Origin: Mesobacillus jeotgali
Lineage (GTDB): Bacteria > Bacillota > Bacilli > Bacillales > Cytobacillaceae
DNA length: 64,000 nt
Assembly: GCF_014856545.2 (NCBI RefSeq)
Contig: NZ_CP109811.1
Location: 1,296,001-1,360,000, forward strand
Reading direction: 5' to 3'
Position numbers and translations under genes: made by a program. Position 1 is the stretch's first letter; each line of letters starts with the position of its first letter. The notes below the pieces were generated by a model that made no database searches, was not told where the DNA came from, and saw only the letters and a list, made by a program, of their open reading frames with translations. Below, piece by piece: positions 1-64,000 of this stretch.

Positions 1-50
1 GTTAATAATGTTCCGTCAAGATCTAATGCAATTAAATGTTTTTCAGCCAT
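1..50 (-). CDS. yitU: HAD-superfamily hydrolase, N-terminal fragment (YitU-like)
   Basis: Only the first 16 codons lie in the window; the gene runs off the left edge. The reverse strand reads MAEKHLIALDLDGTLL, the start of a Cof-type HAD phosphatase, and D-L-D-G-T is HAD motif I with the nucleophilic aspartate. An AGGAGT ribosome site lies just upstream (54-59). In B. subtilis yitU (HAD), yitV and yitW are neighbours, and the next two genes here match yitV and yitW, so the symbol rests on synteny plus this short motif. Substrate cannot be inferred. Confidence 0.75.
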   Translation of the reverse strand, partial: MAEKHLIALDLDGTLL

Positions 51-94
51 AAATACTCCTTCTTTAAACTAATATTTTTCTTAGTGTCTCATTA

Positions 95-256
95 CCGCGC
101 TTGTCGGGGCTAACCAAGGCGCTTTCGCTTTTCATATTGTCCAGCTGCGGCTCCTAACTCCTCGAGACGTATCGATCCTGCCAATGAAGTCAAAGAGCGA
201 CTTCACTGTCAGGCCCTCCAACGCTTGTCGGAGTTGGGCAGTCGCCTCCGCTTTTC
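95..256. repeat. Interspersed repeat family A: truncated copy plus full copy
   Basis: This fills most of the 388-bp gap before yitV. Positions 95-134 match only the tail of the family (GTCGGGGCTAACCAAGGCGC...GCTTTT). Positions 138-256 are a complete but diverged copy with the hallmarks CCAGCT, CTCGAGACG, AATGAAGTCAAAGAGCGACTTCA, CCCTCCAACGCTTGTCGG and a GCTTTT end. GAAGTC and GACTTC form an inner hairpin. Related copies lie at 3608, 5054, 5926 and, as a variant, 28362. The rest of the gap (257-424) shows no gene. Confidence 0.8.
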
Positions 257-438
257 TAATGATATGCGTATGATTGGCTCTTTTTTCGTAAGAGTTCTAC
301 AATACATATATTGGTTGATGGTTAATTGGTCTTATAACCACTATGGTAACCATTTTACATATAAATTGTAAAAAAATCATTTTAGATACTTAAAAGAGCG
401 GTAAATTTAATGCCCGCTCTCTTCAGGAGGGTCAATCA

Positions 439-1206
439 TTGATTGTAGTCGAAAAGAAAACCATTCAACATATTCCCGTTCTCCACATCGTAAAACAAAA
501 GCAATTTAAGGAGAAGATGCCTTTGATTGTTTTTTTTCATGGGTTTACGAGCACGAAGGAACGAAACATGCATTATGCTTATCTTTTTGCCGAAAAAGGA
601 TTCAGGGTCATCATGCCTGAGGCGAAATATCATGGAACACGCAGCGAAGGTTTTTCAGAGGCTGAGCTGAGTTATCGCTTTTGGGATATTGTCATCACTT
701 CAATCGAGGAGCTTTCGACGATCAAGCAAGAGTTGGTTGAAGAAGACCTGGTGGATCCATCTAGGATTGGGGTTGCCGGAACATCTATGGGCGGCATTAC
801 GACACTTGGCGCATTGGCAAAGTACGAGTGGATTAAAGGTGGTGTCAGCTTGATGGGAAATCCATCATTTGAGCAGTTCGCGTTATGGCAACTGAACGAA
901 ATGGAAAAAAGGAATGTTCAGATTGGGCTATCACAAGAACAAATATCAGATTTGCTGAATCAGCTTAAACAGTACGACCTGAGCCTGCGGCCTGAAAAAT
1001 TGAACCAACGTCCATTGCTATTCTGGCACGGAAAATTAGATCCGGTTGTCCCATATCAAGCTGCTTATCATTTTTATGAGCAAAACAGGAAAAGCTATGA
1101 GGGAACAGAAGGGAAGTTTGAATTCATTACAGACGAAAATGCAGGACATAATGTGTCAAATTCAGGTGTGGAGGCAACGGCAAATTGGTTTGAAAAACAT
1201 ATTTGA
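439..1206 (+). CDS. yitV: Alpha/beta hydrolase (YitV-like esterase)
   Basis: A 255-residue cytoplasmic serine hydrolase. The start is TTG at 439, set by AGGAGG at 425-430. The fold is visible: an oxyanion-hole HG motif in FFHGFTS (about residue 33), the nucleophile elbow G-T-S-M-G (about residue 110), the acid in HGKLDPVVPY (about residue 202) and the catalytic His in NAGHNVS near the C terminus. It resembles the dienelactone-hydrolase/prolyl-oligopeptidase-like esterases. No signal peptide is present. It sits between yitU- and yitW-like genes as in B. subtilis. The natural substrate is unknown. Confidence 0.85.
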   Translation: MIVVEKKTIQHIPVLHIVKQKQFKEKMPLIVFFHGFTSTKERNMHYAYLFAEKGFRVIMPEAKYHGTRSEGFSEAELSYRFWDIVITSIEELSTIKQELVEEDLVDPSRIGVAGTSMGGITTLGALAKYEWIKGGVSLMGNPSFEQFALWQLNEMEKRNVQIGLSQEQISDLLNQLKQYDLSLRPEKLNQRPLLFWHGKLDPVVPYQAAYHFYEQNRKSYEGTEGKFEFITDENAGHNVSNSGVEATANWFEKHI

Positions 1207-1284
1207 TGCCTTTCCGCTTTAAATGCTTATAAATCATTGTTATGATAGTAATAGGTTACAGCAATAAAAAAGGAGTGTTCACCG

Positions 1285-1596
1285 ATGGATGAAGAATTAA
1301 AAGATAGCATTATGGGTGCGCTTGAGATGGTCGTTGACCCTGAACTTGGCGTCGATATCGTTAATTTAGGGCTTGTATATGATGTGGATTTGAACGAGGA
1401 AGGACTTGCGACAGTGACAATGACGTTGACGTCTATGGGCTGCCCGCTTGCAGGCACGATCGTTGAGCAGGTAAAACTGGCTCTTGCCGATCTTCCAGAA
1501 GTTAAAGATACTGAAGTAAATATCGTTTTCAACCCGCCATGGTCGAAAGACATGATGTCCCGTTATGCAAAAATTGCCCTAGGCGTGAGGGATTAA
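1285..1596 (+). CDS. yitW: MIP18/DUF59 family iron-sulfur assembly protein YitW
   Basis: A 103-residue single-domain protein of the DUF59 (MIP18/SufT-like) family, implicated in Fe-S cluster assembly or carrier work. Family features are visible: VDPELGVDIVNLGLVYDV at the N terminus and the conserved cysteine in TSMGCPLAG (about residue 53). The ATG at 1285 follows AAAGGAG with good spacing. The yitV-yitW order is conserved in Bacillus. No clear terminator follows; a palindromic repeat starts about 12 bp after the stop. Confidence 0.88.
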   Translation: MDEELKDSIMGALEMVVDPELGVDIVNLGLVYDVDLNEEGLATVTMTLTSMGCPLAGTIVEQVKLALADLPEVKDTEVNIVFNPPWSKDMMSRYAKIALGVRD

Positions 1597-1608
1597 GACA
1601 TAACATAG

Positions 1609-1855
1609 GGCTCTGTTAAAGCCCGATGTTGTTTTAAAGCCCTGTTGATTGTAGTGGAAGGCGCGTAGACTCCTCCGAAAATACTAACGCATTTTCATCG
1701 TGCGTGGGCAATTCGAGGAAGCTCAATCAATGTCCTGCGGGATCAGCTGGACAGGTGAGACCCCGCAGGCGCCAACGGCGACGAGGAGGCTCACCGCCGG
1801 CCCCGCGAAAGCGAAGCACCTGGAACGAAAATCAACGGTCGAGTTTAACAGAGTC
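1609..1855. repeat. Interspersed palindromic repeat family B (MITE-like)
   Basis: A 247-bp non-coding element bounded by the inverted ends CTCTGTTAAA (1611-1620) and TTTAACAGAG (1844-1853). The interior has CTGTTGATTGTAGTGGAAGG near the left, a GC-rich middle (GACAGGTGAGACCCCGCAGG, GAGGAGGCTCACCG) and GAACGAAAATCAAC near the right, so the arms fold back on each other (GTTGATT against AATCAAC). From memory this kind of element is common between Bacillaceae genes. No ORF. It abuts the left end of the IS1182-family element. Confidence 0.75.
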
Positions 1856-1942
1856 TAACTTTTAAGCAGCAGGAACACTCCGAGACCAGTGAAAAAGTCT
1901 AATTAAAGGTCCCTTTTCTCACTTATTCTGTTTTTATCCATG

Positions 1943-2000
1943 AAAAACCCCCTGAATGGTATAATGGGTACGACCAAATACCGACCATTAGGGGGTTTTT
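1943..2000 (+). promoter_or_regulatory. Transposase promoter inside a read-through-blocking hairpin
   Basis: The arms AAAAACCCCCTGAATGGT (1943-1960) and ACCATTAGGGGGTTTTT (1984-2000) pair with one bulge and end in a T run just before the GTG start at 2004. An extended -10, TGGTATAAT (1957-1965), sits at the apex, giving a predicted +1 near 1972 within the loop. Internal transcripts would lack the left arm. Transcripts entering from outside would carry the whole hairpin, which can terminate or hide the start. Confidence 0.65.
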
Positions 2001-2003
2001 CTT

Positions 2004-3503
2004 GTGCTTCGACTAGAGCCAAAGCAATCAAGTTTTCACTCCGTATTATACGATAAAATACCAGAAAATCATATTCTTAAGAAGATTACTACTGTTGTAG
2101 ATTTCAGTTTTATTAATGAACTACTGATCGATAGCTATTCCAAACGGTTTGGACGTCCTGCAAAAGAACCTGAGTTGATGTGTAAACTTCTATTTCTACA
2201 ACATCTATATAATTATTCCGATGAACAAATCAAGGCGGAGGCAGAATTAAATCTTGCTTATCTGTATTTTCTTGGCCTCAATCCGGAAGATACCCTCCCT
2301 GATAAAAGTCTTCTTTCCAAATTCAGGACCCACCGTCTAGGAGAATCCACATTAGACGAAATCATTACTGAGATTGCACGACAATGTGTGGAACAAGGGA
2401 TCCTTGAAGGGAAGAGTGTGAGCATTGATGCCACCCATATTGAAGCAAATACAATAAAGAAGACACCTGAAAGATTAATGAAGCATATCGCCAAGAAAAT
2501 CGTTGGTGCCTATGAAATTGAATCGGGTCACTCCTTGGAAAATATACCGGAGGTACCAGATTACCAGGACATTCCGGATCACCATGAAGCCAAGAAGGTC
2601 ATGAAACAATACTTGGAAACCGTCATTGATGAAGCAGAAAAAAACATTTCAGGCCATGAACAGGAAACCCAGCAGATGATCCAGAAAGCGAAAGACATCC
2701 TCAGTGACCCGAAATTCATGAATCAAAAAGGCATTCGATCACTTATAGATGAAGATGCGAGGGTTGGACGAAAAAGTAAAACCCAGGATTTTTATGGCTA
2801 TAAAACAGAGTTCGTTATGACAACGGATGAGCGAATTATCACTTCAGTCCGAACATCAGATGGCGCTTATATGGATGGCGGTTACGCAAAAGAAATGTTA
2901 AAAGATACCCTTAAATCAGGTATGAACATCGATGAAGTTTATGGAGATAAGGCCTATTTCAGAAAATACATTCTCGATGACATACAGGAACTTAATGCCC
3001 GACCATACATACCAGTTAGCTCCCTAGTATACAGGCTGGATGAAAGTGAATTTACCTATAATAAAGATTCGGATGAATGGCAGTGCAGCCAGGGGAATAC
3101 AACACTAAATAAAAAACGCTATAAATCAAAGAGAAAAGATGGTGTCAGAGAGGGCTATAAGTATTACTTCGAGATCAACCAATGTAAGGCCTGTCCCTTG
3201 CATGATGAGTGTGCAAAGACCAGCGCGAGAAGAATCTTGGTCGTTGGATTGAACACCTCTGAATTTTATGAAATATCCCAGTATCAAAAAACTGAGGAAT
3301 TTAAGAAAAAGTATAAAAAGCGAGCAACCATCGAAGGGAAAAATGCGGAGCTTAAAAGGTTTCATGGCCTATCCCGAGCCAGGGGGTATGGTCTTTTAAG
3401 TGTGTCTGTACAATCAAAATTAGCCGCAATAGCAGTAAATTTAAAGAGGATAGCGGCGATCGCTTCCTCTTTTTTACTGCTTATTTCGGTGAAATCTATG
3501 TAA
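2004..3503 (+). CDS. IS1182-family DDE transposase
   Basis: A 499-residue transposase starting with GTG at 2004. The N-terminal DUF772-type domain covers about residues 15-95 (FGRPAKEPELMCKLLFLQ, SKFRTHRLG). The DDE acids can be placed at D142 (SIDATHIEA), D315 (YGDKAY) and E444 (in ATIEGKNAELKR, the Y-x2-R-x3-E-x6-K-type motif). A cysteine cluster (CKACPLHDEC, about residue 395) is typical of the family. The length matches intact members, so the element may still be active. No co-resident passenger gene. Confidence 0.93.
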   Translation: MLRLEPKQSSFHSVLYDKIPENHILKKITTVVDFSFINELLIDSYSKRFGRPAKEPELMCKLLFLQHLYNYSDEQIKAEAELNLAYLYFLGLNPEDTLPDKSLLSKFRTHRLGESTLDEIITEIARQCVEQGILEGKSVSIDATHIEANTIKKTPERLMKHIAKKIVGAYEIESGHSLENIPEVPDYQDIPDHHEAKKVMKQYLETVIDEAEKNISGHEQETQQMIQKAKDILSDPKFMNQKGIRSLIDEDARVGRKSKTQDFYGYKTEFVMTTDERIITSVRTSDGAYMDGGYAKEMLKDTLKSGMNIDEVYGDKAYFRKYILDDIQELNARPYIPVSSLVYRLDESEFTYNKDSDEWQCSQGNTTLNKKRYKSKRKDGVREGYKYYFEINQCKACPLHDECAKTSARRILVVGLNTSEFYEISQYQKTEEFKKKYKKRATIEGKNAELKRFHGLSRARGYGLLSVSVQSKLAAIAVNLKRIAAIASSFLLLISVKSM

Positions 3504-3607
3504 ATTGGAGTTCATTTCAAATGAGCTAACAAAAGGGAAAGAAAAAAGAGTGGTTTTTCACTGGTCTCGGAACACTCCTGCTGCTTTTTTCTATTGTTGG
3601 TTTTCTT

Positions 3608-3727
3608 AATCCAGCTCCAGCGCCTAGCCCCTCGAGTCGCTTCGGTCCGCCCAATGAAGTCAAAGAACGACTTCAATGGTCGGCCCTCCAGCGCTTGTCG
3701 AGGCTGAACGAGGCGCTTGCGCTTTTT
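3608..3727. repeat. Interspersed repeat family A
   Basis: A near-consensus copy of the family: CCAGCTCCAGCGCCTAGCCC, CTCGAGTCG, AATGAAGTCAAAGAACGACTTCA, CCCTCCAGCGCTTGTCGAGG, GAGGCGCTTGCGCTTTTT. The outer GCGCCTAGCCC pairs with GGCTGAACGAGGCGC and the inner GAAGTC with GACTTC, so an RNA copy would form a branched hairpin. It lies between the IS right end and the Fnr-type promoter. Confidence 0.8.
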
Positions 3728-3779
3728 GTTCTTCAGGTCACAAAATTGTCATACAAAATGGCGATAAGAGGTCCATTTA

Positions 3780-3822
3780 TGTGAGTTAGTTCACTTAATC
3801 ATGTTGGAAACACTTATATACT
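3780..3822 (+). promoter_or_regulatory. Fnr-type class II promoter of the radical SAM gene
   Basis: TGTGA-GTTAGT-TCACT (3780-3795) matches TGTGA-N6-TCACA in 9 of 10 positions. A TATACT -10 follows at 3817-3822, exactly 21 nt after the site, which puts the dyad at -41.5 from a +1 near 3829. The same geometry recurs at five other promoters in the block. Confidence 0.75.
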
Positions 3823-3854
3823 TCTTTTATAGAGAAGTACTTAAGGAGGCGCCA

Positions 3855-4982
3855 ATGATGTTCGATAGAGATTTTAACAAAGACCCATTCATTGTGATTT
3901 GGGAACTAACCAGAGCCTGCCAATTAAAATGCCTGCACTGTCGTGCGGAAGCACAATATAGAAGAGATCCGCGTGAATTGTCCTTTGAAGAAGGTAAAGC
4001 GCTGATTGACCAAATATATGAGATGAATAATCCGATGCTTGTGTTCACGGGTGGAGACCCATTGATGAGGGAAGACGTTTTTGATATCGCCGAATATGCG
4101 GTGAAAAAAGGTGTGCGTGTTTCAATGACACCAAGTGCGACACCTAATGTGACGAAAGAAGCGATTGAAAAGGCGAAGTCAGTTGGATTGTCCCGCTGGG
4201 CTTTCAGCATTGACGGACCAACAGCTGAAGTCCATGATCACTTCAGGGGAACAGCAGGTTCTTTTGATTTAACGATGGAAAGAATCAAGTACTTGCATGA
4301 ACTGGAAATCCCGATTCAAATCAATACTGTCATTTCACGGTATAATATTGAGTATTTGGATGAAATGGCTAAGATGGTCGAAGATTTGGATTGTGTACTT
4401 TGGAGTGTGTTTTTCCTAGTTCCGACAGGACGCGGACAGGAAAAGGACATGATCTCTCCGGTGGAGCATGAGAAAGTCTTCACCTGGCTGTATGATCTAA
4501 GCAAAAGGGTTAAGTTTGACATTAAAACAACAGCTGCACAGCATTATCGCCGGGTTGTCATCCAGCAAAAAATGCGCGAAGCAAAGGATCATACAGAAGA
4601 AATTGATTATTTGACTGCACTGACAAAGGAAGGGTTGACTGGCTCTATCGACGGCCTTGGCCGTGCGCCAAAAGGTGTCAATGATGGCAATGGTTTTGTC
4701 TTCATTTCCCACGTAGGAGATGTATACCCAAGCGGACTGCTGCCTGTAAAAGCAGGGAACGTAAGGGAACAACCCCTTGCAGATATTTACAGGGATTCTC
4801 CAGTCTTCAAATCATTAAGGAATCCTGATGAGTACAAAGGAAAATGCGGAGTGTGCGAATTCAGGCATGTATGCGGGGGGTCTCGTTCAAGAGCATACGC
4901 CATGACCGGTGATTACCTGGAGAGCGAGCCATTCTGCGTTTACATCCCTAAAGCGTTGAGAAAGCAAAAACAGGAGAGCTGA
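3855..4982 (+). CDS. Radical SAM/SPASM protein (BA_1875-type, TIGR04053-like)
   Basis: A 375-residue radical SAM enzyme. The ATG at 3855 follows AAGGAGG (3843-3849); an upstream in-frame ATG at 3801 lacks a ribosome site. The cluster motif C-Q-L-K-C-L-H-C (C-x3-C-x2-C) is near residue 22, a GGDP motif near residue 68, and a SPASM-type set (C-G-V-C, H-V-C-G-G, later F-C-V-Y) at the C terminus. The family is related to NirJ/AhbD enzymes that modify tetrapyrroles, so a role in anaerobic haem or peptide maturation is plausible but unproven. The Fnr-type promoter ties it to oxygen limitation. Confidence 0.85.
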   Translation: MMFDRDFNKDPFIVIWELTRACQLKCLHCRAEAQYRRDPRELSFEEGKALIDQIYEMNNPMLVFTGGDPLMREDVFDIAEYAVKKGVRVSMTPSATPNVTKEAIEKAKSVGLSRWAFSIDGPTAEVHDHFRGTAGSFDLTMERIKYLHELEIPIQINTVISRYNIEYLDEMAKMVEDLDCVLWSVFFLVPTGRGQEKDMISPVEHEKVFTWLYDLSKRVKFDIKTTAAQHYRRVVIQQKMREAKDHTEEIDYLTALTKEGLTGSIDGLGRAPKGVNDGNGFVFISHVGDVYPSGLLPVKAGNVREQPLADIYRDSPVFKSLRNPDEYKGKCGVCEFRHVCGGSRSRAYAMTGDYLESEPFCVYIPKALRKQKQES

Positions 4983-5049
4983 CAAAGCTCTCCTGGGGAA
5001 CAATAAAAAAAGCGAGTGATGTCATCAGGACATTCACTCGCTTTTTTTT
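4972..5049. terminator. Tandem hairpins, the second a bidirectional terminator
   Basis: AGGAGAGCT/AAGCTCTCCT forms a hairpin over the stop codon (4972-4994). AGCGAGTGATGT (5011-5022) with ACATTCACTCGCT (5030-5042) forms a second stem flanked by an A run and a T run, so it can end the radical SAM transcript and possibly the convergent fnr transcript. Confidence 0.8.
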
Positions 5050-5053
5050 ATAT

Positions 5054-5174
5054 TAATCCAGCTCCAGATCCTAGCCCCTCGAGACGTTTCGATCCGCCTA
5101 ATGAAGTCAAAGAAGGACTTCACCGGTCGGCTCTCCAACGTTTGTCGGGGCTGACCAAGGCGCCTGCGCTTTTC
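5054..5174. repeat. Interspersed repeat family A
   Basis: A full copy directly abutting the stop codon of the convergent fnr gene at 5175: CCAGCTCCAGATCCTAGCCC, CTCGAGACG, AATGAAGTCAAAGAAGGACTTCA, CTCTCCAACGTTTGTCGGGG, GGCGCCTGCGCTTTTC. It may act as the 3' end of the fnr mRNA. Confidence 0.8.
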
Positions 5175-5873
5175 TTAATCAATTGAACAAAAGACTGCCG
5201 GGCAGTTTTCACAGCCTATTTCCTGGCGTAAATAATCTACATCATGTACGAGGATTTTCCCTTTTTTAATTGAAATGATTCCTTCTCGCTTCAGGTCGTT
5301 CAAGATCCGGTTTGTACTTTCGCGTGAAGTTCCGCAGAAATTGGCCAGCTCCTGGTTAGTCAGTGGCAGGTCGATCAAAATGCCGGTATCTTTCTGGACA
5401 CCATAGCTGTTTGTCATTCGGATCAAGGTAGAGAATAATGCACCTTTTTTCCCGTTAAGAACCAGGTCGCGGAATTTAGTCTGCGTTTTACGGAAATGAT
5501 CGCTCATCCACTTCATGAATTCAAAAGCAAGTGATGGATTGTGGAAAATCTCCTTTTCGATCACATCTTTTCTGATGGCTGCGATTTTCGCATCTTCGAG
5601 GACCAGCGCACTTAAGAGATACTTAGGTGCATCAGTAAAAAGTGTCAACTCTCCGCAAATATCATTTTCTCCGCAAATTCTTAAGGCAAGCTCGCGGCCA
5701 TCCTGAGTGACTTTGCTGATTTGGACCTTGCCGCCCAGGATCAAATAAAGCTCTTCTGCCTCCATGCCTTCCTGGAACAGGTACGATCCTTTTTGCACTT
5801 GGATAGTACGGTCGGCAAACTGGAGTAATTCTTTAATTTCAATTGAATGAGTTGCTTTAGTTGTGTTTGGCAT
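5175..5873 (-). CDS. fnr: Fnr-type anaerobic transcription regulator (paralogue 1)
   Basis: A 232-residue CRP/FNR protein: cyclic-nucleotide-binding-like beta roll (about 15-115), dimer helix, and a C-terminal winged helix with recognition helix TSRESTNRIL (about 177-186). It ends in C-E-N-C-P-A-V-F-C (Cys 221, 224, 229). In B. subtilis Fnr three C-terminal cysteines plus Asp141 hold the [4Fe-4S] cluster; the matching Asp here is D136 in FRDLVL. The start is set at MPNTT (5873) because the paralogue has the same N-terminal length; an in-frame ATG at 5915 exists. No convincing Fnr box was found for its own promoter. Repeat copies flank both ends. Confidence 0.9.
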   Translation of the reverse strand: MPNTTKATHSIEIKELLQFADRTIQVQKGSYLFQEGMEAEELYLILGGKVQISKVTQDGRELALRICGENDICGELTLFTDAPKYLLSALVLEDAKIAAIRKDVIEKEIFHNPSLAFEFMKWMSDHFRKTQTKFRDLVLNGKKGALFSTLIRMTNSYGVQKDTGILIDLPLTNQELANFCGTSRESTNRILNDLKREGIISIKKGKILVHDVDYLRQEIGCENCPAVFCSID

Positions 5874-5925
5874 GGTCATCACCCTTTTTTTGAATTTAAA
5901 AAGCATTGATCTCACTTTGAGAATT

Positions 5926-6045
5926 GTCTAGCTCCTGCGCCTAGCCCCTCGAGACGTTTCGGTCAGCCAAATGAAGTCAAAGAGCGACTTCATCGGTCGG
6001 CCCTCCAACGCTAGTCGGGGCTAACCAAGGCGCATCCGCTTTTCT
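5926..6045. repeat. Interspersed repeat family A
   Basis: A full copy between the divergent fnr and narK genes: CTAGCTCCTGCGCCTAGCCC, CTCGAGACG, AATGAAGTCAAAGAGCGACTTCA, CCCTCCAACGCTAGTCGGGG, CAAGGCGCATCCGCTTTTC. It lies in what must be the fnr promoter or leader. A short palindrome TCTCACTTTGAGA (5910-5922) lies beside it. Confidence 0.8.
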
Positions 6046-6266
6046 TTTTTTCCGTGGCTTCTCTTTATTGACCCAATAATAACACCGGGATAGTGTTAAC
6101 TAAATGGTGATTAAGGAAATGTCAAAATCTCGTCACATTATAAGACCATTTTGTTCACATTTTCGAAACAAATTCAGTCAGCTTATCTATATTATATCGA
6201 TAATAAAAGTCGGGTGTTTCAATTGTTTAGAGACAACTGTGACAGTTTATTGAACACTGCTGAGGA

Positions 6267-6309
6267 TGTGAAGTTCGTCATATCTTATATTTTTGATTTT
6301 TCTTACTAT
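6267..6309 (+). promoter_or_regulatory. Fnr-type class II promoter of narK
   Basis: TGTGA-AGTTCG-TCATA (6267-6282, 9 of 10 consensus positions) is followed 21 nt later by TACTAT (6304-6309) as the -10. The predicted +1 is near 6316, leaving a leader of about 42 nt before the narK ATG. Confidence 0.72.
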
Positions 6310-6357
6310 TTAACAAAGGAACGTCTAGGACTGAATTTGTTGGGTAGAGGAGGAAAC

Positions 6358-7857
6358 ATGATCACAAAAAAAATTCAATTACCGCTTCAAACGTTGAGTC
6401 TTGTCGCCGGATTTATGGTATGGGTGATTTTATCTGCATTAATGCCGTTCATTAAAGAGGATATTCTGCTTTCTGCGAACCAGGTTGCAATGGCCACGGC
6501 CATTCCCGTCGTCCTCGGTTCTGTCCTGAGAATTCCAATTGGATTCTGGACTAACAAATATGGAGCGAGAAAACTGTTTTTTACTAGCTTTTTATTCCTT
6601 CTGTTTCCGGTTTATTTCATAAGTATCGCTGATTCCTATACAGATTTATTGATTGGAGGCTTGTTTGTCGGAATCGGGGGAGCCATTTTCTCTGTAGGCG
6701 TAACCTCACTGCCGAAATACTATCATAGAGAACGACATGGTTTCGTGAATGGTATATATGGAGTAGGAAACCTGGGAACTGCTCTTACAACTTTTACTGC
6801 ACCCGTTATTGCAGCTCAGTTCGGGTGGCAGACAACAGTCAAGTTTTTCATGTTCTTGCTGATCCTTTTTGCGTTACTGAACTTTTTCCTCGGTGATAAA
6901 AAAGAACCTAAAGTTGTGACTCCTCTGGGTGAGCAAATCAAAAGCGTTTACAAAAATCAGAAGCTTTGGGCACTGTGCTTATTTTACTTCTTAACTTTTG
7001 GTTCATTTGTAGCCTTCACGATCTATTTGCCAAACTTTCTTGTGTCTCATTTTGGGCTTGATAAAGTAGATGCTGGGTTAAGGACTGCAGGTTTCATTGC
7101 GCTGGCAACATTTTTCAGGCCGATTGGGGGCTGGCTGGGTGATAAATTCAATTCATTTGTCATATTGATGGTTGTGTTTGCTGGAATGACCATATCAGGC
7201 ATCCTGCTTTCATTTACGCCATCGTTGACACTATATACGATTGGCTGTCTCACAGTCGCAATCAGTGCCGGCATCGGGAATGGAACTATTTTCAAGCTTG
7301 TACCGCTTTATTTTTCAAAGCAAGCCGGGATCGTCAACGGAATCGTTTCAGCAATGGGAGGATTAGGAGGTTTTTTCCCGCCGCTAATGCTGGCATTCCT
7401 ATTCAACCTTACCGGACATTACGCAATAGGTTTCATGGCTTTATCACAAGTTGCCCTGGCAAGTTTGATCATTGTGATCTGGATGTACTATCAGGATAAA
7501 TTAAGTCTAGCTAAAAATATCATCGACCACACAGCAGAGGGAATCATGATTACAGATGTAAAGGGAACGATCGAAAAAGTAAATCCAGCCTTCACGACTG
7601 TAACAGGCTATAGTGCAGAGGAAGTCATTGGGGAAAACCCTCGCCTCCTGCAATCCGGTAAGCATGGGGCAGACTTTTACAGGGAGATGTGGAAATCCGT
7701 AAAAGACAATGGATTCTGGCAGGGGGAGATCTGGAACAAGAAGAAAAACGGTACAATTTATCCTGAATGGCTAACAATCAGCCCTGTGAAAAATGAAGCA
7801 GGTGAAATTAAGAACTTTGTCGGCATGTTCAGTGAATTGACCGTGAAAAACGAATAA
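6358..7857 (+). CDS. narK: NarK-type nitrate/nitrite transporter with C-terminal PAS domain
   Basis: A 499-residue membrane protein. The ATG at 6358 follows GAGGAGG; the open frame continues upstream from 6151 but without a ribosome site. Residues 1 to about 380 are a 12-helix MFS carrier with both nitrate-signature-like segments (GVGNLGTALTTF and GNGTIFKLVPLYF, then AMGGLGGF). From about residue 385 to the end there is a complete PAS domain (NIIDHTAEGIMITD, NPAFTTVTGYSAEEVIGENP, NGTIYPEWLTISPVKNE). B. subtilis NarK is about 395 residues and lacks it. No output domain follows the PAS. The carrier probably imports nitrate and exports nitrite; the PAS may sense a ligand or redox state (inference). 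Confidence 0.9.
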   Translation: MITKKIQLPLQTLSLVAGFMVWVILSALMPFIKEDILLSANQVAMATAIPVVLGSVLRIPIGFWTNKYGARKLFFTSFLFLLFPVYFISIADSYTDLLIGGLFVGIGGAIFSVGVTSLPKYYHRERHGFVNGIYGVGNLGTALTTFTAPVIAAQFGWQTTVKFFMFLLILFALLNFFLGDKKEPKVVTPLGEQIKSVYKNQKLWALCLFYFLTFGSFVAFTIYLPNFLVSHFGLDKVDAGLRTAGFIALATFFRPIGGWLGDKFNSFVILMVVFAGMTISGILLSFTPSLTLYTIGCLTVAISAGIGNGTIFKLVPLYFSKQAGIVNGIVSAMGGLGGFFPPLMLAFLFNLTGHYAIGFMALSQVALASLIIVIWMYYQDKLSLAKNIIDHTAEGIMITDVKGTIEKVNPAFTTVTGYSAEEVIGENPRLLQSGKHGADFYREMWKSVKDNGFWQGEIWNKKKNGTIYPEWLTISPVKNEAGEIKNFVGMFSELTVKNE

Positions 7858-7865
7858 GCATTTTT

Positions 7866-7896
7866 AAAAGACTGCGTCCTTGATGCAGTCTTTTCC
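7866..7896 (+). terminator. Rho-independent terminator after narK
   Basis: AAAAGACTGC (7866-7875) pairs perfectly with GCAGTCTTTT (7885-7894), followed by CC and further Ts. Confidence 0.85.
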
Positions 7897-7979
7897 TTGC
7901 TCTATCAAAATGAATAAACTTTTGAACGACCGATGCACTTGCACTTCCCTTATGATATTATGACAACATGATGACAATT

Positions 7980-8015
7980 CAACATAAAAACACTATCCTG
8001 GCAGTTTTTATGTTG
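7980..8015. promoter_or_regulatory. 12-bp perfect inverted repeat upstream of moaA
   Basis: CAACATAAAAAC (7980-7991) and GTTTTTATGTTG (8004-8015) are perfect inverted repeats separated by 12 nt. No T run follows, so it does not look like a terminator. It lies about 56 bp upstream of the Fnr-type site of moaA and could be an operator for another regulator. The remaining bases of the narK-moaA gap hold only the terminator and the Fnr promoter. Confidence 0.5.
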
Positions 8016-8070
8016 TAATATAGACATAAGGATTAAATTTACTATTCTAATAGAGGACTATTGATGTTAC

Positions 8071-8113
8071 TGTGAGAATATTAACAGTTAACCACATTTG
8101 TTGCTGTTACAAT
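8071..8113 (+). promoter_or_regulatory. Fnr-type class II promoter of moaA
   Basis: TGTGA-GAATAT-TAACA (8071-8086) differs from the consensus in one of ten positions. TACAAT (8108-8113) follows after 21 nt as the -10, with a predicted +1 near 8120. Confidence 0.72.
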
Positions 8114-8151
8114 GTCAGTAATCATCACTTCTATAATTGGAGTTGACACAT

Positions 8152-9168
8152 ATGGTAAAAAGCATAATAAAAGACCAATTAAATAGACCGCTCCGCGATT
8201 TGCGTATTTCTGTTATAGATCGATGTAATTTTCGCTGTCAGTATTGTATGCCTGCCGAGATATTTGGCCCTGACTTCGCTTTTCTTCCCAAAAGCGAGTT
8301 ATTGTCATATGAAGAAATTGAACGTGTAGCCAAGTTATTCATAGAGCTTGGGGTGGAAAAGATCAGGCTTACAGGCGGAGAGCCGTTAATGCGTAAGGAT
8401 TTGCCGATTCTCGTCAGGATGCTGAATGAGATCGAAGGATTGAAGGATATTGCTTTAACCACCAACGGCGTAATGCTGCCGAAGTATGCCGAGGAGCTGC
8501 GTGCTGCCGGCCTGAAGCGGGTAAATATCAGTCTGGACAGTTTAAAAGATGAATTGTTTGGCGAAATTAATGGCCGGAATGTTGGTGTCGGGCCGGTATT
8601 AAAAGGAATTGAATCAGCGAAGAAAGCTGGCCTGGGCGTTAAGATCAATATGGTCATTAAAAAGGGACTCAATGATTCTGAGATTCTTCCAATGGCCGAA
8701 TTCTGCAAAAAAGAAGGCCTTGAGCTTCGCTACATTGAATACATGGATGTGGGCAGCACGAACGGCTGGAAAATGGATGATGTCATCACCAAGAAGCAGA
8801 TCCATGACCTTCTAAGTCAGCATTATGAATTAGAGCCTGTTGATCCTGAGTATTTCGGTGAAGTGGCTAAAAAATACCGTTATAAAGGTACTGATATTCA
8901 TGTCGGCTTTATTTCATCGGTATCAGAGTCATTTTGTTCAAGCTGTACAAGGTCACGATTGTCAGCGAACGGCCAGATATTCACATGCCTGTTCAATGGC
9001 AATGGGCATGATATCCGCGACTTCATGCGCGCCGGTGCTACAGATGATGAACTCCGAACCCGAATTACGGACGTCTGGAATCACAGAACGGACCGCTATT
9101 CAGATGAACGAACAGCTGAAACAGTGGCGAACAGAAAGAAAATCGAAATGTCCTATATTGGCGGCTAA
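8152..9168 (+). CDS. moaA: GTP 3',8-cyclase MoaA
   Basis: A radical SAM enzyme that converts GTP to 3',8-cyclo-GTP, the first step of molybdopterin synthesis. The ATG at 8152 follows TTGGAG at 8138-8142; an in-frame TTG at 8137 is less likely. It is 338 residues. The N-terminal cluster C-N-F-R-C-Q-Y-C is near residue 24. The C-terminal cluster C-S-S-C with a third Cys 14 residues on (IFTCLF) is near residue 262, and the chain ends in the conserved G-G. The molybdenum cofactor is needed for respiratory nitrate reductase, which fits its place after narK and its Fnr-type promoter. Confidence 0.95.
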
Positions 9169-9190
9169 GACTCCTTCGGGGGTCTTTTTT
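9167..9190 (+). terminator. Terminator after moaA
   Basis: AAGACTCC-TTC-GGGGGTCTT followed by TTTTT; the stem overlaps the moaA stop codon. Confidence 0.8.
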
Positions 9191-9352
9191 ATTTTGTCCT
9201 ATTTCAATCAGAGTCAGCAGCTCTTCACAAAAATTGGTCACTCAAGATACAGTGACTTTTCAGGCTTATGGAAAATTTGGGCATACTATGTTTCCGGTCA
9301 AATGGTTTATGGGTATACATGAATCTACTATAAATTTGTTGGAGAATGCTGA

Positions 9353-10864
9353 ATGCTAAAAAGAAGACTGGAATTTTTATTTGTATTTATTTTAATGGCA
9401 TGTGTCTATATTGTTTTTTTCACCGACTATAGCCAGACTTTCAAGATATCAGCCATACTGATCTATGCGGTGATCATATTTATCAGCATGTATTCATTAA
9501 TGCTTGAAAACCGTTCGGCCCAGCACACGCTGATGTGGATGTATGTCATGCTGCTTTTTCCCGTGGGCGGTTATTTCTTCTATTTATTTTCGGGTCAGCT
9601 GTATTTGAAAGGTTATTTATATAAAAGCAAGCGTACGAGAGACCGTGATCAGTGGGAAAAACTGATGAGGAAGGAAGAGTCGAGAGACCTTTCTTTTTTA
9701 ATCGAAAATCAGCAATGCTTCGCAAAGTATGCAAAAAATGCTACCCTGACCCCAATTACGACAGCTTCCAGGGCCAAAATATTGAAAAATGGTGATGAGA
9801 CGTTTTCCGAGATTAAGGAAAAGCTGCGTAAAGCAAAAAAGTTCATTCATATGGAATATTATATCTTCAGATCTGACCGGCTTGGCAGAGAAATTATTGA
9901 TATCCTTATTGAAAAAGCAAGGCAGGGAGTCGAGGTTCTGTTTATTTTCGATGCTGCTGGAAGCATGAAAATTTCGGCAACAGATTTAAAGGATATGCAG
10001 GAAGCAGGCATTAAAGCGGCTCCTTTTTCACCGCTGAAGTACGGTTTCTTCAATCAGAAATTCAATTTTCGCAATCACAGGAAAATCGTCATAATTGATG
10101 GTGAAATCGGATTTGTCGGTGGTTTGAATGTTGGAGTCGAATACCTGGGTGAAGATGAAAAAATCGGTTTCTGGCGTGATACTCATATGATGCTGACAGG
10201 AGAGGCTGTATATACCCTTCACAATGTCTTCTTGCTGGATTGGGAATATGTAAGCGGGGAGAGTGTCCTGGAGGATCATCGCGCAGTGAAAAAGCCTCAT
10301 GAAGATGATGAACTTGATGGTGCGATCCAGGTCGTACCAAGCGGACCGGACACGCAGCAGGGAATCATGAGTGATTTTTACTATACGATGATGTCCTGTG
10401 CCACTAAGTCAATTTGGATCGCTACACCTTATTTTGTCCCTGATGAAGCAATCCGGACTGCATTGAAGGTAGCAGCAGCAAAGGGAATTGAAGTCAGGAT
10501 CATGGTTCCGGAGATCAATGACAGCTATCTGACGCAATATGCGAGCCGTTCCTACTATTCAGAGCTATTGCGGAACGGAGCTGAAATCTACTCTTACAAA
10601 AAAGGCTTTTTACATCAGAAGGTCATCATCGTCGACGGAAATATCGCTTCGGTTGGGACTGCCAATATGGACATGAGGAGTTTCCATCTGAATTTTGAAG
10701 TCAATGTGTTCTTGTTTGGTACAAGCTCGATCAGGGACCTTGTGGCCCATTATGAAGAGGACCTTGAAGAGTCAGAGAAAATCAGTCCTGTCCAATATCA
10801 TAAGCGCGGACTATGGGAACGGACGAAAGAATCCTTCGCGCGGCTGTTCTCCGGGGCATTATAA
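9353..10864 (+). CDS. cls: Cardiolipin synthase (phospholipase D family)
   Basis: A 503-residue membrane enzyme that condenses two phosphatidylglycerols into cardiolipin. Two N-terminal transmembrane helices (about residues 5-25 and 30-52) are followed by two PLD domains with complete HKD motifs: HRKIVIIDG (about residue 241) and HQKVIIVDG (about residue 421). The ATG at 9353 follows TTGGAG. B. subtilis carries the ywiE cardiolipin synthase near its nitrate-respiration genes, and the moaA neighbour here suggests this is the YwiE counterpart (inference). No Fnr-type site was seen in the 184-bp upstream gap, which holds no other gene. Confidence 0.92.
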   Translation: MLKRRLEFLFVFILMACVYIVFFTDYSQTFKISAILIYAVIIFISMYSLMLENRSAQHTLMWMYVMLLFPVGGYFFYLFSGQLYLKGYLYKSKRTRDRDQWEKLMRKEESRDLSFLIENQQCFAKYAKNATLTPITTASRAKILKNGDETFSEIKEKLRKAKKFIHMEYYIFRSDRLGREIIDILIEKARQGVEVLFIFDAAGSMKISATDLKDMQEAGIKAAPFSPLKYGFFNQKFNFRNHRKIVIIDGEIGFVGGLNVGVEYLGEDEKIGFWRDTHMMLTGEAVYTLHNVFLLDWEYVSGESVLEDHRAVKKPHEDDELDGAIQVVPSGPDTQQGIMSDFYYTMMSCATKSIWIATPYFVPDEAIRTALKVAAAKGIEVRIMVPEINDSYLTQYASRSYYSELLRNGAEIYSYKKGFLHQKVIIVDGNIASVGTANMDMRSFHLNFEVNVFLFGTSSIRDLVAHYEEDLEESEKISPVQYHKRGLWERTKESFARLFSGAL

Positions 10865-10875
10865 TGTGTGATGCA

Positions 10876-10912
10876 ATAAAAAATGCCCCATCATTTAAAT
10901 GATTGGGGCATT
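10876..10912 (-). terminator. Terminator between convergent cls and ric
   Basis: AATGCCCCATCATTT and AAATGATTGGGGCATT form a long stem (10882-10912). On the minus strand it is followed by TTTTTTATTG, so it best serves the ric transcript. Confidence 0.8.
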
Positions 10913-10919
10913 GTTCCGG

Positions 10920-11618
10920 TTAGGCAATATATCTTGGGAAAAGAATGTTGTTTTCTAGATGAACATGCATGAAGGTATGTGATTCCAATGCCTCAAGACG
11001 CTTGTATACTAAACGGTATGTCCCGCAAGCATCGATAGGCGGATTGAAGTCAGCAGTGATTTCACGCAGTTCTTTTAAAATCGAGCCAGCATGATCGTGT
11101 TCCTTTTCCAGTTCCGTGATTTCCGAGATCATTTCAGAACGCTTTTCATCATTGGCAGTATCAAGCTGCAGCAACAGTGGGAAGACGGTTGCTTCTTCTT
11201 TTGCCGTATGCTCTAGGAGTTCCTTTTTCAACTCATAGAAAAGCTCATAGACTTTTAACAGCTCTTCGTGGCGGTCACCATGAACTTTAGCTACTTTAGT
11301 TACATATGGGCTGAGAAGTTTTAACTCTTCTTCAAGCTCGCGGTGGTATTTGGTCTTGATATGGTCGATCAACTCCGCAGAGTCCGTTTCGGTCCAAACC
11401 TCCATGCTTTCGGCAGCACCGTTATGTTTACGATATAACTCTTCGAGTGCAGCCATGATTGCCGGCACGTCCAGGTTCTGTTCAGCAGCCGCTTCAGCTA
11501 AAGGGCGGTTGCCGCCACAGCAGAAATCCAGTCTGTTCTGCTTGAATAAGTCACTTGATTGAGGGAATATATTGACGATATCTTTAACTAAAGAATTTTG
11601 ATCAAAAGGCATTTTCAT
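10920..11618 (-). CDS. ric: Iron-sulfur cluster repair di-iron protein (Ric/ScdA/YtfE)
   Basis: A 232-residue protein that restores Fe-S clusters damaged by nitric oxide or oxidants. The N-terminal ScdA_N/DUF542 domain (about 5-65) carries the double cysteine in DFCCGGN. The hemerythrin-like domain follows with the iron-binding histidines and acids in KYHREL, HGDRHEE, LLEHTAKEEATVF, EKEHDHAG and ESHTFMHVHLENNILFP. The ATG at 11618 follows GGAGG by 8 nt. It is divergent from moeA and has its own Fnr-type promoter, which fits a role against NO formed during nitrate respiration. ScdA is the staphylococcal name. Confidence 0.93.
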   Translation of the reverse strand: MKMPFDQNSLVKDIVNIFPQSSDLFKQNRLDFCCGGNRPLAEAAAEQNLDVPAIMAALEELYRKHNGAAESMEVWTETDSAELIDHIKTKYHRELEEELKLLSPYVTKVAKVHGDRHEELLKVYELFYELKKELLEHTAKEEATVFPLLLQLDTANDEKRSEMISEITELEKEHDHAGSILKELREITADFNPPIDACGTYRLVYKRLEALESHTFMHVHLENNILFPRYIA

Positions 11619-11661
11619 GTGAGAAACCTCCAGTAAAATATTTAATACTGTTTACATACTC

Positions 11662-11704
11662 ATCATAAAGGAAATGGTTTTACTACTTGGTGATGTGCAT
11701 CACA
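11662..11704 (-). promoter_or_regulatory. Fnr-type class II promoter of ric
   Basis: On the minus strand TGTGA-TGCACA-TCACC (11704-11689, 9 of 10) is followed after 21 nt by TATGAT (11667-11662). Predicted +1 is near 11655, with a leader of about 36 nt. Confidence 0.75.
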
Positions 11705-11751
11705 CTTCACAAAAAATCTACATATTTTCAGGAGATTATATGAGAAAATAC

Positions 11752-11794
11752 TGTGAGGTTTGTTATGTTTTCATTTTTACATTACTCTTATAAT
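11752..11794 (+). promoter_or_regulatory. Fnr-type class II promoter of moeA (weak right half-site)
   Basis: TGTGA-GGTTTG-TTATG (11752-11767) has a perfect left half and a poor right half (2 of 5). A perfect TATAAT (11789-11794) follows after exactly 21 nt. The strong -10 may offset the weaker site. Assignment leans on the shared geometry. Confidence 0.55.
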
Positions 11795-11840
11795 GAAAAG
11801 GGTATATTTATAAGTTAAGCCTGCAATAGGAGCTGATTAT

Positions 11841-13106
11841 ATGTTAGAGAAAAGAAACCCCATTCCAATAGGGGAGGCAGTCAAGAGAGTGATGGAGCTT
11901 AAGAAAAACGGCTCCACTGAATATGTTTCGATTAATGAAAGCTATGGACGCTATCTTTCGGAGGACTTGAAAGCAACCAGCGATGTGCCGCATTTTGACA
12001 GAGCGCCATACGATGGTTATGCAATCCGTTCTGTCGATACACAGGAAGCCTCTCAAAATCACGCTGTTGAATTTGAGGTGGTGGACCATATCGGTGCAGG
12101 TATGCTTACGGATAAAGAACTTGGACCGTTCCAGGCGGTAAGGATCATGACAGGCGCTCAGATGCCTGTGGGAGCTGACGCTGTTGTTATGCTTGAATTG
12201 GCTAAAGAACACGAACGTGATGGAAAAAAATACATGGAAACAAAGCGCAAACACAATGAAGGAGACAATGTTTCCTACCGCGGGGAGGATGCAAAGGAAG
12301 GCGAGGTCCTCGTAAAAAAAGGTACCTTCATCAATCCTGGGATCCAGGCGATGCTAGCAACTTTCGGTTATGCAAAAGTACCAGTTGCAAAGAAACCAGT
12401 GATCGGCCTGTATGCAACAGGGACTGAATTGCTCGATGTCGATGAACCGCTTGAGCCGGGGAAAATTCGCAACAGTAACTCTTATATGATATCCGCGCAA
12501 ATTCTTCGTGCAGGTGCAGAACTAAAATACTTCGGCCAGCTGCCTGATGATTTTGATACATGCTTCGATGCAGTGAGTAAAGCGATTGAACAAGTGGATT
12601 TATTCATTACGACCGGCGGGGTTTCCGTCGGGGATTACGACTATCTGCCGGAAATTTATGCAAAGCTTGGGGCAGAGGTGTTGTTCAATAAGGTAGCGAT
12701 GAGGCCAGGCAGCGTCACTACTGTAGCCCAGCTTGACGGGAAGTTATTGTTTGGCCTCTCAGGAAACCCTTCAGCTTGCTATGTAGGCTTTGAATTGTTC
12801 GCCCGTCCAATCATCAGGACGATGCTGTTCACTGATCAGCCTCATTTGAGAAAGGAGAAAGCGATTCTTGATGCCAATTTCCCTAAAGCAAATCCATTTA
12901 CTAGATTTGTAAGGAGTGCCCTGACAATCGAGAATGGAAAACTGGTAGTGACACCAAGCGGCCTGGATAAATCAAACATCATCATGAGCCTTGCCGGGGC
13001 TAACTCCCTCATGATTCTGCCTGGCGGCACGAGAGGCTTTGAACAGGGAACCGAGGTAGAGGTGCTGATGCTTGAAGACCATGTGGGCAGCGAATGGCCT
13101 TGGTAA
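11841..13106 (+). CDS. moeA: Molybdopterin molybdenumtransferase MoeA
   Basis: A 421-residue protein that inserts molybdate into adenylylated molybdopterin to give active cofactor. The ATG at 11841 follows TAGGAG. The MoeA N-terminal motif PHFDRAPYDGYAIRS is near residue 50. The MoCF-binding core shows TTGGVSVGDYDYLP (about residue 255) and FGLSGNPSACYVGFE (about residue 303), followed by the C-terminal beta barrel. The last 13 bases overlap mobB, so the two are translated together. With moaA it supplies cofactor for molybdoenzymes encoded outside the window. Confidence 0.94.
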   Translation: MLEKRNPIPIGEAVKRVMELKKNGSTEYVSINESYGRYLSEDLKATSDVPHFDRAPYDGYAIRSVDTQEASQNHAVEFEVVDHIGAGMLTDKELGPFQAVRIMTGAQMPVGADAVVMLELAKEHERDGKKYMETKRKHNEGDNVSYRGEDAKEGEVLVKKGTFINPGIQAMLATFGYAKVPVAKKPVIGLYATGTELLDVDEPLEPGKIRNSNSYMISAQILRAGAELKYFGQLPDDFDTCFDAVSKAIEQVDLFITTGGVSVGDYDYLPEIYAKLGAEVLFNKVAMRPGSVTTVAQLDGKLLFGLSGNPSACYVGFELFARPIIRTMLFTDQPHLRKEKAILDANFPKANPFTRFVRSALTIENGKLVVTPSGLDKSNIIMSLAGANSLMILPGGTRGFEQGTEVEVLMLEDHVGSEWPW

Positions 13107-13609
13107 AACCGGTGTTGTTCCAGATTGCAGGGTACCAAAACAGCGGCAAAACCACGCTTAGCCTGACGTTGATTAAACAGCTGACTGCAGCTGGCCTTAA
13201 GGTAGCGACCGTGAAACATCATGGGCATGGCGGCAAGCCGGAAGTTGTTGAGGCAAAGGATTCAGATAAGCATATTAAGGCTGGGGCAGCTGTCTCACTT
13301 GTAGAAGGAGGAGGCAGGATGGTCATCCAGGCTGAAAAAGGTTCATGGTCCCTTGCTGAAGAAATAGAGATGCTTTCCTTCTTCAAGCCAGATGTAATAT
13401 TGATTGAAGGCTATAAGAAAGAGCCCTTTCCCAAGGCGGTCATCCTGCGTGATGAAAAAGATTTGGAGCTGTTGGAAAAGCTTCAGAATATCCAGGTCAT
13501 CTTATGCAGAGATCCTGGACTGCAAGACTTATTAAAGGATATAGCTCTCCCTGTTCTTAATATGGATGAGGGAGTTAGCTGGATTTTAGGGGAAATCACC
13601 AAAATATAG
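13094..13609 (+). CDS. mobB: Molybdopterin-guanine dinucleotide biosynthesis protein MobB
   Basis: A 171-residue P-loop GTP-binding protein. The Walker A motif G-Y-Q-N-S-G-K-T-T is near residue 13, and LIEGYKKEPFPK (about residue 98) is typical of MobB. It aids conversion of molybdopterin to the guanine dinucleotide form used by nitrate reductase and formate dehydrogenase. It overlaps the moeA end by 13 bp with no strong ribosome site of its own, indicating coupled translation. mobA is not in the window. Confidence 0.92.
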   Translation: MALVKPVLFQIAGYQNSGKTTLSLTLIKQLTAAGLKVATVKHHGHGGKPEVVEAKDSDKHIKAGAAVSLVEGGGRMVIQAEKGSWSLAEEIEMLSFFKPDVILIEGYKKEPFPKAVILRDEKDLELLEKLQNIQVILCRDPGLQDLLKDIALPVLNMDEGVSWILGEITKI

Positions 13610-13754
13610 GTGATTTCCTCTAGGTCGTTCAAGGTTCAGCAAGAAAAGTTCTTATTTTAGACATATACGGCGACATTTGTCACTGTCACTTTATACCTAC
13701 CCGGTTAGAATGTTAATGGGGTTCAGGTTGTGACATATGTGTGAGGTGAGAGCG

Positions 13755-14183
13755 ATGGAAATGCTGCAAATCTTTTTGTGGATTGTGTATCCATATTCAG
13801 TTGTGGCAATTGTAGCGATGGGACTAGTCTGGCAGTACGATGCATCGAGAGAGGAAGGAACACGTTCGAAAGCAGGGAGGCTTCTGCTCGGCGTCGTCAA
13901 AACACTTATGGCTGCAAGCACGGCGACAGGTATTGCGATCGTGCTGTCAAGCAGCATAGCCTACGAACCGGTATTGCTTTTAAGATGGCTCATCAGCCTT
14001 GCCCAACTGCAGCCGGACATGAGCCTTGTCATGGATGTTTCCATTCTTTCGAAGGTCCATTTTATTATTGTATTCCTATTCCTGTTGAGTCTGGCATTCA
14101 CGAAGGAAATTTATTATTTGCTAAAACCGCACTTATATTTAAAGAAAATCTTTTTAAAATTGCATTTTGAAAGAAGAGGCTGA
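13755..14183 (+). CDS. Short NarI-like membrane protein (nitrate reductase gamma-type)
   Basis: A 142-residue integral membrane protein. The ATG at 13755 follows GAGGTGAG; an ATG at 13737 is in frame but lacks a ribosome site. Three or four hydrophobic helices are visible: LWIVYPYSVVAIVAMGLVW, a middle pair, and HFIIVFLFLLSLAFTKEIYY near the end. The opening W-x-V-Y-P-Y resembles NarI (gamma) proteins, but it is far shorter than the usual ~225 residues and no narGHJ lies nearby. A weak Fnr-like half-site with the same 21-nt spacing occurs upstream (TCACT 13686-13690, GTTAAT 13712-13717). Function is uncertain. Confidence 0.6.
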   Translation: MEMLQIFLWIVYPYSVVAIVAMGLVWQYDASREEGTRSKAGRLLLGVVKTLMAASTATGIAIVLSSSIAYEPVLLLRWLISLAQLQPDMSLVMDVSILSKVHFIIVFLFLLSLAFTKEIYYLLKPHLYLKKIFLKLHFERRG

Positions 14184-14204
14184 TGGCAGCCTCTTCTTTT
14201 CTTT
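14173..14204 (+). terminator. Terminator of the NarI-like gene, target of the group II intron
   Basis: GAAGAGGCTG (14173-14182), loop ATGG, CAGCCTCTTC (14187-14196), then TTTTCTTT. The stem overlaps the stop codon. The intron begins right after the T tract. Confidence 0.85.
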
Positions 14205-16070
14205 GTGTGCCAGGCATGTTCATTAACTTGGCGGTGAAAGTCCGCTATGGGCGTTGGGATATGCGAACCATTAGCTGAAGGCAAGGGTGTCCGTGGCGAC
14301 GCGGAATCTGAAGGAAGCCCTAGGCAAATCCTCGGTCTGAGGTACACGAATCACATTTGAGGTTTTCATTCCTGGATGAGTCTGCAAAACAAGATGAAGT
14401 CCAAAATATCCCCGGATGGAATGGAAATAAATGTGGCAGATACATGAGGAGAAAGTGAATGAACTTACCCTGGGAGATCTCTTAACCTCCCTGACGGGAA
14501 CCTATTTAGCGATAAATAGCTGAGTTAAGAGAAGTCAGCAGAAGTCATAGTATCAACCTCTTGGTTGAGAAGGACTGAACGAAAGGAGTGACCATGTTAG
14601 AGCCATTTACAAAGAGGCAATGACACAGTAAACCAGAAGGGCTTTGGAGAAGAAGATTGGACGGAATCCAGGAGATCTTCTTTTGAAGCGTGGAGCCACT
14701 TTGTACAAACTTGATGACATGGGACCAATATGGAAACTAATGATAGTTTAATTCAAAGAATTATAAGTCCAGAAAACCTAAACCTAGCCTTTCTGAAGGT
14801 AAAAAGAAATAAAGGGGCAGCTGGTGTCGATGCGAAAGATATAGAAGCTACCCGCCTTCATCTTAAAGAGCAAGGACAGGAAATCATCAGGCTTATACAG
14901 GACGGAAAATATAAGCCCCAGCCGGTAAGAAGAGTCGAAATTCCCAAACCAGATGGCGGGAAGAGAAAGTTAGGAATCCCAACAGTAACAGACCGTGTTT
15001 TCCAACAGGCTATGGTTCAAGTCCTAACCCCTATATTTGATAGACAATTTAGCCATTATAGCTATGGTTTTAGACCGAACAAGAGCGCACATCAAGCTAT
15101 CGAACAGGCTAGGTCATTCATTGACGACGGATATCAATTTGTGGTGGACATTGACCTGGAGAAATTCTTCGATAAAGTGAATCATGATAAACTCATGTCC
15201 CTAATTTCCAAGACAATAGAGGACAAACCCACTTTGAAGTTAATCCGACGGTATTTACAAGCAGGAATTATGGAGAATGGATTAGTTACAGTAAATAAAG
15301 AAGGGACCCCTCAAGGAGGTCCGCTAAGCCCTCTCCTTAGTAACATCATGCTAAATGAACTGGATAAGGAAATTGAAAAACGTGGACATAAATTTGTCCG
15401 TTATGCCGATGACTGCAACATATACGTTAAGAGTCTAAAAGCTGGAGAACGGGTTAAACAGGGTATCACGGATTTTATCGAGAGAAAGTTAAAACTGAAG
15501 GTCAACGAGGAGAAAAGTGCAGTGGGAAAGCCATCGGCACGTATATTCTTAGGGATGAGTTTTTACTCTTCGAGCAACAAAACCCGGATATACGTGCCGA
15601 AGAAGTCGAAAAAGAGACTCGAGGAAAAGCTTAAAAGGTTAACAAACCGTAACTGGGGAATTGCCATGGAATACCGAATCCTTAAAATCAACCAACTAAT
15701 CCAGGGATGGGGAAATTACTTCAAAGTAGCTGATATCAAGAGATATGCAGAAAAGATAGACGGTCATATCAGGAGAAGGCTACGTGCTTGTCGCTGGAAA
15801 GAATGGAAGAAAACCAGGACTAAATTCCGGAATCTGATTAGATTAGGAATTAAAAGATATAAAGCCTGGCAATATGCAAACTCCCGAAAGGGATACTGGA
15901 GAAATTCAAAGAGTCCTGCCTTGGATCAAGCCATGAATAATAAATACTGGCTTCAGCAAGGGTTGAAACAATTAACAAACATTATTACATAAACTTTCGA
16001 ACCGCCGTATACCGAACGGTACGTACGGTGGTGTGAGAGGTCGGGGGTTAATCACCCCCTCCTACTCGAT
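14205..16070 (+). mobile_element. Group II intron (class C-like) with reverse transcriptase
   Basis: The 5' end is GTGTGCC at 14205, matching the GUGYG intron start. A structured 5' RNA region of about 520 nt precedes the RT gene. After the ORF, domain V is recognisable (GAACCGCCG...CGGTGG, about 15999-16032), then domain VI with the GGGGG/CCCCC stem and the end CCTACTCGAT at about 16070. Insertion directly behind a Rho-independent terminator and the absence of an endonuclease domain fit class C introns. Exact 3' end inferred from the terminal AT. Same orientation as the flanking genes. Confidence 0.85.
14730..15992 (+). CDS. ltrA: Group II intron reverse transcriptase/maturase
   Basis: A 420-residue intron-encoded protein. 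The RT fingers-palm has KPDGGKRKLGIPTV, YGFRPNKSAHQA, TPQGGPLSPLLSNI and the catalytic R-Y-A-D-D (about residue 226). A maturase/X domain follows (INQLIQGWGNYF, about residue 325). There is no C-terminal HNH endonuclease, as expected for class C RTs that use replication forks or terminators for mobility. The frame is intact. It helps splice the intron and copy it into new sites. Confidence 0.94.
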   Translation: METNDSLIQRIISPENLNLAFLKVKRNKGAAGVDAKDIEATRLHLKEQGQEIIRLIQDGKYKPQPVRRVEIPKPDGGKRKLGIPTVTDRVFQQAMVQVLTPIFDRQFSHYSYGFRPNKSAHQAIEQARSFIDDGYQFVVDIDLEKFFDKVNHDKLMSLISKTIEDKPTLKLIRRYLQAGIMENGLVTVNKEGTPQGGPLSPLLSNIMLNELDKEIEKRGHKFVRYADDCNIYVKSLKAGERVKQGITDFIERKLKLKVNEEKSAVGKPSARIFLGMSFYSSSNKTRIYVPKKSKKRLEEKLKRLTNRNWGIAMEYRILKINQLIQGWGNYFKVADIKRYAEKIDGHIRRRLRACRWKEWKKTRTKFRNLIRLGIKRYKAWQYANSRKGYWRNSKSPALDQAMNNKYWLQQGLKQLTNIIT

Positions 16071-16110
16071 TTGACAGTTCGGTGTCATATGGACTATTCA
16101 CACAAGAAAA

Positions 16111-16153
16111 TGTGATGTGTTTCACTTATTCATCCTTTCAACTGCTTTATATT
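16111..16153 (+). promoter_or_regulatory. Fnr-type class II promoter of ywiC
   Basis: TGTGA-TGTGTT-TCACT (16111-16126, 9 of 10) is followed after 21 nt by TATATT (16148-16153). Predicted +1 is near 16160. It lies only 41 bp beyond the intron end, so the intron did not disrupt it. Confidence 0.75.
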
Positions 16154-16184
16154 TAAGGTAAGAAACATAAGGGAGTGTTCATTC

Positions 16185-16670
16185 ATGAAGTTATTTATGC
16201 CAAAACAGCATGGAGCCTGGGCGATGTTGATCATCCCTTTCTGGCTTGGAGCAGCGGCAAGTGAAATAGTCTGGCAGCATATCCCGTTTTTTATCGGATG
16301 GCTATTACTATATTTAGGAACATATCCACTTCTATTGATGTTCAAGAAAAAGAAAATCCCATTTTATCGTAAATGGGCCCTTATTTATATGATTCCAGCG
16401 CTTGTGTTCTTAATGGTACCATTGTTCACGTCACCAACAATCGTATCCTTTGGCCTTGCGATGATTCCGTTTTTCATGCTCAATGCATATTTCTCTGCTA
16501 AAAATAAAGATCGTGCTCTCCTTAATGATTTAAGTGCAATCGTTGTTTTCTCTATTGCCGGACTGGCAAGCAGCTATCTCCCGAGTGCGGAAATCAATGA
16601 AAATGCCATTCTTGTTTTTGCTGCCTCAATCCTATTTTTCGCAGGAAGCACATTTTACGTAAAACCATGA
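16185..16670 (+). CDS. ywiC: YwiC-like membrane protein, N-terminal part (frame-split)
   Basis: A 161-residue part of a YwiC-family membrane protein. The N terminus MKLFMPKQHGAWAMLIIPFW is the family hallmark (K-Q-H-G-A-W), followed by about five hydrophobic helices. The frame ends prematurely at VKP-stop (TGA 16668-16670), while the family continues in the -1-shifted frame from 16667. One extra A in the AAAA run at 16661-16664 would restore GTA AAA ACC ATG. B. subtilis ywiC lies beside fnr and narGHJI; its function is unknown. A real mutation, a sequencing error or functional splitting cannot be told apart here. Confidence 0.75.
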   Translation: MKLFMPKQHGAWAMLIIPFWLGAAASEIVWQHIPFFIGWLLLYLGTYPLLLMFKKKKIPFYRKWALIYMIPALVFLMVPLFTSPTIVSFGLAMIPFFMLNAYFSAKNKDRALLNDLSAIVVFSIAGLASSYLPSAEINENAILVFAASILFFAGSTFYVKP

Positions 16671-16900
16671 TCCGAGAGAAGAAAAATAGTCAATTCAAAT
16701 GGATTTCCTGGACATACCATCTTTTAGTCCCTGTTCTGTGGCTCGCAGCCGGAGAAGTCATAGTCGCTGTTGCCGCATTGCCAAGCTTGATCAGAGCAGT
16801 AGTTTTTTATGGCAAACCACTATCCGTAATGAAGGTAGGCATATACGAAATCGTCAACGCCGTCCTGTTCTTTATCATCATGCTGTTTGCGATTTTGTAA
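16667..16900 (+). CDS. ywiC: YwiC-like membrane protein, C-terminal part (frame-split)
   Basis: A 77-residue continuation of the previous gene: MIREKKNSQFKWISWTYH, then two hydrophobic helices (LLVPVLWLAAGEVIVAVAAL and VNAVLFFIIMLFAIL). Its ATG overlaps the TGA of the upstream part (ATGA), so reinitiation could still make both halves. Codon use and hydrophobicity look normal, so if it is a pseudogene the lesion is recent. Confidence 0.65.
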   Translation: MIREKKNSQFKWISWTYHLLVPVLWLAAGEVIVAVAALPSLIRAVVFYGKPLSVMKVGIYEIVNAVLFFIIMLFAIL

Positions 16901-16914
16901 GAACAAACAATAGG

Positions 16915-16947
16915 AAAAGCCGCCAGACTAATTGACTGGCGGCTTTT
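16915..16947. terminator. Bidirectional terminator between ywiC and fnr2
   Basis: AAAAGCCGCCAG (16915-16926) and CTGGCGGCTTTT (16936-16947) form a perfect 12-bp stem with A and T tracts on both sides. Confidence 0.88.
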
Positions 16948-16948
16948 G

Positions 16949-17641
16949 TTATTCAATATTGCAAATTTCAATCGGGCAATTCTCACAATCTATTTCCCTT
17001 TTTAGCTTATTGAGGGCATGGACGGTAATGAATCCTTTATCAATGGAAATGATTTTGCTTTTCCTTAGGTCACTCAATAATCTGTTCACGACTTCGCGTG
17101 AGGTCCCACAGAAGTTTGCGAGTTCCTGGTTTGTAAGTGATACATCAATCTTCAATCCATCTTCCGTCTTAACTCCGTAACTGTTCACCATTCGGATGAG
17201 GGTTGAGTACAAAGCCCCTTTTTTTCCGTGAAGGACGAGATCCCTGAACCTTGTCTGCGATTTGCGGTGCTGCAGGGAAAGCCATTTAACGAGTTCCAGT
17301 GCCAGCCCGCTGTCCTTTTCAATTTCAGTCTCAAGCTTATCCTTCTGTATCACCGCAACCGTACCGCTTTCTGAGGCGCGGGCATTCAATATATGCTGAG
17401 ATGCTGGGCTGAACAGTGATAACTCCCCAACCAACTCGCCAGCAGAACACATTCTGATTGTTAACTCGCGTCCATCCGGAACCATTTTGCTGATCTGAAA
17501 TTTTCCGCTCTGGATAATGTACAGCTCGTCTGCAGTATTTCCTTCTTCAAAAAGAAAGCGCCCTTTGTCAATAGTCTTGATTTTATGGACCTTTTCAAAA
17601 AGCTTATTCAAATTTGGTGACAACGTTGTTGCAGTCAACAT
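16949..17641 (-). CDS. fnr: Fnr-type anaerobic transcription regulator (paralogue 2)
   Basis: A 230-residue CRP/FNR protein with the same layout as the one at 5175-5873. D134 (FRDLVL) and Cys 219, 222, 227 (C-E-N-C-P-I-E-I-C) match the four B. subtilis Fnr cluster ligands (Asp141, Cys227, Cys230, Cys235). The recognition helix is TSREVVNRLL against TSRESTNRIL in paralogue 1, differing at the middle residues. The ATG at 17641 follows AAGGTGG. The position next to ywiC is as for B. subtilis fnr, so this may be the orthologue and the other copy the extra one (inference). Confidence 0.9.
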   Translation of the reverse strand: MLTATTLSPNLNKLFEKVHKIKTIDKGRFLFEEGNTADELYIIQSGKFQISKMVPDGRELTIRMCSAGELVGELSLFSPASQHILNARASESGTVAVIQKDKLETEIEKDSGLALELVKWLSLQHRKSQTRFRDLVLHGKKGALYSTLIRMVNSYGVKTEDGLKIDVSLTNQELANFCGTSREVVNRLLSDLRKSKIISIDKGFITVHALNKLKREIDCENCPIEICNIE

Positions 17642-17666
17642 ATGAATACCACCTTATTTATGGGAG

Positions 17667-17750
17667 ATTATACTCCCTTCCGTATCTGATATTAATATAA
17701 TTATATTGTAAAGCATATAAAGCCAGCAATAAAATTGTGAATTGTTCACA
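17667..17750 (-). promoter_or_regulatory. fnr2 promoter and 15-bp TGTGA palindrome
   Basis: On the minus strand TTAATA (-35, 17695-17690), 17-bp spacer and TATAAT (-10, 17672-17667) form a good SigA promoter. The -10 is itself enclosed by GGGAG/CTCCC arms. Upstream at 17736-17750 is TGTGAATTGTTCACA, a Fnr/Rex-like dyad with N5 rather than N6 between TGTGA and TCACA, centred about 83 bp before the predicted start. It lies between divergent fnr2 and argC; which regulator binds is unknown. Confidence 0.5.
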
Positions 17751-17767
17751 TATTGTTAATAAATCTG

Positions 17768-17845
17768 TTGCGTTTTCTTCTCTTTGTTTTTATAATAAAA
17801 AGAAATTTATTTATAAATATAAATAAACATGATTATTTATGCATA
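17768..17845 (+). promoter_or_regulatory. argC promoter with ARG-box-like operator
   Basis: TTGCGT (17768-17773), 17-bp spacer, TATAAT (17791-17796). Downstream, CATGATTATTTATGCATA (17828-17845) matches the conserved positions of the AhrC/ArgR ARG box (CATGAAT...ATKCA), and the AT-rich stretch 17800-17827 could hold a second box. This implies arginine repression of the operon. Confidence 0.6.
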
Positions 17846-17864
17846 CGTTGAAAGGAGGTTTCAA

Positions 17865-18899
17865 GTGAAGGCAGCGATCATTGGCACTACTGGCTATGGG
17901 GGTGGAGAACTAATCCGTGTCCTGGCGAACCATCCATATATCAGTATTCATTCAATTCACACAACAAGAGATGAAAAACCTGTTTCTGAAGAATATCCCC
18001 ACTTAACAGGAATTTTTGATAAGGTCCTCACCAAGATTGATACTGACAAAATTGCCGAGGAAGCAGATATTGTGTTCCTGGCAACCCCATCAAGTGTTTC
18101 CGGAAAGCTTGTAGAATCTTTTCTCAATAAGAATATTAAAGTCATTGATTTATCAGGTGACTTGAGATTGAAAGACGCCTCAGCATATGAAGCATGGTAT
18201 AAGCATGAATCAGTCAATGCTTCTATATTGGATGAAGCGGTATACGGACTTAGCGAATGGAATAGGGAGCAAATTATGAATGCAAACCTGCTGGCCAATC
18301 CAGGCTGTTACCCGACTGCAGCTCTCCTTGGGCTGGCACCCGTGCTGATAGAAAAGCTGATTGAATCGAATAGTATCATCATTGATGCCAAGTCTGGAGT
18401 GTCCGGTGCAGGAAGGTCTCCCTCAATGGGTACGTTATACGCTGAGTTAAATGAAAATTTCAAAATTTATAAAGTCAATGAGCACCAGCATATCCCTGAA
18501 ATCGAGCAGCAGCTCAGTCTTTGGAATGGCGAAGAGGTTAGGGTCACCTTCAGTACACATTTAATACCCGTCACAAGAGGAATCATGACAACCATATATG
18601 TTCAGTTAAAAGAAGATCTGGATACTCTGAGACTGCTAGATTTATATAAAGAAACATATGATGGGCACCCATTTATAAGAGTAAGGAAAAGTGGAATATT
18701 CCCTTCAGTCAAAGAGGTCAAGGGATCAAATTACTGTGATATTGGGCTGCATGCGGACAGCAGGACAGGAAGGCTGACGATTGTTTCGGTGATCGATAAT
18801 TTAATGAAAGGCGCTGCAGGGCAGGCGGTTCAAAACGCCAATATCATGTTTGGATTTGAGGAAAGTGCAGGACTGAAGATGATCCCACTTTATCCATAA
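17865..18899 (+). CDS. argC: N-acetyl-gamma-glutamyl-phosphate reductase ArgC
   Basis: A 344-residue enzyme that reduces N-acetylglutamyl phosphate to the semialdehyde with NADPH. The GTG at 17865 follows AAAGGAGG (17851-17858). The Rossmann motif GTTGYGGGELIR is at the N terminus, and the catalytic Cys lies in NPGCYPTAAL (about residue 147). A conserved HQHIPEIEQ segment follows near residue 208. First gene of a seven-gene operon; argJ starts 11 bp after its stop. Confidence 0.95.
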   Translation: MKAAIIGTTGYGGGELIRVLANHPYISIHSIHTTRDEKPVSEEYPHLTGIFDKVLTKIDTDKIAEEADIVFLATPSSVSGKLVESFLNKNIKVIDLSGDLRLKDASAYEAWYKHESVNASILDEAVYGLSEWNREQIMNANLLANPGCYPTAALLGLAPVLIEKLIESNSIIIDAKSGVSGAGRSPSMGTLYAELNENFKIYKVNEHQHIPEIEQQLSLWNGEEVRVTFSTHLIPVTRGIMTTIYVQLKEDLDTLRLLDLYKETYDGHPFIRVRKSGIFPSVKEVKGSNYCDIGLHADSRTGRLTIVSVIDNLMKGAAGQAVQNANIMFGFEESAGLKMIPLYP

Positions 18900-18910
18900 A
18901 GGAGGAAAAT

Positions 18911-20146
18911 ATGTACCAGGCAATGACCGACAAGCAATTAATTAAAAAAATCCCTGCTGGAGGAATTTTAACCCCAAAAGGATTCCAGTGCGGCGGAGTA
19001 CACGCAGGGCTGCGCTATGCCAAGCTTGATTTGGGGATGATTGTAAGCGAGAAGCCGGCCAGTTGTGCCGCCGTTTACACGACAAGTCACTTCCAGGCAG
19101 CACCATTGGCGGTTACCCAGGAAAGTATTGCAGAGGAAAAGGTTCTCCAGGCAATCGTCGTCAACAGTGCATGTGCGAATGCGTGTACCGGAGAACAAGG
19201 GTATCAGGATGCCCTAAAAATGCGGTCATTGGCAGCAGGCAAACTGGGGATTCCTGTTCATCATGTTGCCGTTGCATCCACTGGAGTAATCGGTGAATAT
19301 ATGCAAATGGAAAAAATTGAGTCTGGAATCGGTAAGCTGACCATCGGCAAAACAGCGGATGATACGAAGGATTTCCAAACGGCGATCCTGACAACGGATA
19401 CCGTAATGAAAAGCTGTTGTTATACTGCTGAAATTGACGGGGTAACAGTGAGTATCGGAGGAGCTGCAAAGGGTTCTGGGATGATTCATCCGAATATGGC
19501 CACGATGCTCGGTTTTTTAACAACAGATGCTACTATCTCAAGTGATCATTTGGCGTCCGCGTTAAAGAATGTCACGAATACAACCTTCAATCAAATCACA
19601 GTGGATGGAGATACATCAACGAATGATATGGTGCTGGTAATGGCAAATGGAACTGCAGGAAATCAGCAATTGGACCCAGACCATCCAGATTGGCCAGTTT
19701 TTATAGACTTGTTAAAAGAAAGCTGTGCCAGTCTTGCAAAACAGATTGCCAAGGATGGAGAGGGAGCAACAAAGTTGATTGAGATATCGGTAACAGGCGC
19801 GATGTCTGATGAAGAAGCACGAATGATTGGAAAACAAATCGCCGGGTCTAACCTTGTTAAAACAGCAGTTTACGGAGCGGATGCGAACTGGGGACGGATC
19901 ATTGGCGCAATCGGCCAGAGTGCGGCATCCGTAAATCCGAAAACAGTCGATATATCCCTTGGAGATATTACGATGCTTAAAGATAGTACACCTGTTGCTT
20001 TTGATGAAGATCAGGCGAGGGAGTACCTGATGAATGAAAAGATTGAAATTTTTGTTGACCTGCACTTGGGAGAAGGGAAAGGAATGGCCTGGGGCTGCGA
20101 TCTTTCCTATGATTATGTGAAAATAAATGCAAGCTATCGGACTTAA
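18911..20146 (+). CDS. argJ: Bifunctional ornithine acetyltransferase/N-acetylglutamate synthase ArgJ
   Basis: A 411-residue enzyme that recycles the acetyl group from N-acetylornithine to glutamate and can also use acetyl-CoA. The self-cleavage site is visible in HPNMATMLGFLTTDA (about residues 193-207), where the chain splits before the catalytic Thr into alpha and beta subunits. GADANWGRIIGAIGQS near residue 320 is typical. The ATG at 18911 follows AGGAGG. The ArgJ cycle explains why no separate argA or argE is needed here. Confidence 0.95.
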   Translation: MYQAMTDKQLIKKIPAGGILTPKGFQCGGVHAGLRYAKLDLGMIVSEKPASCAAVYTTSHFQAAPLAVTQESIAEEKVLQAIVVNSACANACTGEQGYQDALKMRSLAAGKLGIPVHHVAVASTGVIGEYMQMEKIESGIGKLTIGKTADDTKDFQTAILTTDTVMKSCCYTAEIDGVTVSIGGAAKGSGMIHPNMATMLGFLTTDATISSDHLASALKNVTNTTFNQITVDGDTSTNDMVLVMANGTAGNQQLDPDHPDWPVFIDLLKESCASLAKQIAKDGEGATKLIEISVTGAMSDEEARMIGKQIAGSNLVKTAVYGADANWGRIIGAIGQSAASVNPKTVDISLGDITMLKDSTPVAFDEDQAREYLMNEKIEIFVDLHLGEGKGMAWGCDLSYDYVKINASYRT

Positions 20147-20159
20147 AGGGGCGAATTAA

Positions 20160-20930
20160 TTGGAAACGGTGGTCATTAAATGCGGCGGAAGTGTGTTAGA
20201 GGAGCTTAATGACAATTTTTTCAATAGTTTAAAAGAATTGATGGAGGATGGGTTCTATCCCGTCATCGTTCACGGGGGCGGGCCAGCAATCAACTACATG
20301 CTTGATTTATATGGAATCCCGGCAGTTTTCAAAGAAGGTCTTCGCGTGACGTGCGAAAAGACGATCGGAATCGTTGAAATGGTACTATCCGGACAGACGA
20401 ACCGGCGGCTGTGCAGCATGCTGATGAAGCAGGACTTCAATGCTTTAGGCATCAATGGGAGCGATGGTCTTTGCCTTCAGGCCGAATATATTGATAAGCA
20501 GAGCTTAGGATATGTTGGGTCGATCACCCAGGTAAACACTGACTTGATTATGCTGGCGCTTCAAAATGGCTATATTCCTGTGATTACGCCAATCGGTATT
20601 GCCAAGGATGGCAGCAAGCTAAATATAAATGGCGATTATGCAGCTGCATCGATTGCGAAAGCCTTGAAGGCTGAACGTTGTGCTTTCGTAACCAATGTGG
20701 ATGGGGTCCAGATAGATGGTAAGCTGGTGACCGAAATGACTGATAGTCAAATAGAGAGCTACATTTCTGATGGAAGCATCTATGGAGGAATGGTTCCAAA
20801 AGTGAAATCCGCATTGACGGCTACAGCGGCGGGCGTAGATCCTGTCATGATTATTTCTGGCAAAAAGCGATTCTATAAAAATAACTGCTGGCATGGAACA
20901 GCGATTGCCGCAAAAGAAGAGGTGTTTTAA
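20160..20930 (+). CDS. argB: Acetylglutamate kinase ArgB
   Basis: A 256-residue amino-acid kinase. The start is TTG at 20160 after AAAGGGG, giving METVVIKCGGSVLE. Conserved motifs are K-C-G-G-S (ATP), VHGGGPAIN (about residue 38) and the C-terminal GGMVPKVKSA. It phosphorylates N-acetylglutamate, in many species the arginine-inhibited step. The stop TAA shares its last A with the argD ATG. Confidence 0.94.
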   Translation: METVVIKCGGSVLEELNDNFFNSLKELMEDGFYPVIVHGGGPAINYMLDLYGIPAVFKEGLRVTCEKTIGIVEMVLSGQTNRRLCSMLMKQDFNALGINGSDGLCLQAEYIDKQSLGYVGSITQVNTDLIMLALQNGYIPVITPIGIAKDGSKLNINGDYAAASIAKALKAERCAFVTNVDGVQIDGKLVTEMTDSQIESYISDGSIYGGMVPKVKSALTATAAGVDPVMIISGKKRFYKNNCWHGTAIAAKEEVF

Positions 20931-22084
20931 TGAGCCATTTATTCCCTACCTATCAGCGATGGGAAATACAGCCTGTAAAAGCAGCAGGGACGATTCTTTA
21001 TGGAGAGGACGGCCAGCAATACCTTGATTTCACTTCAGGCATTGGTGTCTGCAATTTGGGCCATCGACCTGAAGCAGTAGAACATGCGGTCAAGGAACAG
21101 TTGGAAATATTCTGGCACGTTTCAAATCTGTTCCCGCAGAGAATCCAGGAAGAAGCAGCCAAAAGGCTTGCAGAAGCATCAGGACTGGATTATGTATTTT
21201 TTGCCAATAGCGGTGCTGAAGCAAACGAAGCAGCTATTAAACTGGCAAGGAAAGCCACCGGGCGCACCAAAATCATCACGTTCCTGCAATCCTTTCACGG
21301 CAGGACTTTCGCCGGCATGGCTGCCACTGGACAGGATAAAATCAAGCAGGGGTTTGGCAGCATGCTTGAAACATTTATCCATCTGCCATTCAATGACCTG
21401 GATGCACTAAAAACTGAAATTGATTCTGATACAGCTGCGGTAATGATTGAAATTGTCCAGGGTGAGGGCGGAATCCATGTCGTAACAAATGAATTTATAA
21501 AGGAAGCGGCAAGTTTATGTGCTGAAAAAGGCGTACTGCTAATTATCGATGAAATCCAGACCGGCATCGGCCGGACGGGGAGACCATTTGCATTTCAGCA
21601 TTTTGGGATAAAACCTGATATTATAACCGTTGCAAAAGGGCTTGGGAATGGGTTTCCAATAGGAGCTGCCGTCGGCAAAGCTGGTCTCGCAAAGTTTTTT
21701 GGTCCGGGCAGCCATGGATCGACATTTGGCGGTAATCCGATCAGTATGGCGGCAGCGATAGCCGTTATGGACATTATTTTTAATGAAGGATTCCTTGAAG
21801 AGGCATCTGCCAATGGAAGATTACTATTTGAGTTACTTCATAAGGACCTCGGTTGGATGGAAGTGGTTAAAGACATCAGGGGACTGGGATTGATGGCTGG
21901 AATTGAACTGAAAGTCGCTGCACAGCCAATTTTAGCTGAATTGAGGAAATCCGGAATGATTGCTTTGCCGGCAGGAGAAAAGGTTGTCCGTCTGCTTCCG
22001 CCGCTGAATGTAACAGAAGAAGAGATCGAGAAGGCAGTGTCATTGATGAAAGTCGCACTAAGTAACTATAAGGTAACAGTATAA
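20930..22084 (+). CDS. argD: Acetylornithine aminotransferase ArgD
   Basis: A 384-residue class III PLP aminotransferase making N-acetylornithine. Motifs include [15 protein letters not shown] (about residue 88), the PLP-contacting [15 protein letters not shown] (about residue 204), and [13 protein letters not shown] with the Schiff-base lysine (about residue 235). Its ATG overlaps the argB stop by one base. Followed by 67 AT-rich bases before carA. Confidence 0.94.
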
Positions 22085-22151
22085 ATTTTTTTAAACTTTA
22101 ATGTATAAAAATAAATATATTTAAATAAATATACGTTTGGAGATGTGTCTA

Positions 22152-23231
22152 ATGGAAGGATATCTGCATCTGGCTGACGGCAAAACATTTCAGGGGCACT
22201 TACACGGATCGCTAGCTGAAGAAGGCATTGCCGGTGAGATAGTTTTTTTTACAGGAATGACGGGTTATCAAGAAGTATTGACTGATCCTTCATACAAGAA
22301 TCAAATCATTGTTTTCACGTATCCGCTGATTGGCAACTATGGAATCAATGAGAAAGATTTTGAAAGCAAAAAGCCACATGTTGCGGGAGTAGTTGTTTTT
22401 GAAGCTGCAAAAACAGCATACCACTATGAAGCACAGCACTCATTCACTGAGTATCTGGAAAAGTGGGATATCCCATTATTAGAGCATGTTGATACTCGTG
22501 AGCTCGTAAAATGCATTCGGCAGAATGGAACGATGCCTGCCACTTTATCAAGTGACTCAAAATGTGAATCAAGCTGGGAAACGATCAATGGTCTTAAGAT
22601 GAAGGAAGTATCATCGATGGCACCAGAAACTTTAGGATTTGGAGACACCCATATTGTGTTAATTGATTACGGCTTTAAGAAATCGATCGCAGACTATCTG
22701 GTAAAACAAAACTGCCTGGTGACAATTGTTCCTTATAACTATAGCTTTGAACAAATTGCAGCATTAAAGCCTGATGGTGTGCTCCTATCCAATGGACCTG
22801 GGGATCCGAAGGAATTATTTGGGCAGCTGCATGAAATCAGGAAAATAATCGAGCATTATCCTGTATTGGGGATTTGCCTTGGGCATCAGCTGGCAGCGCT
22901 GGCTCTTGGAGGAAATACAAACAAAATGCTCTTTGGCCATCGAGGTGCAAATCAGCCAATTTACGATGTGAAAAGCAACCGGGTGTTCATGTCCTCGCAA
23001 AACCACAGCTATGCTGTTGATCCTAAAAGTATCGGCAGTACAGGATTGAAGGTCCGTTTCTTCAATCAAAATGATCAGTCAATCGAAGGTCTTTACCATG
23101 AAAAATGGCCGATGATGACAGTCCAGTTCCACCCGGAAGCAAGCCCCGGACCTGAGGACAGTGTATTCATATTTGAAGATTTCATCAATACAGTCAAATA
23201 CAGAAAACGGAGAGAAGTCAGCTATGCCTAA
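22152..23231 (+). CDS. carA: Carbamoyl-phosphate synthase small subunit (arginine-specific)
   Basis: A 359-residue glutaminase subunit. The ATG at 22152 follows TTGGAG (22137-22142). Motifs are GEIVFFTGMTGYQEVLTDPS in the N-terminal half and the class I amidotransferase triad: Cys in VLGICLGHQLAALALGG and His/Glu in VQFHPEASPGPE. The location inside the arg operon, as in B. subtilis, marks it as the arginine-pathway copy rather than the pyrimidine one. The AT-rich leader (ATGTATAAAAATAAATAT, about 22101) could be an extra ARG box. Overlaps carB by 8 bp. Confidence 0.94.
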   Translation: MEGYLHLADGKTFQGHLHGSLAEEGIAGEIVFFTGMTGYQEVLTDPSYKNQIIVFTYPLIGNYGINEKDFESKKPHVAGVVVFEAAKTAYHYEAQHSFTEYLEKWDIPLLEHVDTRELVKCIRQNGTMPATLSSDSKCESSWETINGLKMKEVSSMAPETLGFGDTHIVLIDYGFKKSIADYLVKQNCLVTIVPYNYSFEQIAALKPDGVLLSNGPGDPKELFGQLHEIRKIIEHYPVLGICLGHQLAALALGGNTNKMLFGHRGANQPIYDVKSNRVFMSSQNHSYAVDPKSIGSTGLKVRFFNQNDQSIEGLYHEKWPMMTVQFHPEASPGPEDSVFIFEDFINTVKYRKRREVSYA

Positions 23232-26200
23232 GGATAAAAATGTTAAATCAATACTGGTAATCGGTTCTGGTCCCATTATCATCGGCCAGGCCGCTGAATT
23301 CGATTATGCAGGGACACAGGCCTGCATCGCCTTGAAAGAGGAAGGGTATCGGGTCATTCTTGTAAACAATAACCCGGCAACTGTCATGACGGATCATGTA
23401 TTTGCAGATGCAGTCTATTTTGAACCGATGACGGCAGAAGGGGTAGAAAAAGTGATCCAGCGGGAAAAGCCGGATGGTATTTTAGGGACTCTTGGCGGCC
23501 AGGCAGGATTGAATCTTGTGTTCAAGCTAAGTGAAGAGGGCATTCTCGGAAAGTACGATGTAAAAGTGCTGGGGACCTCGGTTGCAAGCATAAAACAAGG
23601 AGAAGACAGGGAAGCATTCCGCAGCCTGATGCATGAGTTGAATGAACCAGTGCCCGAGAGTGAGATTGTCCAATTTGTTGAAGAGGCGGTGGCCTTTGCA
23701 AACAAAATCGGCTTTCCGTTAATTGTAAGGCCAGCCTACACGCTGGGAGGCACAGGCGGCGGGATAGCCGGGACCAGGGAGGAATTAATCTCTCTTGTAT
23801 CGGGCGGGCTGAATGAGAGCCCGATTAACCAATGCCTGGTTGAAAGAAGCATTGCAGGCTATAAGGAAATCGAATACGAAATGATGCGTGATGCTGCTGG
23901 TACTTGCATCTCTATCTGCAATATGGAGAATATCGACCCGGTTGGCATCCATACCGGTGACTCCATCGTAGTAGCTCCATCACAGACGCTGACGGACCGA
24001 GAGTACCAGATGCTTCGGACATCTGCTGTTAAAATCATTTCTGCACTGAGAATCGTAGGAGGCTGCAACATCCAGTTTGCTCTCGACCCTAAGAGCAAGA
24101 ATTACTTTTTGATTGAAGTGAACCCGCGGGTCAGCAGATCTTCAGCGCTCGCATCAAAAGCGACAGGGTATCCAATCGCAAGGATGGCCGCAAAGCTGGC
24201 AGTCGGATACAATCTTGCCGAGATCATGAATCCTGTTACAGGCAATACTTTCGCCAGCTATGAGCCAGCGCTCGACTATGTAGTGGTGAAAATACCGAAA
24301 TGGCCGTTTGAGCAATTCCCGCAAATAGACAGGAGCTTAGGGACGCAAATGAAGGCAACAGGAGAAGCGATGGCAATTGACCGAAGCTTTGAACGAGCTT
24401 TTATCAAAGCGGTAAGGTCACTGAATAGTAAAGCTCTGGATTTACAACTGCCGGCATTTGAAGCATATTCTGTCGAACAGCTGACTGCTTTGGCTAGAAA
24501 GCAGACAGACCAGAGGGTTTTTGCATTGCTCGAACTGCTGCGTCGGGGCAAGGAAATTCAATCTCTGCATGAAATCACAAAGATTGATTTATTTTTCCTG
24601 AATAAATTCAAGTCTTTGACCGATATTGAGAAGTCGATTGAAGGGCTTGGATTCGAAATGATTACAGGGCCAAAGCTTAGGTCTCTGAAAGAAAAAGGAT
24701 TCAGTGATGCTTTTCTGGCCAAAAAGTGGGGTGTTGGTGATCAGAAGGTCCGGGAGCTGCGGAAGAGCCATGGCATCAAACCAGTTTATAAAATGGTTGA
24801 TACTTGTGCAGCGGAATTTGAATCTGCGTCCAATTATTTTTACTCCAGCTATCTCGGGAAAAACGAAGCTGCAGTTGAAAGCATCAAAAGAAAGGTGCTT
24901 GTCGTTGGCAGCGGTCCGATTAGCATCGGCCAGGGAATTGAGTTTGATTATTGCTCGGTTCATGGCGTTTTTGCACTCAAAGAGGAAAATGTGGAAACAA
25001 TCATGATCAACAATAATCCTGAGACTGTCAGCACTGATTTTGCCATATCGGATCGATTGTATTTTGAACCATTAACATTGGAAGACATCCTGAATGTGAT
25101 TGAGATGGAAGGAATAGAGGAAGTCATTGTCCAATTGGGCGGGCAGACTGCCTTGAATCTGGCGAAGGGTCTTGAGGAAGCGGGAGTCAAGCTGCTGGGA
25201 ACAAGTTCTGCAACCATTGACCTGTTCGAAGACCGGGATCAATTTTATCAGCTGCTCGACAAGCTCAAGATCCCGCGTGTAAAGGGAGAAACAGCTGAGG
25301 ATGAGGCTAAACTGCTATCTGTTGTGGAAGAGTTAGGATATCCAGTTTTAATCCGGCCTTCGTATGTGATTGGCGGACTTAATATGGTGGTACTTCGAGA
25401 TTCGGATGAATTGAAAAGAGTAGTGGGTGAAGGTAACATTCAATACCCAATCCTTGTTGATGAGTACCTTGAAGCAACTGAGGCGGAACTGGATCTTGCG
25501 TCCGATGGAGAGCATGTGCTGATACCGGCCATCATCGAGCATATCGAAAAGACCGGAGTCCATTCTGGGGACAGCTTTTGCATCATCCCGGCTCAAAGCT
25601 TTCCGAAAGAAACGAAGCAGCAGATGGCAGTGTATGCAAAGAAAATCGTGAAGGAATTGAAGTATAAGGGATTAATGAATATCCAATTCATTGTGAAGGA
25701 AAACGAAGTGTATCTGCTTGAAGTCAACCCGCGTTCAAGCAGGACTATGCCAATCGTCAGCAAGGCAGCCGGTGTTGACTTAATAAAAAAGGCAACAAAA
25801 ATATTGCTTGGGAAATATATTTTGTCGAAAGATGAAGTGTTGCTCGACTCTGATGCCCGGTACACAGTCGTGAAGCATCCAGTATTTTCGAACTTTGCAT
25901 TAAAAGGGCTGGATGCCAGGACTGGTCCGCAAATGATTTCGACAGGTGAAGGCATCAGCATTGCATCGACACTTGAAGAGGCACTGCATAAGAGCTTCCA
26001 TTCAATCAGCGGAAAAGCTGTCCAGGGAGACATTGCTTTTGCAGATGAAAATGATTTATTGGAGGCAGGAGGACTTTCAGCCGATTTTCATTTGATTCAT
26101 ATCAATAAAGTATCCGACCAACAAAAAGTGGCAGCATTGTATTGTCCAGGTTCATCTAAAAGGGATGTAACTTTGAGAGAATGGGCTGTCAAGAACAGGA

Positions 26201-26325
26201 AGATCGTATTGACCCAAAAGGAATCTTTATATGCACTGTTAAAAAGTGCGTCGGCCAAGAGCTGGAACGTTAACTCCCTGGATCAATGGCTGGCAGAAAC
26301 TAATAAGGAAGTGATGGCAGAATGA
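23224..26325 (+). CDS. carB: Carbamoyl-phosphate synthase large subunit (arginine-specific)
   Basis: A 1033-residue synthetase with two homologous ATP-grasp halves. Each half opens with a matching motif: [19 protein letters not shown] (about residue 15) and [17 protein letters not shown] (about residue 560). The glycine-rich [10 protein letters not shown] loop and the [20 protein letters not shown] and [18 protein letters not shown] segments are intact. The start is taken at ATG 23224 inside the carA end; upstream in-frame codons lack a ribosome site. Slightly shorter than pyrimidine-type CarB (about 1070), as in B. subtilis. Supplies carbamoyl phosphate to ArgF. Confidence 0.95.
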
Positions 26326-27278
26326 CAGCCCTACAGCAGCTTCATATTGATATAAAAGGCAAGGACTTATTAACTCTGGCTGATTTGGAACCACAGGAAA
26401 TCTTGACATTATTAGAAAAGGCAGTCATCTTGAAGGGAAAAACATTAAAAAAACAATTTGACCAGCCCCTGAAAGGCAAAATACTGGGAATGATCTTTGA
26501 TAAGTCTTCAACGCGAACAAGAGTATCTTTTGAGGTAGGCATGATCCAGCTTGGGGGCAGCGCACTTTATTTAAATGGCAGCGACCTGCAGCTCGGACGG
26601 GGTGAAACAGTGGCAGATACAGCCCAAGTTCTTTCACAATATCTAGATGGCATCATGATCAGAACCTTTTCACACGAGTCAGTTGAAGAATTGGCCCATT
26701 TTGCCGACATACCTGTCATTAACGGTCTGACCGATCTGTATCATCCATGCCAGGCACTTGCTGACCTGCTGACGATTTATGAGAAAAAAGGGAAACTTAA
26801 AGGCCTTAAGCTTGCTTACATCGGTGATGGAAACAATGTTGCCCATTCACTGATGATCGCCTGCACAAAAATCGGGATGGATGTCTCAATTGCTGCTCCA
26901 CAGGGGTACTTCCCGAATGAGGCCATTACAGCCCGCTGTGAAGAATTCGCGTTGATGAGTGGTGCAAATATGGTCATCACCGACTCTCCTGAGGAAGCCG
27001 TAACTGATGCGGACATCATCTATACAGATGTATGGACCAGCATGGGCCAGGAGCTCGAAAATGAGCAGAGGTTAAATGATTTCCATGACTACCAGGTGAA
27101 TGAAGCATTACTCAAAGCAGCAAAGGAAGACTACCTGTTTATGCATTGTCTCCCCGCGCACCGCGGCGAGGAGGTAACAGCAGAAGTCATCGACGGACAG
27201 CACTCCGTCGTATTCGAACAGGCAGGAAACCGGCTCCATGCCCAGAAGGCATTGCTTGTGGAGATATTGAAGGATTAA
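26322..27278 (+). CDS. argF: Ornithine carbamoyltransferase ArgF
   Basis: A 318-residue enzyme forming citrulline from ornithine and carbamoyl phosphate. The phosphate-binding S-T-R-T-R is near residue 64, HPCQALAD near residue 142, and the catalytic [10 protein letters not shown] near residue 276. The ATG overlaps the carB stop (ATGA). Last gene of the operon; argG and argH are not in the window. Confidence 0.95.
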
Positions 27279-27457
27279 GGGCATTGTTGTATAGGACTTC
27301 AGGAAATGCATGTTGAAAAGGTCCTATATAAGGTTCTATACGCCCGAAACAGTGACTGGGTGTGTAAAAAGGTTCTAAAGAAATGTTCTATAAGCCATAA
27401 TGAGTATTCAAGATGCAAAATTGCCAAAAGAGCACATTCCATTAGTAGAGATAATGG

Positions 27458-27490
27458 AAAAACCGGCTAACATGAAGGTAGCCGGTTTTT
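27458..27490 (+). terminator. Terminator after the arginine operon
   Basis: AAAACCGGCTA and TAGCCGGTTTTT form a strong stem with a T tail. The 180 bp between argF and this stem contain GTTCTATA-like motifs but no gene. Confidence 0.82.
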
Positions 27491-27495
27491 GTGTA

Positions 27496-28308
27496 TTAAG
27501 AAAAGAAAAGGACAAGTGGTCCTACAATGAAGCAGTAAATCGCAAAGTACTTTAAGTTTCCGCGCGCCATGATATTCATGAACCATTTTAAAGAGAAGTA
27601 AGAAGCAACCAGTGAAGCGATGAAGGCAAAAATATATGGCACCGCCAGTTCCCCAAGACGTTCATCAAGTAAAAGGTCTGAAAATCCGAGAATCATCCCG
27701 CCGAAACTGACTGGAATATAAAGCAGGAAAGAGTACCTTAATGCAGTTTCCTGTTTCATTCCCAGGCTCATAGCTGCGACAATTGTGGCACCGGAACGAC
27801 TGATGCCGGGAATTAGTGCAACTGCTTGAGCCAGTCCAACAATTATGGCATCTTTAAAGCTTAAATCTCCGTCATTCTTGCGGCCTCGCATGTTTCGGAT
27901 CAGCCAGAGCGCAAGGCCGGTCACTATAAGCGTTACGCCGACAGTTTTAATATGGGAAAGTTCTTTCTCGATAAAGTCTCCGAAAAGAACTCCGATTACA
28001 CCTGCTGGAATGGTTCCGATAATTAGATAAATGATGAACATAAAATCTGATTTTGCTTCGGGATCTTTACTTTTAAGATATGCAATTCCGTTAACAATTA
28101 ACCGGATGATATCGGCTCTGTAAATTAACAAAACAGCAAATAGTGAAGCTGTATTCATTAAAAGGGCAAAACTCAATCCTTCAATTTTCAGTTTAAAAAA
28201 ATGCTCTGCTATCTCAAGGTGTCCGCTTGATGAAACAGGGATTGGTTCGGTGATTCCCTGGAACAGGCCAAGAAATATGTATTTAATCAAGTCATAGAAA
28301 TTTTCCAT
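27496..28308 (-). CDS. uppP: Undecaprenyl-diphosphatase UppP (BacA family)
   Basis: A 270-residue polytopic membrane enzyme that recycles the cell-wall lipid carrier and can give bacitracin resistance. The two signature segments are [21 protein letters not shown] (about residue 17; written here with its Glu and Ser-rich loop) and PGISRSGAT (about residue 163). About eight hydrophobic helices. The start is ATG 28308, preceded by GGAGG about 12 nt away; longer in-frame starts lack a ribosome site. A variant repeat lies just upstream. Confidence 0.93.
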
Positions 28309-28361
28309 AAGTTTTGATTTCCTCCGTTTTTTTAAGATGAGAATAAATTCACTTCGAGAAA

Positions 28362-28452
28362 TATCCAGCTCCAGTGCCCAGCAGGTTTTCAACCACTAAG
28401 GCGGCATTTTTGGCGTGCACCGCTTAAAGTAACAAGGTGCTTACGCTTTTTT
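28362..28452. repeat. Variant of repeat family A with replaced core
   Basis: The ends match the family (ATCCAGCTCCAGTGCC at the left, AAGGTGCTTACGCTTTTTTT at the right), but the middle with CTCGAG and the GAAGTC/GACTTC hairpin is replaced by a different stretch (AGGTTTTCAACCACTAAGGC and following). It sits upstream of uppP on the minus strand. Confidence 0.6.
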
Positions 28453-28574
28453 TCTCATACACACTAATGTACCGTATAACCCTTTTTTTTGGAAGGATAA
28501 AATATGCATAAATACTTTATTTAAATCAGCAAATAATAAAATTGCCGGAATACTTTAATGAAGGAGGAAGGCAA

Positions 28575-28757
28575 ATGGGACAAAGTCATCAGTTCCGTGC
28601 CGGACAAAAGGCACCGAATAATGGTATTTATATTGAAATTGGTGAAACAGGCAGCAATGTCAACAATCCGCAAAAAATTAAACTTAAAGCTGGGGATCGT
28701 TTTCCGGAAAACTCCAACCACAACCGCCACTGGACATACATGCCAAAGTTTAAATAA
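28575..28757 (+). CDS. yjzC: YjzC-family small protein
   Basis: A 60-residue soluble protein, MGQSHQFRAGQKAPNNGIYI at the N terminus and ending NRHWTYMPKFK. The ATG at 28575 follows a perfect AAGGAGG (28561-28567). The sequence and its place after the arginine cluster match B. subtilis yjzC. Function unknown; no membrane segment or cysteine motif. Confidence 0.82.
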   Translation: MGQSHQFRAGQKAPNNGIYIEIGETGSNVNNPQKIKLKAGDRFPENSNHNRHWTYMPKFK

Positions 28758-28806
28758 CTTACGCTGGTACAACCAGGAATTCCGGAAATTTCATACTGTC
28801 TTTCTT

Positions 28807-28831
28807 AAAGCCATCCAGTGCGGATGGCTTT
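28807..28831 (+). terminator. Terminator after yjzC
   Basis: AAAGCCATCC (28807-28816) pairs with GGATGGCTTT (28822-28831). Confidence 0.7.
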
Positions 28832-28882
28832 ACTATTTGGGAATTTTTATTATAATATAATTAAAGGTCAAAAAAGGTCAAA
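28829..28882 (+). promoter_or_regulatory. clpB promoter with CtsR operator
   Basis: TTTACT (28829-28834), 16-bp spacer, TATAAT (28851-28856). Then GGTCAAA-AAA-GGTCAAA (28866-28882), a perfect CtsR heptad repeat, which overlaps the AAGGAG ribosome site at 28881-28886. CtsR bound here would block clpB transcription until heat or protein stress. Confidence 0.85.
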
Positions 28883-28895
28883 GGAGTGGTTGATC

Positions 28896-31496
28896 GTGGA
28901 TATGAATAAAATGACAGAAAGCTTGCAGAATGCCTTTGTATCAGCCCAGACCCTGGCTGTTCAACATAATAACCAGGAAGTTGATGAAGCGCACCTTTTG
29001 CTTGCCTTGCTTGAGCAGGACGGCAATCTGGCTGCAACCTTGCTGACTGGTATCGGAATAAATCTAGATCATTTTACTGAAGAACTAAACAAAATCCTGT
29101 CTAAGAAACCCCAAGTCTTGGGAAGCGGAGCAGAACAAGGGAAATTATACATTACAGCAACACTGCAAAAGGTTTTGGCCCAGGCCGAAAAGGAAATGAA
29201 ACAGTTTGAAGATGACTATTTATCGGTAGAACATGTTTTACTGGCTTTACTTGAGATACCTGGATCTGAAACAGGCGCAGCTTTAAGGAAATTACGAGTT
29301 AACAAAGACACATTAATGGCGAAAATCAATCAGGTTAGGGGGAACCAGAGAGTGACTTCACAAAACCCAGAAGCAACTTATGAAGTGTTGAAAAAATACG
29401 GACGAGATCTTGTGGAGGAAGTCCGGTCAGGAAAGGTCGACCCTGTAATCGGCAGGGACAGTGAGATTCGCAATGTCATCCGGATTCTCTCAAGGAAGAC
29501 GAAGAATAATCCGGTTTTGATCGGGGAGCCAGGTGTAGGTAAGACAGCTATTGTAGAAGGACTGGCACAAAGGATTGTACGGAGAGATGTTCCGGAAGGC
29601 CTGAAGGATAAGACGATTTTTGCGCTGGACATGAGTGCGCTGATCGCAGGCGCGAAATTTCGGGGCGAATTCGAAGAACGACTGAAGGCAGTTTTGAATG
29701 AAGTAAAAAAGAGTGAAGGCAAAATCCTGTTGTTCATTGATGAACTCCATACTATTGTAGGTGCGGGGAAGACTGAGGGAGCAATGGATGCCGGGAATAT
29801 GCTGAAACCAATGCTTGCTCGCGGGGAGCTCCATTGCATTGGGGCGACGACTCTCGATGAACACCGCAAGTATATTGAAAAAGATCCAGCGCTGGAACGC
29901 AGATTCCAGCAGGTACTTGTGCAAGAGCCGGATGTCGAGGATACAGTGTCAATTTTACGAGGATTGAAGGAAAGGTTTGAAATCCACCATGGAGTAAACA
30001 TCCATGACCGTGCGCTGGTAGCTGCTGCTACATTGTCAGATCGGTATATCACAGACAGATTCCTGCCTGACAAGGCGATCGACCTGGTTGATGAGGCTTG
30101 TGCGATGATCCGTACAGAAATTGACTCGATGCCGACTGAGCTTGATGAAGTGACTAGAAGGGTGATGCAGCTCGAAATTGAAGAAGCTGCGTTGACAAAG
30201 GAAAAAGATGATGCGAGCCGCGAGCGACTCGAAACTCTTCGCAAGGAACTCGCCAACTTGAGGGAAAAAGCGAATGCAATGAAATCGAGATGGCAGAAGG
30301 AAAAGGAAGGCATCCAAAAGGTACAGGAACAGCGGGAGCTGCTTGAAAAGCTTCGACGAGAGCTGGAAAAAGCAGAAAATGACTATGACTTGAACAAAGC
30401 CGCTGAATTAAGGCATGGCCGTATCCCTTCTCTTGAAAAAGAATTGAAAGAGCTTGAATTGGAAGTTAGCAAAAATGAGGGAGAAAGGCTTCTTCGCGAG
30501 GAAGTGACCGAAGAAGAAATTGCCGGAATCGTTTCAAGGTGGACGGGCATACCTGTGATGAAGCTGGTGGAAGGCGAACGCGAAAAGCTTCTGAAGCTTG
30601 AGACTATTTTGCATGAACGCGTTGTCGGACAGGATGAAGCAGTATCACTAGTTTCTGACGCGGTCCTCAGGGCAAGAGCTGGCATCAAGGATCCAAATAG
30701 GCCAATCGGTTCGTTCATTTTCCTTGGACCTACCGGAGTCGGTAAAACAGAATTGGCCAAAACTCTTGCACAGTCATTATTTGATAGTGAAGAGCATATC
30801 ATCCGGATCGATATGTCTGAGTATATGGAAAAACATGCAGTATCAAGGCTGATCGGCGCACCTCCTGGATATGTTGGGTATGAAGAAGGCGGCCAGCTTA
30901 CTGAAGCCGTCAGAAGGAATCCTTACTCTGTTATCCTTCTCGATGAAGTAGAGAAAGCACATCCGGAAGTTTTCAATATCCTTTTGCAAATGCTTGATGA
31001 TGGACGGGTAACCGATTCTCAGGGTAGAGTGGTCGATTTTAAGAATACCGTAATTATCATGACGTCCAATATTGGATCTCATCATTTGCTCGACCGACAG
31101 GAAGGGGATGAAGAAATCTCTTCAGAAACGAGGGATCTGGTGATGGGACAACTGCGCAGCCATTTCCGTCCGGAATTCCTTAATCGTGTAGATGAAATCA
31201 TTTTGTTTAAGCCTTTGGCATTAAAGGAAATCAAACTGATTGTCGGAAAACTAGTAAAGAATTTACAAGCAAGGCTCGCTGACCAGCAGATCCAGCTGAC
31301 AATCACGGATGACGCAAAAGAGTTTTTAGCTGAACATGGATTCGATCCCGTGTACGGCGCGAGGCCATTGAAGCGATTTATCCAGAGGAGTCTGGAAACT
31401 AAGCTTGCTAGGGAAATCATTGCAGGCAGGATCAAAGAGAAAAGCCAGGTAGAAATTGGAGTTGAAAATGGGGATATCTCGTTGAGCATTATATAG
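28896..31496 (+). CDS. clpB: ATP-dependent disaggregase ClpB
   Basis: An 866-residue AAA+ chaperone. The GTG at 28896 has 9-nt spacing from AAGGAG; the ATG at 28902 is the alternative. Layout: N domain with two Clp repeats (about 1-150), AAA-1 with Walker [14 protein letters not shown] (about 207), a long charged coiled-coil middle domain (about 410-525) that marks ClpB against ClpC/ClpE, and AAA-2 with [13 protein letters not shown] (about 612). No ClpP-binding IGF/L loop was noticed. It rescues aggregated proteins with DnaK. B. subtilis lacks clpB, so it is an addition to the syntenic order here. Confidence 0.95.
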
Positions 31497-31500
31497 AATG

Positions 31501-31531
31501 AAAAAAGTCATCCGTTTTGGATGACTTTTTT
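31501..31531. terminator. Terminator between clpB and yjzD
   Basis: AAAAAAGTCATCC (31501-31513) and GGATGACTTTTTT (31519-31531) form a perfect 13-bp stem with A and T ends, usable from both sides. Confidence 0.88.
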
Positions 31532-31536
31532 ATGTA

Positions 31537-31734
31537 CTAATGACTATGATTTTCTTCAGAACCATTTGGAAGAACTGCAGGAATCACAAGGATAATGATT
31601 GTGGCCACAACAGCAATAATCGCACTTTGAGCTAAGTCCAATCCAACGCCGATCATCGCGCCAGCTACGTAATTTAGCATTAGAACCAGAAGGAATGTCC
31701 AGAGTAAAGTCCAGAAATATTTCACGAATTTCAC
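31537..31734 (-). CDS. yjzD: YjzD family (DUF2929) small membrane protein
   Basis: A 65-residue protein with two hydrophobic helices (FWTLLWTFLLVLMLNYVAGA and AIIAVVATIIILVIPAVL) and a charged tail SEENHSH. It matches B. subtilis YjzD in place and character. The ribosome site AGGTG precedes the ATG at 31734. Function not established. The 250 bp upstream to yjaU holds a palindrome ATGAAAAGCGTTTTCAT (31804-31820) but no gene. Confidence 0.8.
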   Translation of the reverse strand: MKFVKYFWTLLWTFLLVLMLNYVAGAMIGVGLDLAQSAIIAVVATIIILVIPAVLPNGSEENHSH

Positions 31735-31984
31735 CTCTTACATTATTAAATCTTTTCTCATCTTACCACAAGCCATATAAATTATAAATGAATTTTAAAT
31801 AAAATGAAAAGCGTTTTCATAGAACAATTCCATTTTTCCGAAACTTGATAGTATTAAATTTGCCGGAATCATGAAAATTCGCGCAAAGCAAAGGATTAAT
31901 ATGGAAAAATGGGCAAACCCCCTTTCATTTCCTGTTAAACTACATACAGTAATATGAATAATCTGTAGGGAAGGGGTTGGTAAG

Positions 31985-32722
31985 ATGGAGAGCCGGAACT
32001 TTAAACTGGATACCGAATGGAATGTCATCCATTATCCTGAAAGGCCAAATGGTTTCGGTATCCTGACGATTGGAGATGAAAGGCACTTTGTGAACAGCAG
32101 CAGCAGCTTCTGGACGCAGAATGAGGGTAAACGTTCACTGTTGAACATTTGGAAAAAGGAAGGGTATACTGTTTTCTATTCGAATTTATATGGAAGACAT
32201 TGGGGAAGTGAAAAGGCTGTGGAATTAACTCTGAGACTGTGCAGCCATATCGTCCGTAATGAAATATTGAATACTTCCTTCCATTTAGTGGCTGAGGGCA
32301 TGGGGGCACTTGTGGCCTTGAAATTATTAAAGCATAGTGATCTTAAAATAAGGAGCCTGGTCCTGATCAATCCCGTCCTTTCTCTCAGTACCCAACTGGA
32401 GCAGGAAAAAGAGAATAAGTTTTTTTATAAAAAGCTTGTCGCGGAACTCGAAGCGGCTTATGAAACAGACATTAAGACACTCCTTGAAAGCCTTGAAGGC
32501 GAATCTTCCACACCCGCATTCAATAATGAAACCCCAGTGAAGATCATCCATGTATTATCAGGAAACAGGGCTTACAAGCAATCAAGTATTATTAAGGAAC
32601 TGTCAGTTGAATGGGAAAAGGATGACCTGCCGGTTACCATAAGCTATGTTCTTCCAGAAAAAATGCTTCAAGTAGGAAGCCAAATCGTTCAGTATTTTAG
32701 AAAACATGAGCAAGTCCTTTAA
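31985..32722 (+). CDS. yjaU: YjaU-like alpha/beta-hydrolase-fold protein
   Basis: A 245-residue protein with an alpha/beta-hydrolase feel (LLNIWKKEGYTVFYSN, LVLINPVLSL, KIIHVLSGN). Where the G-x-S-x-G elbow is expected, FHLVAEGMGALVAL reads A-E-G-M-G, so the serine nucleophile appears to be missing. It may be a non-catalytic or regulatory relative. Position between yjzD and yjaV matches B. subtilis. ATG at 31985 after AAGGGG. Confidence 0.72.
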   Translation: MESRNFKLDTEWNVIHYPERPNGFGILTIGDERHFVNSSSSFWTQNEGKRSLLNIWKKEGYTVFYSNLYGRHWGSEKAVELTLRLCSHIVRNEILNTSFHLVAEGMGALVALKLLKHSDLKIRSLVLINPVLSLSTQLEQEKENKFFYKKLVAELEAAYETDIKTLLESLEGESSTPAFNNETPVKIIHVLSGNRAYKQSSIIKELSVEWEKDDLPVTISYVLPEKMLQVGSQIVQYFRKHEQVL

Positions 32723-32790
32723 CTCCCTGCAAATATTTTCAAGTTTCTATTCATAGGATACAAGAGAGTATTTGCAAGGGGGAATTCAAT

Positions 32791-33618
32791 ATGGAAAGGG
32801 CAATAATTCTCGGAATATATGATTTTATAGGATATAGCCTGTGCAGGTATATGCTTGATCGGGGCGTTGAGATAGATGGGATCCATCCAGAAGGAACAAA
32901 AGAGGATTATTTTACAGAAGAAAAACGCCTGGAAATCGGCAGGAATGCCAACTTCACAGAAATAGGCCTTCAAGACTGGCAAGTTGAAGAAGCAGAAGGT
33001 TTTCTCTTTGTGACTTTGTTTGAATCGCTCCAGTCACGGAATATGAAAAATGATTTAATGGAAGCACTTTTAAGCAAACTAGACAACCGACATTTGAAAA
33101 ATCTGCCGACAGCCGTAATACTGCCTGCATTTTTTGCCGAGGAAAATGTGGATTTGAGAGAAGAGGATTCTAAAATAAGCAGGTTTATCAGCAGTCGGGA
33201 ATCAACGCTACTGACAATCTACTTGCCAACCATTTATGGACCCTGGCAGCCGGAGGAGTGTTTCTTTCAGCAGGCAATGTCTCATTCTTCCATTGAAGGG
33301 AGGAAAATTCCTGATATTACTCAATGGGAGTGGCTGCATGATTGTTTGTATATCGATGATGCTGTGAAAACGATAAAGGAAATGGCTGAATCGGGCAACA
33401 AGGGCCAGTATATACTGTCGAGTGGAGAACGAGGCAGATGGCTGCAGTGTGCAGAGGAGCTGATTGGCAAGGAACCTGCGATACTTAGAAATGAGGTTCA
33501 GCCACCAATATATAAAGGGTCTATCCAAGTCAGGACAGTAGAAAGAAATGAGCAAATCAGCAAGGGGTTAAGCAGGCAAAAGGAGCATTTTACCCGGATA
33601 CAGGACAGCAGAGTCTGA
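32791..33618 (+). CDS. yjaV: YjaV-like NAD(P)-dependent epimerase-type protein
   Basis: A 275-residue protein with short-chain dehydrogenase/epimerase character: an N-terminal MERAIILGIYDFIGYSLCRYM in place of the classic G-x-x-G-x-x-G and later IYLPTIYGPWQPEE, typical of the epimerase substrate loop. The glycine-rich motif is degenerate, so cofactor binding may be weak or lost. Order yjaU-yjaV-med is as in B. subtilis. ATG at 32791 follows AAGGGGG. Function unknown. Confidence 0.7.
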   Translation: MERAIILGIYDFIGYSLCRYMLDRGVEIDGIHPEGTKEDYFTEEKRLEIGRNANFTEIGLQDWQVEEAEGFLFVTLFESLQSRNMKNDLMEALLSKLDNRHLKNLPTAVILPAFFAEENVDLREEDSKISRFISSRESTLLTIYLPTIYGPWQPEECFFQQAMSHSSIEGRKIPDITQWEWLHDCLYIDDAVKTIKEMAESGNKGQYILSSGERGRWLQCAEELIGKEPAILRNEVQPPIYKGSIQVRTVERNEQISKGLSRQKEHFTRIQDSRV

Positions 33619-33761
33619 GTGAATTTCGATAAACCACTTTTCAAAGTTATACTCCAGAGAGTAAAATGGTAAAAGATTCTTATAATCGGTTCCATTTTAA
33701 TAAAGCGGGCACTGGATGTTGTGAAGGATTTGCACAGTGGCGCATAAAGGAGATGCATCGG

Positions 33762-34712
33762 ATGCTGAAACGTTTCGGGCTAATATTGTTAAGCCTTCTT
33801 TTGCTTGGGGGATGCGGACAACCACTAGCAACTGGCAAGGTGGAGAAAGTCGGCCTGTTGGTGCCTGAAACTATTAATGATCAGGTGTGGGGGACGAAAG
33901 GATATCGTGGACTTCTGCAAATCCAATCCAGCCTGGAGGTTGATGTCTTTTTCAAAGAAGGAATGAATTCGCAGGAAGCTGTAGAGGCTGCGGTGAGGGA
34001 GTTTGACAGGCAGGGAGTCAACCTTATTTATGGGCATGGAAATGAATACGCAGCCTATTTCAATAAAATTTCAGGGGAATATCCTGATATACATTTCATT
34101 AGCTTTAATGGGGATGCCAGGGCAAAAAATACGACAAGCTTGAATTTTAAGGCATATGCCATGGGCTTTTTTGGCGGAATGGTCGCGAGCCACATGTCTG
34201 AAACCGGCAAAGTCGGAATCATTGCAGCATATGAATGGCAGCCTGAAGTGGAAGGCTTTTACGATGGAGCAATCTTTGAAAACGAAGATATGAAGGTGGA
34301 CATACGTTATGTTGGGCACTGGGATGACCAAAAAAAGGCACTCGATGTCCTGGATGATGTTCTGGATGACGGAGCTGATGTCATATATCCTGCTGGAGAT
34401 GGGTATAATGTACCTGTCATTGAAAGAGTAAAGGACCGAGGCTTGTATATTATCGGTTATATTTCAGACCAGTCGGATTTCGGTGAATCGACGGTATTGA
34501 CGAGTACTGTCCAGCATGTTGATGACTTGTATGAATTGACGGCCGATAAGTTTAATAATGGGGAGCTTAAATCTGGCAACCTGTCATTCGACTTTCAGGA
34601 TGGTGTTATTTCTCTGGGGAAGTTCAGTCCTAAAGTCGATGCCAACTTCAGGGAAAGAGTAGGCACTTATATTAACTCTTATAAAGAAAACGGTAAATTG
34701 CCCAACCAGTAA
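33762..34712 (+). CDS. med: Med, BMP-family lipoprotein, competence regulator
   Basis: A 316-residue lipoprotein. ATG 33762 is 9 nt after AAGGAG, while ATG 33753 directly abuts it. Signal peptide MLKRFGLILLSLLLLGGCGQ has the lipobox L-G-G-C. The rest is a PnrA/BMP-type substrate-binding fold (VGLLVPETINDQVWGTKGY, VIYPAGDGYNVPVIE). In B. subtilis Med raises comK expression. comZ follows 24 bp downstream, as in the B. subtilis med-comZ operon. Confidence 0.88.
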   Translation: MLKRFGLILLSLLLLGGCGQPLATGKVEKVGLLVPETINDQVWGTKGYRGLLQIQSSLEVDVFFKEGMNSQEAVEAAVREFDRQGVNLIYGHGNEYAAYFNKISGEYPDIHFISFNGDARAKNTTSLNFKAYAMGFFGGMVASHMSETGKVGIIAAYEWQPEVEGFYDGAIFENEDMKVDIRYVGHWDDQKKALDVLDDVLDDGADVIYPAGDGYNVPVIERVKDRGLYIIGYISDQSDFGESTVLTSTVQHVDDLYELTADKFNNGELKSGNLSFDFQDGVISLGKFSPKVDANFRERVGTYINSYKENGKLPNQ

Positions 34713-34736
34713 TTATTATTAAAGGAGACAATAGAC

Positions 34737-34925
34737 ATGCAAAGCAATGACAAAACGATGGAGTTCATGCAAATTGCCATGAAGTACCTTCCGGAAGCGC
34801 AGCAAAAACTACAGGAGGCAGGCATTGAGTTGACTATGGACAACCTGCAGCCATTTTTCACGCTTTTCACAAATGTAATGAATGAAGCTTATGAGCTTGG
34901 AAAAGCTGATGCTGCAAAGGAATAA
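34737..34925 (+). CDS. comZ: ComZ, late competence gene repressor
   Basis: A 62-residue helical protein (MQSNDKTMEFMQIAMKYLPE start). The ATG at 34737 follows AAAGGAG. Its size and the med-comZ pairing match B. subtilis comZ, which lowers comG expression. A leucine-rich central helix (EAQQKLQEAGIEL) may mediate self-association. Confidence 0.88.
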   Translation: MQSNDKTMEFMQIAMKYLPEAQQKLQEAGIELTMDNLQPFFTLFTNVMNEAYELGKADAAKE

Positions 34926-34954
34926 TATACATATAGGAAAAGCTGAGGCTCGCC

Positions 34955-35266
34955 TCAGCTTTTGTTTTTATCCATAAAATGATCAAAAAGTGGTTTAACC
35001 TTTCCCACTAGCGGCTTGAGCTCTCTGGCTGATGTGATCAGTGTATCTACATGGTACATCACTTCATCTAAATCGATTTGTCCCAGATACTTGTTGAGGG
35101 GAGAATCATTTTTCTCACTTTGCTCACTTGAATCTTCTTTGTATCTTGGCTGCCCGAACATAAAATGATCGAAATGCGAATTCTCCCGCTCTCGTTGATC
35201 GGGACTCTCTTCATTCTCTCTCTTTAGCCTGAAACCAAATAAGTCTCTGTCTCTTCCATCCTCCAA
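34955..35266 (-). CDS. Hypothetical charged protein (YjzB position)
   Basis: About 103 residues. The first part is polar and charged (GRDRDLFGFRLKRENEESPD, QRERENSHFDHF) and the last 45 are helical (LGQIDLDEVMYHVDTLITSA, RELKPLVGKVKPLFDHFMDK). The start is uncertain: TTG 35266 has the best spacing from AAGGTGG; GTG 35278 and 35272 are alternatives. It occupies the site of B. subtilis yjzB, but identity is not demonstrated. The helical C terminus resembles small spore or coat-associated proteins (weak inference). Confidence 0.6.
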   Translation of the reverse strand: MEDGRDRDLFGFRLKRENEESPDQRERENSHFDHFMFGQPRYKEDSSEQSEKNDSPLNKYLGQIDLDEVMYHVDTLITSARELKPLVGKVKPLFDHFMDKNKS

Positions 35267-35473
35267 TTTCACTCCCACCTTTCTATTTTTCTATTTATTT
35301 TCAGATTGTAAGCAACTGGTTAGACTGGCTTATTTTAATCTGCCTTGCGCGTTGAAGAAATGCCCAAAAGCAAAGGTCTTCACTGTAGTTTATGATTCAT
35401 ATGGCCACATGGACTAGGGCATGTGCGGAAATCTCAATTTTCAGTTGCAGATAGAGAGCAGTTTCTGATAAAA

Positions 35474-35490
35474 TTAGTACCAAGTCATAA
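35474..35490 (+). promoter_or_regulatory. FapR-type operator upstream of fabH-fabF
   Basis: TTAGTACCAAGTCATAA matches the FapR box (TTAGTACCTRNTACTAA) fully in the left half and partly in the right. FapR, sensing malonyl-CoA, controls fabHA-fabF in B. subtilis. It is 63 bp before the fabH ATG. The rest of the 286-bp gap shows no other feature. Confidence 0.7.
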
Positions 35491-35552
35491 TATTTGATAA
35501 TAATAATTTTAGCGAAAATAGACAGAATCCAAGATAAAAGGAGATGGATCCC

Positions 35553-36485
35553 ATGAATGCAGGGATAATTGGGGTTGGGCGGTATTTGCCGGAGGAAGTG
35601 GTAACAAATCTTGATTTAGAAAAGAGGATGGATACTTCGGACGAGTGGATCCGGTCCAGGACAGGGATTGAAGAAAGAAGAATAGCAGGCGATGATATGG
35701 ATACCTCGGATTTAGCCTATCGTGCTGCAGCGGAGGCAATCAGCAATGCTGGAATTTCAGCTGAAGAGATCGACTTGATTCTTGTTGCGACAGTTACGCC
35801 GGATCAGCCATTTCCTACCGTCTCGTGCATGCTCCAGGATCAGCTTGGGGCGAAAAAGGCGGCCGCCATGGACCTGAGTGCTGCGTGCGCGGGATTCATG
35901 TATGGAATGGTTACCGGAAAGCAATTTATTGAAGCTGGCACTTATAAGTATGTTTTAATAGTAGGTGTAGAAAAGCTTTCCAAGATAACCGATTGGAAAG
36001 ATCGTAACACAGCCGTGCTTTTTGGTGATGGAGCCGGCGCGGTTGTCATGGGACCTGTTTCTGACGGTAAAGGAGTTCTTTCATTCGAGTTAGGCTCTGA
36101 CGGTTCCGGCGGAAAGCATCTGTATCAGGATGATTATATTGTTATGAATGGCCGTGAAGTGTTTAAATTTGCGGTTAGGCAAATGGGTGAAAGCAGCGTC
36201 AATGTCCTTGAAAAAGCTGGACTATCAAAAGAGGATGTTGATTTCCTAATTCCTCATCAGGCAAATATCAGGATCATGGAATCAGCCCGACAGCGACTTG
36301 AGCTTCCAGTAGAAAAAATGTCAAAGACCGTCCATAAATACGGAAATACATCAGCCGCGTCAATTCCGATCTCGCTTTTTGAAGAGTTGGAAGCAGGGAA
36401 AATCAAGGACGGCGATGTAGTGGTAATGGTTGGCTTTGGCGGCGGGTTGACATGGGGCGCGATCGCCATGCGCTGGGGTCTATAA
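35553..36485 (+). CDS. fabH: 3-oxoacyl-ACP synthase III FabH
   Basis: A 310-residue condensing enzyme that starts fatty-acid synthesis from acyl-CoA and malonyl-ACP. ATG 35553 is 9 nt after AAAGGAG, while ATG 35544 abuts it. The triad is visible: Cys in [10 protein letters not shown] (about residue 112), His in IPHQANIRI (about residue 234) and Asn in [11 protein letters not shown] (about residue 264). In Bacillus FabH prefers branched primers. fabF follows after 47 bp. Confidence 0.95.
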
Positions 36486-36532
36486 ACAGATTATTAGATG
36501 AACTTTATATTATAGATAAAGGAGATGCAATA

Positions 36533-37777
36533 ATGATGGAGAAACGCAGAGTCGTTGTTACTGGTATCGGGGCTGTAACGCCTCTTGGAAATGACGCGGG
36601 AACAACCTGGAATAATATACTTGAAGGTGTATCGGGAATTGGCCCGGTTACGAGACTGAATGCCGATGATTTCCCAGCAAAGGTTGCAGCAGAGGTTAAG
36701 GAATTCAATGTTGAAAACTTTATTGACCGTAAAGATGCAAGAAAGATGGACCGCTTTACTCATTATGCTGTTGCCGCTTCATTGATGGCCGTGAAAGATT
36801 CAGAACTTGAAATCACGGATGAAAACGCTCCGCGAGTAGGTGTATGGATCGGTTCAGGTATCGGCGGGATGGAGACATTTGAACAGCAGCACGAAACGTT
36901 CATGAACAGAGGATATCGCAGGGTCAGCCCATTCTTCGTGCCGATGATGATTCCTGATATGGCAACTGGACAGGTATCCATCACACTTGGCGCGAGAGGC
37001 TTTAACTCTTGTACAGTCACAGCATGTGCAACTGGAACTAACTCAATTGGGGATGCCTTCAAGGTTATCCAGCGCGGTGACGCTGACGTAATGGTTACTG
37101 GCGGGGCAGAAGCGCCGATTACAAGAATGTCTTTCGCAGGCTTCTGTGCAAATACAGCGCTATCTACCAATCAGGATCCGCAAAAAGCGAGCAGGCCTTT
37201 TGATAAAAATCGCGATGGATTTGTTATGGGCGAGGGCGCGGGAATTGTTGTTCTTGAAGACCTGGAGCACGCTTTGGCCCGTGGAGCAAAAATCTATGCT
37301 GAAATCGTAGGTTATGGTGCTACCGGCGATGCCTATCACATTACCGCACCAGCTCCTGAAGGGGAAGGCGGAGCAAGAGCAATGAAAATGGCTCTTGACG
37401 ATGCAGGCCTTGCACCAGAAGAAGTAGGTTACATTAACGCCCACGGAACAAGTACTGAATATAATGATAAATATGAAACAATGGCCATCAAATCCGTATT
37501 TGGAGAGCATGCATACAAGCTTTCAGTCAGTTCAACCAAATCAATGACAGGCCACTTGCTTGGAGCAGCAGGCGGGATTGAAGCGATTTTCACGGTTTTG
37601 GCTTTGAATGAAGGGATCCTGCCTCCAACCATCAACCTGGAAACACCTGATCCAGACTGTGATCTCGATTATGTGCCAAATGCAGCACGCAAGCAGCAGG
37701 TAAATGCTGCAATCAGCAACTCACTGGGCTTCGGCGGCCACAACGCAACGATTGCTTTCAGAAAATACGAAGGATAA
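36533..37777 (+). CDS. fabF: 3-oxoacyl-ACP synthase II FabF
   Basis: A 414-residue elongating condensing enzyme. ATG 36533 lies 8 nt after AAAGGAG; the adjacent ATG 36536 is also possible. Motifs: Cys in [13 protein letters not shown] (about residue 165), His in [11 protein letters not shown] (about residue 304) and His in [15 protein letters not shown] (about residue 341). Operon with fabH behind the FapR-type operator. Confidence 0.95.
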
Positions 37778-37810
37778 TGGAATACGAGGGAGAGACCCTC
37801 GCAATATAGA

Positions 37811-37850
37811 AGCAGAAACCCTGTTTAGTTATCGGGTTTCTGCTTTTTAT
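37811..37850 (+). terminator. Terminator after fabF
   Basis: AGCAGAAACCC and GGGTTTCTGCT form an 11-bp stem, followed by TTTTATTTT. Confidence 0.88.
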
Positions 37851-37941
37851 TTTGTATTTGGCATTGGTGCGGAGCAATTGATGTTGGGCGATTCCACGTT
37901 TTTTCGCTGGTTTGTGAATTTTGGTGAATGGATCCACACTG

Positions 37942-38247
37942 CATTACCCGAAAATGCTTCAGAATATATTTTTCGGTTAAAGAAACGTATCTTCATTACC
38001 CGAAAATGCTTCAGAATATATTTTTCGGTAAAAGAAACATGTCTGCATTACCCGAAAATGCTCCAGAATATATTTTTCGGTAAAAGAAACGAGTCTTCAT
38101 TACCCGAAAATGCTTCAGAATATATTTTTCGGTAAAAGAAACGAGTCTGCATTGCCCGAAAATGCTCCAGAATATATTTTTCGGTAAAAGAAACGGGTCT
38201 GCATTGCCCGAAAGCACTTTCGCTCTCGTATTTCGGTAAAAGCAACC
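37942..38247. repeat. 52-bp tandem repeat array, five copies plus a diverged sixth
   Basis: Copies begin at 37942, 37994, 38046, 38098, 38150 and 38202, a constant 52-bp step. Each unit has the order CATTACCCGAAAATGCT, CCAGAATATATTTTTCGG (or TCAG...), then TAAAAGAAACG and a short variable part. CCGAAAA pairs with TTTTCGG inside each unit, so each can form a hairpin. The sixth copy keeps the ends but has a different core (GCACTTTCGCTCTCGTA). 52 is not a multiple of three and no ribosome site is present, so open frames across it are not credible genes. The following 38250-38459 is AT-rich with nothing recognised. Confidence 0.92.
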
Positions 38248-38459
38248 CCCGTTACTCCCTGTCCTTTAGCTACCCGAGCTTTACTTCTGAAAAAAAGGAA
38301 AAATTTCGCACCCCAACCTAGACTAAAAAATACCCAAATCTATTTTCTTGAAAAAGTATTTTTCCTTCAAAAAGCATGCATTTAAAAAATGACTACGGAA
38401 TATTGTCTTAAAAAAAGTAATGAAAGTGTAATAAAAGAACTACGTCTCTAATAATTAAT

Positions 38460-38474
38460 AATTATCAGAATCTT
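38460..38474 (+). promoter_or_regulatory. CodY-like box upstream of appD
   Basis: AATTATCAGAATCTT matches the CodY motif AATTTTCWGAAAATT in 12 of 15 positions. It is 63 bp before the appD GTG. CodY repression of app operons in rich medium is known in Bacillus. Confidence 0.45.
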
Positions 38475-38537
38475 TAACTGGTCAGAAAGTCAATTCTCTT
38501 TATATCAATTTCATGGGATAGGCGGTGTGCAAGAAAC

Positions 38538-39521
38538 GTGACAGCCTTATTGGAACTAAAGAATCTAAAAACCTATTTTAAAAGGAAAAAGACAGTGATT
38601 CCAGCAGTAGACGGAGTGGACCTTGTGATTAATAAAGGGGAAACTGTCGCATTGGTGGGGGAGTCGGGGTCTGGAAAAAGTATTACTTCTCTATCTATCA
38701 TGCGATTGATTCCTAGTCCGCCAGGGGAAATTGTGGACGGGCAGATCCAGTTTGATGGCCGGGATCTTGTCAAAGCCAGCGAGGAAGAAATGTGCAGGAT
38801 TCGCGGCAATGACATTTCGATGATTTTCCAGGAGCCGATGACATCGCTGAATCCTGTGCTTACCATCGGGGAACAAATCACGGAGGTCCTGACATATCAT
38901 CAGGGATTGAACCAGGCGATGGCCAAGAAAAAGGCAATCGATATGCTCGAACTAGTTGGTTTTTCCCGTGCGAAGGAAATCATCAATGATTATCCGCATC
39001 GGCTTTCGGGGGGCATGCGCCAGCGGGTGATGATTGCGATGGCGATGAGCTGTAATCCGAAGCTGTTGATTGCGGATGAGCCGACTACAGCATTGGACGT
39101 GACCATACAGGCGCAAATCCTGGACTTGATGAAGGATTTGAGCACGAAGTTCAATACCTCCATCTTGATTATTACACATGACCTCGGAGTGGTTTCTGAT
39201 GTCGCTGACCGGGTTGTCGTCATGTATGCAGGCCAGGTCGTAGAAGAAGCAATGGTGGAAGACCTGTTTGAAAACCCACTTCATCCTTATACAAATGGTC
39301 TGATGGGTTCAATTCCATCGATAGACGAGGATCATGCGCGGCTTGTCTCAATCGAAGGAAATGTACCATCACCCGAGAATCTGCCAAAAGGCTGCCGTTT
39401 TGCCCCACGCTGCCCGCATGCTTTTGACCGCTGCTACAGTGAAATGCCAAGTCTTATGAGGAAGTACAACACCAGGTCTGTAAGGTGCTTTTTACATGAT
39501 GGCAAGGAGGGGGAGAAATGA
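38538..39521 (+). CDS. appD: Oligopeptide ABC transporter ATPase AppD
   Basis: A 327-residue ATPase. Starts at GTG 38538. Walker A GESGSGKS (about residue 41), signature LSGGMRQRV (about residue 158), Walker [14 protein letters not shown] (about 178), and the C-terminal oligopeptide-family extension with RCPHAF cysteines ([14 protein letters not shown]). The N terminus closely resembles B. subtilis AppD. Overlaps appF by 4 bp (ATGA). With AppF it energises the AppBC permease. Confidence 0.92.
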
Positions 39522-40540
39522 TCTCAACAAATGAATCTCTTGAAAATAAAACATTAAAGAATAGCTCCGAAACCTTGCTTGAATTACAGGACCTAAAGAA
39601 ACACTTTCCTATCAAATCTGGTTTGCTGCAAAAGACAGTTGGTCATATAAAGGCAGTTGACGGAATAAATTTGAAGGTGAATAAAGGAGAGACATTAGGA
39701 ATCGTGGGAGAATCAGGCTGCGGCAAATCGACTGTCGGAAGAACGATTATCCGACTCTATGAACCTACTGATGGAAAAATCATCTTCAATGGCCAGGATA
39801 TCTCCCATCTGTCAGAGAGCGATTTGAGGAAAGATGTACGTAAAAATATCCAGATGATTTTCCAGGATCCCTTTGCTTCGCTCAATCCGCGGAAAACGTT
39901 GAGATCGATCATCAGGGAACCGCTCGATACCCACCAAATATTTAAAGGCAAAGAACGGGATGCACATGTTGAGGGTTTATTGGAAAAGGTAGGACTTAAT
40001 GCTTCCTTTATCAATCGTTATCCACATGAATTTTCGGGGGGGCAGAGACAGAGGATCGGGATAGCCAGAACACTGGCGTTGAACCCGGAATTAATTATAG
40101 CTGATGAAGCAGTTTCTGCACTGGATGTCTCCATTCAGGCACAAATCATCAATTTGATGGAGGACCTTCAGGAAGAATTCGGCCTTACTTATATCTTTAT
40201 ATCTCATGACCTAAGTGTTGTCAGGCATATAAGCGACCGGGTAGGGGTTATGTACCTAGGAAAAATGATGGAGCTTGCCTCCAAGAAAGAGCTTTATGCA
40301 GAACCGCTCCATCCGTATACACAGGCGTTGCTTTCAGCTGTGCCGGTGCCCAGGAAGAAAGGTGTCATGAAGAGGGAGCGGATTATTTTAAAAGGTGAGC
40401 TGCCAAGCCCGGCAAACCCGCCAAAAGGGTGTGTCTTCCATACAAGGTGCCCAGCCGCATTTGACCTTTGCAAACAAGTGAACCCGGACTTCAAAGAAGT
40501 CAAGAGCAATCATTTTGTTGCCTGCCATCTTTATACATAG
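39518..40540 (+). CDS. appF: Oligopeptide ABC transporter ATPase AppF
   Basis: A 340-residue ATPase: Walker A GESGCGKS, signature [14 protein letters not shown], Walker B LIIADEAVSALDV, and the C-terminal CVFHTRCPAAFDLC cluster. The Walker B DEAVSALD has Ala where DEPVSALD is usual in this family, probably tolerated because the catalytic Glu is kept. Translation is coupled to appD by ATGA. Confidence 0.92.
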   Translation: MISTNESLENKTLKNSSETLLELQDLKKHFPIKSGLLQKTVGHIKAVDGINLKVNKGETLGIVGESGCGKSTVGRTIIRLYEPTDGKIIFNGQDISHLSESDLRKDVRKNIQMIFQDPFASLNPRKTLRSIIREPLDTHQIFKGKERDAHVEGLLEKVGLNASFINRYPHEFSGGQRQRIGIARTLALNPELIIADEAVSALDVSIQAQIINLMEDLQEEFGLTYIFISHDLSVVRHISDRVGVMYLGKMMELASKKELYAEPLHPYTQALLSAVPVPRKKGVMKRERIILKGELPSPANPPKGCVFHTRCPAAFDLCKQVNPDFKEVKSNHFVACHLYT

Positions 40541-40626
40541 GGCAGCTGCAGGATTTGAAGGGGGGAGATAGGAACACCTTTCTGCTTGTCTTAAAAACTA
40601 GTAAAAAAATTTAAGGGGGAAAAAAT

Positions 40627-42279
40627 GTGAAATTAAGAAAAGCTTCCTGGTTGTTAATCAGTCTTACCCTGATTCTGTCAATCTTCCTGACTGCATGTAC
40701 AGGAAATCAAGCTGATGATCCGAAAGAAACTCCTGGAGATGATGGCAAAAAAGAAGAAGAGCAGGCCACAGGTCCGCAGCAAGGCGGGGATTTGATCATT
40801 GGTTCCACTGGTGCACCAACAGTTTTCAACCCGCTTTACTCAACTGATACGTCAAGCTCTGACATTGAAGGGTTCATTTTTGACAGTCTTGTATCATCCG
40901 ATACGGAATTCAATCCGACGATGAGCATGGCTGAGTCAATTGATATCTCTGAAGATGGCCTGACATTTACGGCAAAATTGAAACAGGGAATCAAATGGCA
41001 TGACGGAGAAGAGTTTACTGCGGATGACGTTGTATTCACTTTCAGCATTCCAAAAGACCCTGATTATAATGGTGAGCGCGGATCAGCTTTCGAAGCAATG
41101 GAATCCGTCAAGAAAATTGATGACTATACTGTTGAGTTCAAGCTGAGCAAGAAGGATGCTTCCTTCTATCCAGTATCACTAAGCTATTACATCCTGCCTG
41201 AGCATATCCTTAAGGGTGTTCCTGTTGCCGAGCTGGGTGAACATGAATTCAATACGAAGAGCCCGATTGGTACTGGTCCGTTCAAATTCGTTGAATGGAA
41301 AGACGGAGAGTATGTAAAAGTTGAAGCGTTCGATGATTACTTCCAAGGCCGTCCGTACCTGGATACACTTACTTATAAAATCGTTCCTGATATGGATGCC
41401 ATGATTGCGCAAATCCAGGCTGGTGATATCCATTTTGCAGCTGGAGTTCCAGGAACAGATATTGAAACCGTCAAGTCATTCCCAGGTGTTAAAGTGGAGT
41501 CTGGCCTTGGTCTTTCATACACATATCTGGGATACAACCAAAAGAATGAACTGTTCAAAGACAAAAAAGTCCGTCAGGCAATCACTCACGCAATTGACAG
41601 GGAAGCAATCGTCAGCTCTGTCATGAACGGAGACGGGAAAGTGGCGCATGTTCCGGAAAGTCCACTATCGTTCGCATACAATGAAGATGTTCCGAAATTT
41701 GAATTTGACGTTGAAAAAGCAAAGTCATTACTGGCTGAAGCTGGCTGGAAGGATTCAGATGGCGACGGAATTCTAGATAAGGACGGCAAGAAATTCTCCT
41801 TCACGGTAAAAACAAACCAGGGTAACAAAGTAAGGGAAGATATTGTCGTGGTCCTTCAGGAGCAATTGAAGGAAGTAGGAATCGAAGCGAAGCCTGAAAT
41901 CGTTGAATGGAGCGCGTTCATCGAGCAAATCTCTGCGCCGAACTGGAATTACGACGCGCTTGTTCTTGGATGGAGCTTGTCTACATTCCCGGATCAGTAT
42001 GATATTTTCCACACTAGCCAGATGGAAGCGGGCCTGAACTTCGTATGGTACTCGAATCCTGAAGCGGATAAGCTGATGGAAGAAGCGAAGCAGATTCTTG
42101 ATCAGGATGAGTACAAAGCAGCATATGCCGACATTTATAAGATGCTGGCAGAAGACCAGCCATACACATTCCTGTATTATCCAAATGTCCACAGGGTCAT
42201 GCCGGCTAATCTGGAAGGCTATGTGTTCCACGCGAAGGATGATTTTTATGATATCTCCAAGTGGTGGCTGAAACAATAG
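40627..42279 (+). CDS. appA: Oligopeptide-binding lipoprotein AppA
   Basis: A 550-residue SBP_bac_5 lipoprotein. GTG 40627 follows AAGGGGG. Signal peptide LISLTLILSIFLTACTG has the lipobox L-T-A-C. An acidic linker (DDPKETPGDDGKKEEEQ) precedes the binding domain (GIKWHDGEEFTADDVVFTF, YTYLGYNQKNELFKDKKVRQ). It delivers peptides to AppBC. An attenuator hairpin separates it from appB. Confidence 0.92.
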   Translation: MKLRKASWLLISLTLILSIFLTACTGNQADDPKETPGDDGKKEEEQATGPQQGGDLIIGSTGAPTVFNPLYSTDTSSSDIEGFIFDSLVSSDTEFNPTMSMAESIDISEDGLTFTAKLKQGIKWHDGEEFTADDVVFTFSIPKDPDYNGERGSAFEAMESVKKIDDYTVEFKLSKKDASFYPVSLSYYILPEHILKGVPVAELGEHEFNTKSPIGTGPFKFVEWKDGEYVKVEAFDDYFQGRPYLDTLTYKIVPDMDAMIAQIQAGDIHFAAGVPGTDIETVKSFPGVKVESGLGLSYTYLGYNQKNELFKDKKVRQAITHAIDREAIVSSVMNGDGKVAHVPESPLSFAYNEDVPKFEFDVEKAKSLLAEAGWKDSDGDGILDKDGKKFSFTVKTNQGNKVREDIVVVLQEQLKEVGIEAKPEIVEWSAFIEQISAPNWNYDALVLGWSLSTFPDQYDIFHTSQMEAGLNFVWYSNPEADKLMEEAKQILDQDEYKAAYADIYKMLAEDQPYTFLYYPNVHRVMPANLEGYVFHAKDDFYDISKWWLKQ

Positions 42280-42292
42280 GATCAGGATGGGA

Positions 42293-42316
42293 GGGAAGGG
42301 AAAATCCCTTCCCTTT
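42293..42316 (+). terminator. Intercistronic attenuator between appA and appB
   Basis: GGGAAGGGA and TCCCTTCCC form a tight stem with an AAA loop followed by TTT. Partial termination here would give more binding protein than permease. Confidence 0.7.
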
Positions 42317-42355
42317 CAAATTTAATTATCTCTTATTACTAAAAGGAGAATTGCC

Positions 42356-43306
42356 ATGCTTTCATATATCATTCGCCGAGTACTGATGGCCATTCCTTTG
42401 CTGCTGGGCATTACCATCGTCTCTTTTGCCATCATGAAGCTGGCCCCTGGGGATCCTGCCAGCTTGATGATGGATCCGACGATCAGCCCTGAGGACAAGG
42501 CCAGGTTCATGGAGAGATACGGTCTCAACGATCCGGTTCATATTCAGTATTTAAAATGGCTGGGAGCCATGCTTCAAGGGGATTTTGGTACATCACTGAT
42601 CCGCAAAGGGGTTCCTGTAATGGAAATGATCATGAACAGGATGCCGAATACGATTTTATTGATGGTCGTTTCGACTCTCCTGGCATTGCTGATTTCCATT
42701 CCATTTGGAATCATTTCGGCCACAAGACCTTATTCGAAACTTGACTATACTGTAACCGTTACATCATTCCTTGGTGTAGCAACCCCAAACTTCTTTCTGG
42801 GCTTGATCCTGATTATGGTTTTTGCCGTTCAGAATAACTGGTTCCCAACAGGAGGGGTGGCGACCCTGAATGCCCCGTTCAGCCTCTGGGACAGGATCCA
42901 CCACTTGATCATGCCGGCATTCGTTCTGGCAGCGGCAGACATGGCAGGGCTGACTAGGTATACAAGGTCGAGCATGATGGAAGTGATTAAGCAGGATTAT
43001 ATGAGGACTGCTAGAGCGAAGGGATTCAAGGAGAACAAAGTCATCTATAAACACGGCCTTCGAAATGGGTTGATTCCGGTCATCACGATTTTTGGCCTGA
43101 TGATTCCTTCATTCATTGGCGGAGCGGTCATTGTTGAAAAAATCTTTACCTGGCCGGGAATTGGCTTGTTATTCGTAGATTCTGCGTTCCAGCGGGATTA
43201 TCCTGTACTGATGGGATTAACTGTCATTTCGGCGGTTTTCGTCGTGATCGGTAATTTGATCGCAGACATCCTGTACGCAATCTTTGATCCAAGGATCGAG
43301 TATTAA
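42356..43306 (+). CDS. appB: Oligopeptide ABC transporter permease AppB
   Basis: A 316-residue inner-membrane permease with about six helices. The start is ATG 42356 after AAAAGGAG. N-terminal TM (YIIRRVLMAIPLLLGITIVS), the family GDFGTSLIRKGVPV segment, and the EAA-type loop ARAKGFKENKVIYKHGLRN (about residue 225) that docks to the ATPases. Followed by appC after 12 bp. Confidence 0.92.
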   Translation: MLSYIIRRVLMAIPLLLGITIVSFAIMKLAPGDPASLMMDPTISPEDKARFMERYGLNDPVHIQYLKWLGAMLQGDFGTSLIRKGVPVMEMIMNRMPNTILLMVVSTLLALLISIPFGIISATRPYSKLDYTVTVTSFLGVATPNFFLGLILIMVFAVQNNWFPTGGVATLNAPFSLWDRIHHLIMPAFVLAAADMAGLTRYTRSSMMEVIKQDYMRTARAKGFKENKVIYKHGLRNGLIPVITIFGLMIPSFIGGAVIVEKIFTWPGIGLLFVDSAFQRDYPVLMGLTVISAVFVVIGNLIADILYAIFDPRIEY

Positions 43307-43318
43307 GGGGAGGTAAAC

Positions 43319-44233
43319 ATGGCAAAAACAAATCTAGCTGGAAATCAATCTGGCAGCCTGGAATTGCACGGTGTTAACACCTCGCATGACACAATGCTTG
43401 GAATCATAGTCAGGAAATTTGTGAGAAACAAGCTTGCCGTTTTTGGCGGTATTTTTCTGATCATCATTATAGCTGCTGCTCTGTTAGCGCCAATAATTGC
43501 CCCGTACTCACCTTCCAAGCAGAACCTGCTTTTAAAACTGCAGCCGCCGAACAGTGAGCACTGGCTCGGGACGGACAGGTTTGGCAGGGATGTGTTTTCA
43601 AGACTTTTATTCGGAGCAAGAATTTCTTTATTGGTCGGATTTGCCTCTGTACTTGGCTCGATAACGATAGGAACCTTCCTCGGAGCTGTCGCAGGCTATG
43701 TTGGCGGGATTGTTGATGCCATGATCATGAGGTTTGTCGATATCATCCTGTCAATCCCATCCATCTTCTTATTGATTACGCTGGTTACGATTTTCAAGCC
43801 GGGAGTGGATAAGCTGATTTTAATCTTCGCGCTTTTGGGGTGGACAACTACTGCACGACTTGTCAGAGGTGAATTCCTTTCATTAAGGTCGAGAGAGTTT
43901 GTCCTGGCATCCAAGACGATAGGTACAAAGACGCCAACAATCATTTTCTCACATATCCTGCCGAATGCAATGGGCCCGATCATCGTCTCGGCAACACTGG
44001 CAGTTGGCTATGTCATTTTGGCCGAATCAGGATTGAGCTATTTGGGTCTTGGAATACAGCCGCCGCACGCAAGCTGGGGGAATATGCTCCAGGACGCACA
44101 GAATTTTACGATTCTCTTGAAATCATGGTGGTATCCGCTAGCGCCGGGGTTAATGATCCTGTTGACCGTCATTTGTTTCAACTTTGTCGGCGATGGTCTG
44201 AGGGATGCGCTCGATCCGAAGATAAACGAGTAA
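43319..44233 (+). CDS. appC: Oligopeptide ABC transporter permease AppC
   Basis: A 304-residue permease. The DppC/OppC signature [21 protein letters not shown] (about residue 80; shown as its core) and the EAA loop [20 protein letters not shown] are intact. ATG 43319 follows GGGGAGG. Last gene of the app operon; a terminator follows at 44277. Confidence 0.92.
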
Positions 44234-44276
44234 TATTTAATCTTAAGCTGGAATCAGGAAAACATATAGTTACTGT

Positions 44277-44306
44277 AAAAAGCCAGGGACCTCTCTGGCT
44301 TTTAGT
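44277..44306 (+). terminator. Terminator of the app operon
   Basis: AAAAGCCAG (44277-44285) and CTGGCTTTT (about 44294-44302), then AGTCTTT. Confidence 0.78.
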
Positions 44307-44449
44307 CTTTATCCAGGGGAATTATATTGTGGATTCCACTTTTTGTTCATGTTGGGAAAATTTCTTTATGTAAAGGATTCCTTCGAACCATTGGCTGTTA
44401 ATTTCATAAAATGGCTGTAACGAAGCAAAGCAAGTGGAGGGAATGCAAT

Positions 44450-45232
44450 GTGATCGTCAGGACAGATAAGTGGCTAGAAACTGATTTTAACGATATAAAG
44501 AAAGTTTGTGAAAACCTGCTAGGACATTTTAAGGGAGCCGATGATCCCCAAAAAATCTATTCCTATTTAAAGAACTTTGGCATGTACAAGCCGGACCGAA
44601 GAAACAAAAGGGTTTTCGAAAATCTGAAAAAGGAAGGCTACTGGAGACGGACAGAGGAACTCTTTAAAAAATACAAAAAGAAATGGAATGGACCGGACAT
44701 TCCAATCTTCATTTTTCCCATGGATCAATCGAACTCGAGGTTAATGAGGGAAGGGAAAGGAAAATCAGGACTTTCCTTCATCGATAAAATGTTCATTTTC
44801 CTGACACCTGTCGATGACAAGAAAGAGCTGGAAGCATTGTTCGTCCATGAATACCACCATGTTTGCAGGATGCAGGCACAAAAGAAAAAACCTGAGGAAT
44901 ATACTCTTCTGGATTCAATAATTTTAGAGGGCCTAGCTGAGCATACAGTTGCCGAAAATTGCGGTGAAAATTATACAGGGGATTGGAGTAGACGATATTC
45001 GACAAAAACTTTGGCTGACTTTTGGAAAAAAGAGGTGGAAAACAAGCTCTTTATAACGAGAGAAGACCGTCAGCATGATGAAATTTTGTTTGGATTAGCC
45101 GGTAAACCAAGGCTTCTGGGCTATGCTATAGGCTATGAAATAGTAAAACAATATAAACAAAAAGGAAATTTTACTGAAAAAGCATCATTTAAGATTCCTT
45201 CCTGCGAATTTACAAAGTTACTAAAATTTTAA
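44450..45232 (+). CDS. yjaZ: YjaZ-like putative zinc protease (DUF2268)
   Basis: A 260-residue protein. GTG 44450 is 8 nt after GGAGGG; ATG 44411 is in frame but without a ribosome site. The metalloprotease motif H-E-Y-H-H is in LFVHEYHHVCRM (about residue 141), with ILEGLAEHTVAE about 30 residues later supplying the third ligand, as in DUF2268. No signal peptide. In B. subtilis yjaZ lies between fabF and appD; here it is downstream of appC. Substrate unknown. Confidence 0.85.
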   Translation: MIVRTDKWLETDFNDIKKVCENLLGHFKGADDPQKIYSYLKNFGMYKPDRRNKRVFENLKKEGYWRRTEELFKKYKKKWNGPDIPIFIFPMDQSNSRLMREGKGKSGLSFIDKMFIFLTPVDDKKELEALFVHEYHHVCRMQAQKKKPEEYTLLDSIILEGLAEHTVAENCGENYTGDWSRRYSTKTLADFWKKEVENKLFITREDRQHDEILFGLAGKPRLLGYAIGYEIVKQYKQKGNFTEKASFKIPSCEFTKLLKF

Positions 45233-45247
45233 TAATTTTCAAAACCT

Positions 45248-45276
45248 AAAAAACCCAGTATCCACGGGTTTTTTTA
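45248..45276 (+). terminator. Terminator after yjaZ
   Basis: AAAAAACCC and GGGTTTTTTT around an AGTATCCAC loop. Confidence 0.75.
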
Positions 45277-45365
45277 CTATTTCTAAAAAATTATAAATTT
45301 CCCAATTGAAAAAAAAGTATTGCAAATGTAATAAATCTGTAATAACATTTTATTAAAATATATCG

Positions 45366-45380
45366 AATTTGCAGAATATT
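45366..45380 (+). promoter_or_regulatory. CodY-like box upstream of the second app-type operon
   Basis: AATTTGCAGAATATT matches the CodY motif in 13 of 15 positions, 30 bp before the first start codon. Confidence 0.55.
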
Positions 45381-45410
45381 TTATTATTTAAAATGTGAGA
45401 AGGTGTCCAA

Positions 45411-46433
45411 ATGAGCAACTATTCAATACATAATGAAGCACCTTTGCTTGAGGTCAAGAACCTTGAAACAGCTTTTAATATCGATGGCGAATTTTATAAC
45501 GCTGTAGACAAGGTGAGTTTTGCTGTCAAACCAAGGCAGATTGTCGGGGTTGTTGGCGAATCAGGGTGCGGTAAATCGGTTATGAGCCTATCGGTCATGC
45601 AGCTCCTGCCAAAAGGGGTTGGAAAGATTCGAGGCGGCGAAATTGTTTTCGAAGGAGTTCATCTCGAACAGTTATCTGAAAAGGAAATGAACAAAATCCG
45701 CGGGCGGGATATCTCAATGATCTTCCAGGAACCCATGACATCGATGAATCCGGTTTTTACTATAGGATTCCAGCTGCAGGAAGTATTGTTCAACCATACA
45801 AAAATCTCAAAAGCAGAAGCAAGGCAGAAGAGTATCGCGCTATTGAAAAGCGTTGGCATTTCCCGACCTGAGAAAATCGTTGATGAGTATCCGCACCAGT
45901 TATCCGGAGGTATGAGGCAGAGGGTCATGATTGCGATGGCCATTGCCAACCAGCCAAAGCTTCTGATTGCGGACGAGCCTACAACAGCATTGGATGTAAC
46001 AGTCCAGGCCCAGATTCTCGAATTGCTCAAGAGTATCCAGGAAGTTAATGATATGTCGGTCATTATGATCACACATGACCTTGGCGTTGTTGCAGAAATG
46101 TGTGACGAAGTCATCGTAATGTATGCAGGCCGCATTGTTGAACGTGCTGATGTCGACACACTGTTCTATAACCCGAAGCATCCATACACAGAATTGATGA
46201 TGGGTGCCATTCCTAAAATGGATGAGGACAAAGAAGAACTAAGCTCAATCAAGGGAATTGTCCCGTCGCTTAAGAATATGCCTGCAACTGGCTGCCGATT
46301 CGCAAACCGTTGTCCGAAAGCAATGCCAGAGTGTACAAGTATCACTCCACAGCTTGGAGAAATCGAGCAAGGACATGAAGTGGCGTGCATTCTATATGAA
46401 GCAAGTATGCCAAAAGAAGGAGTTAAGGCATAA
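45411..46433 (+). CDS. Oligopeptide ABC transporter ATPase (AppD/OppD-like, second operon)
   Basis: A 340-residue ATPase with Walker A GESGCGKS, signature [10 protein letters not shown], Walker [14 protein letters not shown] and the C-terminal CRFANRCPKAMPEC cluster. It differs from AppD at the N terminus (LLEVKNLETAFNIDGEFYNA). ATG 45411 follows AGAAGGTG. Its stop shares one base with the next ATG. First gene of a complete operon in the app order D-F-A-B-C. Confidence 0.9.
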   Translation: MSNYSIHNEAPLLEVKNLETAFNIDGEFYNAVDKVSFAVKPRQIVGVVGESGCGKSVMSLSVMQLLPKGVGKIRGGEIVFEGVHLEQLSEKEMNKIRGRDISMIFQEPMTSMNPVFTIGFQLQEVLFNHTKISKAEARQKSIALLKSVGISRPEKIVDEYPHQLSGGMRQRVMIAMAIANQPKLLIADEPTTALDVTVQAQILELLKSIQEVNDMSVIMITHDLGVVAEMCDEVIVMYAGRIVERADVDTLFYNPKHPYTELMMGAIPKMDEDKEELSSIKGIVPSLKNMPATGCRFANRCPKAMPECTSITPQLGEIEQGHEVACILYEASMPKEGVKA

Positions 46434-47419
46434 TGAGCAATACAACTTTAACAGAAAAAGAGAATTTGCTGGAAATTAAGAATCTGAAAACCTATTATCC
46501 TGTAAAAGGCGGGTTTTTCCGCCGGACAATTGGCAATGTCAAAGCTGTCGATGATGTTTCATTCGAAATTAAAAAGGGTGAAACATTGGGTCTAGTAGGG
46601 GAATCTGGCTGCGGCAAATCAACAACAGGAAGAACCATTATCAGATTGTTGAATGCGACAGATGGGGAAATCGTTTTTGAAGGCAAGGATATCACAAAAT
46701 TGAGGGGCAAGACACTCCAGGCTATCCGCCAGGATATCCAGATGGTCTTCCAGGATCCTTACGCTTCACTTAACCCAATGCAAATGGTCGGTGACATTGT
46801 CTCTGAACCAATCCGGAACTTCAAGAGTGCTAGCTTGAAAGACTTGAAAGATGAGGTAATGGATTTATTGACTAAAGTAGGTCTTCCTGAAGATGCTTAC
46901 TATAAATATGCCCATGAATTTTCAGGCGGGCAAAGACAAAGAATCGGCATTGCCAGGGCGCTGGCGCTGAGACCAAAGCTGATCATTGCTGATGAGCCGG
47001 TATCTGCCCTTGACGTATCCGTGCAATCCCAGGTTCTCAATCTATTGAAAGAGCTTCAGAAGGAATTTGACCTGACTTTCTTATTTATCGCTCATGACCT
47101 TAGTGTCGTTAAGCATATGAGTGACCGGATCGGCGTAATGTATCTCGGCAATATGGTTGAAATTGCCGACCGCAACAGCATGTATGCTGAGCCGCTCCAC
47201 CCATATACCCAGGCTTTGATTTCAGCCATTCCAATGCCGGATCCGCGCAGGAAGAAGGAAAGGATTGTACTTGAAGGAGATGTGCCAAGTCCATTGAACC
47301 CTCCAACAGGCTGTCCATTCCATCCGCGCTGCCCAGCAGCGATGGCAGAGTGTTCTCAAGTGAAGCCAGCTTTAAAGGAGGTGAAGCCAGGACACCGAGT
47401 TGCTTGCCACCTTTACTAG
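46433..47419 (+). CDS. Oligopeptide ABC transporter ATPase (AppF/OppF-like, second operon)
   Basis: A 328-residue ATPase: Walker A GESGCGKS, signature [14 protein letters not shown], Walker [14 protein letters not shown], and the C-terminal [14 protein letters not shown] cluster. Overlaps the previous stop by one base (TAATG). Closest relative within the window is appF. Confidence 0.9.
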
Positions 47420-47466
47420 GGCAATAATTTTTGCAAACAAATACATTGAAAAACGGGGGGAAAACC

Positions 47467-49188
47467 ATGAAGAAACCATTGCTTTGGCTAGCTATGCTAG
47501 TATTGGTTTTATCAACATTCCTTGCTGCGTGCAGCGGAGGAGAAACAAAGAAGACAACAGCTGATCCAAAAGAAGACGACAAGGATAAAGCAGCAGAAGA
47601 AACAGGACCGCAAGATGGCGGTACATTGACTTACGCTTTAAGCTCTGAGTTCAAAGGCCTTTTGAACTGGAACTTCTACGATGCTGACGGAGATGATGAC
47701 ATCATCGCATTCTTCGACGATGCATTGATCGACTATGATGAAAACCTTAAAGCAGAACCAAACATCGCTAGTTGGGAAACTGAAGATAACAAGGTCTTCA
47801 CATTCACATTTGAAAAAGGCGTAAAATGGCACAATGGCGAAGAATTAACAGTTCATGACTGGGTATTCGCTCTTGAAACAATCGCTACTCTTGGTGGAGA
47901 ACACCAGCGTTGGTCTAACGTAAACACAATCGAAGGTGCAAAGGATTTCAACGAAGGAAAGGCTGACAAGATTGCAGGTCTTGAAGTTGTTGATGATTAT
48001 ACTTTGAAAATCACTTTTGACAAAGCACGCGTAAACAACCTTGAGAATGTTTGGGCTTACCCACTTTCACGCAAGGAATTTGAAGGAATCGACCCTAAGG
48101 ATATGGCTGCTTCTGAGCAGGTCCGCACTAAGCCTGTAGGAACTGGTCCATTCAAAGTTGCAAAGGTTATCCCTGGTGAATCAGTAGAACTAGTTAAAAA
48201 CGAAAACTACTGGAAAGGTGCTCCGCACTTAGACAAGATTGTTGTTAAAGTTATCGATTCTTCACTTACTACTGGAGAACTTAAGAATGGATCTCTTGAT
48301 ATGACTCCATTCCACCCAACAGTTCTTCCAGAAATTGAAGCTCTTGATAATGTTGAAGTAGTAAAATATCCTGGCTTATCTTACTACTATATCGGTTTCA
48401 AACTTGGTAAATACGATGGCAAGAAAAACGTAATGGACAAAGATAAGTATGCAAGCAAGGAATTGCGCCAAGCTATGCTTTATGCAATCAATCGTGAAGA
48501 GTGGGTAGATGCATTCTTCAGCGGACTTGGAAAGCCACTTAACCGTCCGATCCCATCATCACACTGGATTGCTGCACCTAACGAAGATATGCCTGTTCAG
48601 TACACTTATGATCCAGAAAAAGCAAAAGAAATCCTTGATAAAGCTGGATACGTTGACAAAGATGGCGACGGATTCCGTGAAGATCCAAAAGGTGAGAAGT
48701 TCACTGTTAAGTTCTCTCACTATGCAACTGGAAACCCAACTTTCGAAGCTCGTGCTAAAGCTATGACTCAGTATTGGGAAGAAGTTGGTTTGAAATCTGA
48801 GCTTCAAATGACTGACGTTAACCTTTACTACGATCAAATTGAAAAAGATGACCCAGCTCTAGAAGTATTCTATGGCGGATGGGGAACTGGTGCAGATCCG
48901 GATCCACTACCACTTTGGGGAATTGAATCTGTATGGAACTACCCACGTTGGGTAAATGAAGAAGCTCAAAAGCTTCTTGAAGATGCTGTTGACTTAGAAG
49001 TAGTTGGAACTGACACTGAAAAGCGTGCACAATTGTATGCTGACTGGCAGAAGATTTTCAACGAAGAAGTACCATCACTTCCAATCCTTGAGCTAGAAGA
49101 AGTTATGGCTGTTTCTAAGCGCGTTCAAGGTGTTACTTTCGACGTATCAGGCTCTAACTCACCTCATGAATGGTGGATCAAGCAATAA
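47467..49188 (+). CDS. Oligopeptide-binding lipoprotein (second app-type operon)
   Basis: A 573-residue SBP_bac_5 protein. ATG 47467 follows GGGGGGA. Signal peptide LAMLVLVLSTFLAACSG with lipobox L-A-A-C, then an acidic, Lys-rich linker. Codon use is strikingly uniform (AAC, TTC, CGT, GCT), unlike its neighbours, suggesting very high expression. The pocket contains GWGTGADPDPLPLW, common in opp-type binders of this branch. Specificity unknown. Confidence 0.9.
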   Translation: MKKPLLWLAMLVLVLSTFLAACSGGETKKTTADPKEDDKDKAAEETGPQDGGTLTYALSSEFKGLLNWNFYDADGDDDIIAFFDDALIDYDENLKAEPNIASWETEDNKVFTFTFEKGVKWHNGEELTVHDWVFALETIATLGGEHQRWSNVNTIEGAKDFNEGKADKIAGLEVVDDYTLKITFDKARVNNLENVWAYPLSRKEFEGIDPKDMAASEQVRTKPVGTGPFKVAKVIPGESVELVKNENYWKGAPHLDKIVVKVIDSSLTTGELKNGSLDMTPFHPTVLPEIEALDNVEVVKYPGLSYYYIGFKLGKYDGKKNVMDKDKYASKELRQAMLYAINREEWVDAFFSGLGKPLNRPIPSSHWIAAPNEDMPVQYTYDPEKAKEILDKAGYVDKDGDGFREDPKGEKFTVKFSHYATGNPTFEARAKAMTQYWEEVGLKSELQMTDVNLYYDQIEKDDPALEVFYGGWGTGADPDPLPLWGIESVWNYPRWVNEEAQKLLEDAVDLEVVGTDTEKRAQLYADWQKIFNEEVPSLPILELEEVMAVSKRVQGVTFDVSGSNSPHEWWIKQ

Positions 49189-49225
49189 TCATTAAGTACC
49201 ACCTATTCAGTTAAGGAGAATGCAT

Positions 49226-50191
49226 ATGCTTAAATACAGTTTACGACGCATACTCGGCATGATTCCTATGCTTTTCCTTATCTCTATTGTAGTGTTTTCC
49301 CTGGCGAAACTTATGCCAGGGGACTCACTCAGTGGGGAGATAGATCCGAACAATACGGATCCGGCATACATAGAAGAGATGCGCGAGAAGCTTGGTTATA
49401 ATGACCCTATCCACATTCAGTATTTCACATGGATCTCAAACTTCATGCAGGGTGATTTCGGGAAATCTACCCGATACAAAATCCCGGCAAGTGAGATCAT
49501 TGCAGAACGACTACCGAATACGATATTCTTAGGATTTTCCAGTATTTTAATTACTTATATTCTAGCATTTATCATGGGTATTTATGCCGGAAGAAAGCCA
49601 TATACACTTGGCGATAACGTCATAGGTACCGCCAACTATATTGGATTGGCACTCCCATCATTTGTAGCCGGGGTGTTCGCAATCTATTTCTTCTCATTCA
49701 CATTAGGCTGGTTCCCTTCAAACGGTTCTGTGGATATATCTACAACCGAAGGTACAGCTGCATATTGGTTAAGCAGAATTCATCATGTTTTCTTACCAGC
49801 ACTTGTATTAGGCTTATTGAGTACCGCAAGCTATACGCAATTCCTGCGTAATGACATTATAGAAAACAGCCGTAAGGATTTCGTAAGAACGGCACGTGCT
49901 AAGGGCACACCGGAAAAGAAGATTTACAATCAGCACATCTTGCGCAATTCAATCATCCCGCTGATTACGTTCCTTGGATTTGATATCGTAGCATTGGTCG
50001 GTGGAGCAATCATCACCGAAACAATCTTCACTTATCCTGGGATCGGTCAATTATTCTTGAACTCTGTCAGCCAAAGAGACTATCCAGTCCTTATGACATT
50101 GACAATGATGTTCTCATTCTTGACACTGTTTGGAAACCTTGTTGCAGATATTTTATATGGAATCGTTGATCCAAGGATCAGGCTTGATTAA
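49226..50191 (+). CDS. Oligopeptide ABC transporter permease (AppB/OppB-like, second operon)
   Basis: A 321-residue permease with about six helices. ATG 49226 is 7 nt after AAGGAG; ATG 49220 is too close. N terminus MLKYSLRRILGMIPMLFLIS, the GDFGKSTRYKIPASE segment and the EAA loop ARAKGTPEKKIYNQHILRN are family features. Confidence 0.9.
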   Translation: MLKYSLRRILGMIPMLFLISIVVFSLAKLMPGDSLSGEIDPNNTDPAYIEEMREKLGYNDPIHIQYFTWISNFMQGDFGKSTRYKIPASEIIAERLPNTIFLGFSSILITYILAFIMGIYAGRKPYTLGDNVIGTANYIGLALPSFVAGVFAIYFFSFTLGWFPSNGSVDISTTEGTAAYWLSRIHHVFLPALVLGLLSTASYTQFLRNDIIENSRKDFVRTARAKGTPEKKIYNQHILRNSIIPLITFLGFDIVALVGGAIITETIFTYPGIGQLFLNSVSQRDYPVLMTLTMMFSFLTLFGNLVADILYGIVDPRIRLD

Positions 50192-50202
50192 GGAGGATGG
50201 CT

Positions 50203-51111
50203 ATGCAAGTTTCTACAGCAAATAATACACAGATTAACCTGAAGCCGGAAAAAGGCATGTCTCCTTGGGCCATCGCTAGAAGAAAATTTGTGAAAAACAA
50301 GTTGGCGATGACAAGCTTGATCTTCTTGGTTTTCGTCATGATTGTCTCTTTCCTGGCTCCATACATTACAACAACAGATATAACAAAAATCAACATTGGC
50401 TCAATGTCCTTAAAGCCATCTGCAGAGCATTGGCTGGGAACGGACAAAAACGGGCGTGACGTTTTTACCAGATTGTTATACGGCGGAAGGGTATCTCTCT
50501 TAGTCGGAATTAGCTGTACTCTATTCGTTATATTCTTTGGAACGATTGTAGGATCAATCGCAGGATATTTCGGCGGTATCGTTGACAGCATGCTTATGCG
50601 CTTCACCGATTTCGTCCTGAACTTTCCATTCCTTGTTTTCGTAATCGTATTGGCTACAATTTTCCATGGTAAAATCAATGGTCTTGTTATCCTGATCATG
50701 GTTATCAGCTTGCTGAGCTGGGGCGGGGTAGCGAGGATTGTCCGAAGCAAGATTTTGGCGGAAAAGGAGAATGAATACATTCTTGCTGCCATCTCAATCG
50801 GATGTTCACCTTTCAAAGTAATTACAAAGCATTTACTGCCAAACGTTCTATCAACAATCATCGTACAGGCAACGATCCTGTTCGCTTCCATGATTGTCGC
50901 AGAAACTGGACTAAGCTTCCTGGGATTCGGTGTACCATCCGAAATTCCATCATGGGGTAACATGCTGGCATTCGCAAATGAACCAGACGTACTACAAGGA
51001 AAGCCGTGGATCTGGATTCCACCTGCACTAGCCATCACACTCACGATTTTGTCAATCAACTTCGTTGGTGAAGGCCTAAAAGATGCATTGAATCCAAGAT
51101 CACGCCGTTAA
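50203..51111 (+). CDS. Oligopeptide ABC transporter permease (AppC/OppC-like, second operon)
   Basis: A 302-residue permease. ATG 50203 is 6 nt after AAGGAGG, which ATG 50197 abuts. The signature HWLGTDKNGRDVFTRLLYGG and EAA loop AAISIGCSPFKVITKHLLPN are present. Ends the operon; a terminator overlaps its stop. Confidence 0.9.
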   Translation: MQVSTANNTQINLKPEKGMSPWAIARRKFVKNKLAMTSLIFLVFVMIVSFLAPYITTTDITKINIGSMSLKPSAEHWLGTDKNGRDVFTRLLYGGRVSLLVGISCTLFVIFFGTIVGSIAGYFGGIVDSMLMRFTDFVLNFPFLVFVIVLATIFHGKINGLVILIMVISLLSWGGVARIVRSKILAEKENEYILAAISIGCSPFKVITKHLLPNVLSTIIVQATILFASMIVAETGLSFLGFGVPSEIPSWGNMLAFANEPDVLQGKPWIWIPPALAITLTILSINFVGEGLKDALNPRSRR

Positions 51112-51140
51112 AAAATCTACCATACAAAGGTAGATTTTTT
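51111..51140. terminator. Terminator between the second app-type operon and the NERD gene
   Basis: AAAAATCTAC and GTAGATTTTTT form a stem usable by both converging transcripts. Confidence 0.82.
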
Positions 51141-51147
51141 ATTTTGC

Positions 51148-52134
51148 TTATTTTTCAATCAGAGGGGTGAGGTCATAGACCCGCCCTTTTTTAGAGCCTG
51201 CGTAGGGAAGACTGAGTGAAATCAGGAAAGAAGAGGCGGACTTCCGTTTTGATTTTGGTATTAACAAAAAATCGGAAAATTGACTGAGCGTAATAGTGTT
51301 GCCATAGAGAAAGTAATAATCACTTAATGCGAGGATGTGGGCAGTTTTAGATGTAGTTTGGCATACAGGGCAATACCAGCTTCCATGAATTTTGTGCATA
51401 GATATATCCATGCATTCCGGACATTGGACTCCTTTTCTCACATCACCAGGGTGAATCGAATAGGTATCAAAAATATTGGGCTTATAGGGTACATGAAATT
51501 TTACTAGCTGTTTTGCTATTCTTTTAGTCTCCTTCATTGTAGTTATCTCTTTTAGATAACGTTTTTCTAAGTCGATAATCCTCGCTATTAGATGGCCAGC
51601 TTGTACAACTCGGAAGTTATTGTAAGAGTTATTTCCTTTTGATTTTATAATGGTTGAAGGTCTTGATATAGCAATAAGGTACTCGAGGTTTAATAAGGGT
51701 AGGTTATGATCATCAAGCCATTGTGACAATAGCCTGACATGTCTTTGAACTTGGGTGAAGGGATCACGGATGCCTTCTTCTTTTTCGTTGAAAATCCGAA
51801 TGCACTGATTGAATTCATGGTCAAAGACAATTGTTCCGGCAATATTCTTGGAATCAATAATGAAAGAAACGCTGGGGGAGAGCAGGAGGGAGTCGATTTG
51901 AAAGAAGTGGACACCATGCTGTAACCGGAGATCATTAATAATCAGATAGTTATTTTCTTTAAGAAACGATAATTGGTAATCCAGTTCTTTTTCACCTCTT
52001 AATCCTGCAAGTTTTTTTCGATATTCTTCTTCTATTAAGGGCAGTTTCGGATGATTTACATCGAGTCGGCGGATTAAAGCCTCCTCTGCTTTCAATTTAT
52101 AGGGTATGTCCCTGTCTTTATAAAACAAAATCAT
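51148..52134 (-). CDS. NERD-domain protein with C-terminal zinc ribbon
   Basis: About 328 residues. A NERD (nuclease-related) domain covers about 45-165, with LRGEKELDYQL, FFQIDSLLLSPSVSFIIDSK (the D...S-K nuclease-like core) and VQRHVRLLSQWL. A C-terminal C-P-E-C...C-P-V-C zinc ribbon (about 240-260) follows. AAGGAG lies only 2 nt from ATG 52134; TTG 52128 has better spacing, so the start is uncertain. Role unknown; DNA processing is the usual inference for NERD proteins. Not part of the core synteny. Confidence 0.78.
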   Translation of the reverse strand: MILFYKDRDIPYKLKAEEALIRRLDVNHPKLPLIEEEYRKKLAGLRGEKELDYQLSFLKENNYLIINDLRLQHGVHFFQIDSLLLSPSVSFIIDSKNIAGTIVFDHEFNQCIRIFNEKEEGIRDPFTQVQRHVRLLSQWLDDHNLPLLNLEYLIAISRPSTIIKSKGNNSYNNFRVVQAGHLIARIIDLEKRYLKEITTMKETKRIAKQLVKFHVPYKPNIFDTYSIHPGDVRKGVQCPECMDISMHKIHGSWYCPVCQTTSKTAHILALSDYYFLYGNTITLSQFSDFLLIPKSKRKSASSFLISLSLPYAGSKKGRVYDLTPLIEK

Positions 52135-52214
52135 CACTCCTTTTGATGGTTTATAGGAGACAATTCTCTAAATTACTGTAAACTCCTCTCGTTGAGTGTG
52201 AAGAATTAGTGAAA

Positions 52215-52340
52215 TCAAGGATATATTCCTTAAAATCCTCATATATTCCTGAATTAGGTCAGGATATTCCTTAAAATCTGGTTTTATTCCTAAAAACAAG
52301 TGGATATTCCGTAAAAAATGAATATATTCCTAAATGTCAT
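52215..52340. repeat. Degenerate ATATTCCT short repeats
   Basis: The segment contains six spaced copies of an ATATTCC-T-AAA-like word (ATATATTCCTTAAAATC, ATATATTCCTGAATTA, GATATTCCTTAAAATC, TTTATTCCTAAAAAC, GATATTCCGTAAAAAA, ATATATTCCTAAATG), about 20-22 bp apart. No gene fits here. Otherwise the gap to 52421 shows nothing. Confidence 0.65.
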
Positions 52341-52421
52341 AAATAAACACCTTTCAGTACTTCCTCACCAACTTTCCTCATATATATGATAAAAATGGAC
52401 AGGCCGGGGTGAGCTAAGTGT

Positions 52422-52673
52422 GTGAAGCAAATTTCTGTTGTAAAGAGAGTCAATTTTATGATTTTTAGATTGTTTGTTTTGACAATTGGTTTTAGCTTGG
52501 CTGTATCCGGGGGGATCAGTACAATCGCATATTTGAATATGATCACAGCCGGGCACGGTGTGGACGAGTATTTATCCTTCATCTCCCGAAGAGTGGAATG
52601 CTACTTGCTGCCAGCAGGAATCGGGATCATCTGGTTAAGCATTTATTGGCCTCATAATAATGATATAAATTGA
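52422..52673 (+). CDS. Small membrane protein, function unknown
   Basis: An 83-residue protein. GTG 52422 is 8 nt after GGGGTGAG. Two hydrophobic helices are predicted (MIFRLFVLTIGFSLAVSGGI and YLLPAGIGIIWLSIYW). It precedes yjbA. The family is not recognised; a similar small membrane gene often occupies this spot in related genomes (from memory, low certainty). Confidence 0.65.
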   Translation: MKQISVVKRVNFMIFRLFVLTIGFSLAVSGGISTIAYLNMITAGHGVDEYLSFISRRVECYLLPAGIGIIWLSIYWPHNNDIN

Positions 52674-52754
52674 TCTTCCTTATAAGGAATATTTTTACTT
52701 AGTGCTGCCCATACTGATGGACAAACAGTTTCTTGAAGTGAGGGGTTAAAAATC

Positions 52755-53501
52755 ATGTTGTATCTTCATGATGTCTGGGTAAACTGGTTCGAAGGGGAAG
52801 AGAATGGCTATAATGTCTGCCATTTCCACGAATGGCGGAAGGATGATGGTGTTGAGCTGCTTGACCAGGTGCCGCTTCTGAAAATTGATCATCTGTTATT
52901 TAACTACATTGAAAATGATTTATCTGAGTTGCCTCAACAGCTTCTGGATGACATTTACCGTAAGGCGTATTTGAGGAAAAACCATGAACGCACACAGCTT
53001 GATTACTGCTTCGTCGTCTCGGATGGAACCGGAATACTTGCTGTTGACACGATCGGCTATAATATCCCAATCCGAAAGAGCCGGCTTATCCCGCGTCAGG
53101 AACAGCTGGTGTACGAAATGATTGAAAATCAGGATACGATCCAATATGGATTCAATGATCAAAGTGCCTTAAAGGATTTCCATATCTTATCACCTTCACC
53201 GGATTTAATGAGGGGGTTGACGCGTAAGGAAAGACAGTTAAAGCAATTATTGTTCATGGCCATGGACCAGCTGAATTCTTCAAAAAATGTAGCTGAAGTC
53301 AGATATTGGTTTACTGAATGGAAACCTGAACTATATGAAGAAATTCAACGTCTCTCATTTGAAGAGGTGTGGGAGCAATTATATGAAGAAACAAAGTTTG
53401 GCTGGTCACCTAAGCACCAGAAATTTTGTGAAAATATAATTAAGGGTCAGGCCTTTTTCGAAAAACTTTGGGAAATGGAACACGGCCCAAAAGTGAATTA
53501 A
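52755..53501 (+). CDS. yjbA: UPF0736 family protein YjbA
   Basis: A 248-residue cytoplasmic protein beginning [20 protein letters not shown], the hallmark of the UPF0736/DUF3603 family, with [17 protein letters not shown] and a charged C-terminal half. ATG 52755 after GAGGGG. Its place before trpS is as in B. subtilis. No known activity. Confidence 0.88.
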
Positions 53502-53518
53502 GTAGCCTAATTGAAATA

Positions 53519-53555
53519 AAAAGGAGCTAACACAGTTCAAGTGTCAGCTCCTTTC
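53519..53555. terminator. Bidirectional terminator between yjbA and trpS
   Basis: AAAAGGAGCTAACAC and GTGTCAGCTCCTTT form a long stem with A and T ends. Confidence 0.85.
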
Positions 53556-53560
53556 TTAAT

Positions 53561-54562
<1,002 letters not shown>

Positions 54563-54634
54563 CTATGATATATACTGTGTTCTTCTGTCTGATTTCAGTT
54601 GGTATGGCCATAAACAGAGGAAAAAGAACACAAA

Positions 54635-54873
54635 AAGACCATTCGTCCCTAACTTCTAGGGACGAATGGTCCGTGTTGCCACCCTAATTACTCACGAATG
54701 AGTCACTCTACCCATGCCTCAGTGAAGCATGGATCCCTTTAACGCAGGAATACGTCTAAGTTTACTTAATTTCAACCCAGAAGCTCAAAAGTCCATTCCA
54801 TTTGCCAGGCTGTTTGTTTCCACCAACCACAAACTCTCTGAAAAGCCTTGAACAAATGTACTACTCTTCATCA
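54635..54873 (-). ncRNA. T-box riboswitch (tryptophan) of trpS
   Basis: The T-box sequence AGGGTGGCAACACGG lies at 54685-54671. A terminator stem GGACCATTCGTCCCT/AGGGACGAATGGTC with a T run ends at about 54632. In Stem I the specifier TGG (54795-54793) precedes ACTTTTGAGC, giving Trp. A promoter TTGATT (54909-54904), 18-bp spacer, TATAAA (54885-54880) puts the start near 54873. Uncharged tRNA-Trp would favour read-through into trpS. Confidence 0.93.
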
Positions 54874-54944
54874 TTGCTTTTTATATTTATTAAAAATGAT
54901 TATAATCAAAACCTCCATGAGAAGCAAGGGGGTCAGGAGGGATT

Positions 54945-55310
54945 TTACAGATAATAAATGAACAGTGCAGCAAGCATCAGGATAAAGTCCAGCAACCCAA
55001 TCATTAGTAACGGGTTAGCATTGAAAGTGACCAGTTCTGATAATGGCGTCATTTCATCAAACGACTTTTTCTTTTCTCCATCTTCCTTACCAGCAAAAAC
55101 AGACCGAAAAGAATAAGAAATTGCGTCAAAAAAACCAGAGTTAATTGTAAAGACAATAAGAGAAGTAAACAGAAGGAAGCTAGCAATGTAAAAAGAAAAA
55201 TTTATATAATTGAGCAAGGTAATGCTCTGTTGATAGACTAGTGAAAGAATAAAAATCAATAGCTGAGTAATAAAAAAACCAGAAAAAATTTTCCCAAATC
55301 TATTACGCAT
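54945..55310 (-). CDS. DUF3899-type membrane protein
   Basis: A 121-residue protein with three hydrophobic helices (GFFITQLLIFILSLVY, FSFYIASFLLFTSLIVFTI, and LLMIGLLDFILMLAALFIYYL at the C terminus) and a polar loop (KEDGEKKKSFDEM). ATG 55310 follows AAGGGGG. It resembles DUF3899 proteins found beside opp operons in bacilli (from memory). No function known. Confidence 0.7.
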   Translation of the reverse strand: MRNRFGKIFSGFFITQLLIFILSLVYQQSITLLNYINFSFYIASFLLFTSLIVFTINSGFFDAISYSFRSVFAGKEDGEKKKSFDEMTPLSELVTFNANPLLMIGLLDFILMLAALFIYYL

Positions 55311-55503
55311 TTTTCAAATTCCCCCTTATATTGTTATTTCATAAAAGTAATTTCCTGAATAATTCTTCAAAAAAGGTCAAATATTACAGTCAGATACAGC
55401 ACGAATATGGCCCCAAAAGGCTTATAAGTCACTATTATAACACAAATCAAGTAGGAAATTTATTACTATTGTTTCAATGTTGTAAATTTTTCGCGCAAAA
55501 ATA

Positions 55504-55560
55504 TTGAACATTTAATTCAATCTATGTATAATAGGGAATGTAAAAAGTTTTCAGAAAACA
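55504..55560 (+). promoter_or_regulatory. opp promoter with downstream CodY-like box
   Basis: TTGAAC (55504-55509), exactly 17 bp, TATAAT (55527-55532): a strong SigA promoter. AGTTTTCAGAAAACA (55546-55560) matches the CodY motif in 12 of 15 positions and starts just after the predicted +1, a place suited to repression. The remainder of the 272-bp gap is AT-rich with no gene. Confidence 0.7.
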
Positions 55561-55582
55561 ATAACAAAGAGGGGGCATATCC

Positions 55583-57286
55583 TTGAAAAAGTCAAAATTT
55601 TCATTTCTATTGATTTTGACTCTAGTATTCTCGTTAATCCTGTCTGCATGTAGCGGCGGAGAAAACAATGCTGGAGAAGACACACCTGATGATGATGCAA
55701 AATCAGGCGAAGACACACCTAATGTACCACAAGAATTAAGAATGTTGGATTCTTCTGAGATCCCAACAATGGACACAGTCCTTGCTGAAGGTTCTACAAG
55801 TTTCACTTACATAAACAACGTAGGTGAAGGTCTTTACCGCCTTGACCAGAACCACAAGCCAGTTCCTGCACTTGCAGATGGCGAGCCTGAAATCAGTGAT
55901 GACAACCTTGTCTACACATTCAAACTTATTGATTCAAAATGGTCTAACGGCGAGCCTGTAACAGCTCACGACTTCGTGTATGCTTGGCAGCGCGCTATCG
56001 ACCCAGCTACTGGTTCACCTTACGGCCCTTACATGATGGGCGGCAAAATCAAGGGAGCTGCAGAAATCACTGAACTTGGTGCTGCTAAGAAAGAATACGA
56101 CCTAAATACTCTTGGCGTTAAAGCACTTGACGACAAGACTTTGGAAGTAACTCTTGAAAAGCCAATCGCTTACTGGCAAGACCTTTTCGCTTTCCCAACA
56201 TTCTATCCACAAAACCAGAAGTTTGTTGAAGAGAAAGGCGAAGCTTTCGCAAGCAATGCTGAAAACTTACTTTACAACGGTCCATTCGTAATGGAAACTT
56301 GGGAAGGTACTGACGCTACTGAGTGGGTACTTACTAAGAACCCTGACTACCACGGTGCTGATAAAGTTACACTTGAAAAGATCACTGTAAACGTCGTTAA
56401 AGATTCTAACTCTGCTGTAAACGCATTTGAAGCTGGCGAAACAGACATGACTGGATTGCTTTCTTCTGATATCGTTCCTTCATACGAAGGCGACGAGCGT
56501 ATGCTTAGCTGGATGGAAGCTACTGTATTCTGGATCAAGATGAACCAGAAGAACGAAGCTCTTGCTAACGTAAACATCCGTAAAGCAATCGCAATGGGCT
56601 TCAACAAGGAAGACCTTGCTAAGAGCATCCTGAACAACGGTTCAGTTGCTGCTAACTACTTCGTACCAAAAGATTTCGTAACACTTAATGGTGAAGATTT
56701 CCGTGAAAAGCACGGCGACTTGATTGTTTTCAACGCTGAAGAAGCTAAGAAGCATTGGGAAGCTGGTCTTAAAGAACTTGGCGTAGATAAGTTAGAACTT
56801 CGCTACCTTGGTGGAGACACTGAAGCAGCTAAGAAAACTGATGCTTACATCAAGAACCAGTTAGAAACAAACCTTCCTGGCTTGACAATCAAGCTTGAGA
56901 GCGTTCCTTTCGCAGTACGTCTAGAGCGTGACAACGCTATGGATTACGATCTTCAATTCGCTGGCTGGGGTCCTGACTATGGTAACGCATTGTCGTTCAC
57001 TGACCTTTGGATCACTGATGGCGGAAGCAACAGAATGGGCTACTCTAACCCAGAATATGATAAGCTGATCAAAGCTGCTCAAGGCGAGCTTGCTACTGAC
57101 GAAAAAGCTCAGTGGGAAGCACAGCAGGAAGCTGAAAGAATTATGCTTGAAGAAGATGCTGGTCTAGCGCCTGTTTACCAGCGTGCAGCTAACATCCTTC
57201 TTAACCCGAATGTAAAAGGACTTGCAATCTACAACTACGGTCCTGACTACTCATTCCAATGGGTAACAATCGAAGGCGAAGAATAA
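55583..57286 (+). CDS. oppA: Oligopeptide-binding lipoprotein OppA
   Basis: A 567-residue SBP_bac_5 lipoprotein. TTG 55583 is 7 nt after GAGGGGG. Signal peptide FSFLLILTLVFSLILSACSG with lipobox L-S-A-C. The OppA core follows (LRMLDSSEIPTMDTVLAEG, HDFVYAWQRAIDPATGSPYG, YDLQFAGWGPDYGNALSF). Codon use is highly biased as for abundant proteins. It feeds OppBCDF. In Bacillus this system also imports sporulation and competence signalling peptides. Confidence 0.94.
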   Translation: MKKSKFSFLLILTLVFSLILSACSGGENNAGEDTPDDDAKSGEDTPNVPQELRMLDSSEIPTMDTVLAEGSTSFTYINNVGEGLYRLDQNHKPVPALADGEPEISDDNLVYTFKLIDSKWSNGEPVTAHDFVYAWQRAIDPATGSPYGPYMMGGKIKGAAEITELGAAKKEYDLNTLGVKALDDKTLEVTLEKPIAYWQDLFAFPTFYPQNQKFVEEKGEAFASNAENLLYNGPFVMETWEGTDATEWVLTKNPDYHGADKVTLEKITVNVVKDSNSAVNAFEAGETDMTGLLSSDIVPSYEGDERMLSWMEATVFWIKMNQKNEALANVNIRKAIAMGFNKEDLAKSILNNGSVAANYFVPKDFVTLNGEDFREKHGDLIVFNAEEAKKHWEAGLKELGVDKLELRYLGGDTEAAKKTDAYIKNQLETNLPGLTIKLESVPFAVRLERDNAMDYDLQFAGWGPDYGNALSFTDLWITDGGSNRMGYSNPEYDKLIKAAQGELATDEKAQWEAQQEAERIMLEEDAGLAPVYQRAANILLNPNVKGLAIYNYGPDYSFQWVTIEGEE

Positions 57287-57335
57287 TAACTTAAAGCATG
57301 TTTCTTATTTCAGAGTGTAATAATTCTGAGGATAG

Positions 57336-57366
57336 AAAGAGAGTATATCTAGATATACTCTCTTTT
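57336..57366 (+). terminator. Intercistronic attenuator between oppA and oppB
   Basis: AAAGAGAGTATATCT and AGATATACTCTCTTT form a perfect palindrome followed by TT, likely lowering expression of the distal genes. Confidence 0.78.
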
Positions 57367-57427
57367 TCCCTGTAAAGCATTTGTCGAACAATAGGGAAAA
57401 TTGAAATAATACAGGAGGTGCACCCAT

Positions 57428-58357
57428 ATGGCAAAATACCTGTTAAAAAGGGTACTTTATATGTTTTTGACTCTTTTCATCATTGCGTCCCTAACATTTT
57501 TCTTAATGAAAATCATTCCTGGTACGCCTTTTGCAAGTGCGAATAAATTGGGTCCTGCACAAATGGAAATCATGAAGGCAAAGTACGGTCTCGATCAGCC
57601 AGTACCTGTCCAGTATGCTAAATATATTGGCAACTTGCTGCAAGGAGATCTGGGAATTTCTTTTCAGTTTAATAATACCCCTGTAACAGAATTGATGTTC
57701 AAACGTTTAGGGCCTTCCATGCAGCTAGGTGGCCAGGCGATGTTGCTGGGAACAATTGTAGGAATTCTTCTTGGTATATTCGCGGCATTGAGACAGAACA
57801 CCTGGATCGATTATAGCTCTACTTTTATCGCAGTTTTGGGTAAGTCTATACCAAACTTCGTATTTGCAGGATTACTGCAATACTTCGTCGGTGTTAAGTT
57901 AGGCTGGTTTCCAGTGCTTTTCTGGCGCGGGTTTGAATATACAATCCTGCCGACTATCGCTCTTTCCGCGCTTCCAATCGCAATTGCAGCCCGTTTTATG
58001 AGGACTGAAATGATCGAAGTGTTAGGGTCAGACTATATCATGCTGGCAAAAGCTAAAGGTGCGAGTTTCTTTGAGATTGCGTTTAAGCATGCTTTAAGAA
58101 ATGCGCTTATTCCGTTGGTAACGGTTTTAGGACCTTTAGCTATTTCCCTTATGACTGGTTCACTAGTAATTGAAAAGATTTTTGCGATTCCTGGTCTTGG
58201 TGAACAATTCGTAAAATCAATTACAGTTAATGATTACCCTGTTATCATGGGAACAACCATTTTATTTGCTGCTTTATTTGTAGTTATCATCCTTGTTGTG
58301 GATATCCTTTATGGAATTATCGATCCACGTATCAGGCTGTCTGGAGGGAATAAGTAA
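57428..58357 (+). CDS. oppB: Oligopeptide ABC transporter permease OppB
   Basis: A 309-residue permease. ATG 57428 follows AGGAGGTG. N terminus MAKYLLKRVLYMFLTLFIIA, then GDLGISFQFNNTPV and the EAA loop AKAKGASFFEIAFKHALRN. Its stop shares one base with the oppC ATG. Confidence 0.94.
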   Translation: MAKYLLKRVLYMFLTLFIIASLTFFLMKIIPGTPFASANKLGPAQMEIMKAKYGLDQPVPVQYAKYIGNLLQGDLGISFQFNNTPVTELMFKRLGPSMQLGGQAMLLGTIVGILLGIFAALRQNTWIDYSSTFIAVLGKSIPNFVFAGLLQYFVGVKLGWFPVLFWRGFEYTILPTIALSALPIAIAARFMRTEMIEVLGSDYIMLAKAKGASFFEIAFKHALRNALIPLVTVLGPLAISLMTGSLVIEKIFAIPGLGEQFVKSITVNDYPVIMGTTILFAALFVVIILVVDILYGIIDPRIRLSGGNK

Positions 58358-59385
58358 TGGCTGATTTTGACACGAAAATTCCAAAAGATCGTTTCAGGCC
58401 GGCGGAAGTCGATTCGGCTAAGAGCGAGGAAATTAATAAGCCAAGCTTAACCTTCTGGCAGGACGCCTGGATGCGCGTTCGTAAAAATAAAGGTGCGCTT
58501 GTAAGCTTAATTGTCATGGCTCTCGTAATCATAATGGCTTTTTTGGGACCATTGATTTCGGGTAAAGAATTTGACACACAAAACGTTAGTCATAATAATT
58601 TGCCGCCTAAAATCCAGGGACTCGAAAACATCAGCTGGCTTCCCTTTGATGGTGTGAAGACCAACAAGGCTGGCAAAGAAATTGATATGTATGAAGTGAA
58701 AAAGGTTGAAGAATATTACTGGTTCGGTACCGATGCTTTAGGACGTGATTTGTTTACTCGTGTCTGGAAAGGTACGCAAATATCCCTGTACATTGCGCTT
58801 TTAGCCGCGGTCATTGATATGATCATTGGTGTTGCTTATGGTGCGATATCTGGATACTATGGCGGAAGACTGGATAACGTGATGCAGAGGATTACCGAAA
58901 TCCTTGTAGGTATTCCGACGATGATTGTTGTTATTTTGATGATCCTTGTTTTGCAGCCAGGTATTATTTCCATAACCGTTGCCCTTACGATAACCGGTTG
59001 GGTAGGTATGGCCCGTGTGGTACGTGCCCAGACGCTTAAGCTTAAGGAGCAGGAGTTTGTACTTGCTTCTAAAACTCTAGGAAACAGTGATGGCAAAATC
59101 ATCTCTAAACACTTATTGCCAAACCTTGCTGGTGTCATTATTATCAATACGATGTTCACGATTCCGAATGCAGTATTCTTCGAAGCATTCCTTAGCTTTA
59201 TCGGACTTGGTCTTCAGGATCCATATGCATCACTCGGTACATTGATTGATGAAGGTTTTAAAGTGCTAAGATTGCACCCACATGAGATGATAATTCCAGC
59301 TGTTATCATCAGTATCATCATGATTACGTTCAATATGCTGGCAGACGGATTGCGCGATGCGCTTGATCCGAAAATGCGCGATTAA
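58357..59385 (+). CDS. oppC: Oligopeptide ABC transporter permease OppC
   Basis: A 342-residue permease with a polar N-terminal extension of about 40 residues and a larger periplasmic insert (KTNKAGKEIDMYEVKKVEEY) than AppC, typical of OppC. The signature YYWFGTDALGRDLFTRVWKG and EAA loop ASKTLGNSDGKIISKHLLPN are present. Confidence 0.94.
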   Translation: MADFDTKIPKDRFRPAEVDSAKSEEINKPSLTFWQDAWMRVRKNKGALVSLIVMALVIIMAFLGPLISGKEFDTQNVSHNNLPPKIQGLENISWLPFDGVKTNKAGKEIDMYEVKKVEEYYWFGTDALGRDLFTRVWKGTQISLYIALLAAVIDMIIGVAYGAISGYYGGRLDNVMQRITEILVGIPTMIVVILMILVLQPGIISITVALTITGWVGMARVVRAQTLKLKEQEFVLASKTLGNSDGKIISKHLLPNLAGVIIINTMFTIPNAVFFEAFLSFIGLGLQDPYASLGTLIDEGFKVLRLHPHEMIIPAVIISIIMITFNMLADGLRDALDPKMRD

Positions 59386-59403
59386 GGGGCAGGTGAATGT
59401 ATT

Positions 59404-60438
59404 ATGGAAAATATTTTAGAAGTTAAAGATTTAAATATATCCTTCCATACATTCGCGGGCGAAGTTAAAGCGATCCGCGGTGTGAACTTTGAACTGAAAA
59501 AGGGAGAAACCCTTGCAATAGTTGGTGAGTCGGGATCAGGTAAATCAGTAACAACTAAAGCAATCATGAGATTGCTGCCTCCTGGCAATTCCGAAATAAA
59601 GCAGGGCGAAATCTTGTTTGAAGGCAAAGACTTAACTAAATTGACTGACAAACAAATGCAGAAAATCCGCGGGCAGGATATCTCGATGATTTTCCAGGAC
59701 CCGATGACATCTTTGAATCCAACAATGACAGTTGGAAAACAAATCATGGAACCTCTGATCAAGCATCAAAATATGAGTAAATCAGCAGCAAGAGAACGCG
59801 CTGTTCAGCTTTTGAAGCTTGTTGGAATTCCTAAACCTGAGTTGCGTGTCAAGCAATATCCGCACCAATTCTCAGGCGGAATGAGACAAAGGGTAGTTAT
59901 CGCAATTGCTTTGGCATGTAATCCGAAGGTTCTGATTGCTGATGAGCCGACAACAGCGCTGGATGTAACGATACAGGCACAGATTTTGGAACTGATGAAA
60001 GATTTGCAGCAAAAAATTGACACTTCCATCATTTTCATTACCCATGACCTTGGTGTCGTTGCAAACGTAGCTGACCGGGTTGCAGTCATGTATGGTGGTA
60101 AAATTGTCGAAATCGGTACTGTAGATGAAGTCTTCTACAATCCGCAACATCCTTACACTTGGGGATTGATCAGCTCAATGCCTAGCTTGGATGCTAAAGA
60201 AGAGGAACTATATGCGATCCCTGGCACACCGCCAAACTTATTGCATCCGCCAAAAGGTGATGCTTTTGCTCCGCGAAATGAATATGCGATGCAAATCGAC
60301 CTAGAAGAACAGCCTCCAATGTTTAAAGTGTCTGATACACATTATGCTGCTACATGGCTGTTGCATCCAGATGCTCCTAAGGTAGAACCGCCGGAAGCTG
60401 TGAAGAGCAGAATGCGCAAATTCATGGGCACGAAATAA
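59404..60438 (+). CDS. oppD: Oligopeptide ABC transporter ATPase OppD
   Basis: A 344-residue ATPase. Walker A GESGSGKS, signature [12 protein letters not shown], Walker [14 protein letters not shown]. The C terminus (PPKGDAFAPRNEYAMQIDLE) lacks the cysteine cluster seen in AppD, a known feature of bacillar OppD. ATG 59404 after GGCAGGTG. Confidence 0.94.
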   Translation: MENILEVKDLNISFHTFAGEVKAIRGVNFELKKGETLAIVGESGSGKSVTTKAIMRLLPPGNSEIKQGEILFEGKDLTKLTDKQMQKIRGQDISMIFQDPMTSLNPTMTVGKQIMEPLIKHQNMSKSAARERAVQLLKLVGIPKPELRVKQYPHQFSGGMRQRVVIAIALACNPKVLIADEPTTALDVTIQAQILELMKDLQQKIDTSIIFITHDLGVVANVADRVAVMYGGKIVEIGTVDEVFYNPQHPYTWGLISSMPSLDAKEEELYAIPGTPPNLLHPPKGDAFAPRNEYAMQIDLEEQPPMFKVSDTHYAATWLLHPDAPKVEPPEAVKSRMRKFMGTK

Positions 60439-60459
60439 CTGTAGGAGGAGGACTGGCTG

Positions 60460-61401
60460 ATGGAAAATAGAGAAAAACTTCTTGAAATAAAGAATCTGAA
60501 GCAATACTTCAATATGGGTCAACCGAATGAAGTAAAAGCGATCGATGGAATCACTTTTGATATCTTTAAAGGAGAAACTCTTGGATTGGTTGGAGAATCA
60601 GGCTGTGGTAAGTCCACGACTGGCCGAACAATCATCAGGCTTTATGAAGCGACAGATGGAGAGGTCCTTTACAAGGGAGAAAACGTACACGGCAAGAAGA
60701 ACAAGAAAGATTTAAAGAAATTCAACAGAAGCATGCAGATGATTTTCCAGGATCCTTACGCTTCCTTGAACCCAAGGATGAAAGTATCCGATGTAATTGC
60801 TGAGGGCATTGATATTCATGGTCTGGCAAAAAGCAATAAAGAAAGAATGGAAATGGTATATGAGCTGCTTGAAACAGTTGGCTTAAACAGAGAACACGCC
60901 AACCGTTACCCCCATGAGTTTTCAGGTGGACAAAGGCAGCGTATCGGAATTGCACGTGCCCTTGCCGTGCAGCCGGAATTTATTATCGCAGACGAACCAA
61001 TTTCCGCATTAGACGTTTCCATTCAGGCTCAGGTTGTCAACCTGATGAGGAAATTGCAGCGTGAAAAAGGTTTAACATACTTGTTTATCGCACACGATCT
61101 TTCCATGGTAAAATATATTAGTGATCGCATTGGTGTAATGTACTTTGGTAAGCTGGTTGAATTAACTACAGCTGAAGAGCTATATAAAAACCCGCTTCAC
61201 CCATACACGCAATCATTGCTATCTGCAATCCCGCTTCCAGATCCAGAATCTGAGCGCACACGCCGACGCAAAACATATGATCCAAATGTACATCAGTATG
61301 CAGATGGAGAAGAAGTGAAGATGCGCGAAGTCGTTCCTGGACACTATGTCTACTGCTCAGAAAAGGAACTGAAGCAATATCAGCAGCAATATGTCAAATA
61401 A
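60460..61401 (+). CDS. oppF: Oligopeptide ABC transporter ATPase OppF
   Basis: A 313-residue ATPase. Walker A GESGCGKS, signature [14 protein letters not shown], Walker [14 protein letters not shown]. The end ([20 protein letters not shown]) is OppF-like and has no CxxxxRCP cluster. ATG 60460 follows AGGAGGAG. Last gene of oppABCDF, closed by a strong terminator. Confidence 0.94.
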
Positions 61402-61404
61402 ACT

Positions 61405-61436
61405 AAACGATCTCTTATTTTGAGATCGTTTTTTTT
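61405..61436 (+). terminator. Terminator of the opp operon
   Basis: AAACGATCTC and GAGATCGTTT form a 10-bp stem followed by seven more Ts. Confidence 0.9.
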
Positions 61437-61588
61437 TGCTTAAAAATAATAAAGGAAATAAATCCCAAATAAAAATATTAAACTATAATATCTAAATCTG
61501 TCGAAAGTGGGTAAAATAGACTTATAGAATCATATTATAAAGATAGCTTTTATTTTAAGTGGGGTACGTTTTGAAAGGAGAGGTGTTT

Positions 61589-62788
61589 GTGCAGTTTAAA
61601 AAAATCGCAGCAGCAGCAGTATTAGCTGCCTCTTTTTCACAAGCAGGAGGTACAGTGTTAGCAGAATCGAAAGCGCACGAAACAGAAAGACTTCCGGTCA
61701 GGGAACATCAATCACTGGTCAGGGAAATACCAGAGCAGATGCCAAGGTTTAAATTTGATTCAGGTTTTTCATTTGAATATCCTGATGCTGTAAGAGGAAT
61801 CTATGTCACCGGGAACTCAGCTGGAGGAGAGAGGTTTAATAGTCTTACCAAACTTGTTGATGAGACTGATTTAAACGCGATGGTCATTGATATAAAAGAA
61901 GACCATGGATATCTTACATATAAGCCAGGTGAGAATTCTCCTTTTAAAGATATCGGAAAACCGTATATTAAAGATCCCGAAAAATTATTAAAGACTTTGG
62001 AAGAAAAACAGATTTATCCCATCGCCAGGGTGGTCGTTTTTAAAGATACAGCCCTGGCAAATAAAAAACCGGAGTGGTCATTTAAGGATGGAAACCAAGT
62101 CTGGAAAAATGGCAGAGGAGAATCATTCGTCAATCCATTCGTGAAAGAAGTATGGGATTACAACGTTCAAATTGCGATCGAAGCAGCAAAAATGGGCTTC
62201 CAGGAAATCCAGTTTGACTATGTCCGATTCCCTGAGGGTTTCGAAAAGAGGGATTCTACACTGCAATATTCTATGGGTGACTATAAGGATGCAGAAATGG
62301 ATAATGTCCAAAAACGAGTCAAAGCAGTGACTGATTTTGTGGCCTACGCCCGGAAAGAATTAAAACCTTATGATGTCAAAGTATCAGTTGATATATTTGG
62401 TTACACAGCAACTCTTCCCGAAGCTCCAGGAATAGGACAGAACTTCTCGAAAATCTCTGAGAATGTTGATGTCATTTCTTCAATGATTTATCCAAGCCAT
62501 TGGACTTCTTATTTCGGGATTGCCAAGCCTGACACAGAGCCATATCGTCTCGTTCAGGAATATGCAAAATTGGAAAAGAAGAAGCTTGATGAATTAAAGA
62601 CCCCGCCTGTTTCACGTCCATGGCTGCAGGATTTCACAGCATCATGGTTAGGCAGCGGGAATTACCTTGTCTACGGGAAAAAGGAAGTCGAAGATCAGAT
62701 CAGGGCATTGAAGAATCAGGGGATAAACGAATACCTATTATGGAACGCAAGCAACAGATACTCTCCTAATGTTGATTACACACCATAA
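61589..62788 (+). CDS. Secreted putative glycoside hydrolase (DUF4015/GH13-like)
   Basis: A 399-residue exported protein. GTG 61589 is 8 nt after AAAGGAG. Signal peptide QFKKIAAAAVLAASFSQAGG is cleaved probably at VLA-ES. The mature part is a TIM-barrel-like DUF4015 domain (GIYVTGNSAGGERFNSL, NAMVIDIKEDHGYLTY, GFQEIQFDYVRFPEGF, KVSVDIFGYTATLPE, VISSMIYPSHW), with the acidic residues typical of the family in the D-x-K-E-D and Q-F-D-Y-V-R-F-P segments. Probably a cell-wall or exopolysaccharide hydrolase; substrate unknown. Confidence 0.85.
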   Translation: MQFKKIAAAAVLAASFSQAGGTVLAESKAHETERLPVREHQSLVREIPEQMPRFKFDSGFSFEYPDAVRGIYVTGNSAGGERFNSLTKLVDETDLNAMVIDIKEDHGYLTYKPGENSPFKDIGKPYIKDPEKLLKTLEEKQIYPIARVVVFKDTALANKKPEWSFKDGNQVWKNGRGESFVNPFVKEVWDYNVQIAIEAAKMGFQEIQFDYVRFPEGFEKRDSTLQYSMGDYKDAEMDNVQKRVKAVTDFVAYARKELKPYDVKVSVDIFGYTATLPEAPGIGQNFSKISENVDVISSMIYPSHWTSYFGIAKPDTEPYRLVQEYAKLEKKKLDELKTPPVSRPWLQDFTASWLGSGNYLVYGKKEVEDQIRALKNQGINEYLLWNASNRYSPNVDYTP

Positions 62789-62825
62789 CCATTCGAATTG
62801 AAAAAACTTTATAATTCCTGATACT

Positions 62826-62865
62826 AAAACAGCCTGGAATGATGAAAATCATTCCAGGCTGTTTT
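62826..62865. terminator. Terminator after the DUF4015 gene
   Basis: AAAACAGCCTGGAATGAT and ATCATTCCAGGCTGTTTT pair perfectly over 18 bp around GAAA. Confidence 0.93.
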
Positions 62866-62920
62866 CATATCATTAGATTATCGACATGAAAATAAGTTAT
62901 AATAACAGATGGGATATGGA

Positions 62921-63106
62921 TTACTTCTTGCTGCCGCCGACATTTTTCCAGCCAGTTTGCAGACTTGTTGATTGATCGACGAATTCATTTCTTTTATTTC
63001 CACTAAAGAACCTGGTTCCTACTCCATTGGTAATCACACCAATTGTCGCGGTAATACCCACAATCAGTAAAGCAACGATAGTTAAATCCATTATGTAACC
63101 GCCCAT
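62921..63106 (-). CDS. Small membrane protein, function unknown
   Basis: A 61-residue protein with one hydrophobic helix (LTIVALLIVGITATIGVITN) and a polar, Lys-rich tail ending VGGSKK. ATG 63106 is 6 nt after GGAGG; an internal ATG (MDLTIVALL) is possible. The clear ribosome site supports it as a gene despite its size. No family recognised. Confidence 0.6.
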   Translation of the reverse strand: MGGYIMDLTIVALLIVGITATIGVITNGVGTRFFSGNKRNEFVDQSTSLQTGWKNVGGSKK

Positions 63107-63315
63107 GATAAACCTCCACCTTTTTTTTCACCTAATCTTGATAGTGATTTTGTGATAAATATAATTCATGATCCCGTACATCTTTATTTTAAAAGAATTG
63201 CTCATGTATTAAAAGAACTTTATGAAGAAAAAATAATACAAGTATTTAGATCATGGTTATATAGAAAAAGCTGGGTGCTTATCGGGATGGAATAAAATTA
63301 AAAAGGAGATAAGCA

Positions 63316-63885
63316 ATGCATTGGTATGAAAAATTAAATCAATATTTCCCGATTGAGGAAATGAAGTCAAAAGAGCATATGGAAACACTTTTAAAGGAAA
63401 GACCAGAGATCTACCATAAGGATGAGGGGCCAGGACATGTGCTCATGTATGTAGAGACAGATGATTTCGTGTTCATTGATTACCTCTTCGTATCTAAGAC
63501 GACTCGCGGTCAGGGGCTCGGCCACAAATTGATCGAAAAGCTGAAGGGAAAAGGCAAGCCGATTATCCTTGAGGTTGAACCAGTTAATTATGAGGACACA
63601 GATACTGAAAAACGTCTGCGCTTTTACAAGCGGGAAGGGTTCGAGCATGCAAGGACAATTGGTTACAGGCGCCGGTCGCTCGCCACGAAGGAAATCAATG
63701 AGATGGAAATCCTTTTCTGGTCACCTGATGAGGCGTCTGAGGATCTAGTGTACGAAGCTATGAAGAAAACCTACAACATGATTCATACTTATAAAGATAA
63801 GAAGTTTTACGGAGAATCATACCAGCCAGTTGATGAAGTGTTGACTGTCGAAGATAAACGGGATGATTTACTTCAGGACATCTAA
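63316..63885 (+). CDS. yjbC: GNAT acetyltransferase YjbC
   Basis: A 189-residue GNAT protein. The acetyl-CoA motif is VSKTTRGQGLGHKLIEKL (R-G-Q-G-L-G-H, about residue 64), followed by the C-terminal RFYKREGFEHA strand-helix. ATG 63316 follows AAGGAG. In B. subtilis yjbC precedes spx, often as one operon; the window ends before spx could be seen. Substrate unknown. Confidence 0.88.
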   Translation: MHWYEKLNQYFPIEEMKSKEHMETLLKERPEIYHKDEGPGHVLMYVETDDFVFIDYLFVSKTTRGQGLGHKLIEKLKGKGKPIILEVEPVNYEDTDTEKRLRFYKREGFEHARTIGYRRRSLATKEINEMEILFWSPDEASEDLVYEAMKKTYNMIHTYKDKKFYGESYQPVDEVLTVEDKRDDLLQDI

Positions 63886-63891
63886 ATCACG

Positions 63892-63925
63892 AACGCAACC
63901 AGTTTTTTACATGGTTGCGTTTTCA
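63892..63925 (+). terminator. Terminator after yjbC
   Basis: AACGCAACCA (63892-63901) and TGGTTGCGTT (63912-63921) followed by TTC. The remaining bases to 64000 are AT-rich intergenic sequence. Confidence 0.85.
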
Positions 63926-64000
63926 TTTTAAGTAAATTAATTGAGAATAAAACTATTTTAAAAAGAGAGGTTTAAGTTCTGCGTAAACGGGTAAATATAA

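Follow-up and report, generated by a model that had tools for sequence, protein, structure and literature searches.

Fnr of Bacillus subtilis has its cysteines in a CX2CX4C spacing and an operator of the TGTGA/TCACA type at position -41.5. At class II promoters of Escherichia coli FNR and CRP, this operator position replaces the -35 element, and the recognition helix of CRP carries the pattern R-E-x3-R. Class II Fnr promoters of the Bacillus type are already known as a kind. One report places the cluster of B. subtilis Fnr at the C-terminus and describes control of narGHJI by this protein (PMC8139620).

An island within the window analyzed here, a stretch of 64,000 nucleotides from Mesobacillus jeotgali, resembles the B. 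subtilis regulon (narGHJI, narK-fnr and others) in its C-terminal Fnr cluster and nitrate-respiration targets (PMC8139620). The putative targets differ from those of B. subtilis in including ric, moaA, moeA-mobB, a gene for a NarK-PAS fusion and a gene for an AhbD-like radical SAM protein. As at the class II promoters of FNR and CRP in E. coli, the operator stands at -41.5 in place of -35; it is CRP-like (TGTGA), whereas the E. coli FNR operator is TTGAT.

Six sites in the window are each followed by a -10-like hexamer. On the plus strand, TGTGAGTTAGTTCACT with TATACT at 3817-3822 (3780..3822) precedes the radical SAM gene, TGTGAAGTTCGTCATA with TACTAT (6267..6309) precedes narK-PAS, and TGTGAGAATATTAACA with TACAAT (8071..8113) precedes moaA. 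TGTGATGCACATCACC with TATGAT (11662..11704, minus strand; the site itself had been cited as 11689) faces ric, the weak site TGTGAGGTTTGTTATG with TATAAT (11752..11794, plus strand) precedes moeA-mobB, and TGTGATGTGTTTCACT with TATATT (16111..16153, plus strand) precedes ywiC. Recomputation found all six hexamers as the first-pass annotation had read them, exactly 21 nt past each site. Its reading of the sites as TGTGA-N6 followed by a TCACA-like half stands for five of them, with one mismatch each, always in the right half as oriented, and is looser for the site at 11752, which has three mismatches. With the -10 placed at -12 to -7 relative to the predicted transcript start, the 21-nt gap puts the site center at -41.5. 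Matches to a -35 element are poor at all six sites (best match 1-3 of 6 positions at spacings of 16-18, against a background mean of 2.5).

Downstream of these sites, the plus strand carries a gene for a NarK-type MFS transporter with a fused PAS domain (6358..7857), moaA for GTP 3',8-cyclase (8152..9168; 395 bits, cut-off 284), moeA (11841..13106), mobB (13094..13609) and a gene for a YwiC-like protein (PF14256; 16185..16670), and the minus strand carries the gene for a ric/scdA/ytfE iron-sulfur cluster repair protein (10920..11618; TIGR03652, 250 bits, cut-off 205).

The window is not enriched for the site alone (27 found at up to two mismatches, 30.8 expected), so the argument is carried by the spacing. 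When one mismatch is allowed, a -10 stands at gap 21 for 6 of the 12 oriented sites and for no more than one at each other gap between 10 and 35; the corresponding figures are 7 of 54 (maximum 2 elsewhere) at up to two mismatches and 13 of 426 (maximum 9) at up to three. For the 6 of 12, the binomial probability is 5e-9, or 1e-7 after multiplication by the 26 gaps, which bears out the earlier statement that such constant spacing makes chance very unlikely. One of these six orientations is the moaA site read backwards, and no ORF of at least 50 aa starts within 250 nt beyond it.

The same spacing recurs across the genome, which contains 119 sites with at most one mismatch. We examined 69 of them (all 19 exact sites and 50 listed one-mismatch sites, 6 of the latter falling in the window), a pool that includes the window's own matches. 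Of their 138 orientations, 14 have a -10 at gap 21, against counts at other gaps that average 2.1 and never exceed 7 (P 4e-8). The signal weakens beyond the window, where a -10 lies at gap 21 for 5 of 38 orientations of exact sites (P 8e-4) and for 3 of 80 orientations of 40 one-mismatch sites (mean 1.04, maximum 4 at other gaps). A genome-wide scan for the composite of site, 21 nt and -10, which the first-pass annotation had proposed, returned 30 matches against 6 in a reversed control, and 41 genomes, this one included, gave 819 against 181. Contrary to the earlier claim, the six sites thus do not define the regulon. Of the 24 composite matches that fall beyond the window, at least 10 stand no more than 400 nt upstream of an anaerobic, N-oxide or terminal-oxidase gene, and 14 have no anaerobic gene tied to them. 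Among the genes reached in this way are nirB, a narK of the classic type, hcp, hmp and genes for terminal oxidases; at two of the ten, narK and a quinol-oxidase gene, the mismatch sits in the -10. We did not recognize narG downstream of the scanned matches, nor was narGHJI located.

Comparison with relatives revealed that the half-sites, the 21-nt gap and the -10 are conserved across genera and families, while spacer and flanks diverge. Upstream of the radical SAM gene, a site with at most one mismatch stands at gap 21 in all 26 full-length orthologues, and a gap-21 promoter is found in 63 of 80 loci of a wider genome-contig set. Gap-21 sites also precede ric (29/29 loci) and ywiC (25/27 loci). 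The narK-PAS site is kept in 16 of 16 genus orthologues and 18 of 25 loci overall, and the moaA site in 19 of 21 genus loci and 2 of 9 others. Although weak, the moeA-mobB site at 11752 is conserved within the genus (19/21 loci), its right half being one base nearer consensus in G008 and G022. Regions upstream of moeA (up to two mismatches) gave 17 counts at gap 18 and 4 at gap 21, the gap-18 counts being the ric operator read towards moeA.

A further candidate of the same geometry precedes the gene for a NarI-like membrane protein (13737..14183, plus strand, likely start 13755), which matches the C-terminal part of PF02665 only. The half-site that had been suggested here was misplaced; a better candidate is GGCGACATTTGTCACT, followed after 21 nt by TAGAAT at 13706 (13669..13711, plus strand). 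This site is kept in all 19 loci where the NarI-like gene was found, with 97.7% identity across its columns, compared with 73.5% and 66.5% for its two 30-nt flanks. The -35 match is 4 of 6, so this promoter may be partly activator-independent.

We next considered which regulator might act at these sites. Fnr genes with a C-terminal CX2CX4C motif occur twice inside the window and twice elsewhere in the genome. Both window genes lie on the minus strand: paralogue 1 (5175..5915) ends in CENCPAVFC and is 52% identical to paralogue 2 (16949..17641), which ends in CENCPIEIC and has the recognition helix GTSREVVNR. The recognition helices carry R-E-x3-R, as in CRP. The presence of several Fnr paralogues, none with its own gap-21 site where tested, sets this genome apart from the B. 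subtilis system. Autoregulation through such sites was rejected after none appeared at the 11 fnr1 loci located (of 25 given), at 30 fnr2-homologue loci, which double as a negative control for the gap-21 search, or at the one fnr3 locus.

Spacing statistics, genome-wide matches and conservation across genera and families support the view that class II Fnr-type promoters precede these anaerobic and nitrate genes, and the sites are very probably activator-dependent promoters of a Bacillus-type Fnr regulon. That they are chance sites picked by eye from AT-rich intergenic DNA gains something from the background-level site counts in the window, but the spacing statistics, the composite counts in this genome and the 41, and the conservation in orthologues refute this for the whole set, leaving it scarcely credible, even if single weak members such as 11752 and 13669 may be fortuitous. 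It is also improbable that the sites are bound for repression or in another arrangement, the -10 spacing being a by-product of overlapping promoters. An exact palindrome upstream of the quinol-oxidase gene (L041), where the gap-21 TANNNT points the other way, fits such an arrangement; against it, different families share the fixed gap of 21 despite divergent spacers and flanks, and the six sites lack a -35.

A more serious alternative, though one we hold to be doubtful, is that the promoters are real and some or all are read by another of the five Crp/Fnr proteins seen, any of which could read the operator. One candidate is a Cys-less Crp/Fnr protein, perhaps an N-oxide sensor, encoded beside a qNor gene at 16829-17518 of locus L299, outside the window. 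Its helix GTSRETVSR has the same pattern as that of Cys-type Fnr, and in G028, G033 and G040 its relatives are encoded close to the radical SAM gene. G023, moreover, keeps the ric and ywiC sites with no Fnr homologue detected at E 1e-30. Two Cys-type Fnr genes nevertheless sit inside the island, and promoter excess tracks Cys-type Fnr across genomes: the excess in 8 non-genus genomes that have an Fnr homologue of at least 50% identity surpasses that in 12 others (P 0.002, the 50% line having been drawn after the matches were seen), and G029 and G039, which at first looked like two exceptions, do carry a CX2CX4C Fnr.

Under control by Cys-type Fnr, a dimer holding a [4Fe-4S] cluster on its C-terminal cysteines would, without oxygen, bind TGTGA-N6-TCACA at -41.5, stand in for the -35 and recruit sigma-A RNA polymerase to the -10 hexamer 21 nt beyond. 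Switching on the island would let narK-PAS provide transport of nitrate and nitrite, moaA and moeA-mobB the molybdenum cofactor, and ric the repair of iron-sulfur clusters; it would also yield YwiC, the AhbD-like radical SAM enzyme and, probably, the NarI-like protein. The radical SAM enzyme may supply anaerobic cytochromes with heme under conditions where ChdC, which depends on peroxide, fails. Searches of the literature, mostly without subscription papers, found neither Fnr together with ywiC and narK nor a Bacillus Fnr binding site together with denitrification and moaA. What is new here is one putative target, the gene for the radical SAM protein.

This gene (3855..4982, plus strand, likely start 3855 or 3858) encodes a 375-aa radical SAM/SPASM protein; a mechanical ORF start at 3801, upstream of the -10, was rejected. 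The protein is a member of TIGR04053 (539.9 bits, cut-off 395), a family that we did not find named in the literature searched (mostly without subscription papers). Its best match among families of named function is AhbD (TIGR04545), at 389 bits and below the cut-off of 500. Cysteine motifs CX3CX2C and CX2CX5CX20-38C are, in one study, common to all 39 AhbD compared (PMC10452713). The protein encoded in the window has both, as do 29 of 30 loci; the one without them is probably G010, cut at a contig end. The protein thus resembles the heme b synthase AhbD of Methanosarcina barkeri and Desulfovibrio in having CX3CX2C and a C-terminal CX2CX5CX20C, and differs in its sub-threshold score, in lacking the cysteines of the extra auxiliary cluster and in co-occurring with ChdC. 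No AhbD was among the seven solved chains matched by sequence.

The coproheme decarboxylase ChdC/HemQ (PF06778) needs H2O2 (PMC10965808). It lies outside the radical SAM family, and the same reaction, coproheme to heme b, is proposed for the radical SAM protein. ChdC is present in 41 of 41 genomes, so a presence/absence test against the radical SAM gene gave nothing, and the radical SAM enzyme would therefore be an anaerobic alternative. Among 14 distant loci, 3 (from two genera) have a porphyrinogen oxidase gene next to the radical SAM gene; in the 80 genome-contig loci, searched by tblastn at E 1e-15 in flanks of up to 6 kb, neither a HemY-type oxidase nor ChdC was found beside it. Second copies of the radical SAM gene are about 70% identical; the one in this genome (2808525) has no heme genes among its scanned neighbors, and for those in relatives no TGTGA-type site turned up, only weak or TGTAA-type ones.

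We put forward the radical SAM gene product as a candidate, open to test, for the missing oxygen-independent coproheme decarboxylase. That an Fnr-driven TIGR04053 protein fills this gap in the coproporphyrin pathway of nitrate-respiring Bacillaceae, as an AhbD-like isoenzyme replacing ChdC without oxygen and peroxide, seems to us an evenly balanced proposition. More broadly, the spacing rule, first noticed by eye, proved valid across families of a single order, and by it sequence alone places genes in a likely anaerobic regulon. The observations also single out a concrete candidate for an enzyme described as unknown in a paper of 2024, one that would complete heme anaerobically in bacteria with the oxygen-dependent coproporphyrin pathway.

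Six TGTGA-N6-TCACA sites, upstream of the radical SAM gene (3780), narK-PAS (6267), moaA (8071), ric (11689, minus strand), moeA-mobB (11752) and ywiC (16111), had been proposed in the first-pass annotation to define promoters with one fixed spacing. Scoring each site in its own orientation, we found the named -10 hexamer of all six separated from the 16-base site by exactly 21 nt, which places the site centre at -41.5. Five sites carry one mismatch to the motif; the site at 11752 carries three, all in its right half. By itself the motif shows no enrichment in the window (27 matches with up to two mismatches, 30.8 expected). With a -10 defined as TANNNT with at least 4/6 matches to TATAAT, gap 21 occurs in 6 of the 12 oriented window sites with at most one mismatch (one being the moaA site on the opposite strand) and every other gap from 10 to 35 occurs at most once. 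The binomial probability, with a background rate from the other gaps and two non-independent orientations per site, is 5e-9, or 1e-7 once 26 gaps are allowed for, in agreement with the claim that chance is very unlikely. A -35 element is absent from all six promoters (best match 1–3 of 6), as expected for activator-dependent class II promoters.

The surrounding DNA contains several mobile or repeated features. A 131-nt intergenic repeat is present in four copies (129-259, 3599-3729, 5046-5176 and 5916-6046), the others 68–84% identical to the reference copy, and one copy stops 50 nt short of the Fnr site of the radical SAM gene, another 220 nt short of that of narK-PAS. Upstream of the radical SAM gene lies a 499-aa transposase-like ORF (2004-3503), putatively of IS1182 type. 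A group II intron (Rfam D1-D4 matches at 14290-14575) with its reverse transcriptase/maturase (14730-15992) separates the NarI-like gene from the ywiC promoter.

The genome, a single contig of 4,835,561 bases, contains 119 sites with at most one mismatch, versus 79 for the reversed pattern. The genome-wide scan suggested as a check returned 30 matches to site plus -10 at gap 21, versus 6 for its control, which consisted of the reversed pattern only. As a second control, gaps were counted over 69 of the 119 sites: gap 21 occurs in 14 of 138 orientations, and the 94 other gaps have a mean of 2.1 and a maximum of 7. The signal weakens outside the window, with gap 21 in 5/38 orientations of exact sites and in 3/80 orientations of the 40 one-mismatch sites (gap 22 in 4). 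Six of the 30 matches fall inside the window and 24 outside, 10 of the latter at most 400 nt upstream of anaerobic, N-oxide or terminal-oxidase genes. These genes are nirB, hcp, hmp, a narK of the classic type, a DUF2249 gene adjoining a qNor gene, and genes for a YtfE-like hemerythrin, a 2-oxoacid:ferredoxin oxidoreductase subunit and a quinol-oxidase-type subunit II, plus two of COX2 type that lie some 310 nt downstream, past a small ORF. In two cases, narK and the quinol-oxidase gene, the single mismatch falls within the -10. No link to such a gene was made for the other 14.

The composite promoter is conserved among relatives. Across 41 genomes (own included) it was found 819 times versus 181 for the control, exceeding the genome's own control in 38; in the 21 genus genomes the lowest real count (19) is above the highest control (9). 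A gap-21 site with at most one mismatch precedes all 26 full-length radical SAM orthologues, including those in five other families' genomes (G028, G029, G033, G036 and G040). Among four further loci, one ends at a contig end and two are second copies with weak sites only; in G024 (69% identical) the site lies 247 nt upstream. All 29 ric loci have a site with at most two mismatches and, at gap 21, a TANNNT, which in 28 of them has at least 4/6 -10 matches. Gap-21 sites precede ywiC in 25/27 loci, narK-PAS in 18/25 (genus orthologues 16/16, second copies 0/5) and moaA in 19/21 genus loci and 2/9 outside the genus (loci obtained from 30 of 34 matching genomes). The moeA site is present in 19/21 genus loci with three mismatches allowed; outside the genus a two-mismatch site lies near the start in 2/9 (G022, G040). 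At up to two mismatches the moeA regions give 17 counts at gap 18 versus 4 at gap 21, the former being the ric operator in the opposite reading direction. Upstream regions of fnr2, the second fnr gene, have a gap-21 site in 0/30. Half-sites are 89–100% identical per column in genus alignments, which took in loci picked for site presence. Neighboring columns are clearly less conserved for ywiC (70% in the spacer, 67% upstream), radical SAM (69% upstream) and narK (75% in the spacer, 59% downstream); the difference is slight for moaA, ric and moeA, where the flanks too are well kept. Within 80 radical SAM loci from the genome_contigs collection, 63 have a gap-21 promoter (at most two mismatches; 4 belong to second copies and are of TGTAA type, 2 lie more than 360 nt upstream), and counts at the remaining gaps between 8 and 39 reach 9 at most. 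These loci encode an Fnr homologue (52), ric (37), moaA (37), moeA (31) and ywiC (29).

Related arrangements were also seen. At 13669, before the NarI-like gene, a seventh candidate promoter has GGCGACATTTGTCACT followed by TAGAAT (13706) at gap 21, with three mismatches. The site is present in all 19 loci in which this gene was located (30 given), its columns 97.7% identical versus 73.5% and 66.5% for the flanks. Its left half is GGCGA in 18/19, so the element could be either a weak Fnr site or one used by another factor. Between fnr2 and argC, TGTGAATTGTTCACA (17736-17750) has N5 instead of N6 spacing and, judged by eye, no -10 in the gap-21 register. Upstream of a gene for a YVTN-type beta-propeller protein (locus L301:5849-6958) stands a perfect TGTGATGTGCATCACA, likewise at gap 21; the protein partially matches lactonase-type nitrous-oxide reductase (100 bits against a cut-off of 700) and Pfam Cytochrom_D1 (48 bits against 25.5). 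Second radical SAM copies (L406, L410, L412, L413 upstream of 6001; L120) have the palindrome TGTAA-N6-TTACA, 21 nt and TATAAT. The geometry is the same and the operator differs, being NtcA-like; a further Crp/Fnr paralogue may read it.

The genome encodes four Crp/Fnr-type proteins with a CX2CX4C C-terminal end and a fifth, adjoining a qNor gene, that lacks it. All five have an R-E-x3-R recognition helix, as does CRP, which fits a predicted TGTGA operator. Among the 20 non-genus genomes, which are non-independent, the 8 that have an Fnr homologue of at least 50% identity, a threshold chosen after the fact, show a greater promoter excess (P 0.002); of the other 12, G029 and G039 encode a more distant CX2CX4C Fnr. 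Fnr is a candidate regulator, and the Cys-less protein may be another: G028, G033 and G040 encode relatives of it at their radical SAM loci, and G023 has sites with no Fnr homologue at E 1e-30.

The radical SAM protein (3855-4982, plus strand) belongs to TIGR04053 (539.9 bits); the next-closest family, AhbD, scores 389, below its cut-off of 500. Its CX3CX2C and CX2CX5CX20C fit motifs shared by each of the 39 AhbD sequences in a published comparison (PMC10452713). It lacks extra-cluster cysteines, and the same paper describes an AhbD group likewise without them as biochemically unstudied (PMC10452713). AhbD catalyzes the oxygen-independent coproheme-to-heme step in some organisms, according to a general statement (PMC7242693). 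Staphylococcus aureus makes heme anaerobically with the help of CgoX, which acts at the preceding step of the late pathway (PMC6620371); should anaerobic heme makers lack a TIGR04053 protein, there must be other solutions.

Genomic context bears on this heme link in both directions. TIGR04053 and adjoining HemY-type porphyrinogen oxidase genes are found at three loci of distant Bacillota (L306, L308 and L322). In two of these, from one genus (G415 and G375, family f20), the radical SAM gene is directly 5' of the HemY-type gene, which scores 378 and 381 bits for TIGR00562 (cut-off 98); in the third, from G367 of another family, the two are convergent (125 bits). A scan of 14 TIGR04053 loci (flanks up to 1.5 kb, all 71 frames of at least 150 codons) gave protoporphyrinogen oxidase and copper nitrite reductase as the commonest named enzymes (three each, the latter pooled rather than per locus), with one match each to DUF2249 and hemerythrin. 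Counting against heme pairing, no porphyrinogen oxidase neighbor was found in the 80 genome_contigs loci (flanks up to 6 kb). ChdC, the peroxide-needing coproheme decarboxylase, was found in 41/41 genomes. Non-genus genomes with the radical SAM gene more often have ric (7/7 versus 2/13 without; P 0.0005) and an Fnr of at least 50% identity (6/7 versus 2/13; P 0.004). TIGR04053 is above cut-off in 16 of 398 sampled genomes of the phylum. JGI names many homologues 'AdoMet-dependent heme synthase', so a heme-synthase label already exists; we found no experimental test behind it.

The Fnr-type class II reading is supported. At the level of sequence the promoters are genuine features, and of a known kind. 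What this analysis contributes is evidence for the regulon together with a testable candidate for the oxygen-independent coproheme decarboxylase, to which the predicted Fnr-type promoter adds a physiological context.
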